Shown one piece after another: positions 1-64,000 of a DNA stretch of 64,000 nt. Origin of the DNA: Lachnospiraceae bacterium. GTDB lineage: Bacteria > Bacillota > Clostridia > Lachnospirales > Lachnospiraceae. The translations under genes were made by a program, and so were the position numbers. The notes under the pieces were generated by a model that saw nothing but the letters and a program-made list of their open reading frames with translations, was not told the DNA's origin and searched no databases. The stretch lies in assembly GCA_017387565.1 (NCBI GenBank), contig JAFOEY010000018.1:43374-107373 (forward strand). The letters are read 5' to 3'. The first letter of the stretch is position 1, and each line of letters opens with the position of its first letter.

Positions 1-948
1 AAAAAACCTATTATACTTATCAGTTTTCATCTCTTCAACATCGGCAGAAAAATCCACATTAAAAGGTGGATTACTAACGATAAAATCAAATCCCTTTAAT
101 CTATCACCATCTAAATGTGCTGGGCTTGTCATAGTATTACCTTCTACAACATTTGCCAACGAATGTGCTAAATTGTTTAATATCAAATTTATACGCAAAA
201 ATTGTGTAGACTTCTGTGCACGGTCTTGGCTATACAAAGTGCAATTTTTTACGCCAATTACATTCGCCATTGAAAGAAGCAGTGTTCCCGAACCGGCCGC
301 AGGGTCATAAATAGTCACTTTATCTACCGGTGTATCGTTATACAATATAGATGCCATTATTGAACCTGCAAATGCCGGTGTAAAGTATTCAGCATATTTC
401 CCTGAATCCTTATTAAAATCCTTAATTAAATACTCAAATATTGTAGAAAAATAATCCCAACCTTTTGCATATATATCCTCGAACTTATACTTGCACAAAA
501 TGTTAATTGCCCTTTTTGCTAATTCATTTTCTTTATCTTCATCTCGCAAATAAACCGCTAGTGGCTCCATCAAAGGTTTCTTCTGTCCTGTCGAAGTTTC
601 AATAGAATAAACATCCTTGTTTAATTCACTAACTGTTTCCAGTGCCTTGTCGAACAACTTATGAAACTTAGGGTCATTCTGCTTTTGAAATAAATTTGTT
701 AACAAGTGATCTTCTTTAATCCTTGCAGTACCAGAATCAGCATAATCAACGAAATCTTCAAAACTTTCGCTCTTATCTTCCCTTTGTTCAAATTCATATA
801 GTAACTTATCATTTAAAAATTTATATGTAAAAAGTTCAGATATGATTTTATATTCATCGCCGGTATTTGCCAACCCTAAATCTGCTGTCATCGCTTTCAG
901 GTCATCAATCATTCTTTTTACACTATCTAGGTATTCTTCATATCCCAT
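1..948 (-). CDS. hsdM: Type I restriction-modification DNA methyltransferase subunit (HsdM), partial
   Basis: The reading frame is open from an ATG at 948 to the window edge, giving the first 316 residues; the C-terminus lies outside. HsdM transfers a methyl group from SAM to adenine in the site chosen by HsdS and is part of the HsdRMS complex. Visible signatures are an N-terminal helical HsdM_N-like region, the SAM-binding motif DPAAGSG at residues 215-221 and the catalytic NPPF at 293-296, in the order expected for gamma-type N6-adenine methylases. A GGAGA ribosome site sits seven bases before the ATG. It follows hsdR with a 20-bp gap, so the two are co-transcribed. The hsdS specificity gene is not visible and should lie further left. 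Confidence 0.95.
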   Translation of the reverse strand, partial: MGYEEYLDSVKRMIDDLKAMTADLGLANTGDEYKIISELFTYKFLNDKLLYEFEQREDKSESFEDFVDYADSGTARIKEDHLLTNLFQKQNDPKFHKLFDKALETVSELNKDVYSIETSTGQKKPLMEPLAVYLRDEDKENELAKRAINILCKYKFEDIYAKGWDYFSTIFEYLIKDFNKDSGKYAEYFTPAFAGSIMASILYNDTPVDKVTIYDPAAGSGTLLLSMANVIGVKNCTLYSQDRAQKSTQFLRINLILNNLAHSLANVVEGNTMTSPAHLDGDRLKGFDFIVSNPPFNVDFSADVEEMKTDKYNRFF

Positions 949-968
949 AGCAATATCTCCATTTCTTT

Positions 969-3900
969 CTATTGTGCAAACTTATCATCTATAAATATGT
1001 AGATGATATTTTCTACTTGACGCTTTGACACATCTGTAAATCCTTGTGAACGCAGTGCATCTCTTACCGGTCTAAGTAATTCACGCATAACTACATTCTT
1101 TGAAGGTGTTGCCATATGTCCTAACAAATCATCAATAGATTTAATTATCTCCACCATCAATTTATATGTAGTCATATCGTTAAGATTATCCGAATAATTT
1201 TCCCTTATACGCTTATGGATACGCATATATTCCTCATACCCACGGTAACGATTCACAAGACTATTATTATTCTGATTCAGCACTTCAATTTCTAATGTCA
1301 AATCCTTTATCTGAACCATAAAAGACTGAACCTTTTCTGTGGTATCTGCTTCCTGCTTAAAGGTTTTTAGCATCTGCTTATAACGGTTATATATCTCTTG
1401 ATAAACAGGGTCTTGCTTATCAATATTCTTTGACTTGGCATTATTAAACTTCGCCAGAAGTTCCATTATGTCATTTTCTGTCGTAAACTCTAAGTCAATC
1501 TCACCATTACGAATAAAATCTACAATCAAATCCGTAAAATCAACTTCTTCCACATCTTCACAATCTTCATCTAATAAACGCTGTTGTACTAAGACTTGGA
1601 TTCTGTGTGAAGTTTCGTGCTGTGCCTTAACAATCCGGTCAATCGGAATATTACTTACATCCTCGTGCGACATACGAAGTTCATTATAACATTCCCTATA
1701 TTCCGTTAAAGCGTGGTCTATTTCTCTTACCGTCTTTTCATTTAATGGTTCTATCTGCTTTCTAAATGCTTCCAGATTATTTTCAATGTTACCCATATAA
1801 ATAAACAGCGAATTTTCCAACTCTACTATTTTTCTACGGACTTCCGCAACATCTACAAACATATCTTCCACATCTGCTCGACCATCTTCATCTTCTATAT
1901 CATTACGAAGTTCTTCCAAATACCTTTTATTGGTTTCTTCATACTCTTCTGTAATATCCACAAAGTCTACAACATATCCATAACGCATGGATTTATATGG
2001 TCTATTCACACGTGCCAATGTTTGAAGCAAATTATGTTCTCTGATTGTACGAAGCAGATATAATCGTTTCAATCTTGGTGCATCGAATCCGGTCAACAGC
2101 ATATTGAATACTATTACACCTTTGTATTTAATTTCTATCTCACCGGTTTCAGTATTTCGCTTACCACGGAATAATTCCTGCTTTGCTTTATTATCTTCTT
2201 CGTCATACAAAACTAACGCAGTGGAAATATCGGTGTTATCCTCAAACCACGATTGTATCATTCTTGCCTGTTCTGACGATGATGCTACCACCATAAAACC
2301 CATACTTTCATCGTTCTGCACTTCTTCAAAATTAGCAAAATCATCTACAATATACTGACATAACTGCTCAACATATTTTTCTGACTTCGTTACATCTTCC
2401 CATTTTTTTGCCGGAATCTGTTTACCGTCAGGAATACCCAACATTCCTCGCAAATCATTTCTAAATTGCGTATCTATGTTTTCCTTTTTTATCTTTAAAG
2501 TATATCCATCTGCAATCGACTTATTGTAATAATATTTATGGATATATTTGCAGAACAAATCCGTGGTTTTGAAATCACGTTTAGGTTTATTATGTTTCTT
2601 GCCATTTTCATCCTGCACAGTTTCCAATATTGGTGTACCAGTTAAACCAATAAATATACCGTTAGGGTCTGAACCAAGAAGATTTCCTAAAAATGTTCCC
2701 TTTGGCTTATATCCTCTATGCACTTCATCCATAAAGTAAATACGCTGAATAACCGTATCACCATCTGGAATTGCAGTAGAATCCTCAGAAAACTTTTGAA
2801 TATTCACTACATTCATTGTTTCTGTATATTTTCCTTTTTGTGAACTACCATCCATAACAACCGGCGATTGCATATTGTTCACAAAGTCCTCTTTTGAGTT
2901 AATAGATGCTATTGTCATTCCTCTTGCTGAAAATTCCGCAGAAGCCTGTGTAAGCAAATCCAATCTATCTACCACAAAATAAAACTTTGTAATAACATCC
3001 TTTCCCTGAAAATAATCTCTTAGCATATTCGTAGCAAAATATGAATATGCTGTCTTTCCAGAACCTTGTGTATGCCATAATACAGAACGCTTAACTCCAC
3101 TCTTTACATCTTTCAGCATTTCTTGTAACGCAAAATACTGTGGATAGCGGATAATGTGTTTATGAAATCCATCCACCGGACTGTCAACATATACCAATCC
3201 ATATCTGATAAAGAATATCAGCCTTTCCTTGCTGAATACAGATGTCAGAAAACGATTAGCATAGGTATCAATCTTCATGTTTTCCAAAAATTCCGCATCA
3301 TTCTTAATAGACATGGCATTATTATCCGATAGCACCATATCTATGTCTGCATCTGAAATATATTCACTTACCGGTATTTCCTGTTCTTCTCTAAAATGAT
3401 TATATTTAGTACTTTTTGCACCATTTGGTGTTGTATAATAACTACCCAATTTCTTGGTCTTTGAATCATCATCGTAATCTTGATTATTAGTAAAACCAAG
3501 CACTTGCAACTGATTGAAGAAATGTACCAATTCTTCCCTATTCAGACGTTCTTCTCGCATTCTCTTGAACTCTGCCTGAATACCATTCTGATTATTTGGT
3601 TTCTTCACTTCAACAAAGGCTAACGGAATACCATTAACTAATATAGTAATATCTGGACGGAACTTAACATCACGTTCCCCTTTGAACGTTAATTCACTAA
3701 CAACACGAAAATCATTCTTTTCCGGTTCTTCTAAGTTTATCAGTCGCATTTCACTATATGCACGAAGTCTATTAAAAAAGCCCTGTCCTTTATCCTTCTG
3801 GTTATCTGTCAGAATTTCAATCTCTTTAATAGTTGCATCCAACTGTTCATCTGAATAATCCTTACCATTGATTTCTCGAATAGATGCTTTAAACACATCA

Positions 3901-4019
3901 ACAAAAATATTATTGTGTTGCTGTATATTCTGATTCTTCTTTGTCTGATAAGTAAAACCCAATCTACGAAAATGAAGCAATCCCGGTAATTTCACCCTGC
4001 TATCTTCATTAAATGCCAT
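969..4019 (-). CDS. hsdR: Type I restriction endonuclease subunit R (HsdR)
   Basis: This 1016-residue protein has normal HsdR length. It is the motor and nuclease subunit that translocates DNA using ATP and cuts unmodified DNA at a distance. The N-terminal third carries the HSDR_N nuclease-like region (a D then V-E-V-K-K arrangement around residues 120-140, matching the PD-(D/E)xK core). Then comes a superfamily 2 helicase with Walker A in WHTQGSGKT (about residue 315), a DEVH box in place of DEAH (about 430) and the downstream motifs GLTGTP and QTLARVNRP. The C-terminal part is helical and probably contacts HsdM. It ends 20 bp before hsdM and starts 54 bp after the recombinase-like gene, all on one strand. 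No frameshift is seen, so the enzyme appears intact. Confidence 0.96.
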   Translation of the reverse strand: MAFNEDSRVKLPGLLHFRRLGFTYQTKKNQNIQQHNNIFVDVFKASIREINGKDYSDEQLDATIKEIEILTDNQKDKGQGFFNRLRAYSEMRLINLEEPEKNDFRVVSELTFKGERDVKFRPDITILVNGIPLAFVEVKKPNNQNGIQAEFKRMREERLNREELVHFFNQLQVLGFTNNQDYDDDSKTKKLGSYYTTPNGAKSTKYNHFREEQEIPVSEYISDADIDMVLSDNNAMSIKNDAEFLENMKIDTYANRFLTSVFSKERLIFFIRYGLVYVDSPVDGFHKHIIRYPQYFALQEMLKDVKSGVKRSVLWHTQGSGKTAYSYFATNMLRDYFQGKDVITKFYFVVDRLDLLTQASAEFSARGMTIASINSKEDFVNNMQSPVVMDGSSQKGKYTETMNVVNIQKFSEDSTAIPDGDTVIQRIYFMDEVHRGYKPKGTFLGNLLGSDPNGIFIGLTGTPILETVQDENGKKHNKPKRDFKTTDLFCKYIHKYYYNKSIADGYTLKIKKENIDTQFRNDLRGMLGIPDGKQIPAKKWEDVTKSEKYVEQLCQYIVDDFANFEEVQNDESMGFMVVASSSEQARMIQSWFEDNTDISTALVLYDEEDNKAKQELFRGKRNTETGEIEIKYKGVIVFNMLLTGFDAPRLKRLYLLRTIREHNLLQTLARVNRPYKSMRYGYVVDFVDITEEYEETNKRYLEELRNDIEDEDGRADVEDMFVDVAEVRRKIVELENSLFIYMGNIENNLEAFRKQIEPLNEKTVREIDHALTEYRECYNELRMSHEDVSNIPIDRIVKAQHETSHRIQVLVQQRLLDEDCEDVEEVDFTDLIVDFIRNGEIDLEFTTENDIMELLAKFNNAKSKNIDKQDPVYQEIYNRYKQMLKTFKQEADTTEKVQSFMVQIKDLTLEIEVLNQNNNSLVNRYRGYEEYMRIHKRIRENYSDNLNDMTTYKLMVEIIKSIDDLLGHMATPSKNVVMRELLRPVRDALRSQGFTDVSKRQVENIIYIFIDDKFAQ

Positions 4020-4073
4020 AGTCCTTCCTCCTTTGATTCAACTATACATTATGTATTGTCCTATAAACCTCTC

Positions 4074-4958
4074 TTAGTCATTCCGCACTTTCAGTTCTTC
4101 TTGGCAATATTCAAAAAGTGCCTGTGACAATGCCTTACGCCCTGTCTTTAATTTGTATCGTTTATAGTCAATATCTGTCATTCTTGGAATCCCTAACTGC
4201 TCACACGCCAGTAGAAGTTCAACACCCTGCACATCTACCAGATGCACTAATTCATCAAACATTTCGTGGCGTTTACCGTGACGTTTAGGCTTCCTGCTGA
4301 TACCATATAATTCTTCCTGTTCCAGTTGTGCAAAGCCATAATTAAACAACGGATGGTTATTTAATTCGTATTCCTTCGCCCACTTATAAAACACCGTCTT
4401 AGATACGCCACCGGCTTCTTCAAATGCAGTATCTTCCTTTGTGAAGAAGTTTTCATATCGCCAATAAGCATCAACAAATTCCTGTGTCATCGGTGCAGAA
4501 AACTTTCCACGATTATCTTTTATAGGTACAGACTGCAACTCTTCATATAACATCATTAGTTCCTGTGTGCTATGTACACTATATCCCCCAAAGTCACAAG
4601 TGCTATATTTGTTCAATCCTGTTTCTTCATTGGTCTTATCCGGTATCAATAGATTTATTCGTCTGTCTATAACAGTCTTATAAAACTCCGCAACTTCTGT
4701 ACTATTCTTTCCTGTGGCGTTCAAGTCCACAAGCACCAAAATATCATCTTCTTCCATAGTGTTTAGTAGTTCTTCCAACTTCCTACGTTTTGGATTATTG
4801 CCATTCAACACATCTACAATCAGATTTTCCGTATCAAAGAACATCTCTTGGAACTGTGTCTGCAAGGATTTATATGCCTTGGTGCTTTCTATCCTTGTTT
4901 CTATCTCTTTTTTAGTTTTTCCAGTGGTAATACATCCATATCCATACATTGTACTCAT
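4074..4958 (-). CDS. Serine-recombinase-like protein lacking catalytic residues, in the hsd operon
   Basis: A 294-residue protein whose first 130 residues follow the resolvase fold pattern: a YGY strand at the start, and a strand-turn-helix ending in a DDILVLVDLN segment near residue 95. The residues that make resolvases active are replaced. The usual Y-x-R-V-S reads Y-G-C-I-T, removing the arginine and the nucleophilic serine. The usual D-R-L-G-R reads N-A-T-G-K, removing both arginines. It therefore probably binds DNA or oligomerises without cutting. The second half (about 150-294) is basic with a short helix-turn-helix-like stretch near 185-200, and I do not recognise it. It is the first gene before hsdR on the same strand, facing the divergent integrase operon, so a regulatory role over the shared intergenic region is plausible. 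Confidence 0.8.
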   Translation of the reverse strand: MSTMYGYGCITTGKTKKEIETRIESTKAYKSLQTQFQEMFFDTENLIVDVLNGNNPKRRKLEELLNTMEEDDILVLVDLNATGKNSTEVAEFYKTVIDRRINLLIPDKTNEETGLNKYSTCDFGGYSVHSTQELMMLYEELQSVPIKDNRGKFSAPMTQEFVDAYWRYENFFTKEDTAFEEAGGVSKTVFYKWAKEYELNNHPLFNYGFAQLEQEELYGISRKPKRHGKRHEMFDELVHLVDVQGVELLLACEQLGIPRMTDIDYKRYKLKTGRKALSQALFEYCQEELKVRND

Positions 4959-5052
4959 ATATTTATCCTCTATCTAAAAAACTATAAGTTAATAATAATA
5001 TACTATATTCTCTAAGAAAAAGCAATATAGTTTTTTAATATTACTTCATCTC

Positions 5053-5081
5053 TTGACAAAGCAAATTACACCTGATATGAT
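5053..5081 (+). promoter_or_regulatory. Sigma-A promoter P1 for the integrase operon
   Basis: TTGACA at 5053-5058, a 17-bp spacer, then TATGAT at 5076-5081 preceded by TG one base before (extended -10). Transcription would start near 5088, right at the second ATATAG repeat at 5093, so a protein bound there would block it. Confidence 0.75.
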
Positions 5082-5119
5082 GGTAGAAAAGAATATAGTA
5101 TTTTTTTATTACTTTTCTC

Positions 5120-5148
5120 TTGACAAAGAAAAAAACATCTGATATTAT
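5120..5148 (+). promoter_or_regulatory. Sigma-A promoter P2, duplicate of P1
   Basis: TTGACA at 5120-5125, a 17-bp spacer and TATTAT at 5143-5148, again with TG one base before. It is the tandem duplicate of P1 and its start would fall next to the third repeat at 5161. The third repeat unit has TTGAAA at 5188 but no matching -10. Confidence 0.75.
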
Positions 5149-5204
5149 AGGCTTACAACGATATAGTATTTTATTGTTACTCTCTCGTTGAAAGGAAATT
5201 GAAA

Positions 5205-5252
5205 ATGTTTGATTCCGGTTGTGCTGCCTTATCAGAAGCACAGCCAGAATAG
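5205..5252 (+). CDS. Possible 15-residue leader peptide
   Basis: ATG at 5205 with GAAAGG nine bases upstream opens a 15-codon frame ending in TAG at 5250-5252. It lies on the transcript from P1/P2 and before a small hairpin at 5280-5296, the geometry of an attenuator. There is no run of one amino acid that would indicate what it senses, and it may not be translated. Confidence 0.3.
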   Translation: MFDSGCAALSEAQPE

Positions 5253-5279
5253 AACTAAACCATTTCCATCATTAAATCA

Positions 5280-5302
5280 CAACACCTAGCGTGTTGCTTA
5301 TT
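5280..5302 (+). terminator. Weak hairpin followed by T-rich stretch, possible attenuator
   Basis: CAACAC (5280-5285), loop CTAGC, GTGTTG (5291-5296), followed by CTTATTTT. The six-pair stem is short, so it is at best a weak terminator between the small leader ORF and the gene at 5410. Confidence 0.35.
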
Positions 5303-5409
5303 TTAAAACTTAATATAGTATTTTATTGTTACTCTTTTAAGGATAAAAATTGATAACCGTATATTTCCAGTGCCTACGGGCAAAAATAACCAAAGAAAGG
5401 AGATTGCCT

Positions 5410-5631
5410 ATGAAGATAGTTCAAAACGATGCTGAAAAACGTTGCGAAATCTGGATTTTCAACTCAGAAAAAGCAACTTACAAACAAGATGACAATTACA
5501 TTACTGCTGTTGCAAATGCAACCGCCAAGAAGTATTTGGTATGTACCTTTATTTCCGGTGAAGAAGAATTGCTTCCCTTGATGCACCAGATACTTGATGC
5601 ACACAACTACACATTACCAAAAGCAAGTTAG
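5410..5631 (+). CDS. Small hypothetical protein upstream of the integrase
   Basis: A 73-residue acidic protein. I chose ATG 5410 rather than an in-frame ATG at 5350 because GAAAGGAG sits eight bases before it and nothing comparable precedes 5350. The sequence has an alternating pattern compatible with a small alpha/beta domain (a strand around EIWIFN, a second around YLVCTFI, a helix near LMHQILD) and no catalytic motif I recognise. It is 66 bp upstream of the recombinase gene on the same transcript, the usual position of excisionase or recombination directionality factors. It does not look like a typical helix-turn-helix Xis, so that role is only a guess from location. Confidence 0.75.
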   Translation: MKIVQNDAEKRCEIWIFNSEKATYKQDDNYITAVANATAKKYLVCTFISGEEELLPLMHQILDAHNYTLPKAS

Positions 5632-5697
5632 TAATGCAGGGTTATCCCCTGCACTACATACCATATATCAAAACAAAAGCAAAGGAGAATCATAATT

Positions 5698-7446
5698 ATG
5701 TTAAATTTCAAAGACTTAAAACTTACCGATGTAAGACCTTGCAGTTACGCAAGAATTTCCGTAGATACCGATGAAGCAAGGGATGAAAATGCTTCTATCG
5801 AAAACCAGAAACTTATCAATAGCAACTTCATAAAGAAGAATTTTCCTAATTCTAAATTTGATATGGAAAAGGACACCTTCACCGATAGGGATAGAAGCGG
5901 TTGGACATTCAGCCAACGTACCGGCTATCAGCAGATGAAAGCCCTTTGTCTTGCAGGCGTTTATAACGTGATTGTCGTAAAAGACTTAACACGTTTTGGA
6001 CGAAGAACCTCGCAGGGTGCTAGTGAACTTGAAGAACTGCTACGTGCAGGTATTCATATTGTAATGTCATCTGACAATAGCGAAATCGAAGAACTTGACC
6101 TTATCACTGTTGTTAAGTTAGCACTTGCTGAAAACGCTGTAACCGAAGCAAGCAAAAAGGTTCGCAGGGTTATCAAAGAAAAGCAGGAAGCCGGCACGTG
6201 GGTGACGAATGCCCCCTATGGGTATTACTTATCCGGCTACAAGAACCAGACCCTTAACATTGACGAAGAAGGTAAAAAGGCGGTTCAAAAGATTTTTGAG
6301 ATGTACGCCAACGGTTATGGCTATAAAGCCATAGCACACTATTTGACTGAACATAACTATCCTACCGGACGTGCATTGATGTTAAAACATATGATTGAAC
6401 GTGAGGCTGATACAGAAAAGTTTCTAAAAACCCCTATCAATCCAGTTTGGAGTGTCGTGTCAGTCCAGAAGATTGTCACCAACGATTTCTATATTGGTAC
6501 ATTTACAACCGGTGTATGGTCACGTGAAGAAATCCACGGTACTGAAAAGCGTACCGACCCATCTACTCATCACAAGTTCCCAGACCATCACGAAGCGATG
6601 ATTAGCAAGGAACTGTTTGAAAAGGTGCAAAAACTTAATAAAAAGGCTTCCAAAGGGCAGGCCGCTAAAACACAGAAGAAGTACAAGAACACCTACACCG
6701 GATTCTTATTCTGTGCAGATTGCGGACAACCACTTTTCGGTACATCCAATGGTAAGAAATTCATGGGTTACATTTGCAGTAACTATATGAAGAACGGAAT
6801 CAAAGGCAGTAATGCTGAACGATTACAGAAAAAGTGGATGAAGCAGGAAAACGACAATATCCACGTTCTTAATGCAAAAGAACGCAAGGTTGACTATTCC
6901 CACGAATTACTTGGTTGTAACGGTTCGCATCGTATTCACGAACACGAACTTAACGCAGTCATCAAATCCTATTTGACCGTCGCACGTGACCGTCTGGCAT
7001 CTGCACTTGGTAATCTTGACCTTGCAAAATCGCAGGAACGCATTTACAAAAACAACTTGGAAATCGCAGACCTACAAAAGCAAATCGCAGAACACCAAGA
7101 AGCCCTTAAACTCACTACCAGACAGCGTTTGCAACAGATTCTTCAAAAACCGGATATGGAAGATTCCATTAACCAGACTTTTGATGAAATCGAATCTGAA
7201 TACTACCAAAAAATTGCTACTTGCAAAGCAAGAATCAAAGCCCTTTCTGATGAAGCAGAAACCAGAAAGGAATTAAAAAGCAATCTCTCCAGTGTAATTG
7301 CCACCTTTAATCGTCTGATTGATAAAGACGAATTTACCAAAGAAGATTTGGCTAAAATCGTAGAACGTATCGAAGTCGGCAAACACAAAGAACTGGAAGT
7401 TACCCTTTGTGCAAACATTGATATGATGTTTGACCTTACAAATTAA
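5698..7446 (+). CDS. Large serine recombinase (site-specific integrase)
   Basis: This 582-residue protein is the integrase of the element. Large serine recombinases join attP and attB through a covalent phosphoserine intermediate. The catalytic domain (about 15-165) has YARIS with nucleophile Ser21 and KDLTRFGRR (95-103) with the active arginines. A Recombinase domain follows (about 190-300), then a zinc ribbon with CADC at 339-342 and later cysteines at about 363 and 408. A long coiled coil (about 430-540), important for synapsis and directionality, closes the protein. AAAGGAG lies about 10 bases before the ATG. It resembles the TndX/TnpX-type integrases of Firmicute transposons. All key residues are present, so the element may still be able to move. 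Confidence 0.95.
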   Translation: MLNFKDLKLTDVRPCSYARISVDTDEARDENASIENQKLINSNFIKKNFPNSKFDMEKDTFTDRDRSGWTFSQRTGYQQMKALCLAGVYNVIVVKDLTRFGRRTSQGASELEELLRAGIHIVMSSDNSEIEELDLITVVKLALAENAVTEASKKVRRVIKEKQEAGTWVTNAPYGYYLSGYKNQTLNIDEEGKKAVQKIFEMYANGYGYKAIAHYLTEHNYPTGRALMLKHMIEREADTEKFLKTPINPVWSVVSVQKIVTNDFYIGTFTTGVWSREEIHGTEKRTDPSTHHKFPDHHEAMISKELFEKVQKLNKKASKGQAAKTQKKYKNTYTGFLFCADCGQPLFGTSNGKKFMGYICSNYMKNGIKGSNAERLQKKWMKQENDNIHVLNAKERKVDYSHELLGCNGSHRIHEHELNAVIKSYLTVARDRLASALGNLDLAKSQERIYKNNLEIADLQKQIAEHQEALKLTTRQRLQQILQKPDMEDSINQTFDEIESEYYQKIATCKARIKALSDEAETRKELKSNLSSVIATFNRLIDKDEFTKEDLAKIVERIEVGKHKELEVTLCANIDMMFDLTN

Positions 7447-7452
7447 GACACC

Positions 7453-7524
7453 CCAAGGGCTACCAAGCCCTTGGATAACAATACTAACGTGTTGGACGTA
7501 CTCCAACAGAAAGCGAGGTTAATA
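7453..7524 (+). promoter_or_regulatory. Double-hairpin leader, copy 1
   Basis: Stem 1 is CCAAGGGCT (7453-7461), loop ACCA, AGCCCTTGG (7466-7474). Stem 2 is TGTTGGA (7490-7496), loop CGTAC, TCCAACA (7502-7508). A purine-rich GCGAGG follows, then the ATG at 7525. Essentially the same 72 bases occur at 10307 and, with small changes, at 9581, each time directly before a different start codon. Stem 1 begins just after the integrase stop codon and may also act as a terminator or processing site, although no T-run follows. Confidence 0.8.
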
Positions 7525-7911
7525 ATGACTACTGGAAAATATTACACAACTTTACACAAGAACTTAAAAGGCGTATCTGAAAATTTTAAGAACGATGGCA
7601 TCTATGATGTTTGTATCGTTAAGATGCCGGAAACCTTTGCATATCTATTCTGTGGATTTGACAGCAACTATTTATTCGAATTTCTCTGTGATGACAGCAC
7701 GGACGAATCACTTTTTACAGAGTTCACAGACGAACAGGTTGATGCACTATATCACATCGCAGATATTTATAAATTAACTGGCTCAGATGAAGAAGAAGCC
7801 ACCACCAAGGCTACTACATATCTCGACAAAAAACTTCTAGCATTGGCAAAAAAGGCTATCCATTCCTTCGGAAACGATAAGCGTGCTGCCCTTTCAGGTA
7901 TGCACTGCTAA
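7525..7911 (+). CDS. Hypothetical cargo protein 1 after leader copy 1
   Basis: A 128-residue acidic protein. I start it at ATG 7525 behind GCGAGG. The frame also runs upstream through the repeated leader to a TTG at 7471, but the third leader copy carries an insertion that breaks that frame, so the leader is probably untranslated here. The sequence has no signal peptide or membrane segment. I see a hydrophobic strand pair (YDVCIVKM, YLFCGFD), a helix with a D/E-rich stretch and an Ala/Lys-rich C-terminal helix. Family unknown. It is the first cargo gene after the integrase. Confidence 0.75.
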   Translation: MTTGKYYTTLHKNLKGVSENFKNDGIYDVCIVKMPETFAYLFCGFDSNYLFEFLCDDSTDESLFTEFTDEQVDALYHIADIYKLTGSDEEEATTKATTYLDKKLLALAKKAIHSFGNDKRAALSGMHC

Positions 7912-7924
7912 TATAACCGGAACT

Positions 7925-7946
7925 GCCAAGGGTGTATGCCCTTGGC
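7925..7946 (+). terminator. Isolated stem resembling leader stem 1
   Basis: GCCAAGGG, loop TGTAT, then the nine-base GCCCTTGGC, located between two cargo genes. It repeats the first stem of the double-hairpin leaders but lacks stem 2. No T-tract follows, so it may be an RNA processing or stability hairpin, not a true terminator. Confidence 0.5.
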
Positions 7947-7994
7947 TGATCCTAAACAACTATAAATAATACCAATGAAAGGCAGGAATAACTT

Positions 7995-8324
7995 ATGTAT
8001 TTTAAAAACAAAGAAACAAGAACACAATTTTTTAATCTAAAAAACGAAATTGAACACAACACCATATGCTCTGCATATCTTTACATCGGCAAAATAGAAG
8101 AAGAAGTACACATTGCATTCCTCGGAAGCGACGGATATATCCTTGCATCTGTATTCAATGACAAACCAACTAGTCTTCGTTCCATAAAGGCAGAAGAATT
8201 ACTGCAAATTGTAATCAAATGGACAGAACCTTATTCGAATATTTATGACTGTCCAATGGTCGTAATTAAGGATATTGATGATATTAAAACTCTATATAAA
8301 TTATTAGTCAAAGATGCGTTTTAA
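7995..8324 (+). CDS. Hypothetical cargo protein 2 (paralogue A of a tandem trio)
   Basis: A 109-residue protein with GAAAGGCAGG before the ATG. The pattern is helix, beta hairpin, central strand, helix. It shares its layout with the next two genes: an N-terminal helix followed by an I-x-x-x-Y strand, a central V-I-K-W motif (TVVKW in the neighbour), an acidic turn and a C-terminal I-K-T-L-x-K-L-L-like helix. There is no signal peptide, membrane segment or cysteine pair. The function is not recognised; small soluble proteins of this kind in mobile elements are often anti-defence or immunity proteins, but nothing in the sequence shows that here. Confidence 0.75.
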   Translation: MYFKNKETRTQFFNLKNEIEHNTICSAYLYIGKIEEEVHIAFLGSDGYILASVFNDKPTSLRSIKAEELLQIVIKWTEPYSNIYDCPMVVIKDIDDIKTLYKLLVKDAF

Positions 8325-8345
8325 CAAAAGGAAGGCGGTACATAT

Positions 8346-8666
8346 ATGAAAAGCAATATTATAACTGATTCTAAAACATTATTTTCTAACCTCGAAAGTG
8401 ATATAGCAAACAACCATATTCGTTACATTCATTCATACCACGATAAAAAGGCAGACGTGTTCCACCATATTTTTTACGGAAATGAAGACACATTTACCAA
8501 GGTGATATATCACACAAAATCCGGCACTCTTTCCATCTGCAAAATTTCCAACCAAGAACGACTTAATACGGTTGTTAAATGGGCTCACGGAAGCGGTACA
8601 CTCGTTTGCTTTGATGAAAAGAAAGATATTCTTGCTATCTTTAATACTCTGAAAAAACTTATTTAG
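8346..8666 (+). CDS. Hypothetical cargo protein 3 (paralogue B)
   Basis: A 106-residue protein with GGAAGGCGG before its ATG and a 21-bp gap to the previous gene. The N-terminal D-I-A-N-N-H-I-R-Y-I-H-S-Y stretch closely matches A-I-S-E-H-H-I-D-F-I-Y-S-Y in the next gene, and its T-V-V-K-W motif matches I-V-I-K-W in the previous one. The three genes therefore arose by tandem duplication and then diverged strongly. It is rich in histidine (about nine residues). No known catalytic motif is seen. Confidence 0.75.
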   Translation: MKSNIITDSKTLFSNLESDIANNHIRYIHSYHDKKADVFHHIFYGNEDTFTKVIYHTKSGTLSICKISNQERLNTVVKWAHGSGTLVCFDEKKDILAIFNTLKKLI

Positions 8667-8681
8667 AAAGGCGGTGCTTAA

Positions 8682-9026
8682 ATGCAAACACAAGAATTTT
8701 CTCTTTGTTCTGTAATACAGAACGCAATTTCTGAACATCATATAGATTTTATCTATTCATACCGTTGTGACGGAAATGCAATTTTTATTATTCTTGCCAA
8801 CGACAAGAACCTAGAAAGTGACGGTATCGACCAAAAGGCTTTTCTTATTGAAGCCACTGACGATACTCACGATTATCATTTATCCATTCTTTTAGCAGAA
8901 GAATGGTTTGACCTCACAACAGAATTACCAAATTGTGAAGGACAATATGTTTGCTACGGAAACGAAACTATAAACAATGTTCTACCGGAAATCGGCAGAA
9001 TCTTAACAACTTATACAGAAAGGTAA
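8682..9026 (+). CDS. Hypothetical cargo protein 4 (paralogue C)
   Basis: A 114-residue acidic protein, third of the tandem trio, with GAAAGGCGG before the ATG and a 15-bp gap to its neighbour. It keeps the H-H-I-D-F-I-Y-S-Y strand near residue 20 and the hydrophobic helix at the end. A central region with many Asp/Glu residues is longer than in the paralogues. Cytosolic, no known motif. Confidence 0.75.
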   Translation: MQTQEFSLCSVIQNAISEHHIDFIYSYRCDGNAIFIILANDKNLESDGIDQKAFLIEATDDTHDYHLSILLAEEWFDLTTELPNCEGQYVCYGNETINNVLPEIGRILTTYTER

Positions 9027-9037
9027 AGGTGATTTAT

Positions 9038-9565
9038 ATGTTCATTTTAACAGATGATATTAAAGCAAAATTAGTACGTGACTTATCACGCAATTACAAA
9101 CTAAAAGGATTTACTTATGAATTTATGGGTGATGCTTTATTATGTACCCACAAAAATGGTACAAGCACACTTATTGATTATTCTGATATTCCTGCTCGTT
9201 TCAGTTATAACAAACTTTTAAACGGAACTTCCACTTACTTATCAGATATTCCGATGGCAATAGATAACATTTATCACAACCTCAAAATGCTATCTTATCC
9301 TGCTTTTATTAAAAAGATTAAAGCAATCAAATCAGAAGCACCAAACGATAATGCAATCGAATATAAAATTAACGGATGCACTTTCTATTTTACCGCAACC
9401 GCTATATACAACGACAGAACCGGCACACATCAACTTATGGTATGTATCACCCCTGAACTTCTGGAAGCACAGGGCGTAAATGTTGATGTATTCTTCCAAG
9501 ATGTTGCCAAATGCTATTTAGATGATGATGTAGATATACTTGACCCTACATATACAATTTCTTAA
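9038..9565 (+). CDS. Hypothetical cargo protein 5
   Basis: A 175-residue protein. I chose ATG 9038, preceded by AAAGGTGATTT, over an upstream in-frame ATG at 8951 that lies inside the preceding gene and has no ribosome site. The N-terminal 30 residues are basic, followed by repeated strand-rich segments (two halves, about 25-60 and 120-150, each ending in an aromatic-rich strand) and an acidic C-terminus with D-D-D-V-D. Family unknown. It lies 11 bp after paralogue C and is probably translated from the same message. Confidence 0.75.
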   Translation: MFILTDDIKAKLVRDLSRNYKLKGFTYEFMGDALLCTHKNGTSTLIDYSDIPARFSYNKLLNGTSTYLSDIPMAIDNIYHNLKMLSYPAFIKKIKAIKSEAPNDNAIEYKINGCTFYFTATAIYNDRTGTHQLMVCITPELLEAQGVNVDVFFQDVAKCYLDDDVDILDPTYTIS

Positions 9566-9580
9566 TGATTCAAGACACTC

Positions 9581-9653
9581 CCAAGGGCTACCAAGCCCTT
9601 GGATAACAAATACAAACGTGTTGGACGTACTCCAACAGAAAGTGAGGCTATAT
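9581..9653 (+). promoter_or_regulatory. Double-hairpin leader, copy 2 (variant)
   Basis: Stem 1 CCAAGGGCT/AGCCCTTGG at 9581-9602 and stem 2 TGTTGGA/TCCAACA are identical to copies 1 and 3. Differences are an extra base between the stems and GTGAGGCTATAT in place of GCGAGGTTAATA near the start codon. Changes fall outside the stems, which points to selection on RNA structure. Confidence 0.8.
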
Positions 9654-10289
9654 ATGGCAAATTGGTGCACAAATACAATTAAAATTTACAGTGAACACAA
9701 AGACAAGTTAGCAGAATTAGAAAAATCACTTAATGAATGGACAAGCAAAAACTATATGGATAACGGTTTTGGCGAAAAATGGCTTGGTAATATTGTGCTA
9801 GGTTCTGGATTAGGAACGATTGATGAAGATGAAGAAGATATTGACACAGATTTAGAATGTCGTGGGGCATTAGTCGACATAGACTTAACCAACGAATGTC
9901 TTTGGATTTCGACTGCAACGGCTTGGAAACCAATGCTTCAAATGTGGGTAAGATTGCTTGAAAAGTATCTTCCCGATGGAAAAATTATTTACTATGCAGA
10001 AGAACCGGGTTGGAACGTATATTGTTCAAATGACCCTGATATGAAGGATGTATATTTGTTAGGATTTTCAAACGTCAATGAAATCAATGAGATTATAGGA
10101 TATGATATCAACGACTTTATGAATGGATACGAAATTAAAGAAAAAGACCTTCGAAAATGTCTACAACTTCTTTTAAAAACGGATGAAAACGATATTGAAA
10201 CATTAATAGAACAAATCGCATCAAAATACGATGAAAACCATCTTTGCATACTCAAATATGAGTTTATCGAACCGGAAGAATTAGATTAA
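9654..10289 (+). CDS. Api92-like ferredoxin-fold domain protein
   Basis: A 211-residue acidic protein starting M-A-N-W-C-T-N-T, the signature opening of the Api92-like/DUF1281 family found on plasmids, phages and conjugative elements of many phyla. The family usually shows an N-terminal ferredoxin-like alpha/beta domain (here about 1-130) with conserved aromatic residues such as the WISTATAWKP segment near 85; it has no established biochemical activity. The C-terminal 80 residues are a charged helical extension. I start it at ATG 9654 behind the repeated leader. Family membership rests on the N-terminal motif and the mobile-element context. Confidence 0.75.
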   Translation: MANWCTNTIKIYSEHKDKLAELEKSLNEWTSKNYMDNGFGEKWLGNIVLGSGLGTIDEDEEDIDTDLECRGALVDIDLTNECLWISTATAWKPMLQMWVRLLEKYLPDGKIIYYAEEPGWNVYCSNDPDMKDVYLLGFSNVNEINEIIGYDINDFMNGYEIKEKDLRKCLQLLLKTDENDIETLIEQIASKYDENHLCILKYEFIEPEELD

Positions 10290-10306
10290 AAATCACATAA
10301 TAACTC

Positions 10307-10378
10307 CCAAGGGCTACCAAGCCCTTGGATAACAATACTAACGTGTTGGACGTACTCCAACAGAAAGCGAGGTTAATA
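10307..10378 (+). promoter_or_regulatory. Double-hairpin leader, copy 3
   Basis: Practically identical to copy 1 over 72 bases, from CCAAGGGCT at 10307 to the ATG at 10379, while the sequences on either side are unrelated. Such identity in non-coding DNA between single-copy genes suggests recent duplication or active homogenisation. Confidence 0.8.
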
Positions 10379-10681
10379 ATGAATGAAGAACGTAGAAGAA
10401 AACAACTAATTGGCGAAATTAAAATGGCACGCTTAACCAAAGAAATTCAATCTATAATTATGCACGCAGATGACACAGATAAAGAATTTATATTAAAACT
10501 TCCATTTAAGACTATCTATATACATGCAACCATTCACGACGAAACATCCTCGATTGGCGTCTTATTCGGTGTAATATCAGAAGATGATGCTCTTGAATAC
10601 TTAATGGACTGGTTTTTTGATGGTTTTGAAATTTTAGATTTGAACGAATTTGATACCTTAATTTCACCCTTATTAGTATAA
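10379..10681 (+). CDS. Hypothetical cargo protein 6 after leader copy 3
   Basis: A 100-residue acidic protein (about 20 Asp/Glu against 10 Lys/Arg) with a short basic N-terminus. Predicted layout is helix, strand pair (KTIYIHATI and GVLFGVI) and two acidic amphipathic helices at the end (D-D-A-L-E-Y-L-M-D-W). It is the last gene of the element and is followed at once by a strong terminator. Unknown family. Its negative charge would suit a DNA-mimic or an anti-restriction role, which is only speculation. Confidence 0.7.
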   Translation: MNEERRRKQLIGEIKMARLTKEIQSIIMHADDTDKEFILKLPFKTIYIHATIHDETSSIGVLFGVISEDDALEYLMDWFFDGFEILDLNEFDTLISPLLV

Positions 10682-10682
10682 T

Positions 10683-10718
10683 AAAGAAAGGAAGCAGATT
10701 TCTCTGCTTCCTTTCTTT
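10683..10718. terminator. Strong bidirectional terminator at the end of the cargo genes
   Basis: A 16-bp perfect stem, AAAGAAAGGAAGCAGA and its complement, with a four-base loop TTTC. The arms are A-rich on one side and T-rich on the other, so it can stop transcription from either side. It separates the element's plus-strand genes from the minus-strand abrB remnant. Confidence 0.8.
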
Positions 10719-10741
10719 ATATACTGGCATATTAATAATAA

Positions 10742-10858
10742 TTAGTACTGGGTATCTAGGCGGTCGCTTTCACGAATGTGTAACGTACGTCGGATTTCTT
10801 TGGGAATTACGATTCTCCCCAAATCATCAATTCTTCGAACGATTCCTGTTGCTTTCAA
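10742..10858 (-). pseudogene. AbrB/SpoVT-type regulator truncated at the element boundary
   Basis: Reading from a TTG at 10858 behind GGAGG (eight bases away) gives M-K-A-T-G-I-V-R-R-I-D-D-L-G-R and onward, the hallmark of the AbrB/SpoVT swapped-hairpin DNA-binding domain. An in-frame ATG at 10873 is less likely because it overlaps the ribosome site. The family reads on through G-D-P-L-E-I and a further 30-150 residues, whereas here the match ends at D-R-L-D and a stop follows three codons later. The break coincides with the edge of the integrase-bearing region, so the gene was most likely split by integration at about 10,745-10,760. A 38-residue fragment might still fold, since the DNA-binding half is nearly complete. 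Confidence 0.75.
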
Positions 10859-11002
10859 GACCTTTTCCTCCATTTTTCTAAAATTTTAACAAGGTGTTTT
10901 TCTCTATGATTACAAAAACATCCTGTCTGACTTTTATTTACTCTGGAGTTATTATGTGGAAAATGGGAAAATAATATTCGTTACAGGTTGATGAAATCAT
11001 TT

Positions 11003-11035
11003 CGACTAATCTAAAGTCAGATTTTAGATTAGTCG
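11003..11035 (-). terminator. Hairpin downstream of the MFS gene
   Basis: A perfect 13-bp stem CGACTAATCTAAA with a seven-base loop lies 35 bp after the transporter stop codon. The flanking T-run is short, so termination may be partial. Confidence 0.55.
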
Positions 11036-11069
11036 TGGTCTACACACTTTGCCGCATAGCTTAATGTTT

Positions 11070-12311
11070 TTAATTTGTTTTTTCTTCCTTCACAGCACAT
11101 CTGAATATAAGAATTCCTATCACAAACATCAAAGCCAGCATCCCAACTCCTTTATTGATATCACCTGTCAATTGGGAAACCGCGCCGACAATGGCTGTTC
11201 CTATAAAAGACGCTCCCTTACCACAGATATCCATCAGTCCGAAATACTCTCCTGACTGATTTGCCGGAATTATTTTCGTAAAATAGGAACGGGACAGTGC
11301 CTGCATTCCCCCCTGGAACATTCCAACAAAAATCGCCAGAATCCAAAACTGTAACTGTGTCTTAAGAAACATGGCAAAGACCGCAATGAAAAAATAAGCC
11401 ACCAGACATAGCATTATCAACTTTTCTGATTCATATTTCTGTGCCAGACGCCCAAATGCGATAGAACAGGGAAATGCCACAATCTGGGTTGCTAAAAGTG
11501 CCAGCAAAAGTCCCGTACTGTCAAGCCCAAGGGCAGAACCGTAAGCAGTTGCCAAATCAATAATGGTATAAACACCGTCAATGTAAAAAAAGAAGGCCAA
11601 TAAAAATAAGAATATCTTTTTTTCTCTGCGCACATTCTGAAAAGTTCTTCCAAGCCTTAAGAAACTCTCCTTTATCGCATAAGACTTCTTTTCTACATAG
11701 TATTTCTGTTGATAGGTCTTTAATAAAGGCAATGCCATACTAATCCACCACAAAGCTGTGATTACAAATGCGATTGTCATAGCCGTCTCCATAGGCATTC
11801 CAATCTTATCGGAACCAAGCACAATGATTAGAGAAAAAACAAAAGGAACACAACTTCCGATATATCCCCATGCATATCCCTGGGAAGACACCTGATCCAT
11901 CCGCTCTGTTTCGGTAACATCGGAAAGCATGGAATCATAAAAAATGATACTTCCCGATAATCCCATTTTTGCAATAATGAAAATAATTAAAAACAATAAC
12001 CAGTTTTTTGCAAATCCCAGACTAATACAGCCCACCGCACCGATAATAAGAGATATGATAAAAATAGGCTTTTTATATCCTTTGGTATCTGCCAGAGTAC
12101 CGCATATCGGTCCCATCAAAGCTACAACCAAAGTAGCTGCAGAGGCTGCATAGCCCCAGTATGCCAGATATTCCACATCTGACAATCCCGCATTCCCTGC
12201 CAAATAGTTAAAATAAATCGGTATAATTGTAGAGATTAAAAGTACAAAAGCAGAATTTCCCACGTCATACAATATCCAGTTTCTTTCTTCCTTCGTCAAT
12301 TTAAACGACAT
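11070..12311 (-). CDS. MFS transporter, UMF1 family
   Basis: A 413-residue membrane protein with about 12 hydrophobic helices. The N-terminal RNWILYDVGNSAF motif matches the UMF1/Atg22-like branch of the major facilitator superfamily, whose members are putative exporters or amino-acid-type effluxers with unassigned substrates. The loop motif GPICGTLADTKGYKKP between helices 2 and 3 is the MFS signature, and a related GRLAQKYESEK loop occurs in the second half. The phospholipase-like gene ends only four bp before its ATG, so the two form an operon. No cargo can be assigned. Confidence 0.85.
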   Translation of the reverse strand: MSFKLTKEERNWILYDVGNSAFVLLISTIIPIYFNYLAGNAGLSDVEYLAYWGYAASAATLVVALMGPICGTLADTKGYKKPIFIISLIIGAVGCISLGFAKNWLLFLIIFIIAKMGLSGSIIFYDSMLSDVTETERMDQVSSQGYAWGYIGSCVPFVFSLIIVLGSDKIGMPMETAMTIAFVITALWWISMALPLLKTYQQKYYVEKKSYAIKESFLRLGRTFQNVRREKKIFLFLLAFFFYIDGVYTIIDLATAYGSALGLDSTGLLLALLATQIVAFPCSIAFGRLAQKYESEKLIMLCLVAYFFIAVFAMFLKTQLQFWILAIFVGMFQGGMQALSRSYFTKIIPANQSGEYFGLMDICGKGASFIGTAIVGAVSQLTGDINKGVGMLALMFVIGILIFRCAVKEEKTN

Positions 12312-12315
12312 CTTT

Positions 12316-13131
12316 TTACTCCTTTTTTTCTAAAAGTTGTGAACCAAATGTATAATTGTATATTTGATTCAAATCCTTTTCGCCTTCCAGATAACTTCGA
12401 TATTCAGTAATCAATGTTACGGCAAGCTCTTTTGCCTGCTGGTATAAAGACCAAAGTCTCTCGGTACTGTCTTCACATTGGGGATTGTTCTGATAGTTAA
12501 TTAACAGTCCGTGCATTTCTTTATAATTGCCTGTCATCTTCATAAATGTATAAATCAACATACGTTTCGCCTTGGAAGGTGCCGTGAGCAGATTACTGTT
12601 TCGTATCATCCCCTTCAAAGCCCCGCACACCTCAACACTATCTACTTCTTCAAAAAAAGCCTGTATGATGTCTGCATTTTCCATGGAAGGAACAATATGG
12701 TCTGCAAGTCTGTGTCTGATGGGATCGTAGCCATCCTTTATCATCAACATTCTGTCAAATTCCGCTTCTATCTCCGTATGGCTGACACCACTGGCAGCAG
12801 TTTTTTCACCAATATACCCATGACAGGTCTCATCTAATGCAAAATGGCAGATAAAGCCGTACACATAAGACAAATAAGCAGCTTTATCCGGATGCTTTTT
12901 TATCACTTCAGCAGCATTTGCAAAAAACTCTTTGCCGGCTTTGTCATGCATTCCATGCCCAATCCGGTTAACCTTATTTCGTATAAGCGGATTATAAAAA
13001 AACAACACATCCGGTCCATGCAGGCCAATCAGGAATAACTCCGGATATTCCTCCACGATTTTCTTCTCATCATTTTCAAGGCAGCCTCTCACTTCCTGCC
13101 CCATCCGATAATGCGCATAATTTGACGGCAT
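12316..13131 (-). CDS. Zinc-dependent phospholipase C family protein
   Basis: A 271-residue protein with the metal-ligand pattern of the zinc-dependent phospholipase C family: an N-terminal H (SNYAHYRMG), H-G-P-D near residue 40, HGMHD near 80, a histidine in FICHFALDETCHGY near 115, and H-T-E-I-E-A-E-F-D near 135. No signal peptide is visible, unlike the secreted Clostridium alpha-toxin, so it is probably cytoplasmic. Related clostridial proteins of this size are annotated as family members without proven lipase activity. It is the first gene of the pair with the UMF1 transporter. Confidence 0.85.
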   Translation of the reverse strand: MPSNYAHYRMGQEVRGCLENDEKKIVEEYPELFLIGLHGPDVLFFYNPLIRNKVNRIGHGMHDKAGKEFFANAAEVIKKHPDKAAYLSYVYGFICHFALDETCHGYIGEKTAASGVSHTEIEAEFDRMLMIKDGYDPIRHRLADHIVPSMENADIIQAFFEEVDSVEVCGALKGMIRNSNLLTAPSKAKRMLIYTFMKMTGNYKEMHGLLINYQNNPQCEDSTERLWSLYQQAKELAVTLITEYRSYLEGEKDLNQIYNYTFGSQLLEKKE

Positions 13132-13191
13132 TTTTAATACTCCTTTCCGACTATAAATCTATGAATAATTGTTCTGATTTGCAATTCACTA

Positions 13192-13300
13192 TCATCTTTT
13201 CAAACTAATATGATCAATTACCCAGCTTGAATCTTCCATGTGATATTCACTATTACAATGGGGACAAATTGACAGTTTCTTTATTTTTCTTCCATCAGCA
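13192..13300 (-). pseudogene. Orphan zinc-knuckle-like tail fragment
   Basis: In a frame different from the MutS-like gene, the sequence around 13,265 reads K-L-S-I-C-P-H-C-N-S-E-Y-H-M and ends in TGA at 13192. It has no start of its own that I would trust. It may be the end of a lost gene. A similar C-P-Y-C-G-R-L-L tail ends at 17,709. Confidence 0.25.
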
Positions 13301-15008
13301 TTTCATAGGTCACGCCATATTTTTCTGCTATATCCTTCGCGTAACTCATGCCCTCCGGCGGAGCTATTTCTACTTTAAAGGATCTTTGACCGGTCTTTGC
13401 TTTTACAATCAGGGAAACCGCCTTGCCTTTCGTATCCTCCTCATTAAAGGAATCAATATCGAAAGCCAATTTATGCATATGGGTATTATACAAGGTCCGG
13501 ATTCCCTTATGGAGAACCGCCCTTACGGCATCTTTTGCGATAAAGTATCCTTCCTCGAAGGATGTAGTTGAAAAAGTCTCGTTTAATAAAAGCAGACTGT
13601 TTTCTGTGGCTGCAAAATACAGTTCCTTAAAGCGTTTACATTCTTCCCCGAGACGTCCAAGATCCATTGTTTTATCTTCATCTGCAGGAAAATGTGTATA
13701 TACCGCATCTACCGGTTGAAACAAAAAGGATTCACCCGGAATTCGGATTCCGCCCTGGGCTAATACAAATAACTGTCCGATTGCCTGCGTAATGGTCGTT
13801 TTTCCTCCGCGGTTAGCACCGGTTAAAATATAGACCAAATGCTCTTTATCATAATCTAAATCATTTGTGATGATTTCCGTTTGCTCGGAGATAGCAACCG
13901 ATGCAAGCTTCATATTATAAATTCCGCGAGCCCTCATCATACAATCCGGCTCTTTTTCGTCCGCAATCTGAGGCTTACAAAATTTCAGCCCATGTTTTTC
14001 CAGCTTTTTGATATACTCTGCAAAACGGATATAATAGGAAAACTCCGGGATCAGATTTGTAATTTCCGTAATGGAAATAGACACATATTTGTTGAGCGTG
14101 TCCCGTAGATTTTTAACTACAAGCGACAGCATATGATTTGTTACACGATCCATATAACGTGTGACATCTTCAGCAGCATCTCCTGCCGGCACGGCTGCCA
14201 GTTGCCCAACCAAAAGCGGATTCTGCGATGCCACGCTTACCATCACACTTTTTTCAAGTGCATTCTGAAAATCCTCTTTTACCGGATTTATGGGATGAAA
14301 TTTATAAGAACCGTCCCATGTGGTTCCATCCTTGATTGGACTTTTGGATGCTATCTTATCATAGAAGTTCCCGATTACATTGGATTTGGTAAAATACTTA
14401 TTGTTAATTGAGATCAGGCCGATACTATCCGTTTCAAAACGTTCATTTAAATTAATGCCGACTGTCACACTCTTTAAATCCTGTGTTGAAGATTTCAATT
14501 TGGAAATATCCTTTTTAAGGGCTTCGAATCCGTTATCGTGATAAATCTCATTGATATATTCCCGCAATCCAAGCAGTCCCTCTGACTGAATATCCGCTGT
14601 GGATAAACATTGATAAATCGCTTCCACGTATCCGATATATTCATTAATTTCTTCCAATCTGTGCATCAGTTCCCATATACCTGAAGCTTCCTCATATTTC
14701 TTTTTAAAGCTTCCATAATCCCTAAGGAAATTGATTTTATCCAGAATTTCCATCATTCTTTTACACATATCCGGATTTTTGTAGATATCCTCAAAAATAT
14801 CGGATCGATACCTAGCCACATAAGGATCATCCGTCATCTTCGAGAGGACACGCATAATCATGGCCTGCTGAGTATCCTTTTTATCTGCAACTGCTTCGCA
14901 AATGGTATCAAATCCCAAATCATGCATGGTAATCTCAGACATTACCCGAAAACCGTTGCTCTCTCCTTTGGGATATAACAAACTCATTTTTTTATCAACA
15001 AATTCCAT
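13281..15008 (-). CDS. MutS-like ATPase (MutS domain V family protein)
   Basis: A 575-residue protein whose C-terminal third is the MutS ABC-type ATPase: Walker A in TGANRGGKTTITQAIGQ (about residue 405), a Walker B-like LLLLNETFS (about 475) with N-E in place of D-E, and the S-F-E-E-G-Y dimer motif. The N-terminal two-thirds are helical like the MutS lever and core but lack the mismatch-binding Phe-x-Glu domain, the Smr domain and the C-terminal clamp region, so it is neither MutS1 nor MutS2. I start it at ATG 15008, preceded by AAAGGGAG, not at the upstream in-frame ATG 15071. It is 95 bp from the TetR gene on the same strand, so the two may be co-expressed. Confidence 0.85.
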   Translation of the reverse strand: MEFVDKKMSLLYPKGESNGFRVMSEITMHDLGFDTICEAVADKKDTQQAMIMRVLSKMTDDPYVARYRSDIFEDIYKNPDMCKRMMEILDKINFLRDYGSFKKKYEEASGIWELMHRLEEINEYIGYVEAIYQCLSTADIQSEGLLGLREYINEIYHDNGFEALKKDISKLKSSTQDLKSVTVGINLNERFETDSIGLISINNKYFTKSNVIGNFYDKIASKSPIKDGTTWDGSYKFHPINPVKEDFQNALEKSVMVSVASQNPLLVGQLAAVPAGDAAEDVTRYMDRVTNHMLSLVVKNLRDTLNKYVSISITEITNLIPEFSYYIRFAEYIKKLEKHGLKFCKPQIADEKEPDCMMRARGIYNMKLASVAISEQTEIITNDLDYDKEHLVYILTGANRGGKTTITQAIGQLFVLAQGGIRIPGESFLFQPVDAVYTHFPADEDKTMDLGRLGEECKRFKELYFAATENSLLLLNETFSTTSFEEGYFIAKDAVRAVLHKGIRTLYNTHMHKLAFDIDSFNEEDTKGKAVSLIVKAKTGQRSFKVEIAPPEGMSYAKDIAEKYGVTYEMLMEEK

Positions 15009-15103
15009 ACAAATTCTCCCTTTCCGCCACCCTTGACCGGTGGCACAAATAGTAAAGAAAATTCTACACACTATTTTCTCTCTGTTTTCTTTAGTTATCC
15101 AAT

Positions 15104-15703
15104 CTAATCTGCAATTGCATATTCTTTTACAAAATGAGCAAGATGCGCATCCATCCGCTGCAGTGCTTCCTGCTCCCGTTCCGGTTCTCTGTCACACATA
15201 TGTATCCAGAGGGTAATGGGAGCCACAAATAACATGGCTACTACAGCCGAATCTTCCCGACGCATCAGGTTTTGATTCATCATTTCTTCAAAAATTTTCT
15301 GATAAATCCCTTGTATCCCTTCTGTGGTATATCGCGTGGCAAGCTTGGCAATACGCTGATTGCGAAACTGTTCCATCATCAGAATCTTTCTCGTTTTCCG
15401 GATAATTTCGTCATGCATGGTAAATTGAATTCGTTTCTTGGTAATCTCAATCAGCTCATCCATGGAAGAAGGAATTGTTCCCGGATGAAGCTCGGAACCA
15501 AAATTCATTTCATAATAGTTTTCAACATTGTCAATCAGAATCTCTAAAATCTCTTCTTTTCCTTTAAAATGCTTGTAAATGGAAGGTCCCTTTAAGCCCA
15601 CTTTCTCTGCAATCAAATCTACACCTACACCGTCATAACCCTTTTCAGAAAATAGCGTAAGCGCTGAATTCAAAATCTTTTCCTTTGTTGTTAAATTACT
15701 CAA
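15104..15703 (-). CDS. TetR/AcrR family transcriptional regulator
   Basis: About 199 residues. The N-terminal helix-turn-helix (about 8-55) contains the family motif E-K-G-Y-D-G-V-G-V-D-L-I-A and S-I-Y-K-H-F-K-G-K-E-E. The C-terminal ligand domain is unassigned. An ATG at 15718 is possible, but a TTG at 15703 has a perfect GGAGGG seven bases upstream and is the better start. It likely represses its own promoter and perhaps the MutS-like gene that follows. A candidate promoter overlapping a GTTAAC palindrome lies at 15,841-15,871. Confidence 0.9.
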   Translation of the reverse strand: MSNLTTKEKILNSALTLFSEKGYDGVGVDLIAEKVGLKGPSIYKHFKGKEEILEILIDNVENYYEMNFGSELHPGTIPSSMDELIEITKKRIQFTMHDEIIRKTRKILMMEQFRNQRIAKLATRYTTEGIQGIYQKIFEEMMNQNLMRREDSAVVAMLFVAPITLWIHMCDREPEREQEALQRMDAHLAHFVKEYAIAD

Positions 15704-15840
15704 CTTTGATCCCTCCATGCTAAAGATATCTATTATCGGGGGTGCAATTGGTATTTTGACCTTTCCCCTCTTTCATCACTCATAATATGATGTATATGGA
15801 TTACTACATTACTGCGCAATCCACAAACACCTCATATTAT

Positions 15841-15871
15841 TATATTAGTTAACGCCCGTTTTCTTTGTCAA
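15841..15871 (-). promoter_or_regulatory. Probable promoter of the TetR gene
   Basis: On the minus strand TTGACA (15866-15871) is followed after 18 bp by TAATAT with a further TATAAT overlapping. GTTAAC and an AT-rich near-palindrome lie between the boxes and would suit a TetR operator. The transcript would have a leader of about 140 nt. Confidence 0.55.
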
Positions 15872-15951
15872 GTGTTTTCATATTCTCTTCTGTTATTGAT
15901 CTCTGTCGGCACATATTTTGAAATCTTAATCTGTATCTCCACCATGATATG

Positions 15952-15982
15952 TAAAAATACCGCAGGAAATTATTCCCTGCGG
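15952..15982 (-). terminator. Rho-independent terminator of the hemerythrin gene
   Basis: CCGCAGG and CCTGCGG form a seven-pair GC-rich stem at 15960-15982, followed on the minus strand by TATTTTT. It begins seven bp after the stop codon. Confidence 0.8.
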
Positions 15983-15988
15983 CAAATT

Positions 15989-16810
15989 CTATCCTTGTGC
16001 GATTTTTTTATCCGAATACAAAATATGATTAATCAGCCAGCCAAGCAAAAATTCCATCAGGCTTTCTAAGTATTCACGCGGATTTTGATCAATATCTTCC
16101 TTGCGAATTCCCTCGATTTTGTCAATAAAGGCCGCATGTGCTCTTTTCTGTGCTTCCAATCCGGCATACTGAATACTCTCCATATATTCCTCTTCATCCG
16201 AAAAATGACAGACGGTGTACTGCTTGAGCTCCTGTAAAATATCCATAATGGAATCATACGTGTCACCAACCACATAATCATGAATCAATTGATTCGCCCG
16301 CCCCATAATTTCAAACAAGGTCTGATGCTCTTTATCAATTAACTCGATTCCGGTCATATACTCCTCTGTAAATTCACAAGGGTTCTCCCGAAGCATCCAC
16401 TCTTCAAGAGGCGGCAGTTTTCCAATCATGATATCACTGCCTAAAATATGATGATACAGCCACTTTGCCAGAAACTGCATCAAATTATCCAAAAGTTCTT
16501 TTTGACTTTCTTCCTCATCGATATTGCAAAACGACCACTCCCTGATCTTCTCCCTAAAAAACATATGCTGTGTCCTTTGCAGAATCAGTTCAGGATCACG
16601 TATTTTTTCCATATAGGCTTCCTCATGGGCGAAATGCTCCTCTGCATATTCTTCTAACTCTGCCAGCAGTTCCTTAATCTCTCTATAGCGCTCTCCTACA
16701 TATTCATTCTGCAAAATTGCAATTCCATCATTAATCAGTTCAAACAAATGTTGATGCTCTTTATCAATCTGCTCGATTCCAAGCATACAGTCTTTCGTAA
16801 ATTGAAACAT
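15989..16810 (-). CDS. Tandem double-domain bacteriohemerythrin
   Basis: A 273-residue protein made of two hemerythrin domains of about 135 residues each (single-domain bacteriohemerythrins are about 135 in total). Each half carries the di-iron ligands in the expected order: I-D-K-E-H-Q (about 18 and 155), H-F-x-x-E-E-x-Y-M-E (about 60 and 195), a later His, and a terminal H-H-I/N-H-I-x-x-x-D motif. It binds O2 through a di-iron site and is a likely oxygen sensor or scavenger in an anaerobe. The two halves are similar enough to be an internal duplication. AGGAGGAAAGGAA precedes the ATG. Confidence 0.92.
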   Translation of the reverse strand: MFQFTKDCMLGIEQIDKEHQHLFELINDGIAILQNEYVGERYREIKELLAELEEYAEEHFAHEEAYMEKIRDPELILQRTQHMFFREKIREWSFCNIDEEESQKELLDNLMQFLAKWLYHHILGSDIMIGKLPPLEEWMLRENPCEFTEEYMTGIELIDKEHQTLFEIMGRANQLIHDYVVGDTYDSIMDILQELKQYTVCHFSDEEEYMESIQYAGLEAQKRAHAAFIDKIEGIRKEDIDQNPREYLESLMEFLLGWLINHILYSDKKIAQG

Positions 16811-16850
16811 TTCCTTTCCTCCTCTCGGGCAATATTATTTTCAATTATTA

Positions 16851-16868
16851 TGATGTTGGGGTCAAAAG
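16851..16868. repeat. Dispersed multi-hairpin repeat, fragment (head only)
   Basis: TGATGTTGGGGTCAAAAG is the terminal segment of the repeat seen in full at 36,283 and 63,858. It provides the TGA stop codon of the HAD phosphatase gene. Confidence 0.75.
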
Positions 16869-17512
16869 ATAAAAAAGTTCAGCAATTCAGAAGGCTTATG
16901 GATTACAAATTCCGCTCCCTGGCTTTTTATAAAATCTTCATCGCGAAATCCCCATCCTACCATAATCACATCCATTTCAGCATTTCTTGCCGTTTGTAAA
17001 TCGACTTCGGAATCACCGATGTATACAGCTTCGCTCCGATTCATCTGAAAGTTTTCCAAAATGGAATTGATATTATCCGGATATGGTTTTCTGCGACATC
17101 CCTCGCGATCTCCGATTGCAAAATCAAACAAACCTTTAAAATAGTCATCACAAAGACTTTTTACCGCATAGTCCGCCTTGTTGGAAACCACAGCCGTCAG
17201 TATCCCATTCTCTTTCATTTCCCTTATCACTTCATTGATACCATCGTACGGCCTTGTTTTGATTGCACAGTGATCTTTATAATAGTCATTGAAGGTTTGA
17301 AAAACTTTTTCAACTTCTTCTTTGCTTATCCCTGCGGGCACGGCTCTTTCCACAAGCTTTTTAATCCCATTTCCTACAAAGCTTTTTACTTCATCAATCG
17401 TTCTTAGTGGATAGCCATACGCTGCCAGGGAATAATTCATGCAATCTGTCAAATCCTCCAGTGTATTTAATATCGTACCATCCATGTCAAATATTGCAAG
17501 TTTATATTTCAT
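16862..17512 (-). CDS. HAD-family hydrolase (phosphoglycolate phosphatase-like)
   Basis: A 216-residue HAD phosphatase. Motif I is FDMDGTILNT (residues 8-17, nucleophile Asp8 and acid/base Asp10), motif II VVSNK (about 110), Lys in KPYPD (about 145) and motif IV IGDSEVDLQTA (about 166-176). The helical cap between motifs I and II is of the C1 type, as in phosphoglycolate phosphatases and PpaX. Substrate is unproven. The stop codon TGA is supplied by a fragment of the dispersed repeat, so the last residues may differ from the ancestral C-terminus. Confidence 0.9.
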   Translation of the reverse strand: MKYKLAIFDMDGTILNTLEDLTDCMNYSLAAYGYPLRTIDEVKSFVGNGIKKLVERAVPAGISKEEVEKVFQTFNDYYKDHCAIKTRPYDGINEVIREMKENGILTAVVSNKADYAVKSLCDDYFKGLFDFAIGDREGCRRKPYPDNINSILENFQMNRSEAVYIGDSEVDLQTARNAEMDVIMVGWGFRDEDFIKSQGAEFVIHKPSELLNFFIF

Positions 17513-17594
17513 TACTTCTTTCTCTCAATCTTTTATACTTTGTTCTCTTTTTGCAATTATGTTCCTACGAGATTTGCATATTCTATCACAGAAA

Positions 17595-17725
17595 TTGTCA
17601 TACAGTCTGTGAGTAGAATAGCAAACTTTCTCAGCCACACGCCTTGATACCTTCGTATTGCTTTATACTCTTTACTCTCGCAATCTAAAGACACTTAAAA
17701 TCCGCCAACTACGAGCTAACAAATT
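17595..17725. repeat. Degenerate copy of the dispersed repeat plus a short second motif
   Basis: From about 17,630 GATACC, TATTGC, CTCTCGCAATC and AATCCGCC appear in the same order and spacing as in the intact copy at 36,320-36,385, but with many changes. Directly before it, 17,598-17,632 matches 59,418-59,455 (GTAGAATAGCAA core). This stretch is the main content of the 326-bp gap between the HAD gene and the next gene. A cysteine-pair peptide tail (C-P-Y-C-G) in the minus frame ends at 17,709. Confidence 0.5.
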
Positions 17726-17837
17726 TTGTATTACCATCGCTAATTTTTAATAACCTTCCACAATAAGGACAAACCTCATACCTTTTACTTATTAAGTTTC
17801 TTCATTCCAGCATTTATTTATCCACTACCAACTTTTC

Positions 17838-18506
17838 TTAATCCGGAGAGTCCAATCTTTCGTATTTTGTTTTTAATTCAAACAGTAATGCATTAATTGA
17901 ATCAGCATGTTCAAAATAAGGTTCTAATGCTAAGATCATTTGTTCTGTTTGCTGTCCAATCATTAACGCTGTTTGTTGATCCAAATTGCCATCATTATTT
18001 TCCCAACAATCCTGAAGCATTTTTTGAATTGAAATTCTGGCATGATCATAACCTTTTATCCTTCTTGCTCTTTGCAAAGAATCGATGTCAAGAAATTTTC
18101 TCAGCTCACTTATATATCTTCCATAGCCATATGCCATCGGGAATCTTTCTTCATTTCTCAATAGTTCTATGTAAAGAGTATTCAAATATTCTTTTACTTC
18201 ATTGAAGTTCTCATCATATCCCGTTACAGCCTCGTCAAACAATCTCATGACAACAACCGGATTATTATCTGTATTCTTGCAAAGTCTATCGATTTTACCT
18301 TTAAAATCTTTAATATTCTTCGCAAATAACTCGGCTTTTTCTGATTGTTCAAGTATTTTTCCAATTATCTCTTTTTCCTTTTCACGATTATCCTGTTCTA
18401 TTCGTTCCTCTTTCCGTGCTCTTTTTTCACCTAATAACTGGATTATTGCAATAATCAGGGCTAAAACAGCCAGAACAGTTTCAATTACAAGACTTAAAAT
18501 ATCCAT
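17838..18506 (-). CDS. Membrane-anchored coiled-coil protein of unknown function
   Basis: A 222-residue protein with one N-terminal membrane helix (about 4-24, L-V-I-E-T-V-L-A-V-L-A-L-I-I-A-I-I) followed by a charged coiled coil (about 28-70) and a helical cytoplasmic region. ATG 18506 is favoured over a TTG at 18515 that overlaps the AAGGAG site. No known domain is recognised. The neighbours give no functional clue; the gene stands alone between two repeat-rich gaps. Confidence 0.7.
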   Translation of the reverse strand: MDILSLVIETVLAVLALIIAIIQLLGEKRARKEERIEQDNREKEKEIIGKILEQSEKAELFAKNIKDFKGKIDRLCKNTDNNPVVVMRLFDEAVTGYDENFNEVKEYLNTLYIELLRNEERFPMAYGYGRYISELRKFLDIDSLQRARRIKGYDHARISIQKMLQDCWENNDGNLDQQTALMIGQQTEQMILALEPYFEHADSINALLFELKTKYERLDSPD

Positions 18507-18744
18507 AATTTCCAATTCTCCTTATTGATAATAATTATGATTATTATATTTTATTTTTGATATCAATACAACCATCTCAACATGCATTGACTTTACTTTG
18601 CATTAACATTCACGGCAACTTTGTGTTTTATCATTTATGCACCTTTCCCACCTTTTCCATTAATATCTTTTTATCTATTACATCTGCCATTTTTTAGACG
18701 CAAACATTGTGGCTATAATATACTAAATCATATAAATGTATTAT

Positions 18745-18857
18745 TTGATACCAGGGTCAAAAGGTATGACTTTAGGATTGCGAGAGCACAAAGTGCGTAG
18801 CAATCCGTTGGTATCATGGGGGCAAAATACCTTTTGACCCCAACATCATTATTATCG
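18745..18857. repeat. Dispersed multi-hairpin repeat, internally deleted copy
   Basis: It runs from GATACCAGGGTCAAAAGG to CCTTTTGACCCCAACATCAT, which form imperfect terminal inverted repeats. The central GGATTGC/GCAATCC hairpin is kept, but the GGGTCCC and CCGCCC segments present at 51,979 are missing. The 380-bp gap between 18,506 and 18,889 otherwise holds only AT-rich DNA, with no further gene seen. Confidence 0.85.
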
Positions 18858-18888
18858 GGGAATGTATTTCAAAATCGGGGGAAAACAT

Positions 18889-19579
18889 ATGTGTAAAGAA
18901 TTCATAGTTAATAAAAAGAAACTGATTCACATGCTTATCAGCAATACACCAATTGCGTACATCATAATGGATGATCGTAATCGCATCCATTATGTGAATG
19001 ACAGCTTTTTAAAACTTCGCGGTCTGGAATGGGATAAAACGATCGGAGAGCTCTGCTATAACATTTCAAACGGAGGAACACATTGCCCATATTGCGCCAT
19101 ATCACAGGCTATGGAAACCGGTTGTAAAACAATGCTGCAACGCAAGGATATTCTTCCTAACGGACAGGTCCGCTATATTGATGATTATGCAATTCCTTTA
19201 TATCGTGACAAGCGCACAGGTCCCCTGAGGTTATGTACTGGTTTGCGAAAGCAATATTGTAAAATTTGCAAATGATCTGATTCGTAAGGACTGTATCAGA
19301 ATGCAGCGCAATGTACCATCCGGAACATGTATATTTGATTTATACCAAAAAGAATTGTCAGATGGTTCAAATATTTATACGATGTATGTAATAATTAATC
19401 GTACGGAAGAAGTTACGATGCGTTCAAAACTCCAGCGCGGATATTTACAAATAGTAAATATCCTACAGGATATGTTACATAGCGACATGATTGATGCGGA
19501 TATTGTATCTCAGGAAAAACTGAACGAAATAAAAGACCAGGCGGAAGCAATTGCATGTAAATATGGATTGTATCATTAA
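18889..19579 (+). pseudogene. PAS-domain protein with a +1 frameshift
   Basis: The first ORF (ATG 18889 behind GGGGGAAAA) encodes a PAS domain of about 120 residues with I-A-Y-I-I-M-D and a C-P-Y-C cysteine pair. At about 19,225 the sense continues in the +1 frame as G-Y-V-L-V-C-E and runs to 19,579 with a helical C-terminus. The two frames together give about 229 residues. The first frame instead stops at 19,275. This is either a true inactivating frameshift or a sequencing error in CCCCTGAGG. No output domain (GGDEF, kinase or HTH) follows, so the intact ancestor was a sensor of unknown output. Confidence 0.7.
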
Positions 19580-19586
19580 ATGGTCT

Positions 19587-20369
19587 TTACATCTCAATCA
19601 TTATAACAGACAGATCATCTTTCGATTCACCTTCCAATGCAGCCTCCACAAATCTCTCCAGGACAACCTTTGGATCTTCATGACTAGTGAATAGTGCTGC
19701 AAATTCATCCGCTGGCAAATGACCTAAATGATCATGAATTCCATCGCTTGTCATAATAATCCTTTCCCCTGCGTTCAGTTCTGCCATTGTGACATCCAGC
19801 TCCTCTTCTATTATGTGCGGATTCATTCCCAGATGGGTTGTGAGCATAAACTGTTGTGGAGATCCGATAATATCATCCACAGATATCCCCTGTGGTGCAC
19901 CTGATATCTTTTTGTCATTTAGCAAATCCCTATATACGTTGCGGTCTGTTGTCAGGCAGATTGGCCCCATTTCATTCACCTTGTACAGTCTGCTGTTTCC
20001 AAGCTGGCAAATAAACATACCTTCCTCCAGCTTTGCCAAAAGAGTAAGAGTGCTGCCAGTTCTGCTACAACATGTGGTCAAATCACCGATCTCGTAAATC
20101 ACTCTGTTCTGCTCGAATATTTTGTCGCAGATTTTGTGAATTGTAAGCTCACTTCTGTCAAGGGACGCAAGGCCAAGGAGTGCAAGCCCAGATGCAACCT
20201 CCCCTCTGTTGCTGCCACCTATTCCATCAGCCACAGCCACCAGACAATGATCTGAAAGATCAAACTCATGATATCCACCTTTAATCACAGTATCATTAAT
20301 TAATACTGCATCCTCACAAACTCCTTTTTCATGAGATAATCCTTTTTTTACATAAGCATATGCCTTCAT
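19587..20369 (-). CDS. PP2C-family serine/threonine phosphatase
   Basis: A 260-residue PPM phosphatase that uses two metal ions to hydrolyse phosphoserine or phosphothreonine. Metal-binding Asp residues appear in E-D-A near 20, V-A-D-G-I-G-G (about 46-52), T-S-D-G-I-H-D (about 205) and K-D-D-L-S near the end. It is soluble. It is the last gene of the eight-gene operon and overlaps the AAA+ gene by four bases (ATGA). It most likely reverses phosphorylation by the kinase at 28,608-30,599, as in PrkC/PrpC or PpkA/PppA pairs. Confidence 0.93.
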   Translation of the reverse strand: MKAYAYVKKGLSHEKGVCEDAVLINDTVIKGGYHEFDLSDHCLVAVADGIGGSNRGEVASGLALLGLASLDRSELTIHKICDKIFEQNRVIYEIGDLTTCCSRTGSTLTLLAKLEEGMFICQLGNSRLYKVNEMGPICLTTDRNVYRDLLNDKKISGAPQGISVDDIIGSPQQFMLTTHLGMNPHIIEEELDVTMAELNAGERIIMTSDGIHDHLGHLPADEFAALFTSHEDPKVVLERFVEAALEGESKDDLSVIMIEM

Positions 20370-22240
20370 AATCTAATTCCCTCTACGTCTATAACTACCT
20401 GCGCCGAATCAGTATCAATTCCTTTTACAGTAATAATGGTATCATGTAACATATCATTATCAAGCATGTAAGCGGCCAGCGGATTTAGCAACAGCTTCTC
20501 CACTACGTTGCCTACGCCTCGGCCACCATTGTCAAGGTTTGAAAAGGATTTCTCCAAAAGCAAATGAACTGCCTCTTCCTCTATATGCAGTTCCACTCTG
20601 CTTTCATCCTTTAGCTTGTTCTGTATCTGATTAAGCTGGGATGTAAGAATGGAATTAGCGGCATCCTGCCTGATAAAATCGAATACTATAATATTTTCGC
20701 CAATTCGATTTAAAATTTCAGGACGTCCAAGCTCCAGCTTAAAGTAATTTGAAACACCATTTCTTACCTTTTTCTCCAGTTCCTCATAGCTGTCCTCTGA
20801 CGTTACCATCAGAGTCCGTCTTCCATGCTCATCTCTTTGATAAATTCCCAGATTACTTGTAAAAATGATTACAGATTCCGAAAAATAAACCGTATTTCCC
20901 TGTCCGTCTGTCATTCTTCCATCCTCTAGTATTTGAAGAAATTTGTCTAAAACTGTTCCGTGGGCTTTCTCAATCTCGTCAAACAAAAGTATCGAAAACG
21001 GATTCTCACGGACAGCATTTGTCAGCTGTCCACCTGATTCGTATCCCACATACCCCGGAGGCGCTCCAAGAAGCTTCTGGTCAGAATGCTCCTGTGAATA
21101 TTCACTCATATCGAATCTTATGCATCTGCTTTCATCACCAAATAATAGCTGAGCCAGTGCTTTTGCCATCTCTGTCTTTCCGGTTCCTGTGGGGCCTGCA
21201 AAAAATAATATTCCTTTCGGCTTTGTGTGAGATGAATGCTGCAGTCCGCTCATGCCTGCCGCTGCTCGTTTGATAACTTCAAGTGTCCTCTTAAGTGCAA
21301 CTGGCTGTCCTTTAACTCTGGCCTTTAAAATATCTTCTCCATTCTTGAGCTTATTCTGAAGTTCCTCATGAGTCCATGGATTTTCCTTTATTCCATATCT
21401 ATATAAATCCACAACCTCAGTCATTTCATGGATATGGTACTTCTCCTCTGTGCAAAGCTTCATCAGATTCCTAAGTTCCAGCTTTGTAAAGCCCTCCGTA
21501 ATTCCCACAAATCTATCCTTTATTTTCGTCAAATCTTCCGGTCTGCCCTCATATTCTAATATGTCGTTCTGATACACATCCCAATCAAAAAAATCACCGA
21601 AATGGTCATCATTCACCATATAATTTCTCTCATCTGTTGTAGGGGTGCCTACATGAATTGTTTTCACATATGGATTATCCAGATAAAACCATGCAGGAAT
21701 ATCGTTCAACTTATTTACGATTAATATGGTTAGATTTGTATTCGTGATATCGAATGCATCATTTCTGACTCTTCCAGCATTCTGCGCCCCTTTTAAAAGG
21801 TTTGTGAAGCTGTCCACCAGAGCCTGACTCATCTGCTCTGGAGACACCAGATATCTGGATGCCAAATCCATGATTACAACTGATGATACTTCCCTTTGCA
21901 TCATTGCATTCTTGGCATAATTAGCACCGCTATCCTCCCCTGAGAACAGTACGTTAAGGGCTTCAACGGAGGGTGCCTGACTTATTCTTTGAAACTGCTC
22001 AATTATGGTATCATCTGCGCTGTGTGAAACCGGCTGAAAACCGTCCAAACCATCAAACTTTACAATATTTTCATATCCCTTTTCCTTAAAAAACTGATAT
22101 AAATACATCGGAAGGGGCATATCTATTCCTATATCCGGATATGTAAACACATCCATAATATTCCCCTCAAGCACAACTATAGGTTTTAACTTATAAAACA
22201 GTTCCAATTCCTTATGCCATTTACAAACAAAGCTATTCAT
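20366..22240 (-). CDS. ClpB/ClpA-type AAA+ ATPase with degenerate N-terminal module
   Basis: A 624-residue protein. Residues about 320-624 are a canonical Clp/Hsp100 second nucleotide-binding domain: Walker A GPTGTGKT (about 350), pore loop GYVGYESGG, Walker B LLFDEIEKAH, sensor 1 F-T-S-N-L and a D2-small domain with G-x-R-G-V. Residues about 20-300 look like a first AAA domain that has lost its Walker A lysine loop. The disaggregase middle domain and Clp N-domain are absent, so this is not housekeeping ClpB. ClpP-binding tripeptides are not visible. It overlaps both neighbours, which implies coupled translation and a physical or functional complex. Probable role: remodelling of a partner in the operon. 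Confidence 0.88.
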   Translation of the reverse strand: MNSFVCKWHKELELFYKLKPIVVLEGNIMDVFTYPDIGIDMPLPMYLYQFFKEKGYENIVKFDGLDGFQPVSHSADDTIIEQFQRISQAPSVEALNVLFSGEDSGANYAKNAMMQREVSSVVIMDLASRYLVSPEQMSQALVDSFTNLLKGAQNAGRVRNDAFDITNTNLTILIVNKLNDIPAWFYLDNPYVKTIHVGTPTTDERNYMVNDDHFGDFFDWDVYQNDILEYEGRPEDLTKIKDRFVGITEGFTKLELRNLMKLCTEEKYHIHEMTEVVDLYRYGIKENPWTHEELQNKLKNGEDILKARVKGQPVALKRTLEVIKRAAAGMSGLQHSSHTKPKGILFFAGPTGTGKTEMAKALAQLLFGDESRCIRFDMSEYSQEHSDQKLLGAPPGYVGYESGGQLTNAVRENPFSILLFDEIEKAHGTVLDKFLQILEDGRMTDGQGNTVYFSESVIIFTSNLGIYQRDEHGRRTLMVTSEDSYEELEKKVRNGVSNYFKLELGRPEILNRIGENIIVFDFIRQDAANSILTSQLNQIQNKLKDESRVELHIEEEAVHLLLEKSFSNLDNGGRGVGNVVEKLLLNPLAAYMLDNDMLHDTIITVKGIDTDSAQVVIDVEGIRL

Positions 22241-22859
22241 GTTCCTTCTCCTTATGCCGCGCCTCTTTTACATGTTTTTTATATTCCTTTTTAAAATCCG
22301 GTTTATGTATTCCTGTAACTACTACACCATCCTGAGTTGAAAAACACTCAATGTAGTTTTTTCCATTCATTTGACTAAAATATTTCTGGTATTTTTCTCT
22401 GACTGACTCGTCAATAAAATGTACGACCTGATTATCTGAGCCCTTAAGGGGATGTCCGTTATTTTGAGCTTCAATATATGGGCCGTCTATTAAAACCGAA
22501 ATGTTTGAGACTATATCATCCTCATATTTGGCAAGTTCTGCTCTGACATTCCCACTAAACACCAAAATATCATTACAATACTCATGACACATTTCAATTA
22601 TTTCCATAAGGGCTTCCGGCTGTTCAAATGGCTCTCCCCCGGTAATGGTAAAACCTTCTACATTACAACCCGCGCTCTTCACAAATTGTAAAATAGCATT
22701 TCGCAATATACCTATAGAAATGTCCTTTATTCCAGTTGCATCCTGCAATTCCGGATTGGCACATCCCACACATTGCCTTTTACAACCTGCCATCCATATT
22801 ACAACTCTGTTTCCAGGCCCCAGATTGTTTACCGGAAATAACATTCTCGCAATTTTCAT
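22233..22859 (-). CDS. Radical SAM protein, NrdG-like (4Fe-4S single-cluster) activase
   Basis: A 208-residue radical SAM protein with C-K-R-Q-C-V-G-C (CxxxCxxC, residues 26-33) near the N-terminus and G-G-E-P-F (about 80), as in the anaerobic ribonucleotide reductase activating family. The N-terminal W-M-A-G-C motif also fits. It should bind one 4Fe-4S cluster and cleave SAM. The expected partner (NrdD or another glycyl radical enzyme) is not next to it or anywhere in this window, and the neighbours are an AAA+ ATPase and a zinc-ribbon/HEPN-like protein. It may modify one of these. ORF overlap with the ATPase gene supports a shared job. Confidence 0.88.
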   Translation of the reverse strand: MKIARMLFPVNNLGPGNRVVIWMAGCKRQCVGCANPELQDATGIKDISIGILRNAILQFVKSAGCNVEGFTITGGEPFEQPEALMEIIEMCHEYCNDILVFSGNVRAELAKYEDDIVSNISVLIDGPYIEAQNNGHPLKGSDNQVVHFIDESVREKYQKYFSQMNGKNYIECFSTQDGVVVTGIHKPDFKKEYKKHVKEARHKEKEHE

Positions 22860-22876
22860 TATCTGTAAATCCTTTA

Positions 22877-24619
22877 CTATTTACATACTTTATCGTAATA
22901 GTTTTTTAGGGTAGATAAAGTCTTCTCCCCAAAGACAGTTGCTTTAATAGCCAGATATTCATCCTTTGAAATATGCCTGCTCTCATTTTCTTCTATGTAT
23001 TTGTCTATCGCATCCTTTGAAGTATGCTTTGACGCATTGGCATGGGAACCTGCATTTCGGTTTTGTGTGGCAAGCTTTGCATTTTCAACAGCATTTCTAA
23101 ATTCGATTCTATGATTCCTGTCACTTCCATAGCCTGCCGCTTCCACAACCTTGTTAACTCTTTTGTACACCTTTTGACCATTACAAATATCATAAAAAAG
23201 CAGATAATTGCAGATTCGCCCCTGAGGAATACTGCCAAGCTTCACTCTTGCACTTTCCATTTCTTTTTCAAATTCCTCTCTCTGACTGGCATAAATAATC
23301 TTAAGCAGGTAAGTGCAAATATATTCTTCAAACGCCCGGCCAATGCAGTTAATAACAACTGAATAATCAATATCTTTGTTAATCTCATACTGAGCATTGC
23401 AGACCCTCTCATAAAAGGCTGCCTGCCATAAATAATCAACAATCTGCTGTCTATCCTTAACTACCTCATATTGGTATGAGCAGTCCTTTATATTTCCGGA
23501 GTTCATTCTCACCTTCAGGAAGTTTTTGATTTCCTGCTCTTTTGTCAACTCTTGTGCCTGTGGCACCTGCTCATCAATTCGTCTGTCATACTCTCCCTGG
23601 GTCTCACCGCTCTTTATTGCAAGTTCATCTATATTAATCCTCGCAATCACCTGTTCAAAGCTATTTAGGGATTCTTCCATCGAGCTCATTCTCTCCTCCA
23701 TGCTCTTATTTCCCTCTATAACCTGCATCATCATTGCATTTAACTTTTCAAATCTGTCTGTTAATCCAGTATGGCGTTGTTCCTGATTCTGAACTTCATT
23801 ACCTCCATCACGACCAAACGTCAACATAACATGTCTGTGATGATCTTCACCATTTCCAAACTCAAGACAGTCACCTGGTTTCAACGTATATTCCCGAGTG
23901 CCTTCTAATTCACCATCACTTTCAACATTTCCTGTTACAGTATTCATTCTAAACATTCTAATTTTGGACGCTTCGCCACGACATTTTCTGATTGTTATCT
24001 GTCCGCTTTTCAATGATATTACTGCGTTTTCAGTACTAATCACCTTAAACCGCTGCTGGAGTTCATCTGTATATCCATCAAAAAACAAGTCCTGATTTTC
24101 AATAAAGAATCTTCTTCCAACAATGATATCCTGTGCACCAATCCATATTTTTTTCCTGCTTCCAATCTTTCTTCCATGACCGGTAAGTATCTCTCCTTCG
24201 AAGTAATACTTATTCTCCACCTGAGTGTCTATGGCATCAAAAAACTGGGTGTTCCCCAATAAAGCCGCATCGGAAAATGCTTCTGTATCAGATGTGCCGG
24301 ATTTTCCCTCCTCATCATCCATTGGAATAAGTGTTGCATTGTTACAGTTCGGGCAAAGGGTAACTCCTGCATCTGCCACAGTATCGCAAATTAAGCATTT
24401 AAGCTTTCCACCATTATTTGTAGCCTCCTGCTGTCCCAAGTTTTTCGCCAAAGGCGCCTCTCTTTTCTCACCATCAAATTTTTCCTCAACCGTATAAAAA
24501 TCAAAATTTGATATATGCTCATGGCATTTATCACACCTTAGCTGGTCTGCTTTAACCCATTCCCCACAATTATCACATATTCTGTATTTATCGCCTGCGT
24601 TAAACAATCCCTTTTCCAT
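22877..24619 (-). CDS. Zinc-ribbon, FHA-like and HEPN-like multidomain protein
   Basis: A 580-residue protein. Two four-cysteine ribbons stand at the N-terminus (CDNC...CDKC, about 14-33; CLIC...CPNC, about 75-92). Residues about 140-275 look like a FHA-type beta sandwich, with I-I-V-G-R and a late strand before H-V-M-L-T-F, although the usual S-x-x-H is altered. A coiled coil follows (about 290-330). The C-terminal helical half ends with R-N-A-G-S-H near residue 521, matching the RxxxxH active motif of HEPN ribonucleases. FHA-like domains bind phosphothreonine, which suits the kinase in the same operon. The HEPN part could be the toxic effector. Its start overlaps the previous gene by 20 bases. 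Confidence 0.75.
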   Translation of the reverse strand: MEKGLFNAGDKYRICDNCGEWVKADQLRCDKCHEHISNFDFYTVEEKFDGEKREAPLAKNLGQQEATNNGGKLKCLICDTVADAGVTLCPNCNNATLIPMDDEEGKSGTSDTEAFSDAALLGNTQFFDAIDTQVENKYYFEGEILTGHGRKIGSRKKIWIGAQDIIVGRRFFIENQDLFFDGYTDELQQRFKVISTENAVISLKSGQITIRKCRGEASKIRMFRMNTVTGNVESDGELEGTREYTLKPGDCLEFGNGEDHHRHVMLTFGRDGGNEVQNQEQRHTGLTDRFEKLNAMMMQVIEGNKSMEERMSSMEESLNSFEQVIARINIDELAIKSGETQGEYDRRIDEQVPQAQELTKEQEIKNFLKVRMNSGNIKDCSYQYEVVKDRQQIVDYLWQAAFYERVCNAQYEINKDIDYSVVINCIGRAFEEYICTYLLKIIYASQREEFEKEMESARVKLGSIPQGRICNYLLFYDICNGQKVYKRVNKVVEAAGYGSDRNHRIEFRNAVENAKLATQNRNAGSHANASKHTSKDAIDKYIEENESRHISKDEYLAIKATVFGEKTLSTLKNYYDKVCK

Positions 24620-25499
24620 GATTTCTCCTACTTATTGTTGAAATTTCCCCGTTGTAATCCTCACCGTATTTTTTTTCGTATTCCTTTGGAGTTTTAGAAT
24701 TATATACTGATGAATTAACTACTCTGGCATATTTTTTGTCAGCCGGTTTGTGAAAAACCTCTCGTCTTTTTAACCTGTCGTCTCTATCAATCCTGTCCAT
24801 AAGCTCTCTATAGTCCTCACAGAAACCATGCATTTTCTCTTCAAGCTCTATGGCCTCATTTTCACTCACAACTCGGTCCTTGGAATCTGTAGCCACAACC
24901 TCAAAAGTAAATTTGCCATCGTGGGCAATCATTGAAAGAGCTGTCTCATCACCATACCGGTACAATCTGGCCATGGACACTCCTTTATCAATGGGTCTTT
25001 CTGCCATAACCTCATATCCCATGTCTGCTATCGTCTCCACAATTATTTCATTGACTCGTTCTTTGCAGTCAAGCTTATGAGCCTTTTCCATCAGTGTTTC
25101 TATCTGACTGTTTATCTCTTCTTTTTGAGCCTCCCAGTTCGTTGAATCAAACTCATAATCTAATGGTTCTGTATTCGCCGCATCTGCTGCCGCCTCATAG
25201 AGTGAAATCAATTCAAGAAATTCCTGCATCTCAAGCTCAATCATTATCTGATCTACTCCATCATCAAATTCCTTTTCCTGTCTGATCTGCTCCTCTATCT
25301 TCCGCTGTCTTTCCTCTTCTCTTCGTCTGCGTTCCTCTTCTTTTCGCCTTCTGGCTTCCTCTCTGCGCCTTCGTTCTTCCTCCAGCCTTTTCTCATGCCT
25401 GCGGCGCGCCTCTTCCTCGATTCTTCTTTGTTGCTCTTTTGCAATTTCTTCTTTCTCTTCAAAGGAAAGCTCAAAAAAATCGCATTTGGGTCCGCTCAT
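24600..25499 (-). CDS. Coiled-coil protein with N-terminal S-G-P-K-C motif
   Basis: A 299-residue protein. It opens with M-S-G-P-K-C-D-F-F-E-L-S, followed by a highly charged Glu/Arg coiled coil (about 18-75) of repeated E-E-R-R-R units. Residues about 100-235 form an alpha/beta domain with R-x-Y-R-Y-G-D-E-T-A and a following beta strand. The last 60 residues are basic. I have seen the S-G-P-K-C opening in other unexplained bacterial proteins, but I know no function. It is the fourth gene of the operon in transcription order and overlaps the zinc-ribbon gene. Confidence 0.8.
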   Translation of the reverse strand: MSGPKCDFFELSFEEKEEIAKEQQRRIEEEARRRHEKRLEEERRRREEARRRKEEERRRREEERQRKIEEQIRQEKEFDDGVDQIMIELEMQEFLELISLYEAAADAANTEPLDYEFDSTNWEAQKEEINSQIETLMEKAHKLDCKERVNEIIVETIADMGYEVMAERPIDKGVSMARLYRYGDETALSMIAHDGKFTFEVVATDSKDRVVSENEAIELEEKMHGFCEDYRELMDRIDRDDRLKRREVFHKPADKKYARVVNSSVYNSKTPKEYEKKYGEDYNGEISTISRRNHGKGIV

Positions 25500-25532
25500 A
25501 ATTCCCCCTCACTTTCCACAACTATCTCTTTA

Positions 25533-26858
25533 CTACAAGTTTTCATTCCAATCATCATACACCAGCTGAATTTCATCACAGTACTGCCTTATACTCTGGC
25601 TGTTAGTATGAAGAGCAAAGTGTTGTGCATCGTCCGATGTAAAGCCTGATGCATTACTTACAGTTATTGGCATATATACATCCACAAGACTCGGGCAGTT
25701 TTCAAATATGCATTCTCCATATACCTGGGTTGCCTGATTCATCCCACTATTCTGCCATGTAAAGCAGGTAAGATTAGGGCAGTTAACAAAGCTCCATCCC
25801 CCTATACATTCCACATATCCCGGGACACCAATCTCACTGATAGCTGTAGCCTCGAAACAGTTATCGCCTATAACTGTAACTATCATATTTCCGTCCTCAA
25901 AAGTCGTTACGGTTCTCTCTCCAAAGGACACACTTGCCAATGATGTACAATTTCTAAAAGCACAACTACCAATATTCGTTATATCTCCGGAGATGCTAAT
26001 GCTTTGCAGTGAACTGCATCCTTCAAAACAGCCGGAACCAATTTCCACAGCATCCTCTACGCCTGTGATATTTACTAATACTGCACAGTTTAGGAATACG
26101 CTGTCCTGAAGATACTTACAGTTATTCGGAAGCTCGACTGTTGTCAAAGCCGAGCAGTTTGCGAAGGCATTCCACTCAACCGTAACCTCATTAAAATCTT
26201 CTCCTCCCAGATAAACCTCTGTCAGGGCTGTACAGTTTGCAAACGCATTATTGTAAATGGCTTTCACTCCATGTGTAACACTCTCAACGTCCGCTCTCTT
26301 AGTTACTGATGTGAGAGCTGTATCATCCGCAAAACAATTTGCGCCTACAGATACAAGATATGCTGGCAATTCCACTGCAGTAAGCTGTGAACACTGTGCA
26401 AATGCGCTGTCTTCTATGTATACAACTGTATCAGGAATAACAATCTCTGTAAGGTACATATTATTGGCAAAGCAATCGGCTCCTATTGCATATACCGGCT
26501 TTTTGTCAATGATTGCAGGTATTTCAACCTTTGTCTCCACGCCTGTGTAACCGGTTATTTTTAATCCATTACTTCCATAACCTTCATATATAAAATTCTC
26601 CTCAGGGCTTTCTTCTCCTGTTGGTTTTTTCTGTTTCGCTGCAAGCTTTGCGCTCTTTACCATTGCAGCCTCCAGTTCAGAATCATCCATTTCCTTTGTG
26701 TAATCCACAGCTGGATTTGTTAACTCACCAGGCATAAGTGTAAGAACAAAAGTCTTTACATCTGTATTATCCGTAATAGAATAGAAAGAAAAATACAGAG
26801 ACACAAATAACGAAGCAATCAGCACGATAACACTTCTTATCAGCGTAAATTTTTTCAT
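25533..26858 (-). CDS. BspA-like leucine-rich-repeat protein, membrane anchored
   Basis: A 441-residue protein. A single N-terminal membrane helix (about 8-27) without a clear cleavage site is followed by a linker and about 11 LRR_5/BspA-type repeats (about 110-420), each with the I-G-x-x-C-F-x-N-C/A-S-x-L-x-x-V pattern. Such proteins usually sit outside the cell and bind other proteins or surfaces. The stop codon of the previous gene overlaps its ATG (TAATG), and GGAGGTGAC serves as ribosome site. In this operon it may be the external sensor or adhesion part. Cysteines lie at the repeat turn, as in the family. Confidence 0.88.
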   Translation of the reverse strand: MKKFTLIRSVIVLIASLFVSLYFSFYSITDNTDVKTFVLTLMPGELTNPAVDYTKEMDDSELEAAMVKSAKLAAKQKKPTGEESPEENFIYEGYGSNGLKITGYTGVETKVEIPAIIDKKPVYAIGADCFANNMYLTEIVIPDTVVYIEDSAFAQCSQLTAVELPAYLVSVGANCFADDTALTSVTKRADVESVTHGVKAIYNNAFANCTALTEVYLGGEDFNEVTVEWNAFANCSALTTVELPNNCKYLQDSVFLNCAVLVNITGVEDAVEIGSGCFEGCSSLQSISISGDITNIGSCAFRNCTSLASVSFGERTVTTFEDGNMIVTVIGDNCFEATAISEIGVPGYVECIGGWSFVNCPNLTCFTWQNSGMNQATQVYGECIFENCPSLVDVYMPITVSNASGFTSDDAQHFALHTNSQSIRQYCDEIQLVYDDWNENL

Positions 26859-28597
26859 TATTTGTCACCTCCATTTACGTTCCTGGAAAAGAAAACAAAA
26901 AGCAGATAGATTACGTATACAACAGCAGCAACCACCACACCCATCGCGCAGGTAAAAGTATCAACCCCCATCTTTACCAGATAAAACTCCTCCAGCATCA
27001 GCAAACACCCTAAAATTATGGTATTAACTGCGAATCCCGAAAAACTTGAGACGATAGTTTTGGCCCTATCCATTCGTTCCTTCTTTCTGTGCAAGAGTAA
27101 GATGACAACACATCCCCAGAAACCTTCCAGCGCAATTGTCATTAGTATAGAATAAAAATCTGCATCAGAATTATTAATAACGAAAGGAATGAATACTACC
27201 TCTATCATTATTAAAACCATATGGGATGCTGTAAGGCGGTAGGTGGTATGTTGAGTAGAGGTATGTGTACTCGCTTTAGTAACTTTTCTTTCTTCCCCAG
27301 ACGTTGTCTCGACCCTTCCGGCCGCCTCTTCTCTTTTTTTTCTTTCTTTGACGAGTTTATCAAATTCCTTTGATAGTACAGGATTCTTTTCGTCATAATT
27401 GCAGACAGTGCTTACTATTTCCCTGTACTCAACACCTTCCCAGAATTCCTTATTCTTACACCTTTCAGAAATCGTATATAATACAAGCTCATCCATAAGC
27501 TGGTGGTAAAAGGTGTCCTTGAATTCTACACAGAGTTGACGATACATTCCTCTCCACCGCACATTACCTGACCTCTCGCATGCAGAGGTTATATCCTTTC
27601 TATACAAGCGCATCCATACTCTGAATGAAGAATTCACATCTGTACATCTTAACGCCCAGCCCCCTGTAAACATCCCCTCAGGCAAAGGAATGTTTCTCCA
27701 TAAAACAAAGGAATTATATGACCCCATGCTTTCCATCCTAATAACAAACTCAAGTGCCCTTTTTACACCTTTTGCCAATTCCTCGCCAAATTGGCTATTT
27801 CCTTTTTTCAAAAACAAACTATTCAGTTTCTCGGCAATCCACATTCCATTTGCTTCTGTTACACCTAGAGAACCGATTTTGCTAAGACAGTACTCTTCAT
27901 AAGAAAGTTCCATCGTTTTATTTGCAGACATCTGATTGTAACTTCTCTTTACAAGTTTATCATCGACTTTTATTTTCAGTTCCTGGTTCAATCTATAATC
28001 AAGTATTTTGTCTGCCATCAGCCCATAGCCTGATTCTGATGCAGAATTATTTGCTTTTATAAGGTCATCAAGATATGACTTATCCACCTTTTCTATTTCG
28101 TTAGCTTCTATGTGCGCAACAACAAAAATGAATGCCAGCTTTTTATCTATTTTGTCATAATTGTTATATTCACTAAATACCCTTATGCTTGTTAAAGATA
28201 AATCAGTTTTTTTTATCTTCAGATAAACATCGTACGTATTATTTGATAACTTACCTGTTCTTTTTGCGAGAACATCGCGCTGCTTTTTCAAGGCTTCCAG
28301 ATTCGTTTTTTCACTTTGTAATTTCCTGCTTTTTTTATTCAGCTTTTCTTGTGCTGTATTGTTTATCGGCAGCGCCTGTCCCCCGATATTGAACAGTGTT
28401 TCCAGATTTGAAACATTTTCAAATTCCGAATGAACTTCTTCTATTTCACTCTCTATTTTTTGCACTGTGCCAGTCTGTTTCTGAATTTTTCTGTCTAGTC
28501 CTTTTACATTGGCCATGTATTGCAATTCCAATGTGTTATTATTCTCGAAATCAGCTAAAAAAGCTTTTCTTATCTCTATGTATTCTATCTTTTCCAT
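26858..28597 (-). CDS. Large coiled-coil protein with four C-terminal membrane helices
   Basis: A 579-residue protein. Residues 25-125 form a long coiled coil (Q-K-I-E-S-E-I-E-E-V repeats). The middle is a helical soluble region with Trp and Cys residues. The end has about four hydrophobic helices (about 455-570). A Lys/Glu-rich linker with K-K-R-E-E-A-A-G-R precedes them. I do not recognise a family. Topology with both ends inside would present the large N-terminal part to the cytoplasm, where the kinase and AAA+ ATPase are. It lies 10 bp after the kinase gene. Confidence 0.75.
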   Translation of the reverse strand: MEKIEYIEIRKAFLADFENNNTLELQYMANVKGLDRKIQKQTGTVQKIESEIEEVHSEFENVSNLETLFNIGGQALPINNTAQEKLNKKSRKLQSEKTNLEALKKQRDVLAKRTGKLSNNTYDVYLKIKKTDLSLTSIRVFSEYNNYDKIDKKLAFIFVVAHIEANEIEKVDKSYLDDLIKANNSASESGYGLMADKILDYRLNQELKIKVDDKLVKRSYNQMSANKTMELSYEEYCLSKIGSLGVTEANGMWIAEKLNSLFLKKGNSQFGEELAKGVKRALEFVIRMESMGSYNSFVLWRNIPLPEGMFTGGWALRCTDVNSSFRVWMRLYRKDITSACERSGNVRWRGMYRQLCVEFKDTFYHQLMDELVLYTISERCKNKEFWEGVEYREIVSTVCNYDEKNPVLSKEFDKLVKERKKREEAAGRVETTSGEERKVTKASTHTSTQHTTYRLTASHMVLIMIEVVFIPFVINNSDADFYSILMTIALEGFWGCVVILLLHRKKERMDRAKTIVSSFSGFAVNTIILGCLLMLEEFYLVKMGVDTFTCAMGVVVAAVVYVIYLLFVFFSRNVNGGDK

Positions 28598-28607
28598 CTT
28601 TTTCCCT

Positions 28608-30599
28608 CTACATTGGTTTTTGTGTAAGGTCAGGTCTTACCTGTAAATCAGCTACCTCCATGCACCATGCATAGAATGGTATCTTCATACGTCCATTTTC
28701 CATACATCTTTTTCCAAGCTCTGCTGCTCTTCCCAAATCAGTTTTGCTCACATGACCAAGATACTCCATGAACTTTGCATACTCGGTATATATCTTTCCA
28801 TCAAATTCAAAGGTGGCTTTCTCCTGCAGATGATATGATAACCTGAGGAGATTAATCAAATCCTCTGTCTTTTCCTTTTCCTCATCCGGATTCGTACTGT
28901 TCATTCTTACTTCCCATTTCTTAATACAATCCATATCTTCGTGGCTGACTGACCACTTTTCACCCTTGGCTGCTATAGACTCTGACAGGTAATTATCCTG
29001 AAAGATATAAAGCGTCTGGAAAAATCTGTCGTTTCTGTTCTCTTTTTTTATCTGATTGTAAGTCAAAAGTTTTATATTGTCGCCATTTTTCAGTTTCTCA
29101 CTTACAACAGCAAATAATGTTTTCCCAAGCTCTTTCTTATTTTTGTATAATTTGCCACAATGGAAAAGATTCTCTTTGAACTCGTCTGAGCTAAATCTTT
29201 CTACTATTCGTTTTTCAAAAATACTCTCGGCTTTTTCAGGATTCTTCTTCATCTGGTTGCCGACATTAACCAAAAGCTGAGCAACATCAGGGCCTAATCT
29301 CTCAAAGCTTTTCACCCACTGTGGATTGTTCATCACATTATTGATGGTTTCCCTCCAGTTTTTCACAAAGGCCTCCACCATTTCGGCTTCTGAGCTGACC
29401 TGAATGTCCACATTATTATAAGAAATATACATTTTATTTCTCTTATCAGCATTATTGACAACTGGCTGTGGGACAGCTTCCTGGGGTTTTCCATTGCCAT
29501 GTTTCATCCTGGCAGCCTTCTCATATTCTCCAGCTTCCACATATGTAATCCACTGGGCTACTTCCTTATCTCCCCAACGATACTCCTTTGACTCTGAATA
29601 ATAATCCCCTCTGTATAATAAACCCTCAAAAAGTCTTACATAGCAATCCGGAAGTCCCTCCGGAAGCAGTATTCCATATACAATCTTTCCCTTTTCCTGA
29701 TTTTTCTTCAAATAATCCTTTTCTCTTGGTGATGCGGTGTCATATCTTAATTCTTCCACATAAGGAGAAACACCTGCTATCAACTCCACCATGGTCATTC
29801 CTAAGGCATACGCATCCGTTTTCGAATTTGCCTTATACTTATTCATATGACCCTGGAACATCTCAGGCGCCTGATAGCCTCTTGTAAACATTGATGCGGT
29901 GGCACTTTCGTCCTTTTTTGTATCTGAGGCTCCAATCTTTTCGGCAGCTATGGCTCCTCCTCCAAAGTCAATGATTACATATCTTTCATCCTGATTGATT
30001 CCCTTATATCTCATAATGTTTGCCGGTTTAATGTCAGAATGATATATATTTCCCTTATGGATTTCCATAAGAGCCTGATTCATATCTCTAAGCACACTCA
30101 CAAAAATGCTTGTAAAATCGGCTATTTTGTTCTTGTATTTCTCGAAGAACATAAAGTCCTTCTGCAATTCCTGATACTGCTCCATTACCACCATGAAATA
30201 TGCCCCATCGTCAGTCTCTCCGGCATCAAGGACATTGGCAATGTTAGGATGGTTTATCCTCTTCAATTTCTCATTGATCATTCTGATTTTTTCTATTAAT
30301 TTATCATTACAATCATAAATTTTTGCAATATAGTTTTTTGATGACTCTGTAGAATTACATAGATAAATACGCCCCTGCCCACCCGACTTTATTGGCTTGG
30401 ATTTTGCCGGCACATAATACTGCCCTAATCTAAACATTGAATCATTAACTACAGATGAACTGGAGCTTCTTTGTGATATAGCATTAGAATTTCCCACCAG
30501 ATCAATACCTTTATCTATTCCTTCAGTTGTAGAATATCGGTTATTTTCTTCCAAAGTTTCTGTATCTACATATTCGGTTTTACTGTAATTACTTTCCAT
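28608..30599 (-). CDS. Hanks-type serine/threonine protein kinase with long C-terminal extension
   Basis: A 663-residue protein. The kinase domain (about 60-345) has a glycine loop S-G-G-Q-G-R-I-Y, Lys in Y-I-A-K-I-Y, catalytic loop H-S-D-I-K-P-A-N-I (a non-RD kinase, since Arg is replaced by Ser), D-F-G-G-G metal motif, and A-P-E-M after the activation loop. The C-terminal 300 residues are helical, with no membrane segment or PASTA repeat, so it is unlike PrkC. The first 60 residues are Ser/Thr-rich and could be self-phosphorylated. It is first in the operon, with a promoter region at 30,627-30,698 and GGGGGAGAAGG before the ATG. Its likely partners are the FHA-like protein and PP2C. Confidence 0.92.
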   Translation of the reverse strand: MESNYSKTEYVDTETLEENNRYSTTEGIDKGIDLVGNSNAISQRSSSSSVVNDSMFRLGQYYVPAKSKPIKSGGQGRIYLCNSTESSKNYIAKIYDCNDKLIEKIRMINEKLKRINHPNIANVLDAGETDDGAYFMVVMEQYQELQKDFMFFEKYKNKIADFTSIFVSVLRDMNQALMEIHKGNIYHSDIKPANIMRYKGINQDERYVIIDFGGGAIAAEKIGASDTKKDESATASMFTRGYQAPEMFQGHMNKYKANSKTDAYALGMTMVELIAGVSPYVEELRYDTASPREKDYLKKNQEKGKIVYGILLPEGLPDCYVRLFEGLLYRGDYYSESKEYRWGDKEVAQWITYVEAGEYEKAARMKHGNGKPQEAVPQPVVNNADKRNKMYISYNNVDIQVSSEAEMVEAFVKNWRETINNVMNNPQWVKSFERLGPDVAQLLVNVGNQMKKNPEKAESIFEKRIVERFSSDEFKENLFHCGKLYKNKKELGKTLFAVVSEKLKNGDNIKLLTYNQIKKENRNDRFFQTLYIFQDNYLSESIAAKGEKWSVSHEDMDCIKKWEVRMNSTNPDEEKEKTEDLINLLRLSYHLQEKATFEFDGKIYTEYAKFMEYLGHVSKTDLGRAAELGKRCMENGRMKIPFYAWCMEVADLQVRPDLTQKPM

Positions 30600-30626
30600 A
30601 AACCTTCTCCCCCTGAAAGTGAATAG

Positions 30627-30698
30627 ATTATACTATTACTTTGTCTATCAAATGTAAAGTACTTTTTTATTATATAATAGTAAACTTTGTCTATTCAA
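30627..30698 (-). promoter_or_regulatory. Promoter region of the kinase operon with repeated ATAGACAAAGT
   Basis: On the minus strand TTGAAT (30693-30698), 18 bp, TATAAT (30669-30674) makes a good sigma-A promoter. A second TATAAT lies at 30627-30632. The sequence ATAGACAAAGT occurs twice, 46 bp apart, just before each -10, and may be an operator repeated for each start. No riboswitch or attenuator structure is evident. Confidence 0.6.
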
Positions 30699-30768
30699 TT
30701 TATATTTCAAGTTAACAAAACAATATTTATTTGCCTTACCGCAATTTGTATTTTGAAACACCGTACTC

Positions 30769-32310
30769 TCAATCAAAGCTCTGCACAAGGGTCGTCTTAT
30801 CTCCTGTTTTCTCCCCAAGGAAAGGTGTGCCCCCCAACTCTGTGACGGTCAGTGTGCTTTCATAGTCATACTCATTGAATTCGGATCGCTGATCAAGGGC
30901 AACCACCCCGGTCAGGCCGGAACCGTTGCTGAATTCCCACCACATTGAATAGGCGTACACCGCCCCCTTCTCCGTCATGCCGAGATAGACCAGATACCCT
31001 CTGAAACTCATAACGGTATCCGTCTTCGGTTGGTAGGAGGTTAGGAAAAAGTTTTCACTGTTGCCATCCATCAGTGTCAGGGAATAGGATGTCTCCATGC
31101 CGTCAACAGACCTACTTCCACTCCAATCACAGTTCAAAAGATTGTCCGGCATGGTGTACCGCTGAAAAGCGATGGTATCCCACAGACCCATCTGCTCTCC
31201 ACTTTTCGTAACAGCGCAGATGTCAGGGAGTCCGTCTGCAGAGGACCGGATAAGATCTTTCACATTGGTCACTCCCAAGAGAGGACCTCCACCGCAAACG
31301 TATCCGCTCCGCAGGCAGGGCAGAACGTCAATATAGTCCACCCGTCCCTCCTCAGTCAGTAAGAATACAAAAGGCTCGTCAGATTCCCCAATCTCGCCGC
31401 AGATGATTTTAGTATAGTTGCCATACAGCCCGTTTACAACCATATCCCTGTCATAGAGCTCGGCGTCTATGTTTACGGGACCATTTTCACCCAGCAATGT
31501 TTCCAACCGAGACGTCTGCTGCACCCGGATAGTAACAGTATCACCTTGCCGCTTCACCGTCAGATAATCCCCCAGCTGTACGGCTTCCACATGGTCATCA
31601 TCCTCAATAAAATTCAGTGCTAAATCCCGACTCAGATATTCTGTCCCTGCGATACTCCCGATGGGGGCAATGACATGGAGAACACCATCGTCCAGATAGA
31701 GGGGCAAATCAAGGCTCAGATTACGCTCCGAGATTGTCAGTATTCGCAGCTTCTGATAGGCGCCTGCATTAATGTTCTCAAAATCCTCCCAAGCAGCGTG
31801 GTAAGCATCGTCAAAATCCTTCGCAACTGCACGGCGCAGGACATCCATGTAATCCGACTCTGTCATATCCTGAATTTTGAGGATGTCTTCGTTGTTCAGC
31901 CACACACCATCTGCCGTATCATAACTGTAAGCGGTATACCCCTCAAAGCCGCCATAAAAATAAGCGTATTTTATCACCAGGGATAGGACATCCCCGCTGT
32001 GGAAACACTCATACTCCACGTTGCTGCAATAGGGAATCTCCTTATTTTGGATGCTCTCCAGACACTTTTTTGCAGTTTCGCCGTAGATAGATGCGATCTC
32101 CTGATTGATAGCTGCAGCATCGGCTGTATCATCCTCAATCTGCGGCACATGAAAAAAATAATTGTATGTGAAACCATCATCGGAAGTTCCTTCGCCTTCT
32201 TCACTGTAAAGCTCAGTAACGACAACTTCCTTCGTTTTTTCAGGCGGGGATTCTTCTGTCTCCTGCGTTACAAAATCCTCGGTGAGTTCCTCATCGTTGC
32301 TCTCCTGCTG
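30769..32310 (-). pseudogene. 5'-truncated DUF3298/DUF4163-like extracytoplasmic protein
   Basis: An open frame of 514 codons whose upstream end hits a TAA at 32311 before any start. The only usable start is a GTG at 32148 (459 residues) without a good ribosome site. Residues after 32,200 resemble the DUF3298/DUF4163 domain of RsiV-like and PdaC-like proteins (paired Y-F-F-H-V-P-Q-I and a later I-K-Y-A-Y-F-Y-G-G-F-E-G-Y). The signal peptide or lipobox is missing, so the gene is probably dead. It is distinctly richer in G and C than the operon on its right. Confidence 0.6.
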
Positions 32311-32323
32311 TTACGTTACTTTT

Positions 32324-33194
32324 TCAATATGCTTCTCCTGCAATCTCCTGAAGCAATCTCAGCAAATCGTTGGCATAGATACCACTATAACTGTTGGTAA
32401 ACTTTTCGCCATCCTCCTGCCATGTGACCTGGATCTTACTGTCGGTTGCGTCCATAAGGTCCGGCTCCGGCGGGCTGTAGGCGGTCAGTTCGTGTTCCAT
32501 CCATTCTTAGCCCCTGAAAGCCGCAGCTTTCCTCACCGATCTCAATCCGCTCACCAGTCTCCGTGTCCGTATAATCGCAGTACAGGCGGGGTGCATCGGA
32601 TTCCTGTCCGGTGAATGTTATCGTAAAATCAAAACAGCCATCGTAGTTCATGGCACTTTGATGCCAGGAAAATTCCACCAATTCTGCCATTTCGGAAACC
32701 TCCCGTATTTCCTCCGATTTGTTTTCAGCGGGCTTGCCGTACTCCACCCGGTCCAGAACAACCTGCTGCCTTATGCTGTCTTTCCCCTCTTTTGAGACAG
32801 TGATATCCAGATACATCCTGCGGTTTTCCACATAGAGGCTCTCAATGGTACTGGAGACGCTCCCATCCTCGCTTTCAAATTTCTTATCATAGAACTGAAG
32901 CTCCGTCTTAACGTTAAGATTATCCCCCTCAAAGTCGAAGGAAAAATTGCCGCTGTATACCAGTTCCTGCTGGTAGCAAAGATCAAATGTGTTTCCTTCT
33001 TTTCCGCCTATGTTCGCGCTCCACACGCTATCCTCCGCCATCCACTCGGCATTCAACAGCTCCAGCATAGGTGCCGCCGGGTTTTCCATGCCAGGGCCGT
33101 CCACGATCCGCTCCAATACAAAATGTCGGTACGTGAAAATTGCTCCTATGAGAAAAATTACAATGACAGTTATGAGTATCATCCGCTTTTTCAT
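32324..33194 (-). pseudogene. Frameshifted membrane-anchored hypothetical protein
   Basis: From ATG 33194 a protein opens with a basic M-K-K-R, a membrane helix and a beta-rich extracytoplasmic domain of about 220 residues. Near 32,510 the sense passes into another frame: E-L-T-A-Y-S-P-P-E-P-D continues for about 60 residues to a TGA at 32,324, while the original frame ends at 32,436 in unrelated low-complexity residues. The C-terminal part matches the style of the first part, so a single indel is likely. Family unknown. Relatives are probably lipoproteins encoded next to two-component systems. Confidence 0.6.
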
Positions 33195-33229
33195 AAAACC
33201 TCCTTCTTCTCGAATCGTTATTTCGCGAT

Positions 33230-33659
33230 TTCTCTATTTTATCCACCGTCCGGTATAAGAACAAGTCGCGGATATCCGCTGTTTCTGTGCACTCGCTGAT
33301 GAGCAGCAGATTTCCATATCGTTTTATATAGGCGCCCACAACTGCAGCCCCACCAAGAAGCCTGTTGCGTTTGTTAGCATCCGTCTCCATATCATACTGT
33401 GCCAGCATCCGGTCAATCAAGTCAATCTGTCCGGCTTACAGCTATGTGGAATACGGCATTTGAACAACATGGTAACAAGAGCTATCACGACACAAAGTAG
33501 CAGCCATACAACGGTCAGAAAGTATCCGATGGCATGGTGATAATCGTCCATCCACACAACTGCATCTGCAGGAAAAATGAATACGAGCTGATGTAAGTCA
33601 TTGGTCAGCACCAGCAAATCAAGGATTTCTAAGCATCGGCTCGACATAGCAACACACAA
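33230..33659 (-). pseudogene. Remnant of a 7TM histidine kinase
   Basis: Two short frames preserve parts of a sensor kinase with an N-terminal seven-helix (HisKA_7TM-like) region. One (33659-33417) has L-T-N-D-L-H-Q-L-V-F then Y-F-L-T-V-V-W, a typical end-of-7TM block. The other (33420 leftward) has K-R-N-R-L-L-G-G-A-A-V-V-G-A-Y-I-K-R, which sits between the membrane part and the ATPase in such kinases. The DHp His box and the HATPase domain are absent, so a large internal piece has been deleted. It directly abuts the RlmD-like gene, marking the edge of the foreign block. Confidence 0.55.
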
Positions 33660-35086
33660 CTCTCCACATGTACCGTCTGCGCAAACTGGTCCACCGCCTG
33701 CACATTCTGTAACTGATATCCGTTACCGCACAAATACTTCAAATCTCTCGCTAATGTAGCCGGATCACAGCTGACATATACAATCCGTTCCGGTTGCATC
33801 TTAATCATGGTTTCCAGACACTTCTCATCACAACCTTTTCTGGGCGGATCCACAACAATGACATCTGCATGGATATTGTTTTCTTCATACTGTCTGGGCA
33901 GAACTTCTTCGGCTTTTCCCACATAAAATAAGGCATTGTCTATCTGATTTAATTCTGCATTTTCTTTTGCGTTTTCAATTGCCTGGGGAATGATTTCGAC
34001 ACCATGTACCATACCGGCTTTTTGTGCCAAAAATAGGGAAATGGTTCCGATGCCGCAATACAGATCCCACACGGTTTCACTGCCGGTCAAATTAGCATAT
34101 GCTAACGCTACTTCATATAGCTTTGCAGTCTGGACGGGATTGACCTGATAGAAGGATAAAGGCGAAATACGGAATGCAACATCGCCGATTTTATCCGTAA
34201 TATAACTGTTTCCATAGATTACCTCATAGTGGTCTCCCATTATGACATTGGTATCCTGTGTATTGGAGCTTTGACAAATGCTGGTAATTTTCCAATCTTT
34301 TCGATCAAGTTCTCCTTCTGTATCCACACCTTTTACATCGCAATGATAATTTCCAAAATCAATTTGTAAAAGTCGTCTGACCAGTGTTTCCTTTTCCGGA
34401 AGGGCCTTGCCGTTTATTACCAGACAAACCATAATTTCACCCGTAGAAAAACCGCTTCGAATCAGAACATGACGGACAAGACCCTGATGCAAAACCTCAT
34501 CATATGCAGGGATATGCATTTCTTTCATAAACGCTAGTATTTCTTCCAAAATGGGCTGATTGATAGTTAGCCCCAGCTTACAATCAGTATTTGCAATAAT
34601 CGAGTGTGTTCTTCCCGCATAGAAACCGGCAATCAGATTCCCTTCTTTATCTGTCCCAATGGGATATTGTGCCTTGTTCCGATAAAAATAAGGATGTTCC
34701 ATTCCGATAATCGGTTCCGTGATACTTTTAATAAAATCCGCATCAAATCCTCCGATTCGAATTAAATCATTGATGACTTTATTCTGTTTAAATTCCAGTT
34801 GTTTCTCATAACTAACTGCCTGAAGCTGACAGCCGCCGCAAACTCTTGCAAATTCACATGCAGGCTCCACACGAAAAGGAGAAGGTGTAATCACCTTCTC
34901 TAATCTGGCATAAGCATAATTCTTTTTTGCTTTCATTATTTTGGCTTCAATGACATCTCCGACTACAGCATCTTTGACAAATAGAGTAAATCCATCGGCC
35001 TTTCCGATGCCTTCGCCATCCATTCCGGTGTCTTCAATCGTAATCGTCACTCTGTCGTTCTTTGCAAAACATTTCTTTTCTTTCAT
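33629..35086 (-). CDS. rlmD: RlmD/TrmA-type RNA (uracil-5-)-methyltransferase
   Basis: About 485 residues. A TRAM RNA-binding domain (about 10-65) is followed by the 4Fe-4S cysteines C-x5-C-G-G-C and a later C. The SAM-binding core has D-L-Y-C-G-I-G-T-I-S, and the catalytic cysteine lies in V-S-C-D-P with D-P-P-R-K-G upstream. Members methylate U1939 or U747 of 23S rRNA (RlmD, RlmCD) or U54 of tRNA; the exact target is not decided here. I prefer ATG 35086, with AAAGAG ahead of it, over 35110. It is next to the broken GC-rich block but intact, so it belongs to the core chromosome. Confidence 0.92.
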   Translation of the reverse strand: MKEKKCFAKNDRVTITIEDTGMDGEGIGKADGFTLFVKDAVVGDVIEAKIMKAKKNYAYARLEKVITPSPFRVEPACEFARVCGGCQLQAVSYEKQLEFKQNKVINDLIRIGGFDADFIKSITEPIIGMEHPYFYRNKAQYPIGTDKEGNLIAGFYAGRTHSIIANTDCKLGLTINQPILEEILAFMKEMHIPAYDEVLHQGLVRHVLIRSGFSTGEIMVCLVINGKALPEKETLVRRLLQIDFGNYHCDVKGVDTEGELDRKDWKITSICQSSNTQDTNVIMGDHYEVIYGNSYITDKIGDVAFRISPLSFYQVNPVQTAKLYEVALAYANLTGSETVWDLYCGIGTISLFLAQKAGMVHGVEIIPQAIENAKENAELNQIDNALFYVGKAEEVLPRQYEENNIHADVIVVDPPRKGCDEKCLETMIKMQPERIVYVSCDPATLARDLKYLCGNGYQLQNVQAVDQFAQTVHVESCVLLCRADA

Positions 35087-35128
35087 ATTCTTCTCTTTAA
35101 TATCATTCATTCTACATAATTAAATATA

Positions 35129-35153
35129 ATGATGTTGGGGTCAAAAGGTATTT
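35129..35153. repeat. Dispersed multi-hairpin repeat, fragment (head only)
   Basis: AATGATGTTGGGGTCAAAAGG then TATTTTC: the first 25 bases of the family, ending two bases before the stop codon of the YhaM-like gene. Confidence 0.75.
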
Positions 35154-35154
35154 T

Positions 35155-36099
35155 CTATTCCATCCGCGTCGCGCGAACATTGCTTTCAAACATCCGATTA
35201 AAACCAAGCCAGCCGGTTTCTTCGGTACTGTTCATCAGTTCGGTAAAGGTTTCCATCTTGGCATCAGTATTGTCGGCAAAATTCAATGCCATTGCCTCTA
35301 CCAGCGCCGGTTTTTTAGGGGAACCGTATTCTAATTCTCCGTGATGGGCCAAAATGCAGTGTTTTAATTCACCGAGTAAAACGGGCGGAAATCCGGGAAT
35401 AGTCTTTGCGGCTTCACTGACCATTTCACTTCCAATCACAATATGTCCTAATAAATTTCCGTCATCGGTGTAATCGTTCATCGGAAAAGGTGATAATTCC
35501 TTTGTTTTTCCAATATCATGACAAATTGCAGCGGTCAAAAGTAAATCCCTGTTCAAAACCGGATATCTCGTGCAATAAAAGATACACAACTCTGCCACGC
35601 TCAGGGTATGATGCAGCAATCCTCCCACAAAACCATGATGAACAGCCTTTGCCGCCGATGAGTAGCAGAATTGTTTTGCAAAATCAGCATCCTTGATAAA
35701 AAAATACTCCAATAGCTGTTTGCAGTATGTATTTTCAACTGAACCGATGATTTCCTTTAAGCGAGCAAACATCTCATCAATATTAAAAGGAGTCATGGGA
35801 AGATATTCCGCAGGATTATATTCGCCTTCATGACACTTTCTTACGCGTTTTACATTGACCTGCATCACGTTATTAAAAACAGTAATATCGCCATGAATTT
35901 CTACGAAATCCAATGCATCAAATTCATCAATCCCGCCGCTGTACGGATCCCAGATCTTTGCATCCATGGTTCCTGTCTTGTCCTGCAAAATCACACTTTC
36001 GTAGGGTTTTCCGTTTTTTGTCACAGCAGATTGTTTATGCTTACACATATATATTTCGTTTACTCTGTCACCATCGTGATAATCTTTTAAATATTTCAT
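35155..36099 (-). CDS. OB-fold plus HD-domain 3'-5' exoribonuclease (YhaM-like)
   Basis: A 314-residue protein. An N-terminal OB-fold (about 8-95, with I-L-Q-D-K-T-G-T-M-D-A-K) is followed by an HD phosphohydrolase domain with H-H-T-L-S-V near 160 and I-C-H-D-I-G-K near 192 and a further His in L-A-H-H. This order matches YhaM, a Mn-dependent 3'-5' exoribonuclease of Firmicutes (usual length about 314). I start it at ATG 36099, which has GGAG four bases upstream, not at 36132. Both neighbours end in dispersed-repeat DNA. Confidence 0.88.
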   Translation of the reverse strand: MKYLKDYHDGDRVNEIYMCKHKQSAVTKNGKPYESVILQDKTGTMDAKIWDPYSGGIDEFDALDFVEIHGDITVFNNVMQVNVKRVRKCHEGEYNPAEYLPMTPFNIDEMFARLKEIIGSVENTYCKQLLEYFFIKDADFAKQFCYSSAAKAVHHGFVGGLLHHTLSVAELCIFYCTRYPVLNRDLLLTAAICHDIGKTKELSPFPMNDYTDDGNLLGHIVIGSEMVSEAAKTIPGFPPVLLGELKHCILAHHGELEYGSPKKPALVEAMALNFADNTDAKMETFTELMNSTEETGWLGFNRMFESNVRATRME

Positions 36100-36282
36100 T
36101 TTACTCCATTCTGTTGTCTTCATGAGCAACATTTATTATATTGATTAAATTACATTTTTATAGATTTTGCTATAAAAACAATCTTCTTTCTTATAAACAT
36201 CATTTGCTTTTACTTAGCATTCAGGCAGATTTGGTAGCTATATTGTTAATAAGCCATTGCCATTATAAATACCATTATAATA

Positions 36283-36394
36283 ATGATGTTGGGGTCAAAA
36301 GGTATTTTGACCCCATGATACCAACGGATTGCTACGCACTTTGTGCTCTCGCAATCCTAAAACATTCGAAATCCGCCCTGATCGGGCTACTTTA
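36283..36394. repeat. Dispersed multi-hairpin repeat, well-preserved copy
   Basis: It contains a perfect 10-bp stem GGGGTCAAAA/TTTTGACCCC with loop GGTA (36291-36314), then GGATTGC/GCAATCC with an inner GCAC/GTGC (36326-36357), then AATCCGCCCTGATCGGGC. Its end supplies the TAG stop of the HtrA-like gene at 36,387-36,389, so that gene reads into the repeat. Confidence 0.88.
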
Positions 36395-37712
36395 CTTTCG
36401 GCCGGATTTCAGTTTCCGTTGTGACATATTTTTCTCCGTCATATCGGGCAATCTTAATCCTTGCAAAATCGTCCACGGACAAATTATCCAGGCAGTTCAT
36501 ATAATCTGTCAGACTCTTAATCTCTGCATCATTGATGGCAATGACCACATCAGCATTGTTAATTCCGCCGTCAAAAGCCGGTGATCCCGAATCCACTTCA
36601 GTCACATAAACACCGTACGGAATTTTTTGTGCATTATGAATCTCCCCGGTTACCGAAGCTCCATGAATTCCCAGATAAATCCGGTCTTCTTCATTAGAGA
36701 GTTTCTCTATCAGTTTCTTAATATCAGAAATACCAAAACAAGCCAAAAGAGCACCACTTGCTGCCGAAGATGATTCGGAGGTAATGACACCAATTAGTTT
36801 TCCGGATGTATTCACAATAATTCCGCTGGAATTGGTTTCGCTGTCCGTGATATCTGTAGTCAGAACATTGTAATGATAATCCGCATAAGAAATTTCTTTT
36901 TGATTCGATGTAACAATACCATAACAGATAGAACCGCTCTGACCTAAGGGACTACCAACTGCCACAACCGGTCTGCCGACAATATTGGCTTTCTTTGAGT
37001 TTGCCAATTCTATTGCTTCCTGACTATTCCACTGTTCATTAGATAAGCTACTTTTGGCAACCGTGAATATTCCCAGTCCCGTATCCGGATCCGAACGTAA
37101 AAGGTTCGCATCCACGGTATTCTTTCCGCTAAATGTGACGGTATAGCTTTCCGCATCGGGAAGACCATTGACATCTGCCACAATATATAAAGCTTTTTCA
37201 TTTTTAGCAACAATAACACCTGAAGTCTCATTTGTATTTTCCACTTCATTTAAAAACCAGTCCATATCCGTAGATACTCCTGTAACGACCACAATCGCCT
37301 GAGAAGCTTCCATAGCAACCTTATACAAAGCATCGTAGGCCGCCTGATAGGTCTTGATTGCCAAATCCTTATCGCTGACTTCCTGCTGAATCTGTTCCGT
37401 AATCTGCTCGTTAATCTGTGAGTTAAACTGTTCTTCTAACTCTGCATCTTCTTGTTCAACAAGTTCATCCGTCAAAAGCTCTTCCGGACTGATTTCATCT
37501 TCCGTCTCTGGCAGTTCAATCTTGGTAATCTCTTCCGGCGACAGCTTTTTGCTGATAATCGGCTCCAAAAGTAAAAAAGTCAGACATGCAATAAATCCAA
37601 ATGCAACTGCACTGACTATGGTAACCATGGATTTTTTAAACAGCTTCCTTTTATTGACCGGTTTCTTTTTTATTGTCTCATTCACAAAGGAATAGGATTC
37701 TTTTTCGTCCAT
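36387..37712 (-). CDS. HtrA-like (S1C) protein with degenerate catalytic triad and PDZ domain
   Basis: A 441-residue protein: short cytoplasmic N-terminus, one membrane helix (about 30-52), an acidic Glu/Gln linker, a trypsin-like domain (about 125-330) and a C-terminal PDZ domain (about 345-435). In place of the His of T-N-x-H-V there is A-D-V, and D-x-A-V becomes T-G-L-G-I, so His and Asp of the triad are lost; only N-S-S-G keeps a serine. It is therefore likely an inactive, membrane-anchored PDZ adaptor. Its stop codon lies in the dispersed repeat, so the last residues could be repeat-derived. GAGGG precedes the ATG. Confidence 0.85.
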   Translation of the reverse strand: MDEKESYSFVNETIKKKPVNKRKLFKKSMVTIVSAVAFGFIACLTFLLLEPIISKKLSPEEITKIELPETEDEISPEELLTDELVEQEDAELEEQFNSQINEQITEQIQQEVSDKDLAIKTYQAAYDALYKVAMEASQAIVVVTGVSTDMDWFLNEVENTNETSGVIVAKNEKALYIVADVNGLPDAESYTVTFSGKNTVDANLLRSDPDTGLGIFTVAKSSLSNEQWNSQEAIELANSKKANIVGRPVVAVGSPLGQSGSICYGIVTSNQKEISYADYHYNVLTTDITDSETNSSGIIVNTSGKLIGVITSESSSAASGALLACFGISDIKKLIEKLSNEEDRIYLGIHGASVTGEIHNAQKIPYGVYVTEVDSGSPAFDGGINNADVVIAINDAEIKSLTDYMNCLDNLSVDDFARIKIARYDGEKYVTTETEIRPKVK

Positions 37713-37773
37713 TTTTTACCCTCTTTCTTTTCAGTTTCAGTATATCGGATGAGCCTTTTATTGTAAAGGTTCG

Positions 37774-37808
37774 TTGGCTTTTTTTCTGATGTATGCTATA
37801 CTTTTGCC
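37774..37808 (+). promoter_or_regulatory. Promoter placing the start of transcription at the mutS2 ATG
   Basis: TTGGCT (37774-37779), 17-bp spacer, TATACT (37797-37802) with TG one base upstream. Six bases later is the A of the ATG at 37809, so the message would begin at the start codon. There is no Shine-Dalgarno sequence upstream. Confidence 0.65.
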
Positions 37809-40181
37809 ATGAATAAAAAAACGTTTCGTATATTAGAATTTGATAAGATAATTGAACAATTGGCAACCCATGCAGATTCGGAACCGGGCAGGCGCCTTTG
37901 CTTACGTCTGACTCCAAAATCAGACCCGGAAAAGATTGGTATTTTGCAAAAACAGACTGCCGATGCCCTGGCGCGTCTGTTACGCAATGGCTCTACTTCC
38001 TTTGGAAACAATAAAGATATTGCATTTATTACCAAACACCTATCCATCGGTGGCAGTCTCAATTCCGAGGAATTACTGCTCTTGGCCGGACTTTTGGAAA
38101 ATGTTGCCAGAGTAAAGCATTATAATCGCAGTGATCGAACTGAAGAATTTATGGATTCTTTAACCGAATACTTTGATGGTCTCGAACCTCTTTCCAATCT
38201 GAGCGCAGAGGTACGCAGATGCATTCTCGGACCCGATGAGTTTTCCGATGATGCTTCGCCCACGCTAAAAGATATCCGGAGAAAAATCAACCAGACGGGC
38301 GATAAAATCCACAGCCAGCTCAATTCCATGGTCAATGGCTCTTTGCGGACATATCTGATGGATGCTGTTATCACTATGCGTAACAACCGGTATTGTCTTC
38401 CGGTCAAAGCGGAATACAAAAGTCAGGTTCCCGGCATGGTTCATGACCAGTCTTCCACCGGCTCAACCTTTTTTATCGAGCCCGCATCTGTTGTGGATTT
38501 AAATAACAAATTGAAAGAGTTAGCATCTGCTGAAAAAGAGGAAATTGAAAAAATTCTTACGAATCTTTCTGCTGAATTTATGCCGTATGCAGAGACCATC
38601 GGTGAAAATGCAAGACTGATGACCCGGCTTGACTTTATTTTTGCCAAAGGAAAACTCGCTTTGGAGCAGAATGCCACGGAGCCTGTTTTTTCGGACAAAA
38701 AAATAATCCGGATTCGTAAAGGCCGTCATCCTTTGCTAAACAAAAAAACCGTGGTTCCGATTGACATTCATTTAGGCGATGGCTTTGAACAGTTAATCAT
38801 TACCGGTCCCAATACGGGCGGTAAAACCGTTTCCCTAAAGACCGTCGGATTATTGACCCTGATGGGACAGGCCGGACTTCACATCCCGGCATTGGACCGC
38901 AGCGAGCTTCGCATCTTTAAAAAGGTTTTTGCAGATATCGGAGATGAACAAAGTATTGAACAGTCACTTTCGACTTTTTCTTCTCATATGACCAATATTG
39001 TTTCCATTCTCCGGGAAGCAGATTCTGACAGTTTATGTCTGTTTGATGAACTCTGTTCCGGAACGGATCCGACCGAAGGAGCGGCACTCGCCATCTCCAT
39101 TCTCACAAGACTGCATAGTCAGGGTATCTTTACCATGGCAACAACGCACTACAGTGAATTAAAGCTTTATGCGATTTCCGGCGACGGCGTGGAAAATGCC
39201 AGCTGTGAATTTGATGTTGAGACCTTATCTCCTACCTACCGTCTGTTAATTGGTATTCCGGGAAAAAGTAATGCTTTTGCCATCTCGCAAAAGCTGGGGC
39301 TTTCTTTGGACATCATTGAAAAAGCAAAAGAACAGCTTTCGAGTGAAGACAAGAGTTTTGAAGATGTTTTGGCCGATTTAGAGAAAAACCGCAGGACTAT
39401 TGAAAAAGAACAGATTGAAATTGATACCTATAAAAAAGAAATATCCGCTTTAAAAGAACAATTACAAAAGCAGCAGGAAAAAGCGGATGCGGCTCGTGAA
39501 CGGATTTTAAAAGACGCCAACGAAGAGGCTCGTGAGATTTTGCAACAGGCCAAAGATGTCGCAGATGAAACGATCCGCAATTTCCACAAATACGGTTCTG
39601 CCACACCAATGAAGGAAATGGAAAAGCAGCGTCAGAAAGTCGGTGCGGAAATCGCCAAAAAGAATGCCAAACTTTCTATAAAACCGCAGTCTAAGCCCGT
39701 CGGTTCCCTGACTGCAAAAGATATCTCTACCGGTCAGAAGGTAAAGGTACATTCTCTGGGTGTGGAAGGATATGTAGTTTCTATGCCCGACACAAAAGGC
39801 AACCTTTTTGTACAATGCGGCATTATCAAATCCAAGGTTAATATCCGGGATTTATCCCTGTCGCAGGAAGAAGACATTACCGTTCCTGCCAGATTAAAAT
39901 CCCAAAGTTCCAAAATCAAGATGTCCAAAAGTCTTTCTGTTTCCACAGAAATCAATCTGTTAGGTATGACCTGCGATGAAGCGATATCCGCCCTGGATAA
40001 ATATCTGGATGATGCCTATGTTGCGCATCTTCCCAGTGTCCGGATTGTTCACGGCAAAGGAACCGGTGCTCTTAGAAAAGCGGTTTCCGACCATTTAAGA
40101 CGGCAGTCCTACATCAAATCCTTCCGACTGGGCGAATTTGGCGAAGGAGATGCCGGAGTTACGATTGCTGAGTTTAAATAA
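37809..40181 (+). CDS. mutS2: MutS2 endonuclease/ribosome-rescue protein
   Basis: A 790-residue protein of normal MutS2 length. The MutS-type ATPase lies at about 320-510 (T-G-P-N-T-G-G-K-T; Walker B C-L-F-D-E-L; E-G-A-A-L dimer loop), a long coiled coil at about 520-620, a KOW-like segment (about 635-690) and a C-terminal Smr nuclease domain (about 715-790, with I-V-H-G-K-G-T-G-A-L-R). In Firmicutes MutS2 binds collided ribosomes and suppresses homologous recombination. The ATG has no ribosome binding site but lies at the expected transcription start, suggesting leaderless translation. An alternative start further downstream is not obvious because the N-terminus matches the family closely. 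Confidence 0.96.
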   Translation: MNKKTFRILEFDKIIEQLATHADSEPGRRLCLRLTPKSDPEKIGILQKQTADALARLLRNGSTSFGNNKDIAFITKHLSIGGSLNSEELLLLAGLLENVARVKHYNRSDRTEEFMDSLTEYFDGLEPLSNLSAEVRRCILGPDEFSDDASPTLKDIRRKINQTGDKIHSQLNSMVNGSLRTYLMDAVITMRNNRYCLPVKAEYKSQVPGMVHDQSSTGSTFFIEPASVVDLNNKLKELASAEKEEIEKILTNLSAEFMPYAETIGENARLMTRLDFIFAKGKLALEQNATEPVFSDKKIIRIRKGRHPLLNKKTVVPIDIHLGDGFEQLIITGPNTGGKTVSLKTVGLLTLMGQAGLHIPALDRSELRIFKKVFADIGDEQSIEQSLSTFSSHMTNIVSILREADSDSLCLFDELCSGTDPTEGAALAISILTRLHSQGIFTMATTHYSELKLYAISGDGVENASCEFDVETLSPTYRLLIGIPGKSNAFAISQKLGLSLDIIEKAKEQLSSEDKSFEDVLADLEKNRRTIEKEQIEIDTYKKEISALKEQLQKQQEKADAARERILKDANEEAREILQQAKDVADETIRNFHKYGSATPMKEMEKQRQKVGAEIAKKNAKLSIKPQSKPVGSLTAKDISTGQKVKVHSLGVEGYVVSMPDTKGNLFVQCGIIKSKVNIRDLSLSQEEDITVPARLKSQSSKIKMSKSLSVSTEINLLGMTCDEAISALDKYLDDAYVAHLPSVRIVHGKGTGALRKAVSDHLRRQSYIKSFRLGEFGEGDAGVTIAEFK

Positions 40182-40307
40182 CTTATATTAAGCATTTTTA
40201 TATATTCATATTGTATTTTATAAACTTTTGAGCAATCAAATTATTTTTTGTCACATACATCAAACGATGACAGCTTCAAAGATTTATTTGAAATACGGAG
40301 GTAAGCA

Positions 40308-41027
40308 ATGGCTAACAAACAAAAAATTTTAATTGTAGATGACGATGAAAATATAGCAGAATTAATTTCTTTGTATCTGACCAAAGAATGTTTTGAAACA
40401 CAAATTGTTTACGATGGAGAATCTGCTCTGGATGCTGTCAAAAGCTTTGATCCCAATCTGATTATCCTGGATCTGATGCTTCCGGGCATGGATGGCTATC
40501 AGGTATGCCGTGAAGTTCGTATGACTTCCACCGTGCCAATTATTATGCTTTCGGCAAAAGGTGAGATTTTTGATAAAGTTTTAGGTCTGGAGCTGGGTGC
40601 CGATGACTATATGGAAAAACCTTTCGATTCCAAAGAACTGGTTGCCAGAGTAAAAGCAGTGCTGAGACGTTTTAAAAATACCACTGTCTCTGTTGCAGAA
40701 TCCACTCCTACTCCAAGTACCAAAGTCAAAAAAGTAGAATACCCGGACTTAACTATTAATCTGACCAATTATTCTGTGACATACAAAGGAAAAAGTCTGG
40801 AAATGCCCCCCAAGGAACTGGAATTATTATATTTTCTTGCTTCTTCACCCAATCAGGTATTTACCAGGGAACAACTCTTAGACCAAATCTGGGGCTATGA
40901 ATACATCGGTGACACAAGAACCGTGGATGTCCATATCAAAAGACTTCGAGAAAAAATTCGGGATCATGAATCCTGGAGACTATCTACTGTATGGGGAATC
41001 GGATACAAATTCGAGGTACTATTATGA
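40308..41027 (+). CDS. OmpR/PhoB-family response regulator
   Basis: A 239-residue regulator. The receiver domain (1-120) has acidic D-D-D-E near 12, the phosphorylated Asp in L-I-I-L-D-L-M-L-P (about 54), T/S in M-L-S-A-K and Lys in M-E-K-P-F. The winged-helix C-terminal domain (about 145-238) contains E-L-L-Y-F-L and V-D-V-H-I-K-R-L-R. GGAGG lies eight bases before the ATG. The histidine kinase overlaps its stop by four bases, so it is their joint output regulator. Targets are unknown. Confidence 0.95.
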   Translation: MANKQKILIVDDDENIAELISLYLTKECFETQIVYDGESALDAVKSFDPNLIILDLMLPGMDGYQVCREVRMTSTVPIIMLSAKGEIFDKVLGLELGADDYMEKPFDSKELVARVKAVLRRFKNTTVSVAESTPTPSTKVKKVEYPDLTINLTNYSVTYKGKSLEMPPKELELLYFLASSPNQVFTREQLLDQIWGYEYIGDTRTVDVHIKRLREKIRDHESWRLSTVWGIGYKFEVLL

Positions 41028-42451
41028 GAAAAACACTTTTTCTGAAATTTTTATTAGCGTATATTATTTTCGGTTGCTTCGGCTTTATTGCCGTTGCGAC
41101 CGTTTCTTCTGCGCTGACAGTGGATCATGAAACCAAACGAACGGCAGAGCTGTATTACCGGGAAGCATCTACAATTTCAAAAACCTATGCGAGCGATTTA
41201 TACAATAATCAGATTACCATTGAAAGTGCATATTCCCAACTAAATACATTATCAGCCTATTTAGATGCAGATATCTGGATTGTAAATCCTTCCGGAACCG
41301 TGGTTGTAAATTCCTTAAATCTGCCAGATCTGTCAAATCCTCAGGTTATTAAGGATTTTGATCCTTCCGTTACTGCATCCTCCTATTATGTTAAAGATAA
41401 TTTTTTCAATCAATATAACAAAGAAATGTTAACGGTTTTTACCCCGATTACTTCCAATTATAAAATCAAAGGTTATGTCATCATTCTTCAGCCGATGGAT
41501 ACACTAAGAAGCCGCAGTGACAGTTATCTAAGTATCACATATATCACACTGGTGGTCTTACTGTTTCTGTCTTTAATCATTTTGATTTTCTTTACGGAAG
41601 TTTTCTATATTCCTTTAAAGAAAATCATTTATGCAACAGAACAATATGCTGACGGAAACATGCATCATGAGTTTTCCGTAGACAGCAATGACGAACTGGG
41701 ATATCTTGCCGGCTCACTCAGTTATATGGCTAGTGAAATTGCCCGTTCTGAGGATAATCAGAAAAAGTTCGTTGCCAATGTTTCTCACGACTTCCGTTCT
41801 CCGTTAACTTCCATCCGCGGTTATCTGGAAGCAATGATTGACGGAACCATTCCGCAAGAACTGCATGAGAAATATTTGAAAATAGTTTTAAATGAAACAG
41901 AACGATTAACAAAGCTCACAAATTCCCTGTTAACTTTAAATAATCTGAATACCAAGGGAATGGTTTTGGAACTATCGGATTTTAATATTAATCAGGTCAT
42001 TCACAAAACCGTAGATACGTTTGAAGGAACCTGTCGAAAAAAACAGATCTCCATAGACCTCATTCTCACAGGAGAAGAAATGTTTGTTCATGCCGATATT
42101 GATAAAATACAGCAGGTATTATATAACCTTTTGGACAATGCGATAAAATTCTCACATTCCAATTCAACCATTACTATAGAAACAAAATTGAAACATAATA
42201 AATTGTTCGTATCGGTAAAAGATACCGGTATCGGCATTCCGAAAGAAAGCCTAAATCTTATTTTTGACCGCTTCTATAAGACAGATCTGTCACGTGGTAA
42301 AGATAAGAAGGGAACCGGTCTCGGTCTATCCATTACCAAAGAAATCATTCACTCCCACGGTGAAAACATCAATGTTGTCAGCACGGAAGGAGTCGGAACC
42401 GAATTTATCTTTTCTCTGGCACCCTCTGACATAGACGAAGATGATGAGTAA
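41024..42451 (+). CDS. Sensor histidine kinase
   Basis: A 475-residue kinase. Two membrane helices (about 10-30 and 170-190) enclose an extracellular sensor of about 140 residues. Then come HAMP (about 190-245), DHp with V-S-H-D-F-R-S-P-L (about 258) and HATPase with N-L-L-D-N-A-I-K-F, D-T-G-I-G-I and G-T-G-L-G-L. The ATG overlaps the regulator's stop codon (ATGA). A frame upstream of 41024 continues into the regulator gene and is not used. The signal sensed cannot be read from the sequence. Confidence 0.94.
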   Translation: MRKTLFLKFLLAYIIFGCFGFIAVATVSSALTVDHETKRTAELYYREASTISKTYASDLYNNQITIESAYSQLNTLSAYLDADIWIVNPSGTVVVNSLNLPDLSNPQVIKDFDPSVTASSYYVKDNFFNQYNKEMLTVFTPITSNYKIKGYVIILQPMDTLRSRSDSYLSITYITLVVLLFLSLIILIFFTEVFYIPLKKIIYATEQYADGNMHHEFSVDSNDELGYLAGSLSYMASEIARSEDNQKKFVANVSHDFRSPLTSIRGYLEAMIDGTIPQELHEKYLKIVLNETERLTKLTNSLLTLNNLNTKGMVLELSDFNINQVIHKTVDTFEGTCRKKQISIDLILTGEEMFVHADIDKIQQVLYNLLDNAIKFSHSNSTITIETKLKHNKLFVSVKDTGIGIPKESLNLIFDRFYKTDLSRGKDKKGTGLGLSITKEIIHSHGENINVVSTEGVGTEFIFSLAPSDIDEDDE

Positions 42452-42487
42452 ACACTTTTATTATTCACAACTTTAAGGACACAGCAA

Positions 42488-42712
42488 GTCGTCCAAGCAG
42501 AAAATGATATATCTTTGCCGCCGGCTTTTACGAGGTTTTGTGACTTTCTTAGCGGCATGGTGAACAAAAGGAATGCCCGGTTTCAACTGTCTGAAGACGA
42601 AGTCTGAGTTTTGAAACCGGGCATTTAATAATATTTTGTGAGCGTGCCGCTTAGAAAGACTAAAAACCGAAGTACGAGGCGGCAAAGATATATCATTTTC
42701 TGTTTGGACGAC
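42488..42712. repeat. Foldback element, copy 1, between convergent genes
   Basis: Arms at 42488-42522 and 42678-42712 pair over 35 bases with one G-U and no other mismatch. Inside are a second stem (TTTCTTAGCGGCA with TGCCGCTTAGAAA) and a central 15-bp perfect stem AATGCCCGGTTTCAA at 42572-42586/42611-42625 enclosing a 24-base loop with AGAC-GAA-GTCT. It fills the space between the stop codons at 42451 and 42726. No coding potential is evident. Confidence 0.85.
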
Positions 42713-42725
42713 CTACATCCTGCTA

Positions 42726-43223
42726 TTACGTTGTCTTCCAATTCAGCCGATGGAGTTCTCCTTCTAGCTGCATGGATTCAAAATTCTGCTGGCGCAAAGC
42801 TTCATACAAAACGATGGCAACCGAATTAGACAAATTCAGTGACCGGATTGCGGGCTCCATCGGAATCCTTATACAGGTTTCTTCATGTTCTACCAGAATT
42901 TCCTCCGGTATTCCGGCACTTTCTTTTCCAAACATGATAAAATCATCCGGTCCAAAAGTAACGTCAGAATAGACATGTCTGGCTTTGGTTGTTGCCATCC
43001 AGATTTTAGCGCCGGGATTCTCTTTTAAAAAAGTCTCAAAATTCATATAGGTATGAACATCCAGATCTTTCCAATAATCCATTCCCGCTCTTTTTAAAGC
43101 TTTTTCACTCAACGAAAATCCCAACGGCTCAATCAGATGAAGACTTGTACCGGTTGCGACACAAGTTCTGCCGATATTTCCGGTATTGGCCGGGATTTCA
43201 GGCTGATGCAATACGATATTCAT
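42726..43223 (-). CDS. trmL: tRNA (cytidine(34)-2'-O)-methyltransferase TrmL
   Basis: A 165-residue SPOUT methyltransferase of exactly TrmL length. It opens with N-I-V-L-H-Q-P-E-I-P-x-N-T-G-N-I-G-R, the family signature, and contains the knotted SAM site with G-K-E-S-A-G-I-P and S-L-N-L-S-N-S-V near the end. It methylates the wobble base of tRNA-Leu. It follows the aminotransferase gene by one base, so the two are co-transcribed. Confidence 0.95.
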   Translation of the reverse strand: MNIVLHQPEIPANTGNIGRTCVATGTSLHLIEPLGFSLSEKALKRAGMDYWKDLDVHTYMNFETFLKENPGAKIWMATTKARHVYSDVTFGPDDFIMFGKESAGIPEEILVEHEETCIRIPMEPAIRSLNLSNSVAIVLYEALRQQNFESMQLEGELHRLNWKTT

Positions 43224-43224
43224 A

Positions 43225-44403
43225 TTATGCCTGCTCTTTCTCTTTACGAAGTTTTGTTACAAATTCATTTAATCTTCCGATTGCAATCTTTAAATTTTCT
43301 AAAGAATATGCATAGGAAATACGTAAGAATCCTTCCCCACAATCACCAAATGCGGTACCGGGTACAACAGCAACCTTTTGCTCTTCCAAAAATCTGGTTG
43401 CAAATTCTTCACTGGTCATGCCAAACTCTTTGATACAGGGGAATACATAAAATGCCCCATAAGGTTCAAAGCATTCCAGTCCCATCTCCCGAAAAGCATG
43501 CATCAGATAACGACGTCTCTGATTGTATGCTTCGCGCATTTCTGCCACATCATCATCCCCGTTTCGCAAAGCTTCCACTGCAGCATACTGACTGGTCGTG
43601 GGGGCACACATAATTGCAAACTGGTGAATCTTTGTCATCTGCTCAATGATTTCAGCAGGTCCGACTGCATAACCCAGTCTCCATCCGGTCATTGCATAGG
43701 CCTTGGAAAATCCGTTAATTAAAATAGTTCTTTCCTTTAAGCCTTCCAGTGTAGCAATAGAAACATGTTTTTCTTTATATGTAAGTTCTGCATAAATTTC
43801 ATCGGAAATGACATATAAATCGTTTTCGATAATGATGTCTGCAATTGCTTCTAAATCCTTTTTCTCCATGATGGCACCGGTCGGATTATTGGGGAAAGGC
43901 ATAATCAATACCTTTGTCTTAGGTGTAATGGCATCCTTTAATTCCTGCGGTGTCAGGCGAAACTCATTTTCATGTTTCAGGTTAATCGGAACCGGTACTC
44001 CTCCTGCCAGAACGGTACAGGGATTATAAGAAACATAACAGGGCTGGGGAATTAAAACTTCGTCACCCGGATCAAGCATGGCGCGGAGTGCAATATCAAT
44101 TGCTTCCGAACCGCCGACGGTTACAATTACCTGCTTGTTATAATCATAATCCAAATTCTGGCTTCTTTTTAAATAGTTGCATATTTCGATCTTTAATTCC
44201 TTCAGACCGGAATTAGATGTGTAAAATGTACGTCCTTTTTCCAGAGAGTAAATACCCTCATCACGAATATGCCAGGGAGTATCAAAATCCGGCTCACCTA
44301 CGCCAAGTGAAATAGCATCGGGCATTTCATTTACAACATCAAAAAATTTGCGGATTCCTGAAGGTTTGATTTCTCGAATCTGTTTTGATAATGGATCTCT
44401 CAT
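43225..44403 (-). CDS. Class I/II aminotransferase (PLP-dependent)
   Basis: A 392-residue fold-type I aminotransferase. S-L-G-V-G-E-P-D-F-D-T near 35, N-P-x-G-A (N-N-P-T-G-A near 170), the PLP-binding Lys in G-F-S-K-A-Y-A-M-T-G-W-R (about 233) and an R-I-S-Y arginine near 370 are all present. Closest class: aspartate/aromatic-type aminotransferases of Firmicutes; the substrate is not resolved. Its ATG overlaps the stop codon of the Lrp-type regulator (ATGA), which probably controls it in response to an amino acid. Confidence 0.93.
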   Translation of the reverse strand: MRDPLSKQIREIKPSGIRKFFDVVNEMPDAISLGVGEPDFDTPWHIRDEGIYSLEKGRTFYTSNSGLKELKIEICNYLKRSQNLDYDYNKQVIVTVGGSEAIDIALRAMLDPGDEVLIPQPCYVSYNPCTVLAGGVPVPINLKHENEFRLTPQELKDAITPKTKVLIMPFPNNPTGAIMEKKDLEAIADIIIENDLYVISDEIYAELTYKEKHVSIATLEGLKERTILINGFSKAYAMTGWRLGYAVGPAEIIEQMTKIHQFAIMCAPTTSQYAAVEALRNGDDDVAEMREAYNQRRRYLMHAFREMGLECFEPYGAFYVFPCIKEFGMTSEEFATRFLEEQKVAVVPGTAFGDCGEGFLRISYAYSLENLKIAIGRLNEFVTKLRKEKEQA

Positions 44404-44882
44404 GGTGTCACCTTCATTCTTTCGTCTTCATATTTCTTTGTCATAATGGTTCCGTGGTCTTTGTATTTCTTTAAAATGAAATGTGTTGCAGTACTTAAAA
44501 CCGAATCCAGAGTGGAAAGCTTATTGGAAACAAATGATGATACTTCCTTTAAACTCTTGCCTTCCAGAGAAACAAGTAAATCATATCCTCCGGAAATCAG
44601 ATAAACTGAATTAACTTCCGGATATTTGTAAATGCGCTCAGCAATGGTATCAAATCCCTGTCCTCTCTGAGGTGTTACGCGTACCTCAATCAATGCAGAT
44701 ACTTTTTCAATACTGGTCTTTTCCCAGTCAATCAGCGTGTGATAACCACAGATAACACCTTCTTCTTCCATGGCTTTTAATTCATTTGCAACATCGATTT
44801 CCGGAACACCTAAAATAATAGCCAGTTCCTTTATTTCCACTCTGCTGTTTTTTTCTATAATGCTTAAGATTTTTTCTCTCAT
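44400..44882 (-). CDS. Lrp/AsnC family transcriptional regulator
   Basis: About 160 residues: winged helix (about 1-55, with E-L-A-I-I-L-G-V-P-E) and a C-terminal RAM/ASNC ligand domain (about 65-140, with G-G-Y-D-L-L-V). I start it at ATG 44882, with AAGGAATC before it, not at upstream in-frame ATGs (44966, 44918) that lack a ribosome site. It overlaps the aminotransferase gene and is the probable regulator of that operon. Effector unknown. Confidence 0.9.
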   Translation of the reverse strand: MREKILSIIEKNSRVEIKELAIILGVPEIDVANELKAMEEEGVICGYHTLIDWEKTSIEKVSALIEVRVTPQRGQGFDTIAERIYKYPEVNSVYLISGGYDLLVSLEGKSLKEVSSFVSNKLSTLDSVLSTATHFILKKYKDHGTIMTKKYEDERMKVTP

Positions 44883-44937
44883 AATTGATTCCTTTCCTAA
44901 TTGTCTTTCCTTCATTGGCATACTTGTCTCCATATAT

Positions 44938-45010
44938 ATTAGGATCAAAATGTATTCTGATATCATGATACCAACAGATTGTTACACTCTTTTGCTCCTG
45001 GTATCATAAT
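44938..45010. repeat. Dispersed multi-hairpin repeat, degenerate copy
   Basis: It keeps GATACCAACAGATTGTTAC and GGTATCATAAT but has lost the GGGGTCAAAA stem. It lies between the Lrp gene and the AIR-synthase-like gene. Confidence 0.55.
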
Positions 45011-45031
45011 ATTCCATCACTTCTCTGAAAT

Positions 45032-46015
45032 TTACAACGCCTTATATAATTGATCCGTCTTGGGAGGCTCCAAAAATCTGGTTTCCTCACCATTTGTCAC
45101 AACTCTGTCGTTGCCTTCGGTCACTTTTCCGATTACGGCTGCATGAATACCGGATTCTTCCAGTACTCTTACCAGGTCGTAACCGTTATCCGCGGCTAAC
45201 ATCAAACTTCCGGACGACATCATTTCATATGGATTCACATCAAAATAATTACATATTTCAACCGTAGCCTGCTTAATCGGTATTTTTTTCAAATCAATGG
45301 TCAGTCCAACGCCTGCGCTTTCTGCCATCTCCCAAAGTGCTCCAAATACACCGCCCTCTGTGATATCATGCATTGCGCTCACATTGGACTTTCCGGCGAT
45401 TGCAGCCTCTTTTATAATAGAAAGATACTGACTGTATCCCTTCGCTTCCTCAATTAAAAACGCGGGGAATTTTTGCAACAGCTCTTCTTCTTTTTCTTTC
45501 GCAAGTATCGCGGTTCCTTCGAGTGCCGCCCACTTGGTAATGACGATATCCTGTCCGGGCTTTGCTCCTTTGGTCGGAAGCATCCGGTCTTTTTTTACTT
45601 TTCCAATTCCGGTAACGGATAATACCGGCCGATTTACCGCATCCGTCACTTCCGTGTGTCCCCCGACAACCTGTATATTTAATTCCTGACAACAGGTTTC
45701 AATTTCCTGCATGAGTTCCCGGATTTTTATTTCCCGGATACGGGGTGGAAGTAATGCGCATACCAATACGCCAATAACTTCTGCTCCGCTTGAAGCAATG
45801 TCGTTGGCTGAAATCATAACGGCCCATCTTCCCATTTCTTTTGTGGTTCCGGTAATCGGATCTGTGGATAATACCATAACCTCATCGGGCTGAAGTCCGA
45901 TGATGGCACAATCTTCTCCGACATCGGCACCGACCAAAACTTCGGGCCGTTTTGTTTTAATTTGTTTTAGGATGGAACGCTTTAAAACGTTCTCAGGTAC
46001 TTTGCCGATTTCCAT
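45032..46015 (-). CDS. AIR synthase-related (PurM/HypE-like) protein
   Basis: A 327-residue ATP-binding protein of the PurM/ThiL/SelD/HypE superfamily. Acidic residues for Mg-ATP appear in V-G-E-D-C-A-I (about 33), D-P-I-T-G (about 53) and G-G-H-T-E-V (about 117). The C-terminal half has M-H-D-I-T-E-G-G-V-F-G-A and S-S-G-S-L. It lacks the HypE C-terminal cysteine and no other hydrogenase-maturation gene is in the window, so it is probably not HypE. Standalone clostridial proteins of this kind are annotated 'AIR synthase family' without a proven reaction. Confidence 0.85.
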   Translation of the reverse strand: MEIGKVPENVLKRSILKQIKTKRPEVLVGADVGEDCAIIGLQPDEVMVLSTDPITGTTKEMGRWAVMISANDIASSGAEVIGVLVCALLPPRIREIKIRELMQEIETCCQELNIQVVGGHTEVTDAVNRPVLSVTGIGKVKKDRMLPTKGAKPGQDIVITKWAALEGTAILAKEKEEELLQKFPAFLIEEAKGYSQYLSIIKEAAIAGKSNVSAMHDITEGGVFGALWEMAESAGVGLTIDLKKIPIKQATVEICNYFDVNPYEMMSSGSLMLAADNGYDLVRVLEESGIHAAVIGKVTEGNDRVVTNGEETRFLEPPKTDQLYKAL

Positions 46016-46137
46016 ATTTTAACCCTGACAGACATTTGGAATTGTCCCAAATATCTGATTTTTACTGTTTGCTATTATTCATTAATTATTTAATTTTCAA
46101 TTTTAAAATTTCATTGCACCAATTCTTCAGCAACTGC

Positions 46138-47733
46138 TTACTGGGCAGCCTGCTGCTGAGCCGCTGCCGCATCTGCTGCTGCCTGTGCCGCCGCTGCTTC
46201 TGCCGCCTGTTGTGCTGCAAGAGCTGCTGCCGCTTCCGCTGCCTGTTGAGCTGCCTGCTGGGCTGCTATGGCATTGGCATCGGGGACAGCCGGTGACGCA
46301 CCTCCTGCAATAACCGCTCTGCAGGCATCTATGCTTTGCGATGCAATCGCCGCATTGATAGCTGCAGAGAGATTGGGGTCTGACGTTGCCGTTCCGACTG
46401 CTGCCGTTCTGGGAACCGCCGCATAAGAACTCTCATTTACGATTTCACGGCTTTCCTCTTTGCCATCAACTGTTACAACTTTCCACAATCTGGCTTTATA
46501 TCCCACATGTGCACTCTGCACACTGATATATCCGACACCATGACCGCTGTCCGCAACAACCTTTTCACCTTGCGGTACAGTCCTTGATAATACTTCACTT
46601 TCATAAGTCACTTTGCGGTTTTTGGGACGTGTTTCCACACCGTAAATATTAAAAGTAATCTTTTTGTCTTTGGTATATCCTTCAATATAAATCGGATAAT
46701 CCGTACTGTTTACAAATTTCAAATCCTTTGTAGTTCCGGAAATTGCTGCATCGGCAGAGGGATCAACATAAGTTACAATCATGGAATGATTAGAACGATC
46801 TTTTACCGTAAGTTCCGCACGCAATACCGCATTATACAATGTCGTCGATACCTGACAGATACCGCCACCCAGAGATTCAACAACCAGACCGTTTAAATAA
46901 GAACCCGCCATATAATATCCATTATCAGCAGTAAACGGACTGACTGCCTCATATACGGAAAAAGTGTCTCCCGGGTAAAGCAGGGAACCATTAATCAGGC
47001 TGCATCCGTTTGCTACATTTCCGGACCGGTTAGAACCGGACGTAGAATAATCTGTGGTAAAGCTTCCCAAAAGATCCTTTACCTTTGCAAGCTCTTCTTC
47101 AGAACCACGGGGCTCATCGGTATCCACAACCAAATCTATAGAAGCATCCTGACCATCCCATCCATCTGATACAAAAGAAACAATAGAATCTGCGGAAGCC
47201 TCTTCATCAATCACAACTCCCACCTGACCCGGGACAATGACAAATTCCCCATCTTCCCTTGTCAAGGTTGCATCCTTTGCATCCACATTATACTTTAGAC
47301 ATTTATCAGAAATCATTTTTAATACATCATCTTTTTCAACCTCATATTCCATGGGTAAAATCAGATTTTCGTACTCTAAATCTTTTTTAGTTTTGTATCT
47401 GGCAACAAGATTACCTGCTTTTGCAACCTTGACAGCATCTTGCGCAACATCTGTATTGACCCATGTAATACCAAGATCGTTCATGGATACTACAACGGTA
47501 TTGTTATTCATGGCATTTAATGTCAATTGCCTGCTGCCAATTGTATCCATATATTCTTTGACTTTTTGCGTTGCTTCTAAAGCAGTCAGACCGGAAACAT
47601 CCACCTCTCCGATGAAAACACCGTTTTCAATGACTTCATCTTCAACTGATTTAGCAGAAACAGAAAAATCTGTATGCAGAAAAAGCAGTGTAAAAGCTGC
47701 CGTAAAACAAATAATATTTAAAAATTTTTTCAT
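46138..47733 (-). CDS. VanW family protein with alanine/glutamine-rich tail
   Basis: A 531-residue exported protein. An N-terminal signal or anchor (about 6-27) is followed by two peptidoglycan-binding-like PG_binding_4 regions (about 30-210), the VanW domain (about 215-340, with P-G-D-T-F-S and G-G-G-I-C-Q-V-S-T-T-L) and a G5-like beta region (about 370-420). The last 50 residues are almost only Ala and Gln with a few Glu/Asp, in A-A-Q-Q-A-A-E-like runs. The tail is unusual and probably a long helix. VanW proteins are cell-wall associated; they accompany but are not required for vancomycin resistance. GGAG precedes the ATG. Confidence 0.9.
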   Translation of the reverse strand: MKKFLNIICFTAAFTLLFLHTDFSVSAKSVEDEVIENGVFIGEVDVSGLTALEATQKVKEYMDTIGSRQLTLNAMNNNTVVVSMNDLGITWVNTDVAQDAVKVAKAGNLVARYKTKKDLEYENLILPMEYEVEKDDVLKMISDKCLKYNVDAKDATLTREDGEFVIVPGQVGVVIDEEASADSIVSFVSDGWDGQDASIDLVVDTDEPRGSEEELAKVKDLLGSFTTDYSTSGSNRSGNVANGCSLINGSLLYPGDTFSVYEAVSPFTADNGYYMAGSYLNGLVVESLGGGICQVSTTLYNAVLRAELTVKDRSNHSMIVTYVDPSADAAISGTTKDLKFVNSTDYPIYIEGYTKDKKITFNIYGVETRPKNRKVTYESEVLSRTVPQGEKVVADSGHGVGYISVQSAHVGYKARLWKVVTVDGKEESREIVNESSYAAVPRTAAVGTATSDPNLSAAINAAIASQSIDACRAVIAGGASPAVPDANAIAAQQAAQQAAEAAAALAAQQAAEAAAAQAAADAAAAQQQAAQ

Positions 47734-47803
47734 AATCTACTCCATGTGTTATAATAACTTTGAGTTATTTAGAAAACTACAATCTCTTTTGCAGATCCGA
47801 TAA

Positions 47804-47902
47804 CTATACTGCAACAGACAATACCAAAGGCAGTACCATGGCAAGAATCAGGATCACAATAATGATGACAGAAATAATCTGTTTTCCTTTTTTATTAAAC
47901 AT
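47804..47902 (-). CDS. Small single-pass membrane protein
   Basis: A 32-residue protein starting F-N-K-K-G-K and continuing as one hydrophobic helix I-I-S-V-I-I-I-V-I-L-I-L. GAGGTG is seven bases before the ATG, a strong site, which favours translation. It is divergent from the 202-residue TPR-like gene. Small membrane proteins with this basic-then-hydrophobic pattern recur in Lachnospiraceae, but function is unknown to me. Confidence 0.65.
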   Translation of the reverse strand: MFNKKGKQIISVIIIVILILAMVLPLVLSVAV

Positions 47903-47938
47903 AAAATCACCTCTTCTTACGAAAGGATATTATAAACG

Positions 47939-48547
47939 ATGTTCCCTTTTTTGGCAACTATCGTGTTCGTTATCTGGCTGACTTACGAGCTGAAAAAACA
48001 CGACAGAATCAATACAAAAGCATATGAGGATTTTTGGGAAAAAGAGCGGGAGGCAAACCTTGTCAGGAAAAAATCATTAGATAACCTTTCCTACATCAAA
48101 GTGCCTCTGGAATATATTCCCAAAAGTCTTTTATCCGAGGATCCCGTCGTAAGCGACTGCATAAGTATCCTGGAACATCTTTCCGAAAGAAAAATCGTCA
48201 ACCTGACCGGTTATACCAATACGGATTTAAAATTGGAATATGGTGCACCCAATCTTAACATCTTAATGGAATACGACGAAAACTACACTCTTTATGCCCG
48301 CACCATGAACAAATTAGCCCACGCTTACTATGATGCCGGGTATGAAAGTAACGCCCGCATTTTGTTGGAATGCTGTATTGAAAGCAATACGGATATCAAA
48401 GCCACTTATCTTCTTCTGGCCCAAATCTATAAAAAACACCAGGAAACGGAAAAAATCGATAAACTGATGGAAACAGCCAAAAATCTTCCATCCGCTTCCA
48501 AAAAATCCATCATACACGCCTTGGAGGAATACGTCCGTATTGACTGA
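47939..48547 (+). CDS. Membrane-anchored TPR-like helical protein
   Basis: A 202-residue protein. A short N-terminal hydrophobic helix (about 3-16) is followed by K-K-H-D-R-I and then helical repeats. Residues about 125-195 have the TPR-type pattern (A-H-A-Y-Y-D-A-G-Y, A-R-I-L-L-E, Y-L-L-L-A-Q-I-Y). No enzyme motif. Its last 38 bases overlap the end of the exonuclease gene on the opposite strand. AAAGG lies before the ATG. Likely a scaffold at the membrane; partner unknown. Confidence 0.75.
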   Translation: MFPFLATIVFVIWLTYELKKHDRINTKAYEDFWEKEREANLVRKKSLDNLSYIKVPLEYIPKSLLSEDPVVSDCISILEHLSERKIVNLTGYTNTDLKLEYGAPNLNILMEYDENYTLYARTMNKLAHAYYDAGYESNARILLECCIESNTDIKATYLLLAQIYKKHQETEKIDKLMETAKNLPSASKKSIIHALEEYVRID

Positions 48548-49244
48548 TTAAATTATCGAGATACCGGCTGGCTTCATTTCTGCTTAATGCATTAATATCA
48601 TATGCGCTTTCCACATGATAATAGGACAAAAACCTGTTGATTTGTTCCTTTTGTTTTGGCTGAATAGGACCTTCTTTTTTTACCTGATAAATTAACATGG
48701 AGGGTTCAAACAGCTTATCTGCATCCTCTGTCTCTCCAAATTTCCGCAACAAAATCTTATATAGTTCATACGCGGCCTCCACATCAGACATCGCACGATG
48801 TGGGGTATGCCGAATTTCAAAATGCTTACATAAAAACGGAAGCGACCGACTTTCCAGATCCCCTAAGTATTTCCTGGAAATTGCCAGCGTATCAATCCCT
48901 GTTTTTTCAAATGTGTTTCCGGCATTCACAGCAGCTCTTTTTAAAAACGAAAAATCAAACAGAATGCTGTGCCCCAGTAAACAGCCCGTTGTTTCAAATT
49001 TGATAAAGTCTCCAATGACATCTCCGATATAAGGAGCCTTTTTTAAATCTTCATCACATAGACCTGTTAAGGTAACAATGCGTTCCTCTAACACTCTCCC
49101 GGGATTGACCAGCGTGTGAAAGGTATCTGTGATGTTACCATTTTCTACTCTCATTGCTGCAATTTCGGTAATTTTATCTTTTTTGGGATCCAGTCCGGTT
49201 GTCTCAATATCGACGACCGTGAACTTTTCATACTCTTTTCTCAT
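48510..49244 (-). CDS. DnaQ-like 3'-5' exonuclease (PolC-type)
   Basis: About 244 residues. The exonuclease domain has D-I-E-T-T-G (ExoI), H-S-I-L-F-D-F-S-F-L (ExoII) and H-R-A-M-S-D-V (ExoIII H-x4-D), i.e. the DEDDh type. The C-terminal 60 residues are a separate helical part. A GTG at 49253 and ATG at 49244 both fit; I prefer the ATG. It is a standalone proofreading or repair nuclease. It lies 28 bp after nth on the same strand and could be transcribed with it. Confidence 0.88.
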   Translation of the reverse strand: MRKEYEKFTVVDIETTGLDPKKDKITEIAAMRVENGNITDTFHTLVNPGRVLEERIVTLTGLCDEDLKKAPYIGDVIGDFIKFETTGCLLGHSILFDFSFLKRAAVNAGNTFEKTGIDTLAISRKYLGDLESRSLPFLCKHFEIRHTPHRAMSDVEAAYELYKILLRKFGETEDADKLFEPSMLIYQVKKEGPIQPKQKEQINRFLSYYHVESAYDINALSRNEASRYLDNLISQYGRIPPRRV

Positions 49245-49271
49245 ATTTTCCACGATTTGCTACTTTCATTT

Positions 49272-49922
49272 TTACTTAGAACGCTTTTTCTTGTTTTGTT
49301 CCTTATAATAACTGCAATACTCTGTCAAAAAGCATTCTTCACATTTCGGACTTCTGGCAAAACAGATCTGCCTTCCAAATGTAATAATCTGGATATTGTA
49401 TAAAATCCAATGATCCTTGGGCAGAACCTTCATCAGATCATATTCAATTTTTTCCGGATCATCTTCCTTCGTAAATCCGAGCTTTTTTGAGATGCGTTTT
49501 ACATGTGTATCTACAACAACGCTCGGTTCATGAAAAATATTGCCTCGAATCACATTGGCTGTTTTTCTGCCTACGCCCGCAAGAGAGGTCAAATCTTCCA
49601 GGCTTTCGGGAACCTCTCCGTCAAACTTTTCTACCAGATCTTTGCAGCAGGCAATGATGTTTTTTGCTTTATTATGATAAAAACCGGTAGACTTAATATC
49701 CTGCTCCAGTTCTTTTAAATCGGCATTCGCAAAGTCTGCGGGACAGGTGTACTTTTGGAACAAATCCTTTGTAACGATATTCACACGGGCATCCGTACAC
49801 TGCGCGCTTAAAATCGTCGCAATCAAAAGCTGCCATGGACTGTCATGATCTAAATAACATTTATACTCCGTTGTATACACTTCGTCCAGCTTGTCTAAAA
49901 TTTCTTTTGTTCTCTTTGTCAT
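49272..49922 (-). CDS. nth: Endonuclease III
   Basis: A 216-residue DNA glycosylase/AP lyase of base-excision repair. The helix-hairpin-helix L-A-G-V-G-R-K-T-A-N-V (about 113-123) holds the catalytic Lys, followed by V-D-T-H-V with the catalytic Asp (about 138). The 4Fe-4S cluster cysteines C-x6-C-x2-C-x5-C are at the C-terminus. Length is normal. The ATG overlaps the end of the upstream radical SAM gene (ATGA). Confidence 0.95.
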   Translation of the reverse strand: MTKRTKEILDKLDEVYTTEYKCYLDHDSPWQLLIATILSAQCTDARVNIVTKDLFQKYTCPADFANADLKELEQDIKSTGFYHNKAKNIIACCKDLVEKFDGEVPESLEDLTSLAGVGRKTANVIRGNIFHEPSVVVDTHVKRISKKLGFTKEDDPEKIEYDLMKVLPKDHWILYNIQIITFGRQICFARSPKCEECFLTEYCSYYKEQNKKKRSK

Positions 49923-51724
49923 GTTATCACCTCTTCATTCAGAAACAATATTTTTGCATCATATGTCAATGGATTGCGCTCCATATAGTCATAAAGTACA
50001 AATACTCGTTTTTCCCTTTTCTGATAAGATGGGCTATCTCCGAAAATATCATATGTAAAGGGTTCCATGTGAGTCATCCGCACCATACTTTTAGCATCAT
50101 ATTCTTCATAGCTTTTGAGAATATGGCAACCTGTCTCCCTCCGCTTTGCTTCCATTCGGTAAAAATAATTGATTACTTCTTTGTCTGCAGACAAATCTGC
50201 TGAAAAATCAGGTCTGCTCTTGGCATTTTCCCGCAAATATACATCCATGGTCAAAAGTTCCTTGACCAATTCCGAATCACATGCAGACACCTCACCGGCA
50301 AATTCCAAAAGCACATGGTAGCGGTGCATTCTGGACGGTGTATTTATGAAATAATGCTTCTTTTCATAAAAATAGGCCAGAGCCTCATAGAGAGCAAAAG
50401 GTGTTTCAAAAAACTGCTCCAGATAAGGAATGGTATAGGTAAACTGATTACTGTTATAGTAAATTTCGAGCATTTCTTCAATCTGCTTTAGCTTACAAAT
50501 CTGCTCATAAGAAATCCAGTTTGTGCATAGCACCTCGTACGGCGGTTGCGATGTATAGCAAAGCCCGTACTCTTTTTCCATCTCCTTCATGTGGGAACCA
50601 CTCAGAACCTTTAAAAATCCAAGCTGTAATTGCTCGGGATGCATCCGGTATACATCGGAAAAGGATTGCTGAAAACTTTCATAGTCTTCATATGGCAGTC
50701 CCGCAATTAAATCCAGATGTATATGGATATTGTTTCCCCGGTGAAGTCTTGCAACAATCGTTCTCAATTTTTCAACATCCATGATACGTCTGATTTCCTG
50801 AAGAGTCTTTTCATTGGTAGTCTGTACACCAATTTCCATCTGTACGGCACCGGGTCTTAATGTATTCAAAAGGCTCAGTTCTTCTTCATTTAATAAATCC
50901 GCACCAATTTCAAAATGAAAATTTGTTATTCCGTTATCATGCTCTTTGATATATTGCCATATTTCCATGGCGTGTTGATGGTTACAGTTAAAAGTCCGGT
51001 CAATAAATTTTACCTGCGGTACTTTACTATCCAGAAAAAACTGCAATTCCTTTTTTACCATTTCCATATCACGAAGTCTTACCTTCTTGTCAATGGAAGA
51101 TAGGCAGTAGCTGCAACGAAACGGACATCCCCGTGACGTTTCATAGTAGATAATTTTATGTTCAAACGGTTTTAAGTCTTGGTACAGAAAAGGGATTGCA
51201 CTTAAATCCGTCAGTTCCCTATCTTCCGTTTTGTACAATTCCGATTCATCTCGAAAATGCAGACCTTTAATCTCTTTTAATGCCGCAACGTCATTTGCAA
51301 AAGCATTCCCACATTGCTCATACAACTCGCAATAATACTCACATACTTCCAAAAAAGTCTGTTCGCCTTCTCCGATCATAATTCCGGTTAGCTCATGGTA
51401 ACTATTTAGAACTTCTTCTGCGCGGTATGATACTTCGGGGCCTCCCAGCCAGATAGGGACCCCCGGCATTATTTTTTTGATCTCTTTCACCAAGCTAAAG
51501 ACCATGGACACATTCCAGATATAAACCGAAAAACCTAAGATGTCCGGTTTTTGTTTATAAATTGCACTTAGAATTTCATCCATCCGTTGATTGATGGTAT
51601 AATCTGCCAAAGCAATGTGTTCTTCCATTTCCGGTCGATAATGTGTTGCATACGAATAAAGGCTCAACAATGCCGGATTGGTGTGAATATATTTTGAGTT
51701 AACTGCAACTAACAAAAATTTCAT
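49919..51724 (-). CDS. B12-binding radical SAM protein with DUF4080
   Basis: About 601 residues. The N-terminal B12-binding-like Rossmann domain (about 1-135) is followed by radical SAM (C-P-F-R-C-S-Y-C near 205) and a C-terminal DUF4080 region (about 400-560). Such enzymes use cobalamin and SAM for difficult methylations or rearrangements. The substrate is not apparent. The ATG at 51724, preceded by AAAAGGAAC, gives the usual N-terminus M-K-F-L-L-V-A; 51745 is an alternative. It is co-transcribed with nth (ATGA overlap). Confidence 0.85.
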   Translation of the reverse strand: MKFLLVAVNSKYIHTNPALLSLYSYATHYRPEMEEHIALADYTINQRMDEILSAIYKQKPDILGFSVYIWNVSMVFSLVKEIKKIMPGVPIWLGGPEVSYRAEEVLNSYHELTGIMIGEGEQTFLEVCEYYCELYEQCGNAFANDVAALKEIKGLHFRDESELYKTEDRELTDLSAIPFLYQDLKPFEHKIIYYETSRGCPFRCSYCLSSIDKKVRLRDMEMVKKELQFFLDSKVPQVKFIDRTFNCNHQHAMEIWQYIKEHDNGITNFHFEIGADLLNEEELSLLNTLRPGAVQMEIGVQTTNEKTLQEIRRIMDVEKLRTIVARLHRGNNIHIHLDLIAGLPYEDYESFQQSFSDVYRMHPEQLQLGFLKVLSGSHMKEMEKEYGLCYTSQPPYEVLCTNWISYEQICKLKQIEEMLEIYYNSNQFTYTIPYLEQFFETPFALYEALAYFYEKKHYFINTPSRMHRYHVLLEFAGEVSACDSELVKELLTMDVYLRENAKSRPDFSADLSADKEVINYFYRMEAKRRETGCHILKSYEEYDAKSMVRMTHMEPFTYDIFGDSPSYQKREKRVFVLYDYMERNPLTYDAKILFLNEEVIT

Positions 51725-51776
51725 ATGTAATTTGTTCCTTTTCATAATCTATAAAGGTAATTATCATTTAATTTTA

Positions 51777-51870
51777 TTATGATACCAGGATGTAAAGGTC
51801 ATGCCTTTTCGTTCTTTCATGCTTTCATGAGCACAAAGTACAAAGTAATCCTAAGGTATCATATGATATA
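51777..51870. repeat. Dispersed multi-hairpin repeat, degenerate copy
   Basis: ATGATACCAGG and later AGCACAAAGTACAAAGTAATCC keep the order of the family but differ from the consensus. It occupies the first part of the 448-bp gap between the radical SAM and small ORF genes. Confidence 0.55.
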
Positions 51871-51978
51871 TTCCGATTACTATATTTAATATATAACATC
51901 ATACCACAATTTTTCAAAAGAAACCGCAGGATTCCCTTGGAAACCGATTGACTCTTATTGTACGGGCAAATTATAATA

Positions 51979-52132
51979 ATGATACCAGGGTCAAAAGGTC
52001 ATATTTTTCATGCTCGCATGAAAAAGTATGACTTTGGGACCCGCAAAACATGAGAAAGTAGCCCGATTAGGGCGGATTTCGATTGTTTACGGATTGCGAG
52101 AGCACAGAGTGCATAGCTGTCCGCAGATATCA
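51979..52132. repeat. Dispersed multi-hairpin repeat, longest copy in the window
   Basis: It starts GATACCAGGGTCAAAAGGTC and contains CATGCTCGCATG, GGGACCCGC, AGCCCGATTAGGGCGGATT and GGATTGCGAGAGCAC. The final GGGGTCAAAA stem is replaced by unrelated DNA. The same central order in reverse occurs at 63,858-64,000. Confidence 0.85.
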
Positions 52133-52171
52133 TGTGAAATTCATATCAATTTAAATATATTATGATGATTT

Positions 52172-52348
52172 ATGACACTAATTGCATTTATTATTTTATT
52201 AATTAAATTCGCTTTACCTATATTATTAATCGTATGGGCAATTAATTTGCTAAAAAGTAATCGACAGAGAGATAAAGAAATTAGCGAACTACAAACCGCA
52301 ATTCATGAATTACAGCTTCAAATTAATGAATTAAAAGAGTATAAATAA
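52172..52348 (+). CDS. Small membrane protein with coiled-coil tail
   Basis: A 58-residue protein: one membrane helix (about 3-27, including L-P-I-L-L-I-V-W) followed by a heptad-like charged helix (E-I-S-E-L-Q, E-L-Q-L-Q-I-N-E-L-K). The frame stays open through AT-rich DNA. No clear Shine-Dalgarno sequence precedes the ATG, which lowers confidence. It is 20 bp upstream of the HD-GYP gene and probably on the same transcript. Confidence 0.55.
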   Translation: MTLIAFIILLIKFALPILLIVWAINLLKSNRQRDKEISELQTAIHELQLQINELKEYK

Positions 52349-52368
52349 AATAGAAATGGGGGATTTCT

Positions 52369-53448
52369 ATGAAGAAGGTATTGCTATCAGACTTAAAAAA
52401 CGGAATGATTACGGCAGAGGATGTCATTTCCTTAGACGGTCAGTTAGTTGTCCCAAAGGGTATTGCTTTAACAGAAAATCTGATTGCCAGAATCTTTTCT
52501 TTTGACATCTTTTCCATCCGGGTTGAAGATGAAATTTTAACTACCAATCTGGATATACCTGCCGGTTCAGAAATGTCATATGCTCAAAAAGTAAAATCTT
52601 CTCCCGAATTTGCCGTATTTCAGAAAGATTTTAAAGAAAATGTTGACAGGCTGGAATTTGCATTTAATTCACTGATTGAAAAAAATACTGAATTTGATCC
52701 GACTGTGATTTTGGAAGAAACTCTGAAGATGATTAATCATCGCTCCTCTCCTACCGGTATCATGGATTTAATGCTCAATATGCAGGAATACGATGACTGT
52801 ACCTATGCACACTCTTTAAACGTTGCAATGATTTGTAATATTTTTGCAGGCTGGCTTCACTTTTCTCTCAAAGATAGAGTCCTTGCAACTGCCTGCGGAT
52901 TATTTCATGATATCGGAAAGTTAAAAATCCCACATGAAATCATCAGCAAACCGGGGAAATTAACCCCGGCAGAATTCCGTATCATTAAAACCCACCCGCT
53001 TCATTCGTATAAGCTGATTTCGCAGTTTCAACTGTCAGATGAAATTAAAAACGCAGCATTAATGCATCACGAGCGTTGTGACGGATCCGGTTATCCATAT
53101 GGTTTTACATTTGACAAAATTACGCGTTTTGCCAAATTAGTAGCAATTGCTGATGTTTATGAAGCTATGACCAGTAATCGTTCATATCGCGAGGCTTTAT
53201 GTCCCTTTTATGTAATTACTCATTTTGAAAATGACGGATTGCTAAAGTATGACCCCGGCTTTTTATTAACTTTTTTGGAAAATGTAGTTAATACTTTTTT
53301 AAATCAAAAGGTACGATTAAGCAATGGAATCGAAGGAAGTATCATCTATATCAATCCGATTGCCCTTTCCAAGCCCACCGTCCAGGTTGGTGAAAAATTC
53401 ATAGATTTAAAATTATTAGACAATGTCGAAATAACTTCTATCATATGA
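52369..53448 (+). CDS. HD-GYP domain cyclic-di-GMP phosphodiesterase
   Basis: A 359-residue protein. Residues about 135-300 are an HD-GYP domain: H-S-L-N-V (about 147), L-F-H-D-I-G-K (about 182), H-H-E-R-C-D-G-S-G-Y-P (about 232), and D-V-Y-E-A-M. It would hydrolyse c-di-GMP to GMP via di- or trimetal iron. The N-terminal 120 residues are a short helical/beta region, typical of the DUF3391-like part. GGGGGA precedes the ATG. It counteracts diguanylate cyclases such as the one at 56,457-58,694. Confidence 0.92.
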   Translation: MKKVLLSDLKNGMITAEDVISLDGQLVVPKGIALTENLIARIFSFDIFSIRVEDEILTTNLDIPAGSEMSYAQKVKSSPEFAVFQKDFKENVDRLEFAFNSLIEKNTEFDPTVILEETLKMINHRSSPTGIMDLMLNMQEYDDCTYAHSLNVAMICNIFAGWLHFSLKDRVLATACGLFHDIGKLKIPHEIISKPGKLTPAEFRIIKTHPLHSYKLISQFQLSDEIKNAALMHHERCDGSGYPYGFTFDKITRFAKLVAIADVYEAMTSNRSYREALCPFYVITHFENDGLLKYDPGFLLTFLENVVNTFLNQKVRLSNGIEGSIIYINPIALSKPTVQVGEKFIDLKLLDNVEITSII

Positions 53449-53491
53449 TGCAAGGGGAAAAATCGAAATATTCAATTATTAAGATCTGTTT

Positions 53492-53534
53492 AAGCTTTTG
53501 CAGAATATTTTTTTCATATCTGCAAAAGCTTTTT
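53492..53534 (+). terminator. Rho-independent terminator of the HD-GYP gene
   Basis: A 13-bp stem AAGCTTTTGCAGA/TCTGCAAAAGCTT followed by TTT, 44 bp after the stop codon. It also contains an internal T-run in the loop. Confidence 0.75.
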
Positions 53535-53607
53535 AATATGCGTATACAACGTTGATTCTGCATTTATTATCCGATATAATATCTACATTGGTAACAAGGA
53601 GAATTCT

Positions 53608-54078
53608 ATGAATCTACAAAAAAAGAGTTTCAGTGAAGAAGAAAGAAAAATCTTTTTTTCAATTTTGAAAGAAATTTCCACAAATTCTCGCTTTCACGAA
53701 TGTAATAAATTTATACAACACGGCAATACAACTGTAAAACGGCATTGTATCCGCGTAGCCGCAACCGCCTATTATATTGCTTTAAAGACAGGCATCAAGG
53801 TAAACGAAAGGGAATTGATTCGTGGCGCTTTACTCCATGATTATTTTTTATATGACTGGCATGAAAAACTATTGCGAAATCAAATCCATGGATTTACACA
53901 TCCCAAAACGGCTTTGCAGGAAGCACTAAAAGATTTCACGCTCTCAAAACGTGAAGAAAATATGATTTTGCATCATATGTTTCCGTTAACTCCTTGTCCT
54001 CCGAAATATAGGGAAGGCTGGATTCTCTGCCTCGCTGATAAAATCTGCGCAACCAGAGAAACCATAAATCGAAGATGA
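53608..54078 (+). CDS. HD-domain phosphohydrolase family protein
   Basis: A 156-residue protein with R-H-C-I-R-V (about 50), L-L-H-D-Y-F-L (about 76), H-G-F-T-H-P near 93 and L-A-D-K-I-C-A-T near the end, as in the YfbR/HDIG class of HD proteins (small clostridial forms). Metal-dependent phosphohydrolase is the likely activity; the substrate is unknown. Its stop overlaps the ATG of the next gene (ATGA), which places it in an operon with a membrane protein. Confidence 0.85.
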   Translation: MNLQKKSFSEEERKIFFSILKEISTNSRFHECNKFIQHGNTTVKRHCIRVAATAYYIALKTGIKVNERELIRGALLHDYFLYDWHEKLLRNQIHGFTHPKTALQEALKDFTLSKREENMILHHMFPLTPCPPKYREGWILCLADKICATRETINRR

Positions 54079-54875
54079 TACATTTTTTACAAAATTTTCA
54101 ATTTATACATCTGGATCTTGCTACTCTGATCTGTGTCCTGATGTGGTACAGTTTTTTAGGGTGGTTGTATGAGTCCACCATTTTTTCGCTTTGTGAACAA
54201 GGCATTTTTATGAACCGGGGATATTTCATCGGCCCCTATTGTCCAATCTACGGAGTTGCCTGTGTTTTGAACTTGTACTTATTGGAAGGGATTACAAGTG
54301 GCTTCCGCATCATCTTATTAGCAGGTCTGTCTATCTGTGCAATCGAATATGTAACTTCTTATGCATTGGAAAAAATATTTGGTACCCGCTATTGGGATTA
54401 TAGTTATTATCCTCTCAATATCAATGGTCGTATCAGTGTTGTGTCCGGTTTCTTCTTTGGTATTGTATCCTGGGTTTTGATTAAATGGCTACATCCGCTT
54501 ACTTTACATATGTTGTCACATTTTTCTATGAAATCACGTGTGATTGCTGCAATCGGTTTTACCATTATTTTTGTTTTCGATGCAACTTTTACAATAGTTA
54601 GCATGTGTAATCTCAACAAAAAATGTAAAGCTCTTTATGATGCATGGGATGAACACGTGGAAAATGGGCTGGACATTTTAAATGCCAAAAAGGAAAGTTT
54701 AAATCGATTTACCATCGTCCGAAAAGGAAAAAACATTGTGGTACGATTAAAAGGTGTAAACAGGACTTTCGTTGAACTGGAAACCAGATATCTGAAGGTA
54801 TTCCCTCAATTTAAACATGTAAAATACGGCGTAGTTATCGAAAAACTTAAGGATACCATACGCCGTAATAAATAA
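54075..54875 (+). CDS. Putative ABC-transporter-permease-like membrane protein (PF06541 type)
   Basis: A 266-residue membrane protein with about five hydrophobic helices. The motifs F-L-G-W-L-Y-E-S, N-R-G-Y-F-I-G-P-Y-C-P-I-Y-G and R-Y-W-D-Y-S match the family annotated 'putative ABC transporter permease' in Clostridia. No ATPase partner is adjacent, so the transport role is not shown. A basic 70-residue tail follows the last helix. It is the second gene of a pair with the HD protein. Confidence 0.85.
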   Translation: MIHFLQNFQFIHLDLATLICVLMWYSFLGWLYESTIFSLCEQGIFMNRGYFIGPYCPIYGVACVLNLYLLEGITSGFRIILLAGLSICAIEYVTSYALEKIFGTRYWDYSYYPLNINGRISVVSGFFFGIVSWVLIKWLHPLTLHMLSHFSMKSRVIAAIGFTIIFVFDATFTIVSMCNLNKKCKALYDAWDEHVENGLDILNAKKESLNRFTIVRKGKNIVVRLKGVNRTFVELETRYLKVFPQFKHVKYGVVIEKLKDTIRRNK

Positions 54876-54900
54876 TCTTTTCTCTGCCATCGTTTCTCAC

Positions 54901-55170
54901 TCGCAATCTTTGCGGGATGGTAGCCGCCCATACAAAAATATATATCTTTGCCCACGGAATTTGGCGAGGTTTCTTGGCATTTCTTAGCGGCATAAGCGAA
55001 CAAAAATAATGCCCGGTTTCAACTGTTTGAAGACGAAGTCTGAGTTTTGAAACCGGGCATTTAATATATACTTTGTGAGCATGCCGCTTAGTAATGCCAG
55101 AAACCGAAGTATGAAGTGGACAAAGATATATATTTTTGTATGGGCGGCTGCCATCCCGCAAAGATTGCGA
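54901..55170. repeat. Foldback element, copy 2, between convergent genes
   Basis: Arms 54901-54955 and 55116-55170 pair over 55 bases with one G-U and one A-C mismatch. The inner AATGCCCGGTTTCAA/TTGAAACCGGGCATT stem and its loop are the same as in copy 1, but the outer arms differ. It lies between the stop codons at 54875 and 55183. Confidence 0.87.
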
Positions 55171-55182
55171 ACTATGTAATTT

Positions 55183-56361
55183 TTAATAAGCCATCTTGTA
55201 TATATCAAGCATTTCGTCATATCCGAGCTTCATATATCCATTTAAAACACGGGTTTTGTTGCGAGAACAGCCAAGTGCAAGTGCTTCTAAGCTTTCTTCT
55301 TTCACATCCAGCTCTCTTAAGCTCGTAGGCATTCCCAAATTCTTATAATACTGTTCCTGAAGATCAATGGCTTTTTCAATTGTTTTTTCCGGATGTTCAA
55401 AATCAATATCCAAATTCCACACACGGGAAGCATACTGTAACCATCTGGAAATATTTGCTTTATAAACATATCTTGCCCAACTGCACCATAAGGCTGCGAG
55501 CCCTGCACCATGTGCAACCTGGGGATACATTCCGGACACTTCGTGCTCAAACTGATGAACCGTTAAAAGAAAACTTCTGCCGCACTGCGTCAATCCGTTG
55601 TGTGCAAGAGAAGAAGCCCACATCATATTGGCTCTGGCCTCATAGTCACAAGGATTTTTCAGACAATCATCGCCTGCTTTCATGACGCTTTTAATCACGG
55701 CTTCAGCAATGGAATCCGTCAAATAGGTATCCTCACCGGGACAAAAATATCTCTCTATGGTATGCATGGCAATGTCAACGGCTCCACATGCAGTCTGATA
55801 AGCATTTACGGTATAGGTCAATTCCGGATTTTCAATTGCAAAATCCATTCGGTTGCAGGAACATCCGTATCCCATTTTCTGACCGGTTTCTGCATTGGTA
55901 ATGACACAGGAATTGGACATTTCCGAACCTGCTGCCGACAATGTCAGAATAGCACCTTTTCTCAATGTTTTAGCCGGGACCGCCTTTTGCAAAGAAAAAT
56001 CCCAGACATCAACATCCGGATTGGCTGCTCCGTTAGCAATGTCTTTTGCCGAATCCATAACCGATCCGCCGCCAACGGCTAAAACAAAATCCACGCCTTC
56101 CTGTTTACAGAGTTCAATTCCTTTACGAACCAGTGAAAGCTCCGGATTAGCTACCACACCACCTAATTCAACATATGCAATCTGCTCTTCATCCAGACAT
56201 TTTCTGACCCTGTCAAGCAATCCGCTCTTTTGGGCCGACTGACCGCCATAATGCACTAAAACTTTATGCGGATGATACTCTGCCACCAGCTTTCCAACCT
56301 TCAATTCTTCATCTTTGCCAAAATAAACCTTAGTTGGTGTTTCGTAAACAAAATTATCCAT
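55183..56361 (-). CDS. Iron-containing alcohol dehydrogenase (butanol dehydrogenase-like)
   Basis: A 392-residue group III dehydrogenase that reduces aldehydes with NAD(P)H. It has the NAD-binding G-G-G-S-V-M-D-S-A-K (about 96-105) and the metal site of the family: D in A-V-D-I-A-M-H, H in H-T-I-E-R, H in V-H-Q-F-E-H and H in V-A-H-G-A-G. Length and motifs match BdhA/YugJ. Likely end-product formation in fermentation. AGAGGAAGAGAG precedes the ATG. It is convergent with the PF06541-type gene across the foldback element. Confidence 0.93.
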   Translation of the reverse strand: MDNFVYETPTKVYFGKDEELKVGKLVAEYHPHKVLVHYGGQSAQKSGLLDRVRKCLDEEQIAYVELGGVVANPELSLVRKGIELCKQEGVDFVLAVGGGSVMDSAKDIANGAANPDVDVWDFSLQKAVPAKTLRKGAILTLSAAGSEMSNSCVITNAETGQKMGYGCSCNRMDFAIENPELTYTVNAYQTACGAVDIAMHTIERYFCPGEDTYLTDSIAEAVIKSVMKAGDDCLKNPCDYEARANMMWASSLAHNGLTQCGRSFLLTVHQFEHEVSGMYPQVAHGAGLAALWCSWARYVYKANISRWLQYASRVWNLDIDFEHPEKTIEKAIDLQEQYYKNLGMPTSLRELDVKEESLEALALGCSRNKTRVLNGYMKLGYDEMLDIYKMAY

Positions 56362-56456
56362 CTCTCTTCCTCTCTTTTGTACTCTTTTTACAATAGTATT
56401 TTCTTCTTAAATATATGGTATTTAGGGATTATAAATTATATTTTTGACACTTAAAC

Positions 56457-58694
56457 TTATTGTTCAAGAAATCTTATATATAAGTACAACTTTTGATCCT
56501 CATCTGTATAATCATTGGCAGGAATTAATTTCATGTTTGCACTTTTTGTTTGATTATTCAGCCTCATTCGAAACATGATATCAACTACTTTTTTCCCGCT
56601 TTTAAAGCTCTTTTGTAAATATGCAAGATCCGTTTTTTTCAAAAATTCATCCAAATCATCCTCATAAATCTGATTTCTTCTTGCAAAAACACAAAACCAT
56701 GTCGAAATCTGGTTTCCATAGTCATTCTCATTGCTTTTTAAAGACTCATTTACAGAAACAATTTCGTAACTATCCTGCGTAATATTTATTTTTAATATCT
56801 TGTAAAACAACCTGCATAGTGCTTCATGTGCTTCCTGCAATCCTCTGCGGTTTATTCCCTTGTTTTGATAATAATATTCCTTATTTTCATACATTCTCTG
56901 ATCGGCAATAACAGCAATTTGTCGCACGTCTAAATCAGGAAACTCTGCCTTTGTCACGTATCCGATTGAAACGGAAAGTTCTTTTATCAATTCTCCGCTC
57001 CAATGTATGGTAACATCATCAAAATCCATTTTAATTTCTGCTAATCTTTCCTGATCGGTAAAGATCATAGCAACAAATTCATCTCCACCTGTCCGATAAA
57101 CCTTCCCATAGTTACCAAAACACTGAAGCATACACTTTGCTGCTCCCTGTAACAATTCATCTCCGGCAGCATGCCCCTTGGTGTCATTTATATCCTTTAA
57201 AACATTTACATCCATGGAAATATAAACAAAATGTTCCTCTGGCGGGTTTTCCATGTAGATTCGCACATCTTCTTCATAGGCCCTGCGATTAAGACAGCCG
57301 GTCAGCTCATCTGTATTGGATTGTTTGACAAGATTCTCCTCTTTTTTCTTTTCTTCATCAATATCCATCGTGGAACAAATAACCTTTGTCGGAATATGAT
57401 TTTTATCGGTTTCTATGGTAATAAACGACATCCGAATCCAACCGACATTCTTCCCTTTCAGCTCCGTGGAAATAATTTTCTTATCTTTCATCCTTTCCGG
57501 CAATGTTCTCAGATTTGTAAATGCAAGTCCTGTTTCCAGATATTCCGGTGTCATGGTTGCATGCATCACTTCACACATCATCTTTTTAGCATCTACACAA
57601 TTATTTTTTTTCATAACGGCTTCCACGTCACCTTGTTCCATATATTCTTTTGCAGAATTTTTTTCCAAATCAATAATGTGAATGCTATAATAAATATCTG
57701 ACATAGACTTTAATATAGAAAGCTGCTCATCTCTTTCTTTATTTAACCGGAATAATTTAGAAAACATGTAAAGAATGGCAAATGAAGAAATAGATAAATA
57801 AATTAAAACAACCCCTAGAGAGAGCAGTATGTTTTTCTGATAAGTCTCCATCCGGAAGAAAATGCCAACAATATAATCACCATACTCCTCATAAACACAA
57901 TAATTTTTTTCTCCCTGGATTTGACCGGTAATATGATATGGTTTACTCAAATCAATATCCGGAATAGAAATATCCAAGTCCGAAAACGTCTGACCTATTT
58001 TGGATATATCTGTAGCACCATAGATTTCTCCTGTTGTTTTATCAGCAACGCAAATTTCAAATCCTTCGTACATTGGCATATCATCTACAACGATATCTAT
58101 ACTGTTTTGTCTAAGCTGATTTAACAACCGTTTGGGTTCAACACCAATCTGTACCATCCAAGTGCCGGCTTCATTCCAGGTAATTGCATACATCATGCTT
58201 TTACCTTCTGCTGTATTGGGAGTAATATCCTGACACATCGATAACGTTTTATGCTTTAACATCGGAGCAAAATAGCCAATCTGTTCTCCTGAATCAAAAC
58301 TCAATCCGTAATATTCCGGATTTGTCCCATTATAAATACATCCGTTTCTGTCAAACAGATGAATTTCATCCACCGACATCAGTTCCGCTATTTTGACAAA
58401 ATCATCTTCGCCAAGTTCTTTTGTGCCACTTTGGTCAATTATATATGCAATCGACTTGGCTCTGACAATATAGTCCTCTTTTAACGATTCCAACAGTTCT
58501 GTCTCTTCGTATTCGTTTTTTTTCAATACCCCGATTACCTGATTAAGCAGCATTTCCGAAGTATTTTCTGCAGTTCTTTTATTTCCGTAAGTCTGAATAC
58601 CAAATTCCAGCAACATCATTAGCCCCACGACTATTATCATCAGCAGAACTACTTTATACCATTGAGAATATCCCGCTCTTTTGTTTTTTTCCAT
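56457..58694 (-). CDS. Diguanylate cyclase (GGDEF) with extracellular sensor domain
   Basis: A 745-residue protein. Membrane helices at about 12-30 and 292-312 flank a 260-residue extracellular dCache-like region. A PAS-like region (about 330-440) precedes the GGDEF domain (about 460-610) with intact T-G-G-D-E-F and an upstream D-V-N-x-L-K-x-I-N-D. The allosteric R-x-x-D is not evident. About 130 residues follow the GGDEF domain and are unassigned. It makes c-di-GMP in response to an outside signal. Confidence 0.92.
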   Translation of the reverse strand: MEKNKRAGYSQWYKVVLLMIIVVGLMMLLEFGIQTYGNKRTAENTSEMLLNQVIGVLKKNEYEETELLESLKEDYIVRAKSIAYIIDQSGTKELGEDDFVKIAELMSVDEIHLFDRNGCIYNGTNPEYYGLSFDSGEQIGYFAPMLKHKTLSMCQDITPNTAEGKSMMYAITWNEAGTWMVQIGVEPKRLLNQLRQNSIDIVVDDMPMYEGFEICVADKTTGEIYGATDISKIGQTFSDLDISIPDIDLSKPYHITGQIQGEKNYCVYEEYGDYIVGIFFRMETYQKNILLSLGVVLIYLSISSFAILYMFSKLFRLNKERDEQLSILKSMSDIYYSIHIIDLEKNSAKEYMEQGDVEAVMKKNNCVDAKKMMCEVMHATMTPEYLETGLAFTNLRTLPERMKDKKIISTELKGKNVGWIRMSFITIETDKNHIPTKVICSTMDIDEEKKKEENLVKQSNTDELTGCLNRRAYEEDVRIYMENPPEEHFVYISMDVNVLKDINDTKGHAAGDELLQGAAKCMLQCFGNYGKVYRTGGDEFVAMIFTDQERLAEIKMDFDDVTIHWSGELIKELSVSIGYVTKAEFPDLDVRQIAVIADQRMYENKEYYYQNKGINRRGLQEAHEALCRLFYKILKINITQDSYEIVSVNESLKSNENDYGNQISTWFCVFARRNQIYEDDLDEFLKKTDLAYLQKSFKSGKKVVDIMFRMRLNNQTKSANMKLIPANDYTDEDQKLYLYIRFLEQ

Positions 58695-58899
58695 ATGCCC
58701 AAAATCCCTTAATCGAATTTGTTTTCATATTAAGATATGAATGTCAAAAAAATATTTGCCAATTATTTGATTTCATTATGGTATCAACTGACCAAATTTT
58801 AGTCTCACATCCACAATTGTTGAAAATGAAATCGTATCTAATTCTTATCAATACATTATAATATTAAATAGATATCAGTGTCAAAATTATTTCCATTTC

Positions 58900-59313
58900 T
58901 TAAAGGACCATAATTAAAGTTCCCACTGCAATCAGAATACATCCAATCAGGGATTTAGGCGTAAACTTCTCATGTAAAAAGACGAACGCCAAAATTAAAG
59001 TAAAAACCACACTCAGTTTATCAATTGGAACAACCTTTGATGCTTCTCCCACCTGCAAAGCTTTATAGTAGCAAAGCCAGGAAGCTCCCGTTGCCAATCC
59101 TGACAAAATCAGAAATATCCAGCTTTTCTTACTGATTTCTGCAAGTCCGCCCTGAGCATTTGTTAAAAAAACCATTCCCCATGCCATAATGACAACGACA
59201 ACGGTTCTGACTGCCGTTGCAAGATTGGAATTGACTCCATCAATACCGACTTTCGCAAGTATCGATGTCAGTGCGGCAAAAATTGCTGATAATAAAGCAA
59301 ATATAAACCACAT
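58900..59313 (-). CDS. Single-domain EamA/DMT-family membrane protein
   Basis: A 137-residue protein with about five hydrophobic helices and one EamA unit (usual transporters have two, about 300 residues). It has the motifs S-I-L-A-K and Y-Y-K-A-L-Q-V-G and the terminal G-C-I-L-I-A-V-G-T-L. Single-unit members work as dimers, as in EmrE-like proteins. GGGTGAAG lies before the ATG. Substrate unknown. Confidence 0.88.
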   Translation of the reverse strand: MWFIFALLSAIFAALTSILAKVGIDGVNSNLATAVRTVVVVIMAWGMVFLTNAQGGLAEISKKSWIFLILSGLATGASWLCYYKALQVGEASKVVPIDKLSVVFTLILAFVFLHEKFTPKSLIGCILIAVGTLIMVL

Positions 59314-59474
59314 GTTTCTTCACCCTTTCTTTTCTCTTTTGATACTGTACATTTTCTTTTTAATAACTTTTGGTATCTTTATAATTCCGGCACAGTAGCA
59401 CTTGATGATACAAGCGTTTGTATACTGTCTGTACGTAGAATAGCAACTTTTCTCTGAAATTTATCAGATTGATC

Positions 59475-60374
59475 TTACTTCGGCTTCATTGCCACCGCAA
59501 TATGTTTTACTTTTGGGAACTCACTCTCTATGGAATCATGAATTTGTTCTGCGATCTCATCGCTCTTTTTAAGAGAAATATTTCCGTCTGCAAATACTTC
59601 CAAATCCACATAGATTTTATTACCGAATTCCCTTGTCTGAATTCCGGCAATACCAAGCGCATCCGGATGTTTTTGGGCACATTCCGTTATGGCATCACTG
59701 ACCTCTTTGCTGCAGGAATGATCCACCATCTTTTTCATGGCATCCATGAAAATATCCAAAGCAGCCTTTAAAATAAAGATGCAGATTACCAGACTTGCCA
59801 ATGGATCCAGCCATTTATAGCCCATTCTTGCCCCGACAATACCGATTAAGGAACCGATGGAGGATAATGCATCACTTCTGTGATGCCATGCATCTGCCAT
59901 CAATGCTCCACTATCCAGTATTTTGGCATAATGCCTTGTATACCAGTACATAGCCTCTTTGCAGACAATTGAAATAATAGCGGCCATGGCAGCCAGCACA
60001 CCCGGCATTTTTAATTCTTCATACACCCCTGAAGTCAGTTTTTCAATTGCAGCATGACCGATAAATAAACCGGTAATTGCCAGTACGATAGAAAGCACAA
60101 CTGCCGCTACCGACTCCATTCTTTCATGACCATAGGGATGCTCTTCGTCCGAATCCTTTGCGGATAGTTTCACTCCGATAATAACTACAATGCTGGAAAA
60201 AACATCCGATGCCGAATGTATGGCATCCGATACCATCGCTGCTGAATTGGCAACGACACCGGCAAATAGTTTTAAAAGTGATAATATCACATTGCCGATG
60301 ATACTTACATTCGATACTCTTACCGCTTCTTTTTCAAATTGTTCTGCTGTAATACATTTCTTTTCTTTTTCCAT
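59475..60374 (-). CDS. Cation diffusion facilitator metal exporter
   Basis: A 299-residue CDF transporter with six membrane helices. The metal site has the pattern D-A-x-H-S-x-x-D (helix 2, about 50-57: D-A-I-H-S-A-S-D) and A-x-H-H-R-S-D (helix 5, about 163). A cytoplasmic C-terminal domain (about 205-299) has H-K-x-x-x-x-like metal-sensing region. CzcD-type exporters expel Co, Ni, Zn or Mn. A NiCo-like riboswitch lies directly upstream at 60,512-60,590, so cobalt and nickel are the best guess. AGGTAGCG precedes the ATG. Confidence 0.93.
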   Translation of the reverse strand: MEKEKKCITAEQFEKEAVRVSNVSIIGNVILSLLKLFAGVVANSAAMVSDAIHSASDVFSSIVVIIGVKLSAKDSDEEHPYGHERMESVAAVVLSIVLAITGLFIGHAAIEKLTSGVYEELKMPGVLAAMAAIISIVCKEAMYWYTRHYAKILDSGALMADAWHHRSDALSSIGSLIGIVGARMGYKWLDPLASLVICIFILKAALDIFMDAMKKMVDHSCSKEVSDAITECAQKHPDALGIAGIQTREFGNKIYVDLEVFADGNISLKKSDEIAEQIHDSIESEFPKVKHIAVAMKPK

Positions 60375-60484
60375 TTACGCTACCTCCACCAAAACATTTT
60401 ACTGATACATTTTTTCTGATACATCTCTACCCTTCCACTATACCCGTGCATTTTTAACCATCCAAAAGATCTTCATCAGATTAT

Positions 60485-60526
60485 AAAAAACCCACGGGAG
60501 CAGTTTTGTATCTACTGTCCCATGGG
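60485..60526 (-). terminator. Expression-platform terminator of the NiCo riboswitch
   Basis: On the minus strand CCCATGGGACAGT (60514-60526) pairs with ACTGCTCCCGTGGG (60491-60504), followed by six T residues (60485-60490). Its 5' arm overlaps the end of the aptamer P1 stem, so ligand binding and termination exclude each other. Confidence 0.8.
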
Positions 60527-60590
60527 CGATTCATCCACTGTTACGATTGTAACCCGGCTCCAAGCATCCTGCTTTGGCCTGATCAGTTTG
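60512..60590 (-). ncRNA. NiCo (czcD) riboswitch aptamer
   Basis: Read on the minus strand, the order is P1 5' arm ACTG, CAGGC, a stem CCAAGC/GCTTGG, A-G-C-C-G-G-G, a stem TTAC/GTAA, AACAG and GGGACAGT closing P1. The GCCGGG and GGGACAG segments and the four-way layout agree with the NiCo consensus as I remember it. Cobalt or nickel should stabilise the aptamer and allow transcription into the exporter gene that follows 138 bp later. I have not aligned it to Rfam. Confidence 0.8.
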
Positions 60591-60626
60591 TACTGTATTT
60601 AACTTGCAGTGCAAAGAGTTTCTGCT

Positions 60627-60655
60627 ATCTTATCAAAGAGCGCAAAACATGTCAA
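60627..60655 (-). promoter_or_regulatory. Promoter of the NiCo riboswitch/CDF transcript
   Basis: TTGACA (60650-60655, minus strand), 17 bp, TAAGAT (60627-60632). The start would lie near 60,620, about 30 nt before the aptamer. Confidence 0.8.
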
Positions 60656-60752
60656 GCGAAAACTTATCATAGATTACATTATGCATTTTATGATTGTAAG
60701 ATACATTTTTTACAAGCAAACACATTGCATTTGACTTGTCATCATAACAAAA

Positions 60753-60782
60753 TATTCCCGACAACATCTGTCATCGGGAATA
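60753..60782 (-). terminator. Hairpin after the chemoreceptor gene
   Basis: TATTCCCGA/TCGGGAATA with a 12-base loop, followed on the minus strand by TTTTGTT. It lies 60 bp after the stop codon at 60,842. The gap from here to 60,655 contains no gene. Confidence 0.65.
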
Positions 60783-60841
60783 GAAACTATACCAGTATTT
60801 TTGAAAAAGAATCTTGAAACTTTGCAACACCGAGCGGCTTT

Positions 60842-62557
60842 TTACATATGAAATTGTGAGACAACACCGGCCATGTCGTTTGCTGAAGAGCTGACTTCAA
60901 CCGACATGTCTGTCACGGTATTTACGGTATTTAATACTTCATCACTGAAAGAAATGGTTCCTTTTACCGTATCTTCATTGCTTTGGGCAATATCGCTCAA
61001 ATTCTTAATATCTCTGGCAATTTCATCCGTTTCACTACCCAGATGTGTAGTGGCCTCACGGATGGAATCAACACCGAGAGCTACACGGGATACATGATCC
61101 TGCATTTCTTTAAAAATGTCTGCCGTATCCGATACATTTTTCGTCTGCTCATTGATGGCGTTCTGAACATTGTTCATAATCTCCATAGTCAACGACGAAT
61201 TGTTGCTTAGCAACTGGACAATTTGAGATATTTCTATGGATGCTTCATTACTCTGATTGGCCAGTTTGCTGATTTCTTCCGCAACCACGGCAAAACCGCG
61301 TCCTGCCTCACCAGCTCTTGCTGCTTCAATAGAAGCATTCAAAGAAAGCAGGTTTGTCTGATCGGCAATATCCGAAATATAAGTAACAGCAGCCATAATT
61401 CTTTCCACCGATTCATTGGTCTGCTCTGTCTGTTTCTGAATATTTTCAACTTCCGCCAAAACATCCTTATTGGACCTATCCAGTTGATTTAAGGACTTAT
61501 CCACACTGTCTCTTGCATTAAGCATACTCTGTGTCTCATCAGCCAGCTTGTCTACTTCACCAAGTGTCTTTTCCAGATGCCGGTTGATATTATCAATATT
61601 CTGTCGGATATTCTGTGCATTGCCGGTCTGTTCCACTGCTCCGGTAAGCACATTGCGAAGGTCAATGTTTATATTTTCCATCGCATTACTTGCCTGGCCG
61701 GCAACGGCATTCATCTCCTGTGAAGAAGCATTTAAAGTCATCGTATTGTTGGAAATCAAACCGATCATCTTGGAAAGACTGTCTACCAGCTTTTGCGTAT
61801 TGGAAGATAATTCACCGACTTCATCTTTTCTTTCCAGCATCTTTTTCTGAATTTTAACATCCAGATTTCCTTCCGAAATCTGCTGTACCACATCCATACT
61901 GCTCTGAATGCTCTTTGCAATCCCTTTTGAAACAAAGGTACAGACAAAAACGGTCAGTAATAAAATTATAACAATTGCAACCGAAAATACCGTGTTAATC
62001 AAATTCAGACTTGCATAAACTTCATTTATCGGCATTCCGGCAAAAATCATACCAATTATTTCATCACTGTTATTCTGATGTACCGGAATATAATATCCGA
62101 AATAGAATTCATCCTCTACCAGTACGCGGTTTGTAAAGACGTCATTTCCATCTTTCAAAACATTTTCCACCAGAAACTCTCCGGCTTTCGAACCAGTAAT
62201 CCGGTTTCCGGATTCGTCTACAAGAGAGGTAACCAGTCTTTCATCACCATAAAAGAAGGTCACTTCCATGCCGGTCTTTTTTGCAATATCATCAATGAAC
62301 GGTGCGGATAAAGAAACATTATATGCTCCTTTCCAGACATCTCCCGCCGAATTCAAAAAATAATCTCCGTTATTCTGATCATAAGCAGCAAGCACGGCAT
62401 TGGAAGTTGCTCTCAGTTTCTGCTTTGCGTCTTCCAAAAGTTTATTTTTTACAACGGTATTACTGATTAAGATTGCCACAATACACATAACCAGTACCGG
62501 AAATACCGCCAGCATAATCATCTTGTATTGTAACTTTAAATTCCGAAAAAAACTCAA
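60842..62557 (-). CDS. Methyl-accepting chemotaxis protein
   Basis: About 571 residues. Membrane helices at about 14-34 and 190-212 enclose a Cache-type sensor of about 155 residues. HAMP (about 212-265) and a signalling domain (about 300-570) follow, with the hairpin tip E-E-I-S-K-L-A-N-Q and [16 protein letters not shown] near 420. TTG 62557 behind AGGGGGA is preferred; the alternative TTG at 62578 overlaps the stop of the gene before it. It forms an operon with the substrate-binding protein 12 bp upstream, so they may sense the same ligand. Confidence 0.93.
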
Positions 62558-62568
62558 TGTAATTCCCC

Positions 62569-63801
62569 CTACTTCCAATCCACAACTTCTACATTGTGAT
62601 AATACCAGTTAATTCCACCTGTAATTGTTGCATCATCCAGTGTCTTTCCGTTTTCTCCGACTGTTGTTCCATCATTTGTAAGGATTTCTCCGTCAAAGAC
62701 ACCAAACTCGCCGGTTAGGATTTTTTGCTGCATTTCGGCAACTTTTTCCTGTGTTTCATCTTCACACAAAGAGGAAAGCGCTGTCAAACCAACCAGGCTT
62801 TCACTCATACCACCGTAGTAATTGGAGCCATCATAGGTAGCATTAACAATACTGTTCACGTAAGAAGTATAGTACGCACTCCAGTTCCAGATAACAGAGG
62901 TAAGTGTAGCATCCGGCGTTTCCTTGCTCATATCCGAATTATATCCGATGGCCCAGGTTCCGTTTGCTTCGGATGCAGCCTGTGGTGCTGTTGTATCCAC
63001 GTGCTGTGCCAAAACATCACATCCCTGTCCAATCAATGCATCGGAAGCTGCCTGTTCATCATCAGGTGAAAACCAGGAGTTTGTCACGGCTACCAAAACT
63101 TTAGCATCCGGATTTACCAGTTCCACACCCATCGCAAACGCATCAATACCTCCGGTACATTCACTGTTATCACTTCCCATGGCAGATACATATCCAATCA
63201 GATTGCTCTCTGTTTTTAATCCGGCAACAATTCCTGACAAATATCTTGCCTGATAAATCCGGCCAAAGTAATTGGTGAAGTTCTTTCCATTACTCAGATA
63301 ACCGGTTCCGTGCGCAAAATAGATATCCGGATATTTTTCTGCATATTCTGCCGTTTCATCCATATATCCCCAACTGGTTGTAAAAATAATATTACAACCC
63401 TCGTCTATACATTCATCCAATGCTTTCTTTACTGCTTCGTTATCCCCGTCGTCAATCATTTCTTTCCTTACAACCTGATCATCCGACATACCCAGATTGG
63501 ATACCATGCCCTGAATACCCAGTTCATGCGCATAAGTATATCCTGAAGTATCGGCAGCACTGCCTATATACAAAATTCCGACTTTAACATCTTCAATCGG
63601 AATGGTCTTAAGACCTGCAGGATTCGTTTCCGCAACCTCAGCTTTTTCTTCCTTGGTTTCCTGCGTATCTTTTGTGGTTTCCTGACCGGACATCTCCACA
63701 TCATCATTTGTTACTACGTCAACAATAATATCATTGCCGCATCCGGACAATGAAACCGTCATTAACACAGTCATCATGAGTGCCAATAGTTTCTTTTTCA
63801 T
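62569..63801 (-). CDS. BMP-family substrate-binding lipoprotein (nucleoside-type)
   Basis: A 410-residue lipoprotein. A signal peptide with lipobox L-S-G-C ends at about 21, followed by a low-complexity acidic linker. The Med/BMP periplasmic-binding fold (about 60-400) has V-G-I-L-Y-I-G, Y-A-H-E-L-G and I-F-T-T-S-W-G. Members bind purine nucleosides for ABC uptake. No permease or ATPase is seen here, and the downstream gene is a chemoreceptor, so it may serve chemotaxis. ATG 63801 with AAAGGGAA before it is favoured over the ATG six bases upstream. Confidence 0.9.
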
Positions 63802-63857
63802 CTGCATTCCCTTTCTTTTACACTTTGAATATTTTTCAAATTACACATAAAAACATT

Positions 63858-64000
63858 TTATGATGTTGGGGTCAAAAGGTATTTTGACCCCATGATACCA
63901 ACGGATTGCTACGCACTTTGTGCTCTCGCAATCCGTAAACAATCGAAATCCGCCCTAATCGGGCTACTTTCTCATGTTTTGCGGGTCCCAAAGTCATACT
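63858..64000. repeat. Dispersed multi-hairpin repeat, full 5' part, runs off the window
   Basis: TGATGTTGGGGTCAAAAGG, the GGGGTCAAAA/TTTTGACCCC stem, GGATTGC/GCAATCC and the AATCCGCCCTAATCGGGC and GCGGGTCCC modules follow in the order seen at 51,979 (reversed). The other end would lie beyond the window. Confidence 0.88.

Follow-up and report, generated by a model that had tools for sequence, protein, structure and literature searches.

Gene content of the operon

Eight open reading frames, all on the minus strand, lie between positions 30599 and 19587 of the window, by which we mean the whole 64,000-nt stretch of Lachnospiraceae DNA analysed. From K1 to K8 the gene junctions measure +10, -1, +33, -20, +17, -8 and -4 nt, four of the seven being overlaps (-1, -20, -8 and -4 nt). 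With these lengths and with the key motifs intact, the preliminary description of a tightly packed eight-gene operon holds. It had placed the operon at 19587..30698; the start is right, and position 30698 belongs to the first hexamer of a promoter-like match rather than to a coding base. Such matches numbered 47, versus 37.5 expected (sd 6.0), and the scans for promoters, terminators and ribosome sites gave results at chance level or slightly above.

The first and last genes encode a kinase and a phosphatase. K1 (28608..30599, 663 aa) is a Ser/Thr protein kinase (Pfam Pkinase, 3.6e-23) with the P-loop GGQG, the lysine motif IAK, HSD and DFG. The HSD motif agrees with the earlier assignment to the non-RD kinases. 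No transmembrane (TM) segment was predicted in K1 by a hydropathy scan, which placed C-terminal TM segments in the kinases of some relatives. K8 (19587..20369, 260 aa) is a PP2C-type phosphatase (Pfam SpoIIE, 2.8e-06) with the motifs DGIGG, GST, SDG and DDLS. It matched the NCBIfam Stp1 PP2C model at 4.3e-27, under the model cut-off, and a PP2C profile made without the window picked K8 alone among the 417 window ORFs (1.3e-29).

K7 (20366..22240, 624 aa) is a Clp-type ATPase (Pfam AAA_2, 1.9e-50, plus ClpB_D2-small). Its ClpB-D2-like module carries Walker A and B, GYVG, RPE..NR and GGR; an IGF-type loop was not found by pattern. It had been called a single-module ATPase, which probably needs correcting: in VCP-like AAA domains the C-terminal part is matched by the profile of the N-terminal half of the K7 family (E 3.5e-05), and K7 therefore appears to have a degenerate first AAA module before the intact ClpB-D2-like one. 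K7 scored 277.3 bits with the ClpB equivalog (cut-off 1232.1) and 231.4 bits with ClpV TIGR03345 (cut-off 884.95). The Clp profile made without the window picked only K7 among the same ORFs (1.4e-239).

Next to it, K6 (22233..22859, 208 aa) is an NrdG-type radical SAM protein (Pfam Fer4_12, 1.6e-26) with intact CX3CX2C, GGEP and GSxNQ motifs, and was the only ORF of the 417 picked by a radical SAM profile made without the window (5.3e-62). K4 (24600..25499, 299 aa) is a coiled-coil protein starting with MSGPKC, with long helices followed by a C-terminal alpha/beta domain (GYEV ... C.DY). An MSGPK-family profile made without the window likewise picked only K4 (3.3e-12). The structure model of K4 (pLDDT 78.5) had no match among solved structures (best E 0.2) or viral model structures (best E 0.12).

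The remaining genes encode K2 (26858..28597, 579 aa), a coiled-coil protein whose four predicted C-terminal TM segments bear out its description as a membrane protein; K3 (25533..26858, 441 aa), with one N-terminal TM segment and, as proposed, BspA-type LRRs (Pfam LRR_5, 8.9e-50); and K5 (22877..24619, 580 aa), a zinc-ribbon protein. K5 matched zinc-ribbon models of Pfam only under their cut-offs, and a zinc-ribbon profile made without the window matched only the first zinc ribbon of K5 in the 417 ORFs (E 1.8e-05). K5 had been described as zinc-ribbon/FHA-like with an RNAGSH motif. The zinc ribbon and the motif are there; the FHA-like part, in the middle of the protein, has no support in the sequence, since FHA homology was detected neither with Pfam nor with the profile made without the window, and hhalign of this part gave a probability of 4.9%. 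A true FHA domain is present in the K5-position gene of several relatives.

RNAGSH lies at residue 521, in the C-terminal half of K5, and resembles the R-N-x3-H of HEPN proteins. RNxxxH arose in 460 of 20000 shuffles and the wider HEPN motif, Rx4-6H with R followed by a polar residue, in 2387 of 20000, and the single-sequence structure model of K5 was poor (pLDDT 39.2). This half of K5 is an unproven candidate HEPN RNase, proposed from the motif.

Recurrence of a six-gene core

Six of the genes recur together elsewhere: the kinase, the MSGPK-type coiled-coil protein, the protein at the zinc-ribbon/FHA position, the NrdG-type radical SAM protein, the Clp-type ATPase and the PP2C. With a profile of the ATPase N-terminal half we found 19 non-window loci in 398 genomes of the phylum and 397 of the family; eight of the 397 family genomes, the window's included, carried the locus. 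Neighbours were counted on the strand of the Clp gene within 12 kb. A radical SAM gene was near the Clp gene in 19/19 survey loci, an MSGPK-family gene in 17/19, a zinc-ribbon/FHA gene in 15/19, a kinase in 14/19 and a PP2C in 12/19, and all six core genes stood together in 11/19. The five loci lacking both kinase and PP2C were L188, L190 and L191, where the contig ends nearby, and L192 and L239, which are of a PIN-nuclease type. The window's own operon has a Clp gene with the family N-terminal half, a nearby NrdG-type radical SAM gene and the other four genes on the same strand.

The HMMs used for this count were trained partly on L187-L198, and the kinase profile was a general one. In the fully independent loci L234-L240 the figures were 7/7 for radical SAM, 7/7 for the MSGPK family, 6/7 for zinc-ribbon/FHA, 6/7 for the kinase and 5/7 for PP2C. 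As control we made a similar but separate count on both strands of each locus. Among 71 ordinary ClpB loci, it gave one related radical SAM gene, one kinase and no MSGPK-family, PP2C or zinc-ribbon/FHA gene; among nine loci with the family ATPase, six radical SAM, four kinase, five MSGPK, one PP2C and one zinc-ribbon/FHA. Sequence distances of the Clp, radical SAM and MSGPK-family proteins correlated with r of 0.87-0.90 (20 of 38 loci; 0/5000 permutations). Core members occur in Bacillota, Pseudomonadota, Actinomycetota and Cyanobacteriota. L005-L007 have a close Clp relative without the radical SAM gene.

The preliminary proposal of a conserved eight-gene system thus stands for six genes; K2, K3 and the C-terminal half of K5 turned up nowhere but in the window. 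No relative of K2 was found in the other 37 loci, and single-sequence hhalign detected no similarity between K2 and six candidate partners. K3, an accessory part, had no match there apart from one generic LRR match (L007). The C-terminal half of K5 had no match in these 37 loci, no relative in plasmids or, by six peptide patterns, in viral contigs, nothing above chance in Pfam, and one poor match with solved structures (E 2.2). Among 391 genomes of the class it gave four weak matches besides its own; the proteins of L200 and L202 looked unrelated on reading, and tblastn gave nothing useful for L201 and L203. Whole K5 was absent from all other genomes in a set of 246 from the order.

The ATPase gene was found on 20 plasmid records, 12 of them predicted to be conjugative; 13 of the 20 are from Rhizobium or Moellerella, and some are near copies. 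Among phage records 149 matched K7, none over 80% of its length, and in viral contigs, scanned with the ATPase alignment by way of two general AAA patterns, at least 80 loci matched, of which the 80 listed include no full-length one. In a DNA comparison of 5426 complete E. coli genomes, 1472 matched the Moellerella gene partly and none over 80%.

With the profiles made here, PIN or helicase-nuclease genes accompanied the core in 13/38 loci; nuclease and helicase matches were absent from 24 of the 37 non-window loci, including most Firmicute loci. The extra parts are interchangeable: an SF1 helicase along with a PIN protein, a DUF4011 helicase paired with an MTES_1575 nuclease, or membrane or extracellular modules. 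PADLOC was run on the helicase-nucleases of three loci: L087 scored 1308 bits with PDC-S37 and 545 with Hhe, L009 478 with PDC-S37, and L088 340 with MkoA. L088 and L192 have a PIN_4 domain. Compact plasmid loci of five genes, such as those of Photobacterium toruni and Polaromonas, encode a helicase, a PIN protein, an MSGPK-like protein, the Clp ATPase and the radical SAM protein. L234 keeps the window's gene order, followed by genes for DUF4236, PglZ (893 bits), GmrSD, WYL and a restriction-type helicase; the flanks scanned with PADLOC (L234, L237, L239) were picked by eye, so this association with islands is not an unbiased count. L195-L198 carry all six core genes without an obvious effector.

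A proposed conflict-type machine and its alternatives

We read the operon as a mobile, phosphorylation-gated Clp/radical-SAM remodelling machine of conflict type, most likely directed against phages or plasmids, and give this reading an even chance of being right. It is suggested by the co-occurrence of the core, the correlated distances, the plasmid carriage, the defence-like partners and the analogy with KKP (see below). It is weakened by the loci without nuclease, the envelope-type neighbours, L005-L007 and the blanks in PADLOC, where K1 and K7 matched solely via their kinase and AAA domains and K2 to K6 and K8 matched nothing, even at E 0.5.

In such a machine the PP2C would hold the kinase pathway off until the two are thrown out of balance by infection or by damage to the envelope. 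Recruited by the phospho-mark, the zinc-ribbon/FHA adaptor and the MSGPK-family protein would then join the Clp motor, and the motor may disassemble or assemble a partner and so free an effector. The radical SAM enzyme might license the complex by installing or repairing, on one of its core partners, a modification that depends on radical chemistry; this role is a guess, because the exact SGPK start of K4 is shared by 9 of 25 aligned relatives and by none in PIN-type loci, though these keep the radical SAM gene. The window's effector could be the RNAGSH half of K5, the four-TM protein K2, or both, with the LRR protein K3 as outside sensor.

A more specific version, tentative and in our judgement somewhat improbable, is a new class of immune or stress machine. 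In it, a Clp-type unfoldase whose first AAA module is inactive would be licensed by the kinase/phosphatase balance together with the radical SAM enzyme and would arm interchangeable nucleolytic or membrane effectors, with an MSGPK-family protein, matched to no solved fold, as scaffold. The window would hold a version that has an LRR sensor, the four-TM protein and possibly a HEPN RNase. If true, NrdG-type radical SAM chemistry and a Clp unfoldase belong to a phospho-regulated conflict system carried partly on plasmids. Three families unnamed as such in the libraries used (the MSGPK protein, the Clp variant and the NrdG-like paralogue) would gain a function, and the five- and six-gene loci are at hand as a test set.

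The operon may instead serve accessory envelope-stress or surface signalling, which we regard as rather unlikely. Membrane or extracellular modules (LRR, SH3, FN3) would sense the wall or surface, the kinase and PP2C would relay the signal, the Clp/radical-SAM core would adjust envelope proteins, and nucleases would be a side branch. Several Firmicute cores have envelope-type neighbours in place of nucleases, with SH3_3, FN3/RodZ_C and Cu_amine_oxidN1 domains. Besides K2 and K3, the hydropathy scan predicted TM segments in the kinases of L012, L194, L195, L198, L237 and L240, in neighbours in L189, L193 and L194, and in a gene that L235 has between its Clp and PP2C genes. However, the kinases of L087, L189, L193, L234 and L235 had none in that scan, and envelope homeostasis does not usually go with patchy presence in the family, carriage on plasmids or partners of the helicase-nuclease kind.

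Maintenance of radical enzymes is improbable. Here the NrdG-like protein would, under phospho-control, activate ribonucleotide reductase or a glycyl-radical enzyme, and Clp would remove the subunits that are damaged. K6 shares CX3CX2C and GSxNQ with two further NrdG-like genes elsewhere in the genome and scored 81.9 bits with NrdG TIGR02491. This score is below the cut-off of 126.1, however, and an RxxGY-type motif was found in none of the eight operon proteins, its sole match being in a neighbouring ORF. Family members also occur in aerobic genera, Bradyrhizobium and Acinetobacter among them.

That the operon regulates a contractile apparatus or is left over from one, in the manner of the threonine-phosphorylation pathway of type VI secretion (T6SS), is largely refuted and very improbable. 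Similar activities do stand together in the chain from PpkA/PppA through Fha1 to ClpV1, as far as the available part of PMC3953482 describes it. Against this, no TssC/VipB sheath gene was found in the genome (0 matches; E. coli control positive), in line with the reported absence of a secretion gene, and the ClpV score is far too low. To our knowledge that pathway includes no radical SAM protein.

That unrelated signalling genes lie side by side by chance, to which two genes and half of K5 unmatched in other loci might point, is barely credible and for the six core genes already refuted by the set and order kept in many loci, the low control counts and the correlated distances.

Comparison with known systems

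A literature search with subscription journals and preprints outside its scope, some of its results dominated by unrelated papers, found no described system with this gene set, in agreement with the preliminary description. Within those limits the core gene set is new, its domains belonging to known superfamilies except for K4. The second AAA module of K7 and K6 fall in the superfamilies of the ClpB disaggregase and the NrdG activase, both far under the equivalog cut-offs. K1 scored 73.6 bits as the MAD6 kinase of MADS (NF047741 cut-off 460).

The T6SS pathway likewise clusters a kinase, a PP2C and a protein at the FHA position with an AAA+ ATPase of the Clp type. In what is accessible of PMC3953482, recruitment of ClpV1 needs Fha1, on which PpkA and PppA act. 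The likeness to this switch drawn earlier is fair in the sense of working alike, but the genome gave no TssC/VipB match; the window has, in addition, an MSGPK-family protein and a radical SAM protein of the NrdG type.

Relatives of Hhe and PDC-S37 (DUF4011 helicase with MTES_1575 nuclease) and of Mokosh (MkoA) are the partners in the 13 loci noted above. The core comes on top of these systems, and the window has no such helicase: its operon encodes no Hhe-type helicase-nuclease, the genome gave no DUF4011 match, and in place of an MkoA-type SF1 helicase the MkoA model matched only residues 59-279 of K1, the kinase region (74.6 bits).

The vWA-MoxR and GTPase-centred conflict systems combine an AAA+ ATPase with an adaptor and swappable nuclease or signalling effectors, and the accessible part of PMC7159879 mentions radical SAM, FHA, PP2C and kinase domains. 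In the window, by contrast, the Pfam scan of ten proteins found no vWA or MoxR protein, and the ATPase is of the Clp type.

KKP, in the portion of PMC11341870 available to us, pairs a PP2C phosphatase with two kinases, one carrying an FHA and the other a cold-shock domain, and has neither a Clp ATPase nor a radical SAM protein; the window has one kinase and no such fusion. The same portion of PMC11341870 shows that a module of kinases and phosphatase that includes an FHA domain can act as an anti-phage switch. The likeness to our locus lies in a Ser/Thr kinase balanced by a PP2C, in the FHA domain, which several relatives have in the K5-position gene, and in a toxin/antitoxin logic based on phosphorylation that would apply here too.

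The operon and its proteins

The operon comprised eight minus-strand genes (30599 to 19587), encoding a kinase, a coiled-coil protein (K2), an LRR protein (K3), an MSGPKC coiled-coil protein (K4), a zinc-ribbon protein (K5), a radical SAM protein (K6), a Clp-type ATPase (K7) and a PP2C phosphatase. The junctions, in gene order, measured +10, -1, +33, -20, +17, -8 and -4 nt. ORF coordinates and junction lengths thus confirmed the tight operon with four overlapping junctions of the preliminary description. Domain scans recognized a protein kinase, a BspA-type LRR protein, a ClpB-D2-type AAA ATPase, a PP2C phosphatase and, in K6, an NrdG-type radical SAM protein with a single 4Fe-4S cluster; the zinc ribbons of K5 gave sub-threshold matches only. 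Every motif sought in the kinase, PP2C, radical SAM protein and second AAA module was present. A simple hydropathy scan predicted four C-terminal TM segments in K2 and one N-terminal in K3. In the K4 model, the N-terminal SGPK leads directly into a strand, and the predicted fold also comprises long helices and an alpha/beta part at the C-terminus. This model had no structural match among solved and viral model structures.

The ATPase had been taken as a single-module ClpB-like protein, which was not borne out: a 17-row profile of its N-terminal half matched VCP-like AAA domains in their C-terminal part (positions 202-264, E 3.5e-05). The sole P-loop found in K7 was that of the second module (residue 349), and a G-N-x-x-D stretch near the protein start was kept across the family. 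From its sequence, we infer that the first AAA module is degenerate.

The FHA-like part proposed for K5 was not supported by its sequence, with no FHA detectable by domain, profile and hhalign comparisons; the K5-equivalent gene of three relatives (L011, L189 and L194) carried an FHA domain. The RNAGSH of K5 agreed with the HEPN pattern given in PMC3710099 (Rx4-6H, the residue following R being polar); this wider pattern also arose in 12% of shuffles, and RNxxxH in 2.3% of shuffles of the C-terminal half. The K5 model, itself untrustworthy, places RNAGSH at a helix end. We regard it as a lead toward a putative HEPN motif.

A conserved core with interchangeable partners

A genome scan with the ATPase as query gave, among the matches listed (80 loci), at least nine near-full-length relatives, in Clostridia, Gallionella, Bradyrhizobium, Burkholderia, Gaiella, Streptomyces and Sphingomonas records. 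Among the same matches, a related radical SAM gene was found in the fetched DNA of 6/9 family loci versus 1/71 other loci. With the N-terminal-half profile, 13 genomes were positive in the phylum survey of 398 and eight in the family survey of 397; both counts include the genome of the window.

Of the co-occurring set proposed earlier, the six core genes (kinase, MSGPK family, zinc-ribbon/FHA, radical SAM, Clp and PP2C) recur. Counted on the same strand as the Clp gene and within 12 kb, in 19 survey loci besides the window, radical SAM was found in 19, the MSGPK family in 17, zinc-ribbon/FHA in 15, the kinase in 14 and PP2C in 12, and all six together in 11. In L234 and L235, which come from the same family as the window, they stood in the window's order, with one additional gene ahead of PP2C in L235. 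Among the window's ORFs, profiles built without the window matched only the five corresponding ones. Pairwise distances of three core proteins correlated across loci, to which shared host descent may add.

The final table combined the window with 19 loci from the surveys, nine from plasmids and nine from the genome scan, 38 in total. A radical SAM gene was present in 35, the exceptions being the Clostridia loci L005-L007. These three loci encode Clp relatives with ~50% identity to that of the window and gave no match for radical SAM, MSGPK or kinase. In two of them (L006 and L007), the next gene encodes an unnamed 246-248 aa protein.

A DUF4011 helicase-type protein was found in 6/38 loci, in five within the kinase ORF and in an Aristaeella plasmid as a separate gene; L009 and L013 combined DUF4011 with an MTES_1575 nuclease (Pfam). 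Seven of the 38 encoded an SF1 helicase together with a PIN protein. PADLOC models Hhe, PDC-S37 and MkoA matched scanned partners of L009, L087 and L088. Double-GTPase (DO-GTPase) genes separated the radical SAM and MSGPK genes in the cyanobacterial Geminocystis plasmid L093 (3566-9281). Several Firmicute loci had TM segments in the kinase or a neighbouring gene product, some with SH3, FN3 or Cu_amine_oxidN1 domains. DUF4236-domain proteins lay near the core in L085 (10082-11803), L187 (6979-7821) and L234 (7597-8535), with another annotated at the margin of the L087 sequence, and are possibly a recurring seventh partner.

Genomic setting and mobility

The core is a conserved, mobile set of parts with interchangeable partners. 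Matches covering at least 80% of the Bradyrhizobium ATPase query were found in 20 plasmid records, 12 of them predicted conjugative and 13 from Rhizobium or Moellerella. Among flanks picked as interesting-looking, which are examples and not a rate, the L234 core was followed by same-strand genes for DUF4236, PglZ (893 bits), GmrSD, WYL and restriction-type helicase proteins, and in L237 a phage-type integrase adjoined the core.

DNA searches with window positions 17838-36132 in eight same-genus genomes (at most 37 candidates being scored in each) matched the operon-adjacent gene (33660-36132) in all eight. Inside the operon, besides dispersed repeats, matches were confined to a stretch of ~244 bp in the AAA region of Clp (67-72%), taken for ordinary Clp genes. 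Synteny broke at 33661-33669 in the three genomes examined. At the opposite end, the match to the closest relative stopped at window position 17779, 194 bases short of that relative's contig end, so that this boundary is not fixed.

The surroundings included type I restriction-modification genes ~15 kb from the operon (1-4019, minus strand; an HsdR-type protein and an N6 DNA methylase whose gene runs past the window edge) and a large serine recombinase (5698-7446, plus strand) with Resolvase, Recombinase and zinc beta ribbon domains. Of the small ORFs after it, those at 7471, 9540 and 10325 shared the repeated peptide NTNVLDVLQQK. A dispersed repeat of ~80 bp (about 18771-18856) matched dozens of sites in two genomes of the same genus. 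Two short plus-strand ORFs (18862-19579) face the operon end, the first resembling a PAS-domain fragment by eye.

Proposed switch and known systems

We know of no system with this gene set. No description was found in the open literature searched: the parts seen of PMC10853773 and PMC13092281 held no such system, and none of five terms sought occurs in PMC12839542. With subscription journals and preprints outside the search and a PADLOC release of 2023, it may be described elsewhere.

PP2C phosphatases counteract Ser/Thr kinases, phosphothreonine is the ligand read by FHA domains, AAA modules with a GYVG loop thread proteins, and NrdG-type enzymes cleave SAM. In the core, the kinase/PP2C balance could act as trigger, the zinc-ribbon/FHA and MSGPK-family proteins as adaptor, the Clp ATPase as motor and the radical SAM protein as licensing enzyme, while additional non-core genes would provide a sensor or effector.

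By their membership criteria, the window belongs to none of the T6SS pathway, KKP, Hhe, Mokosh, MADS and vWA-MoxR. The vWA-MoxR paper, nearest by terms, has related themes but different core genes in the part available (PMC7159879). The proposed switch logic follows two studied models: the T6SS pathway, where ClpV1 recruitment depends on Fha1, on which PpkA and PppA act (PMC3953482), and KKP, in which a phage protein blocks the phosphatase and stimulates the toxic activity of the kinase (PMC11341870).
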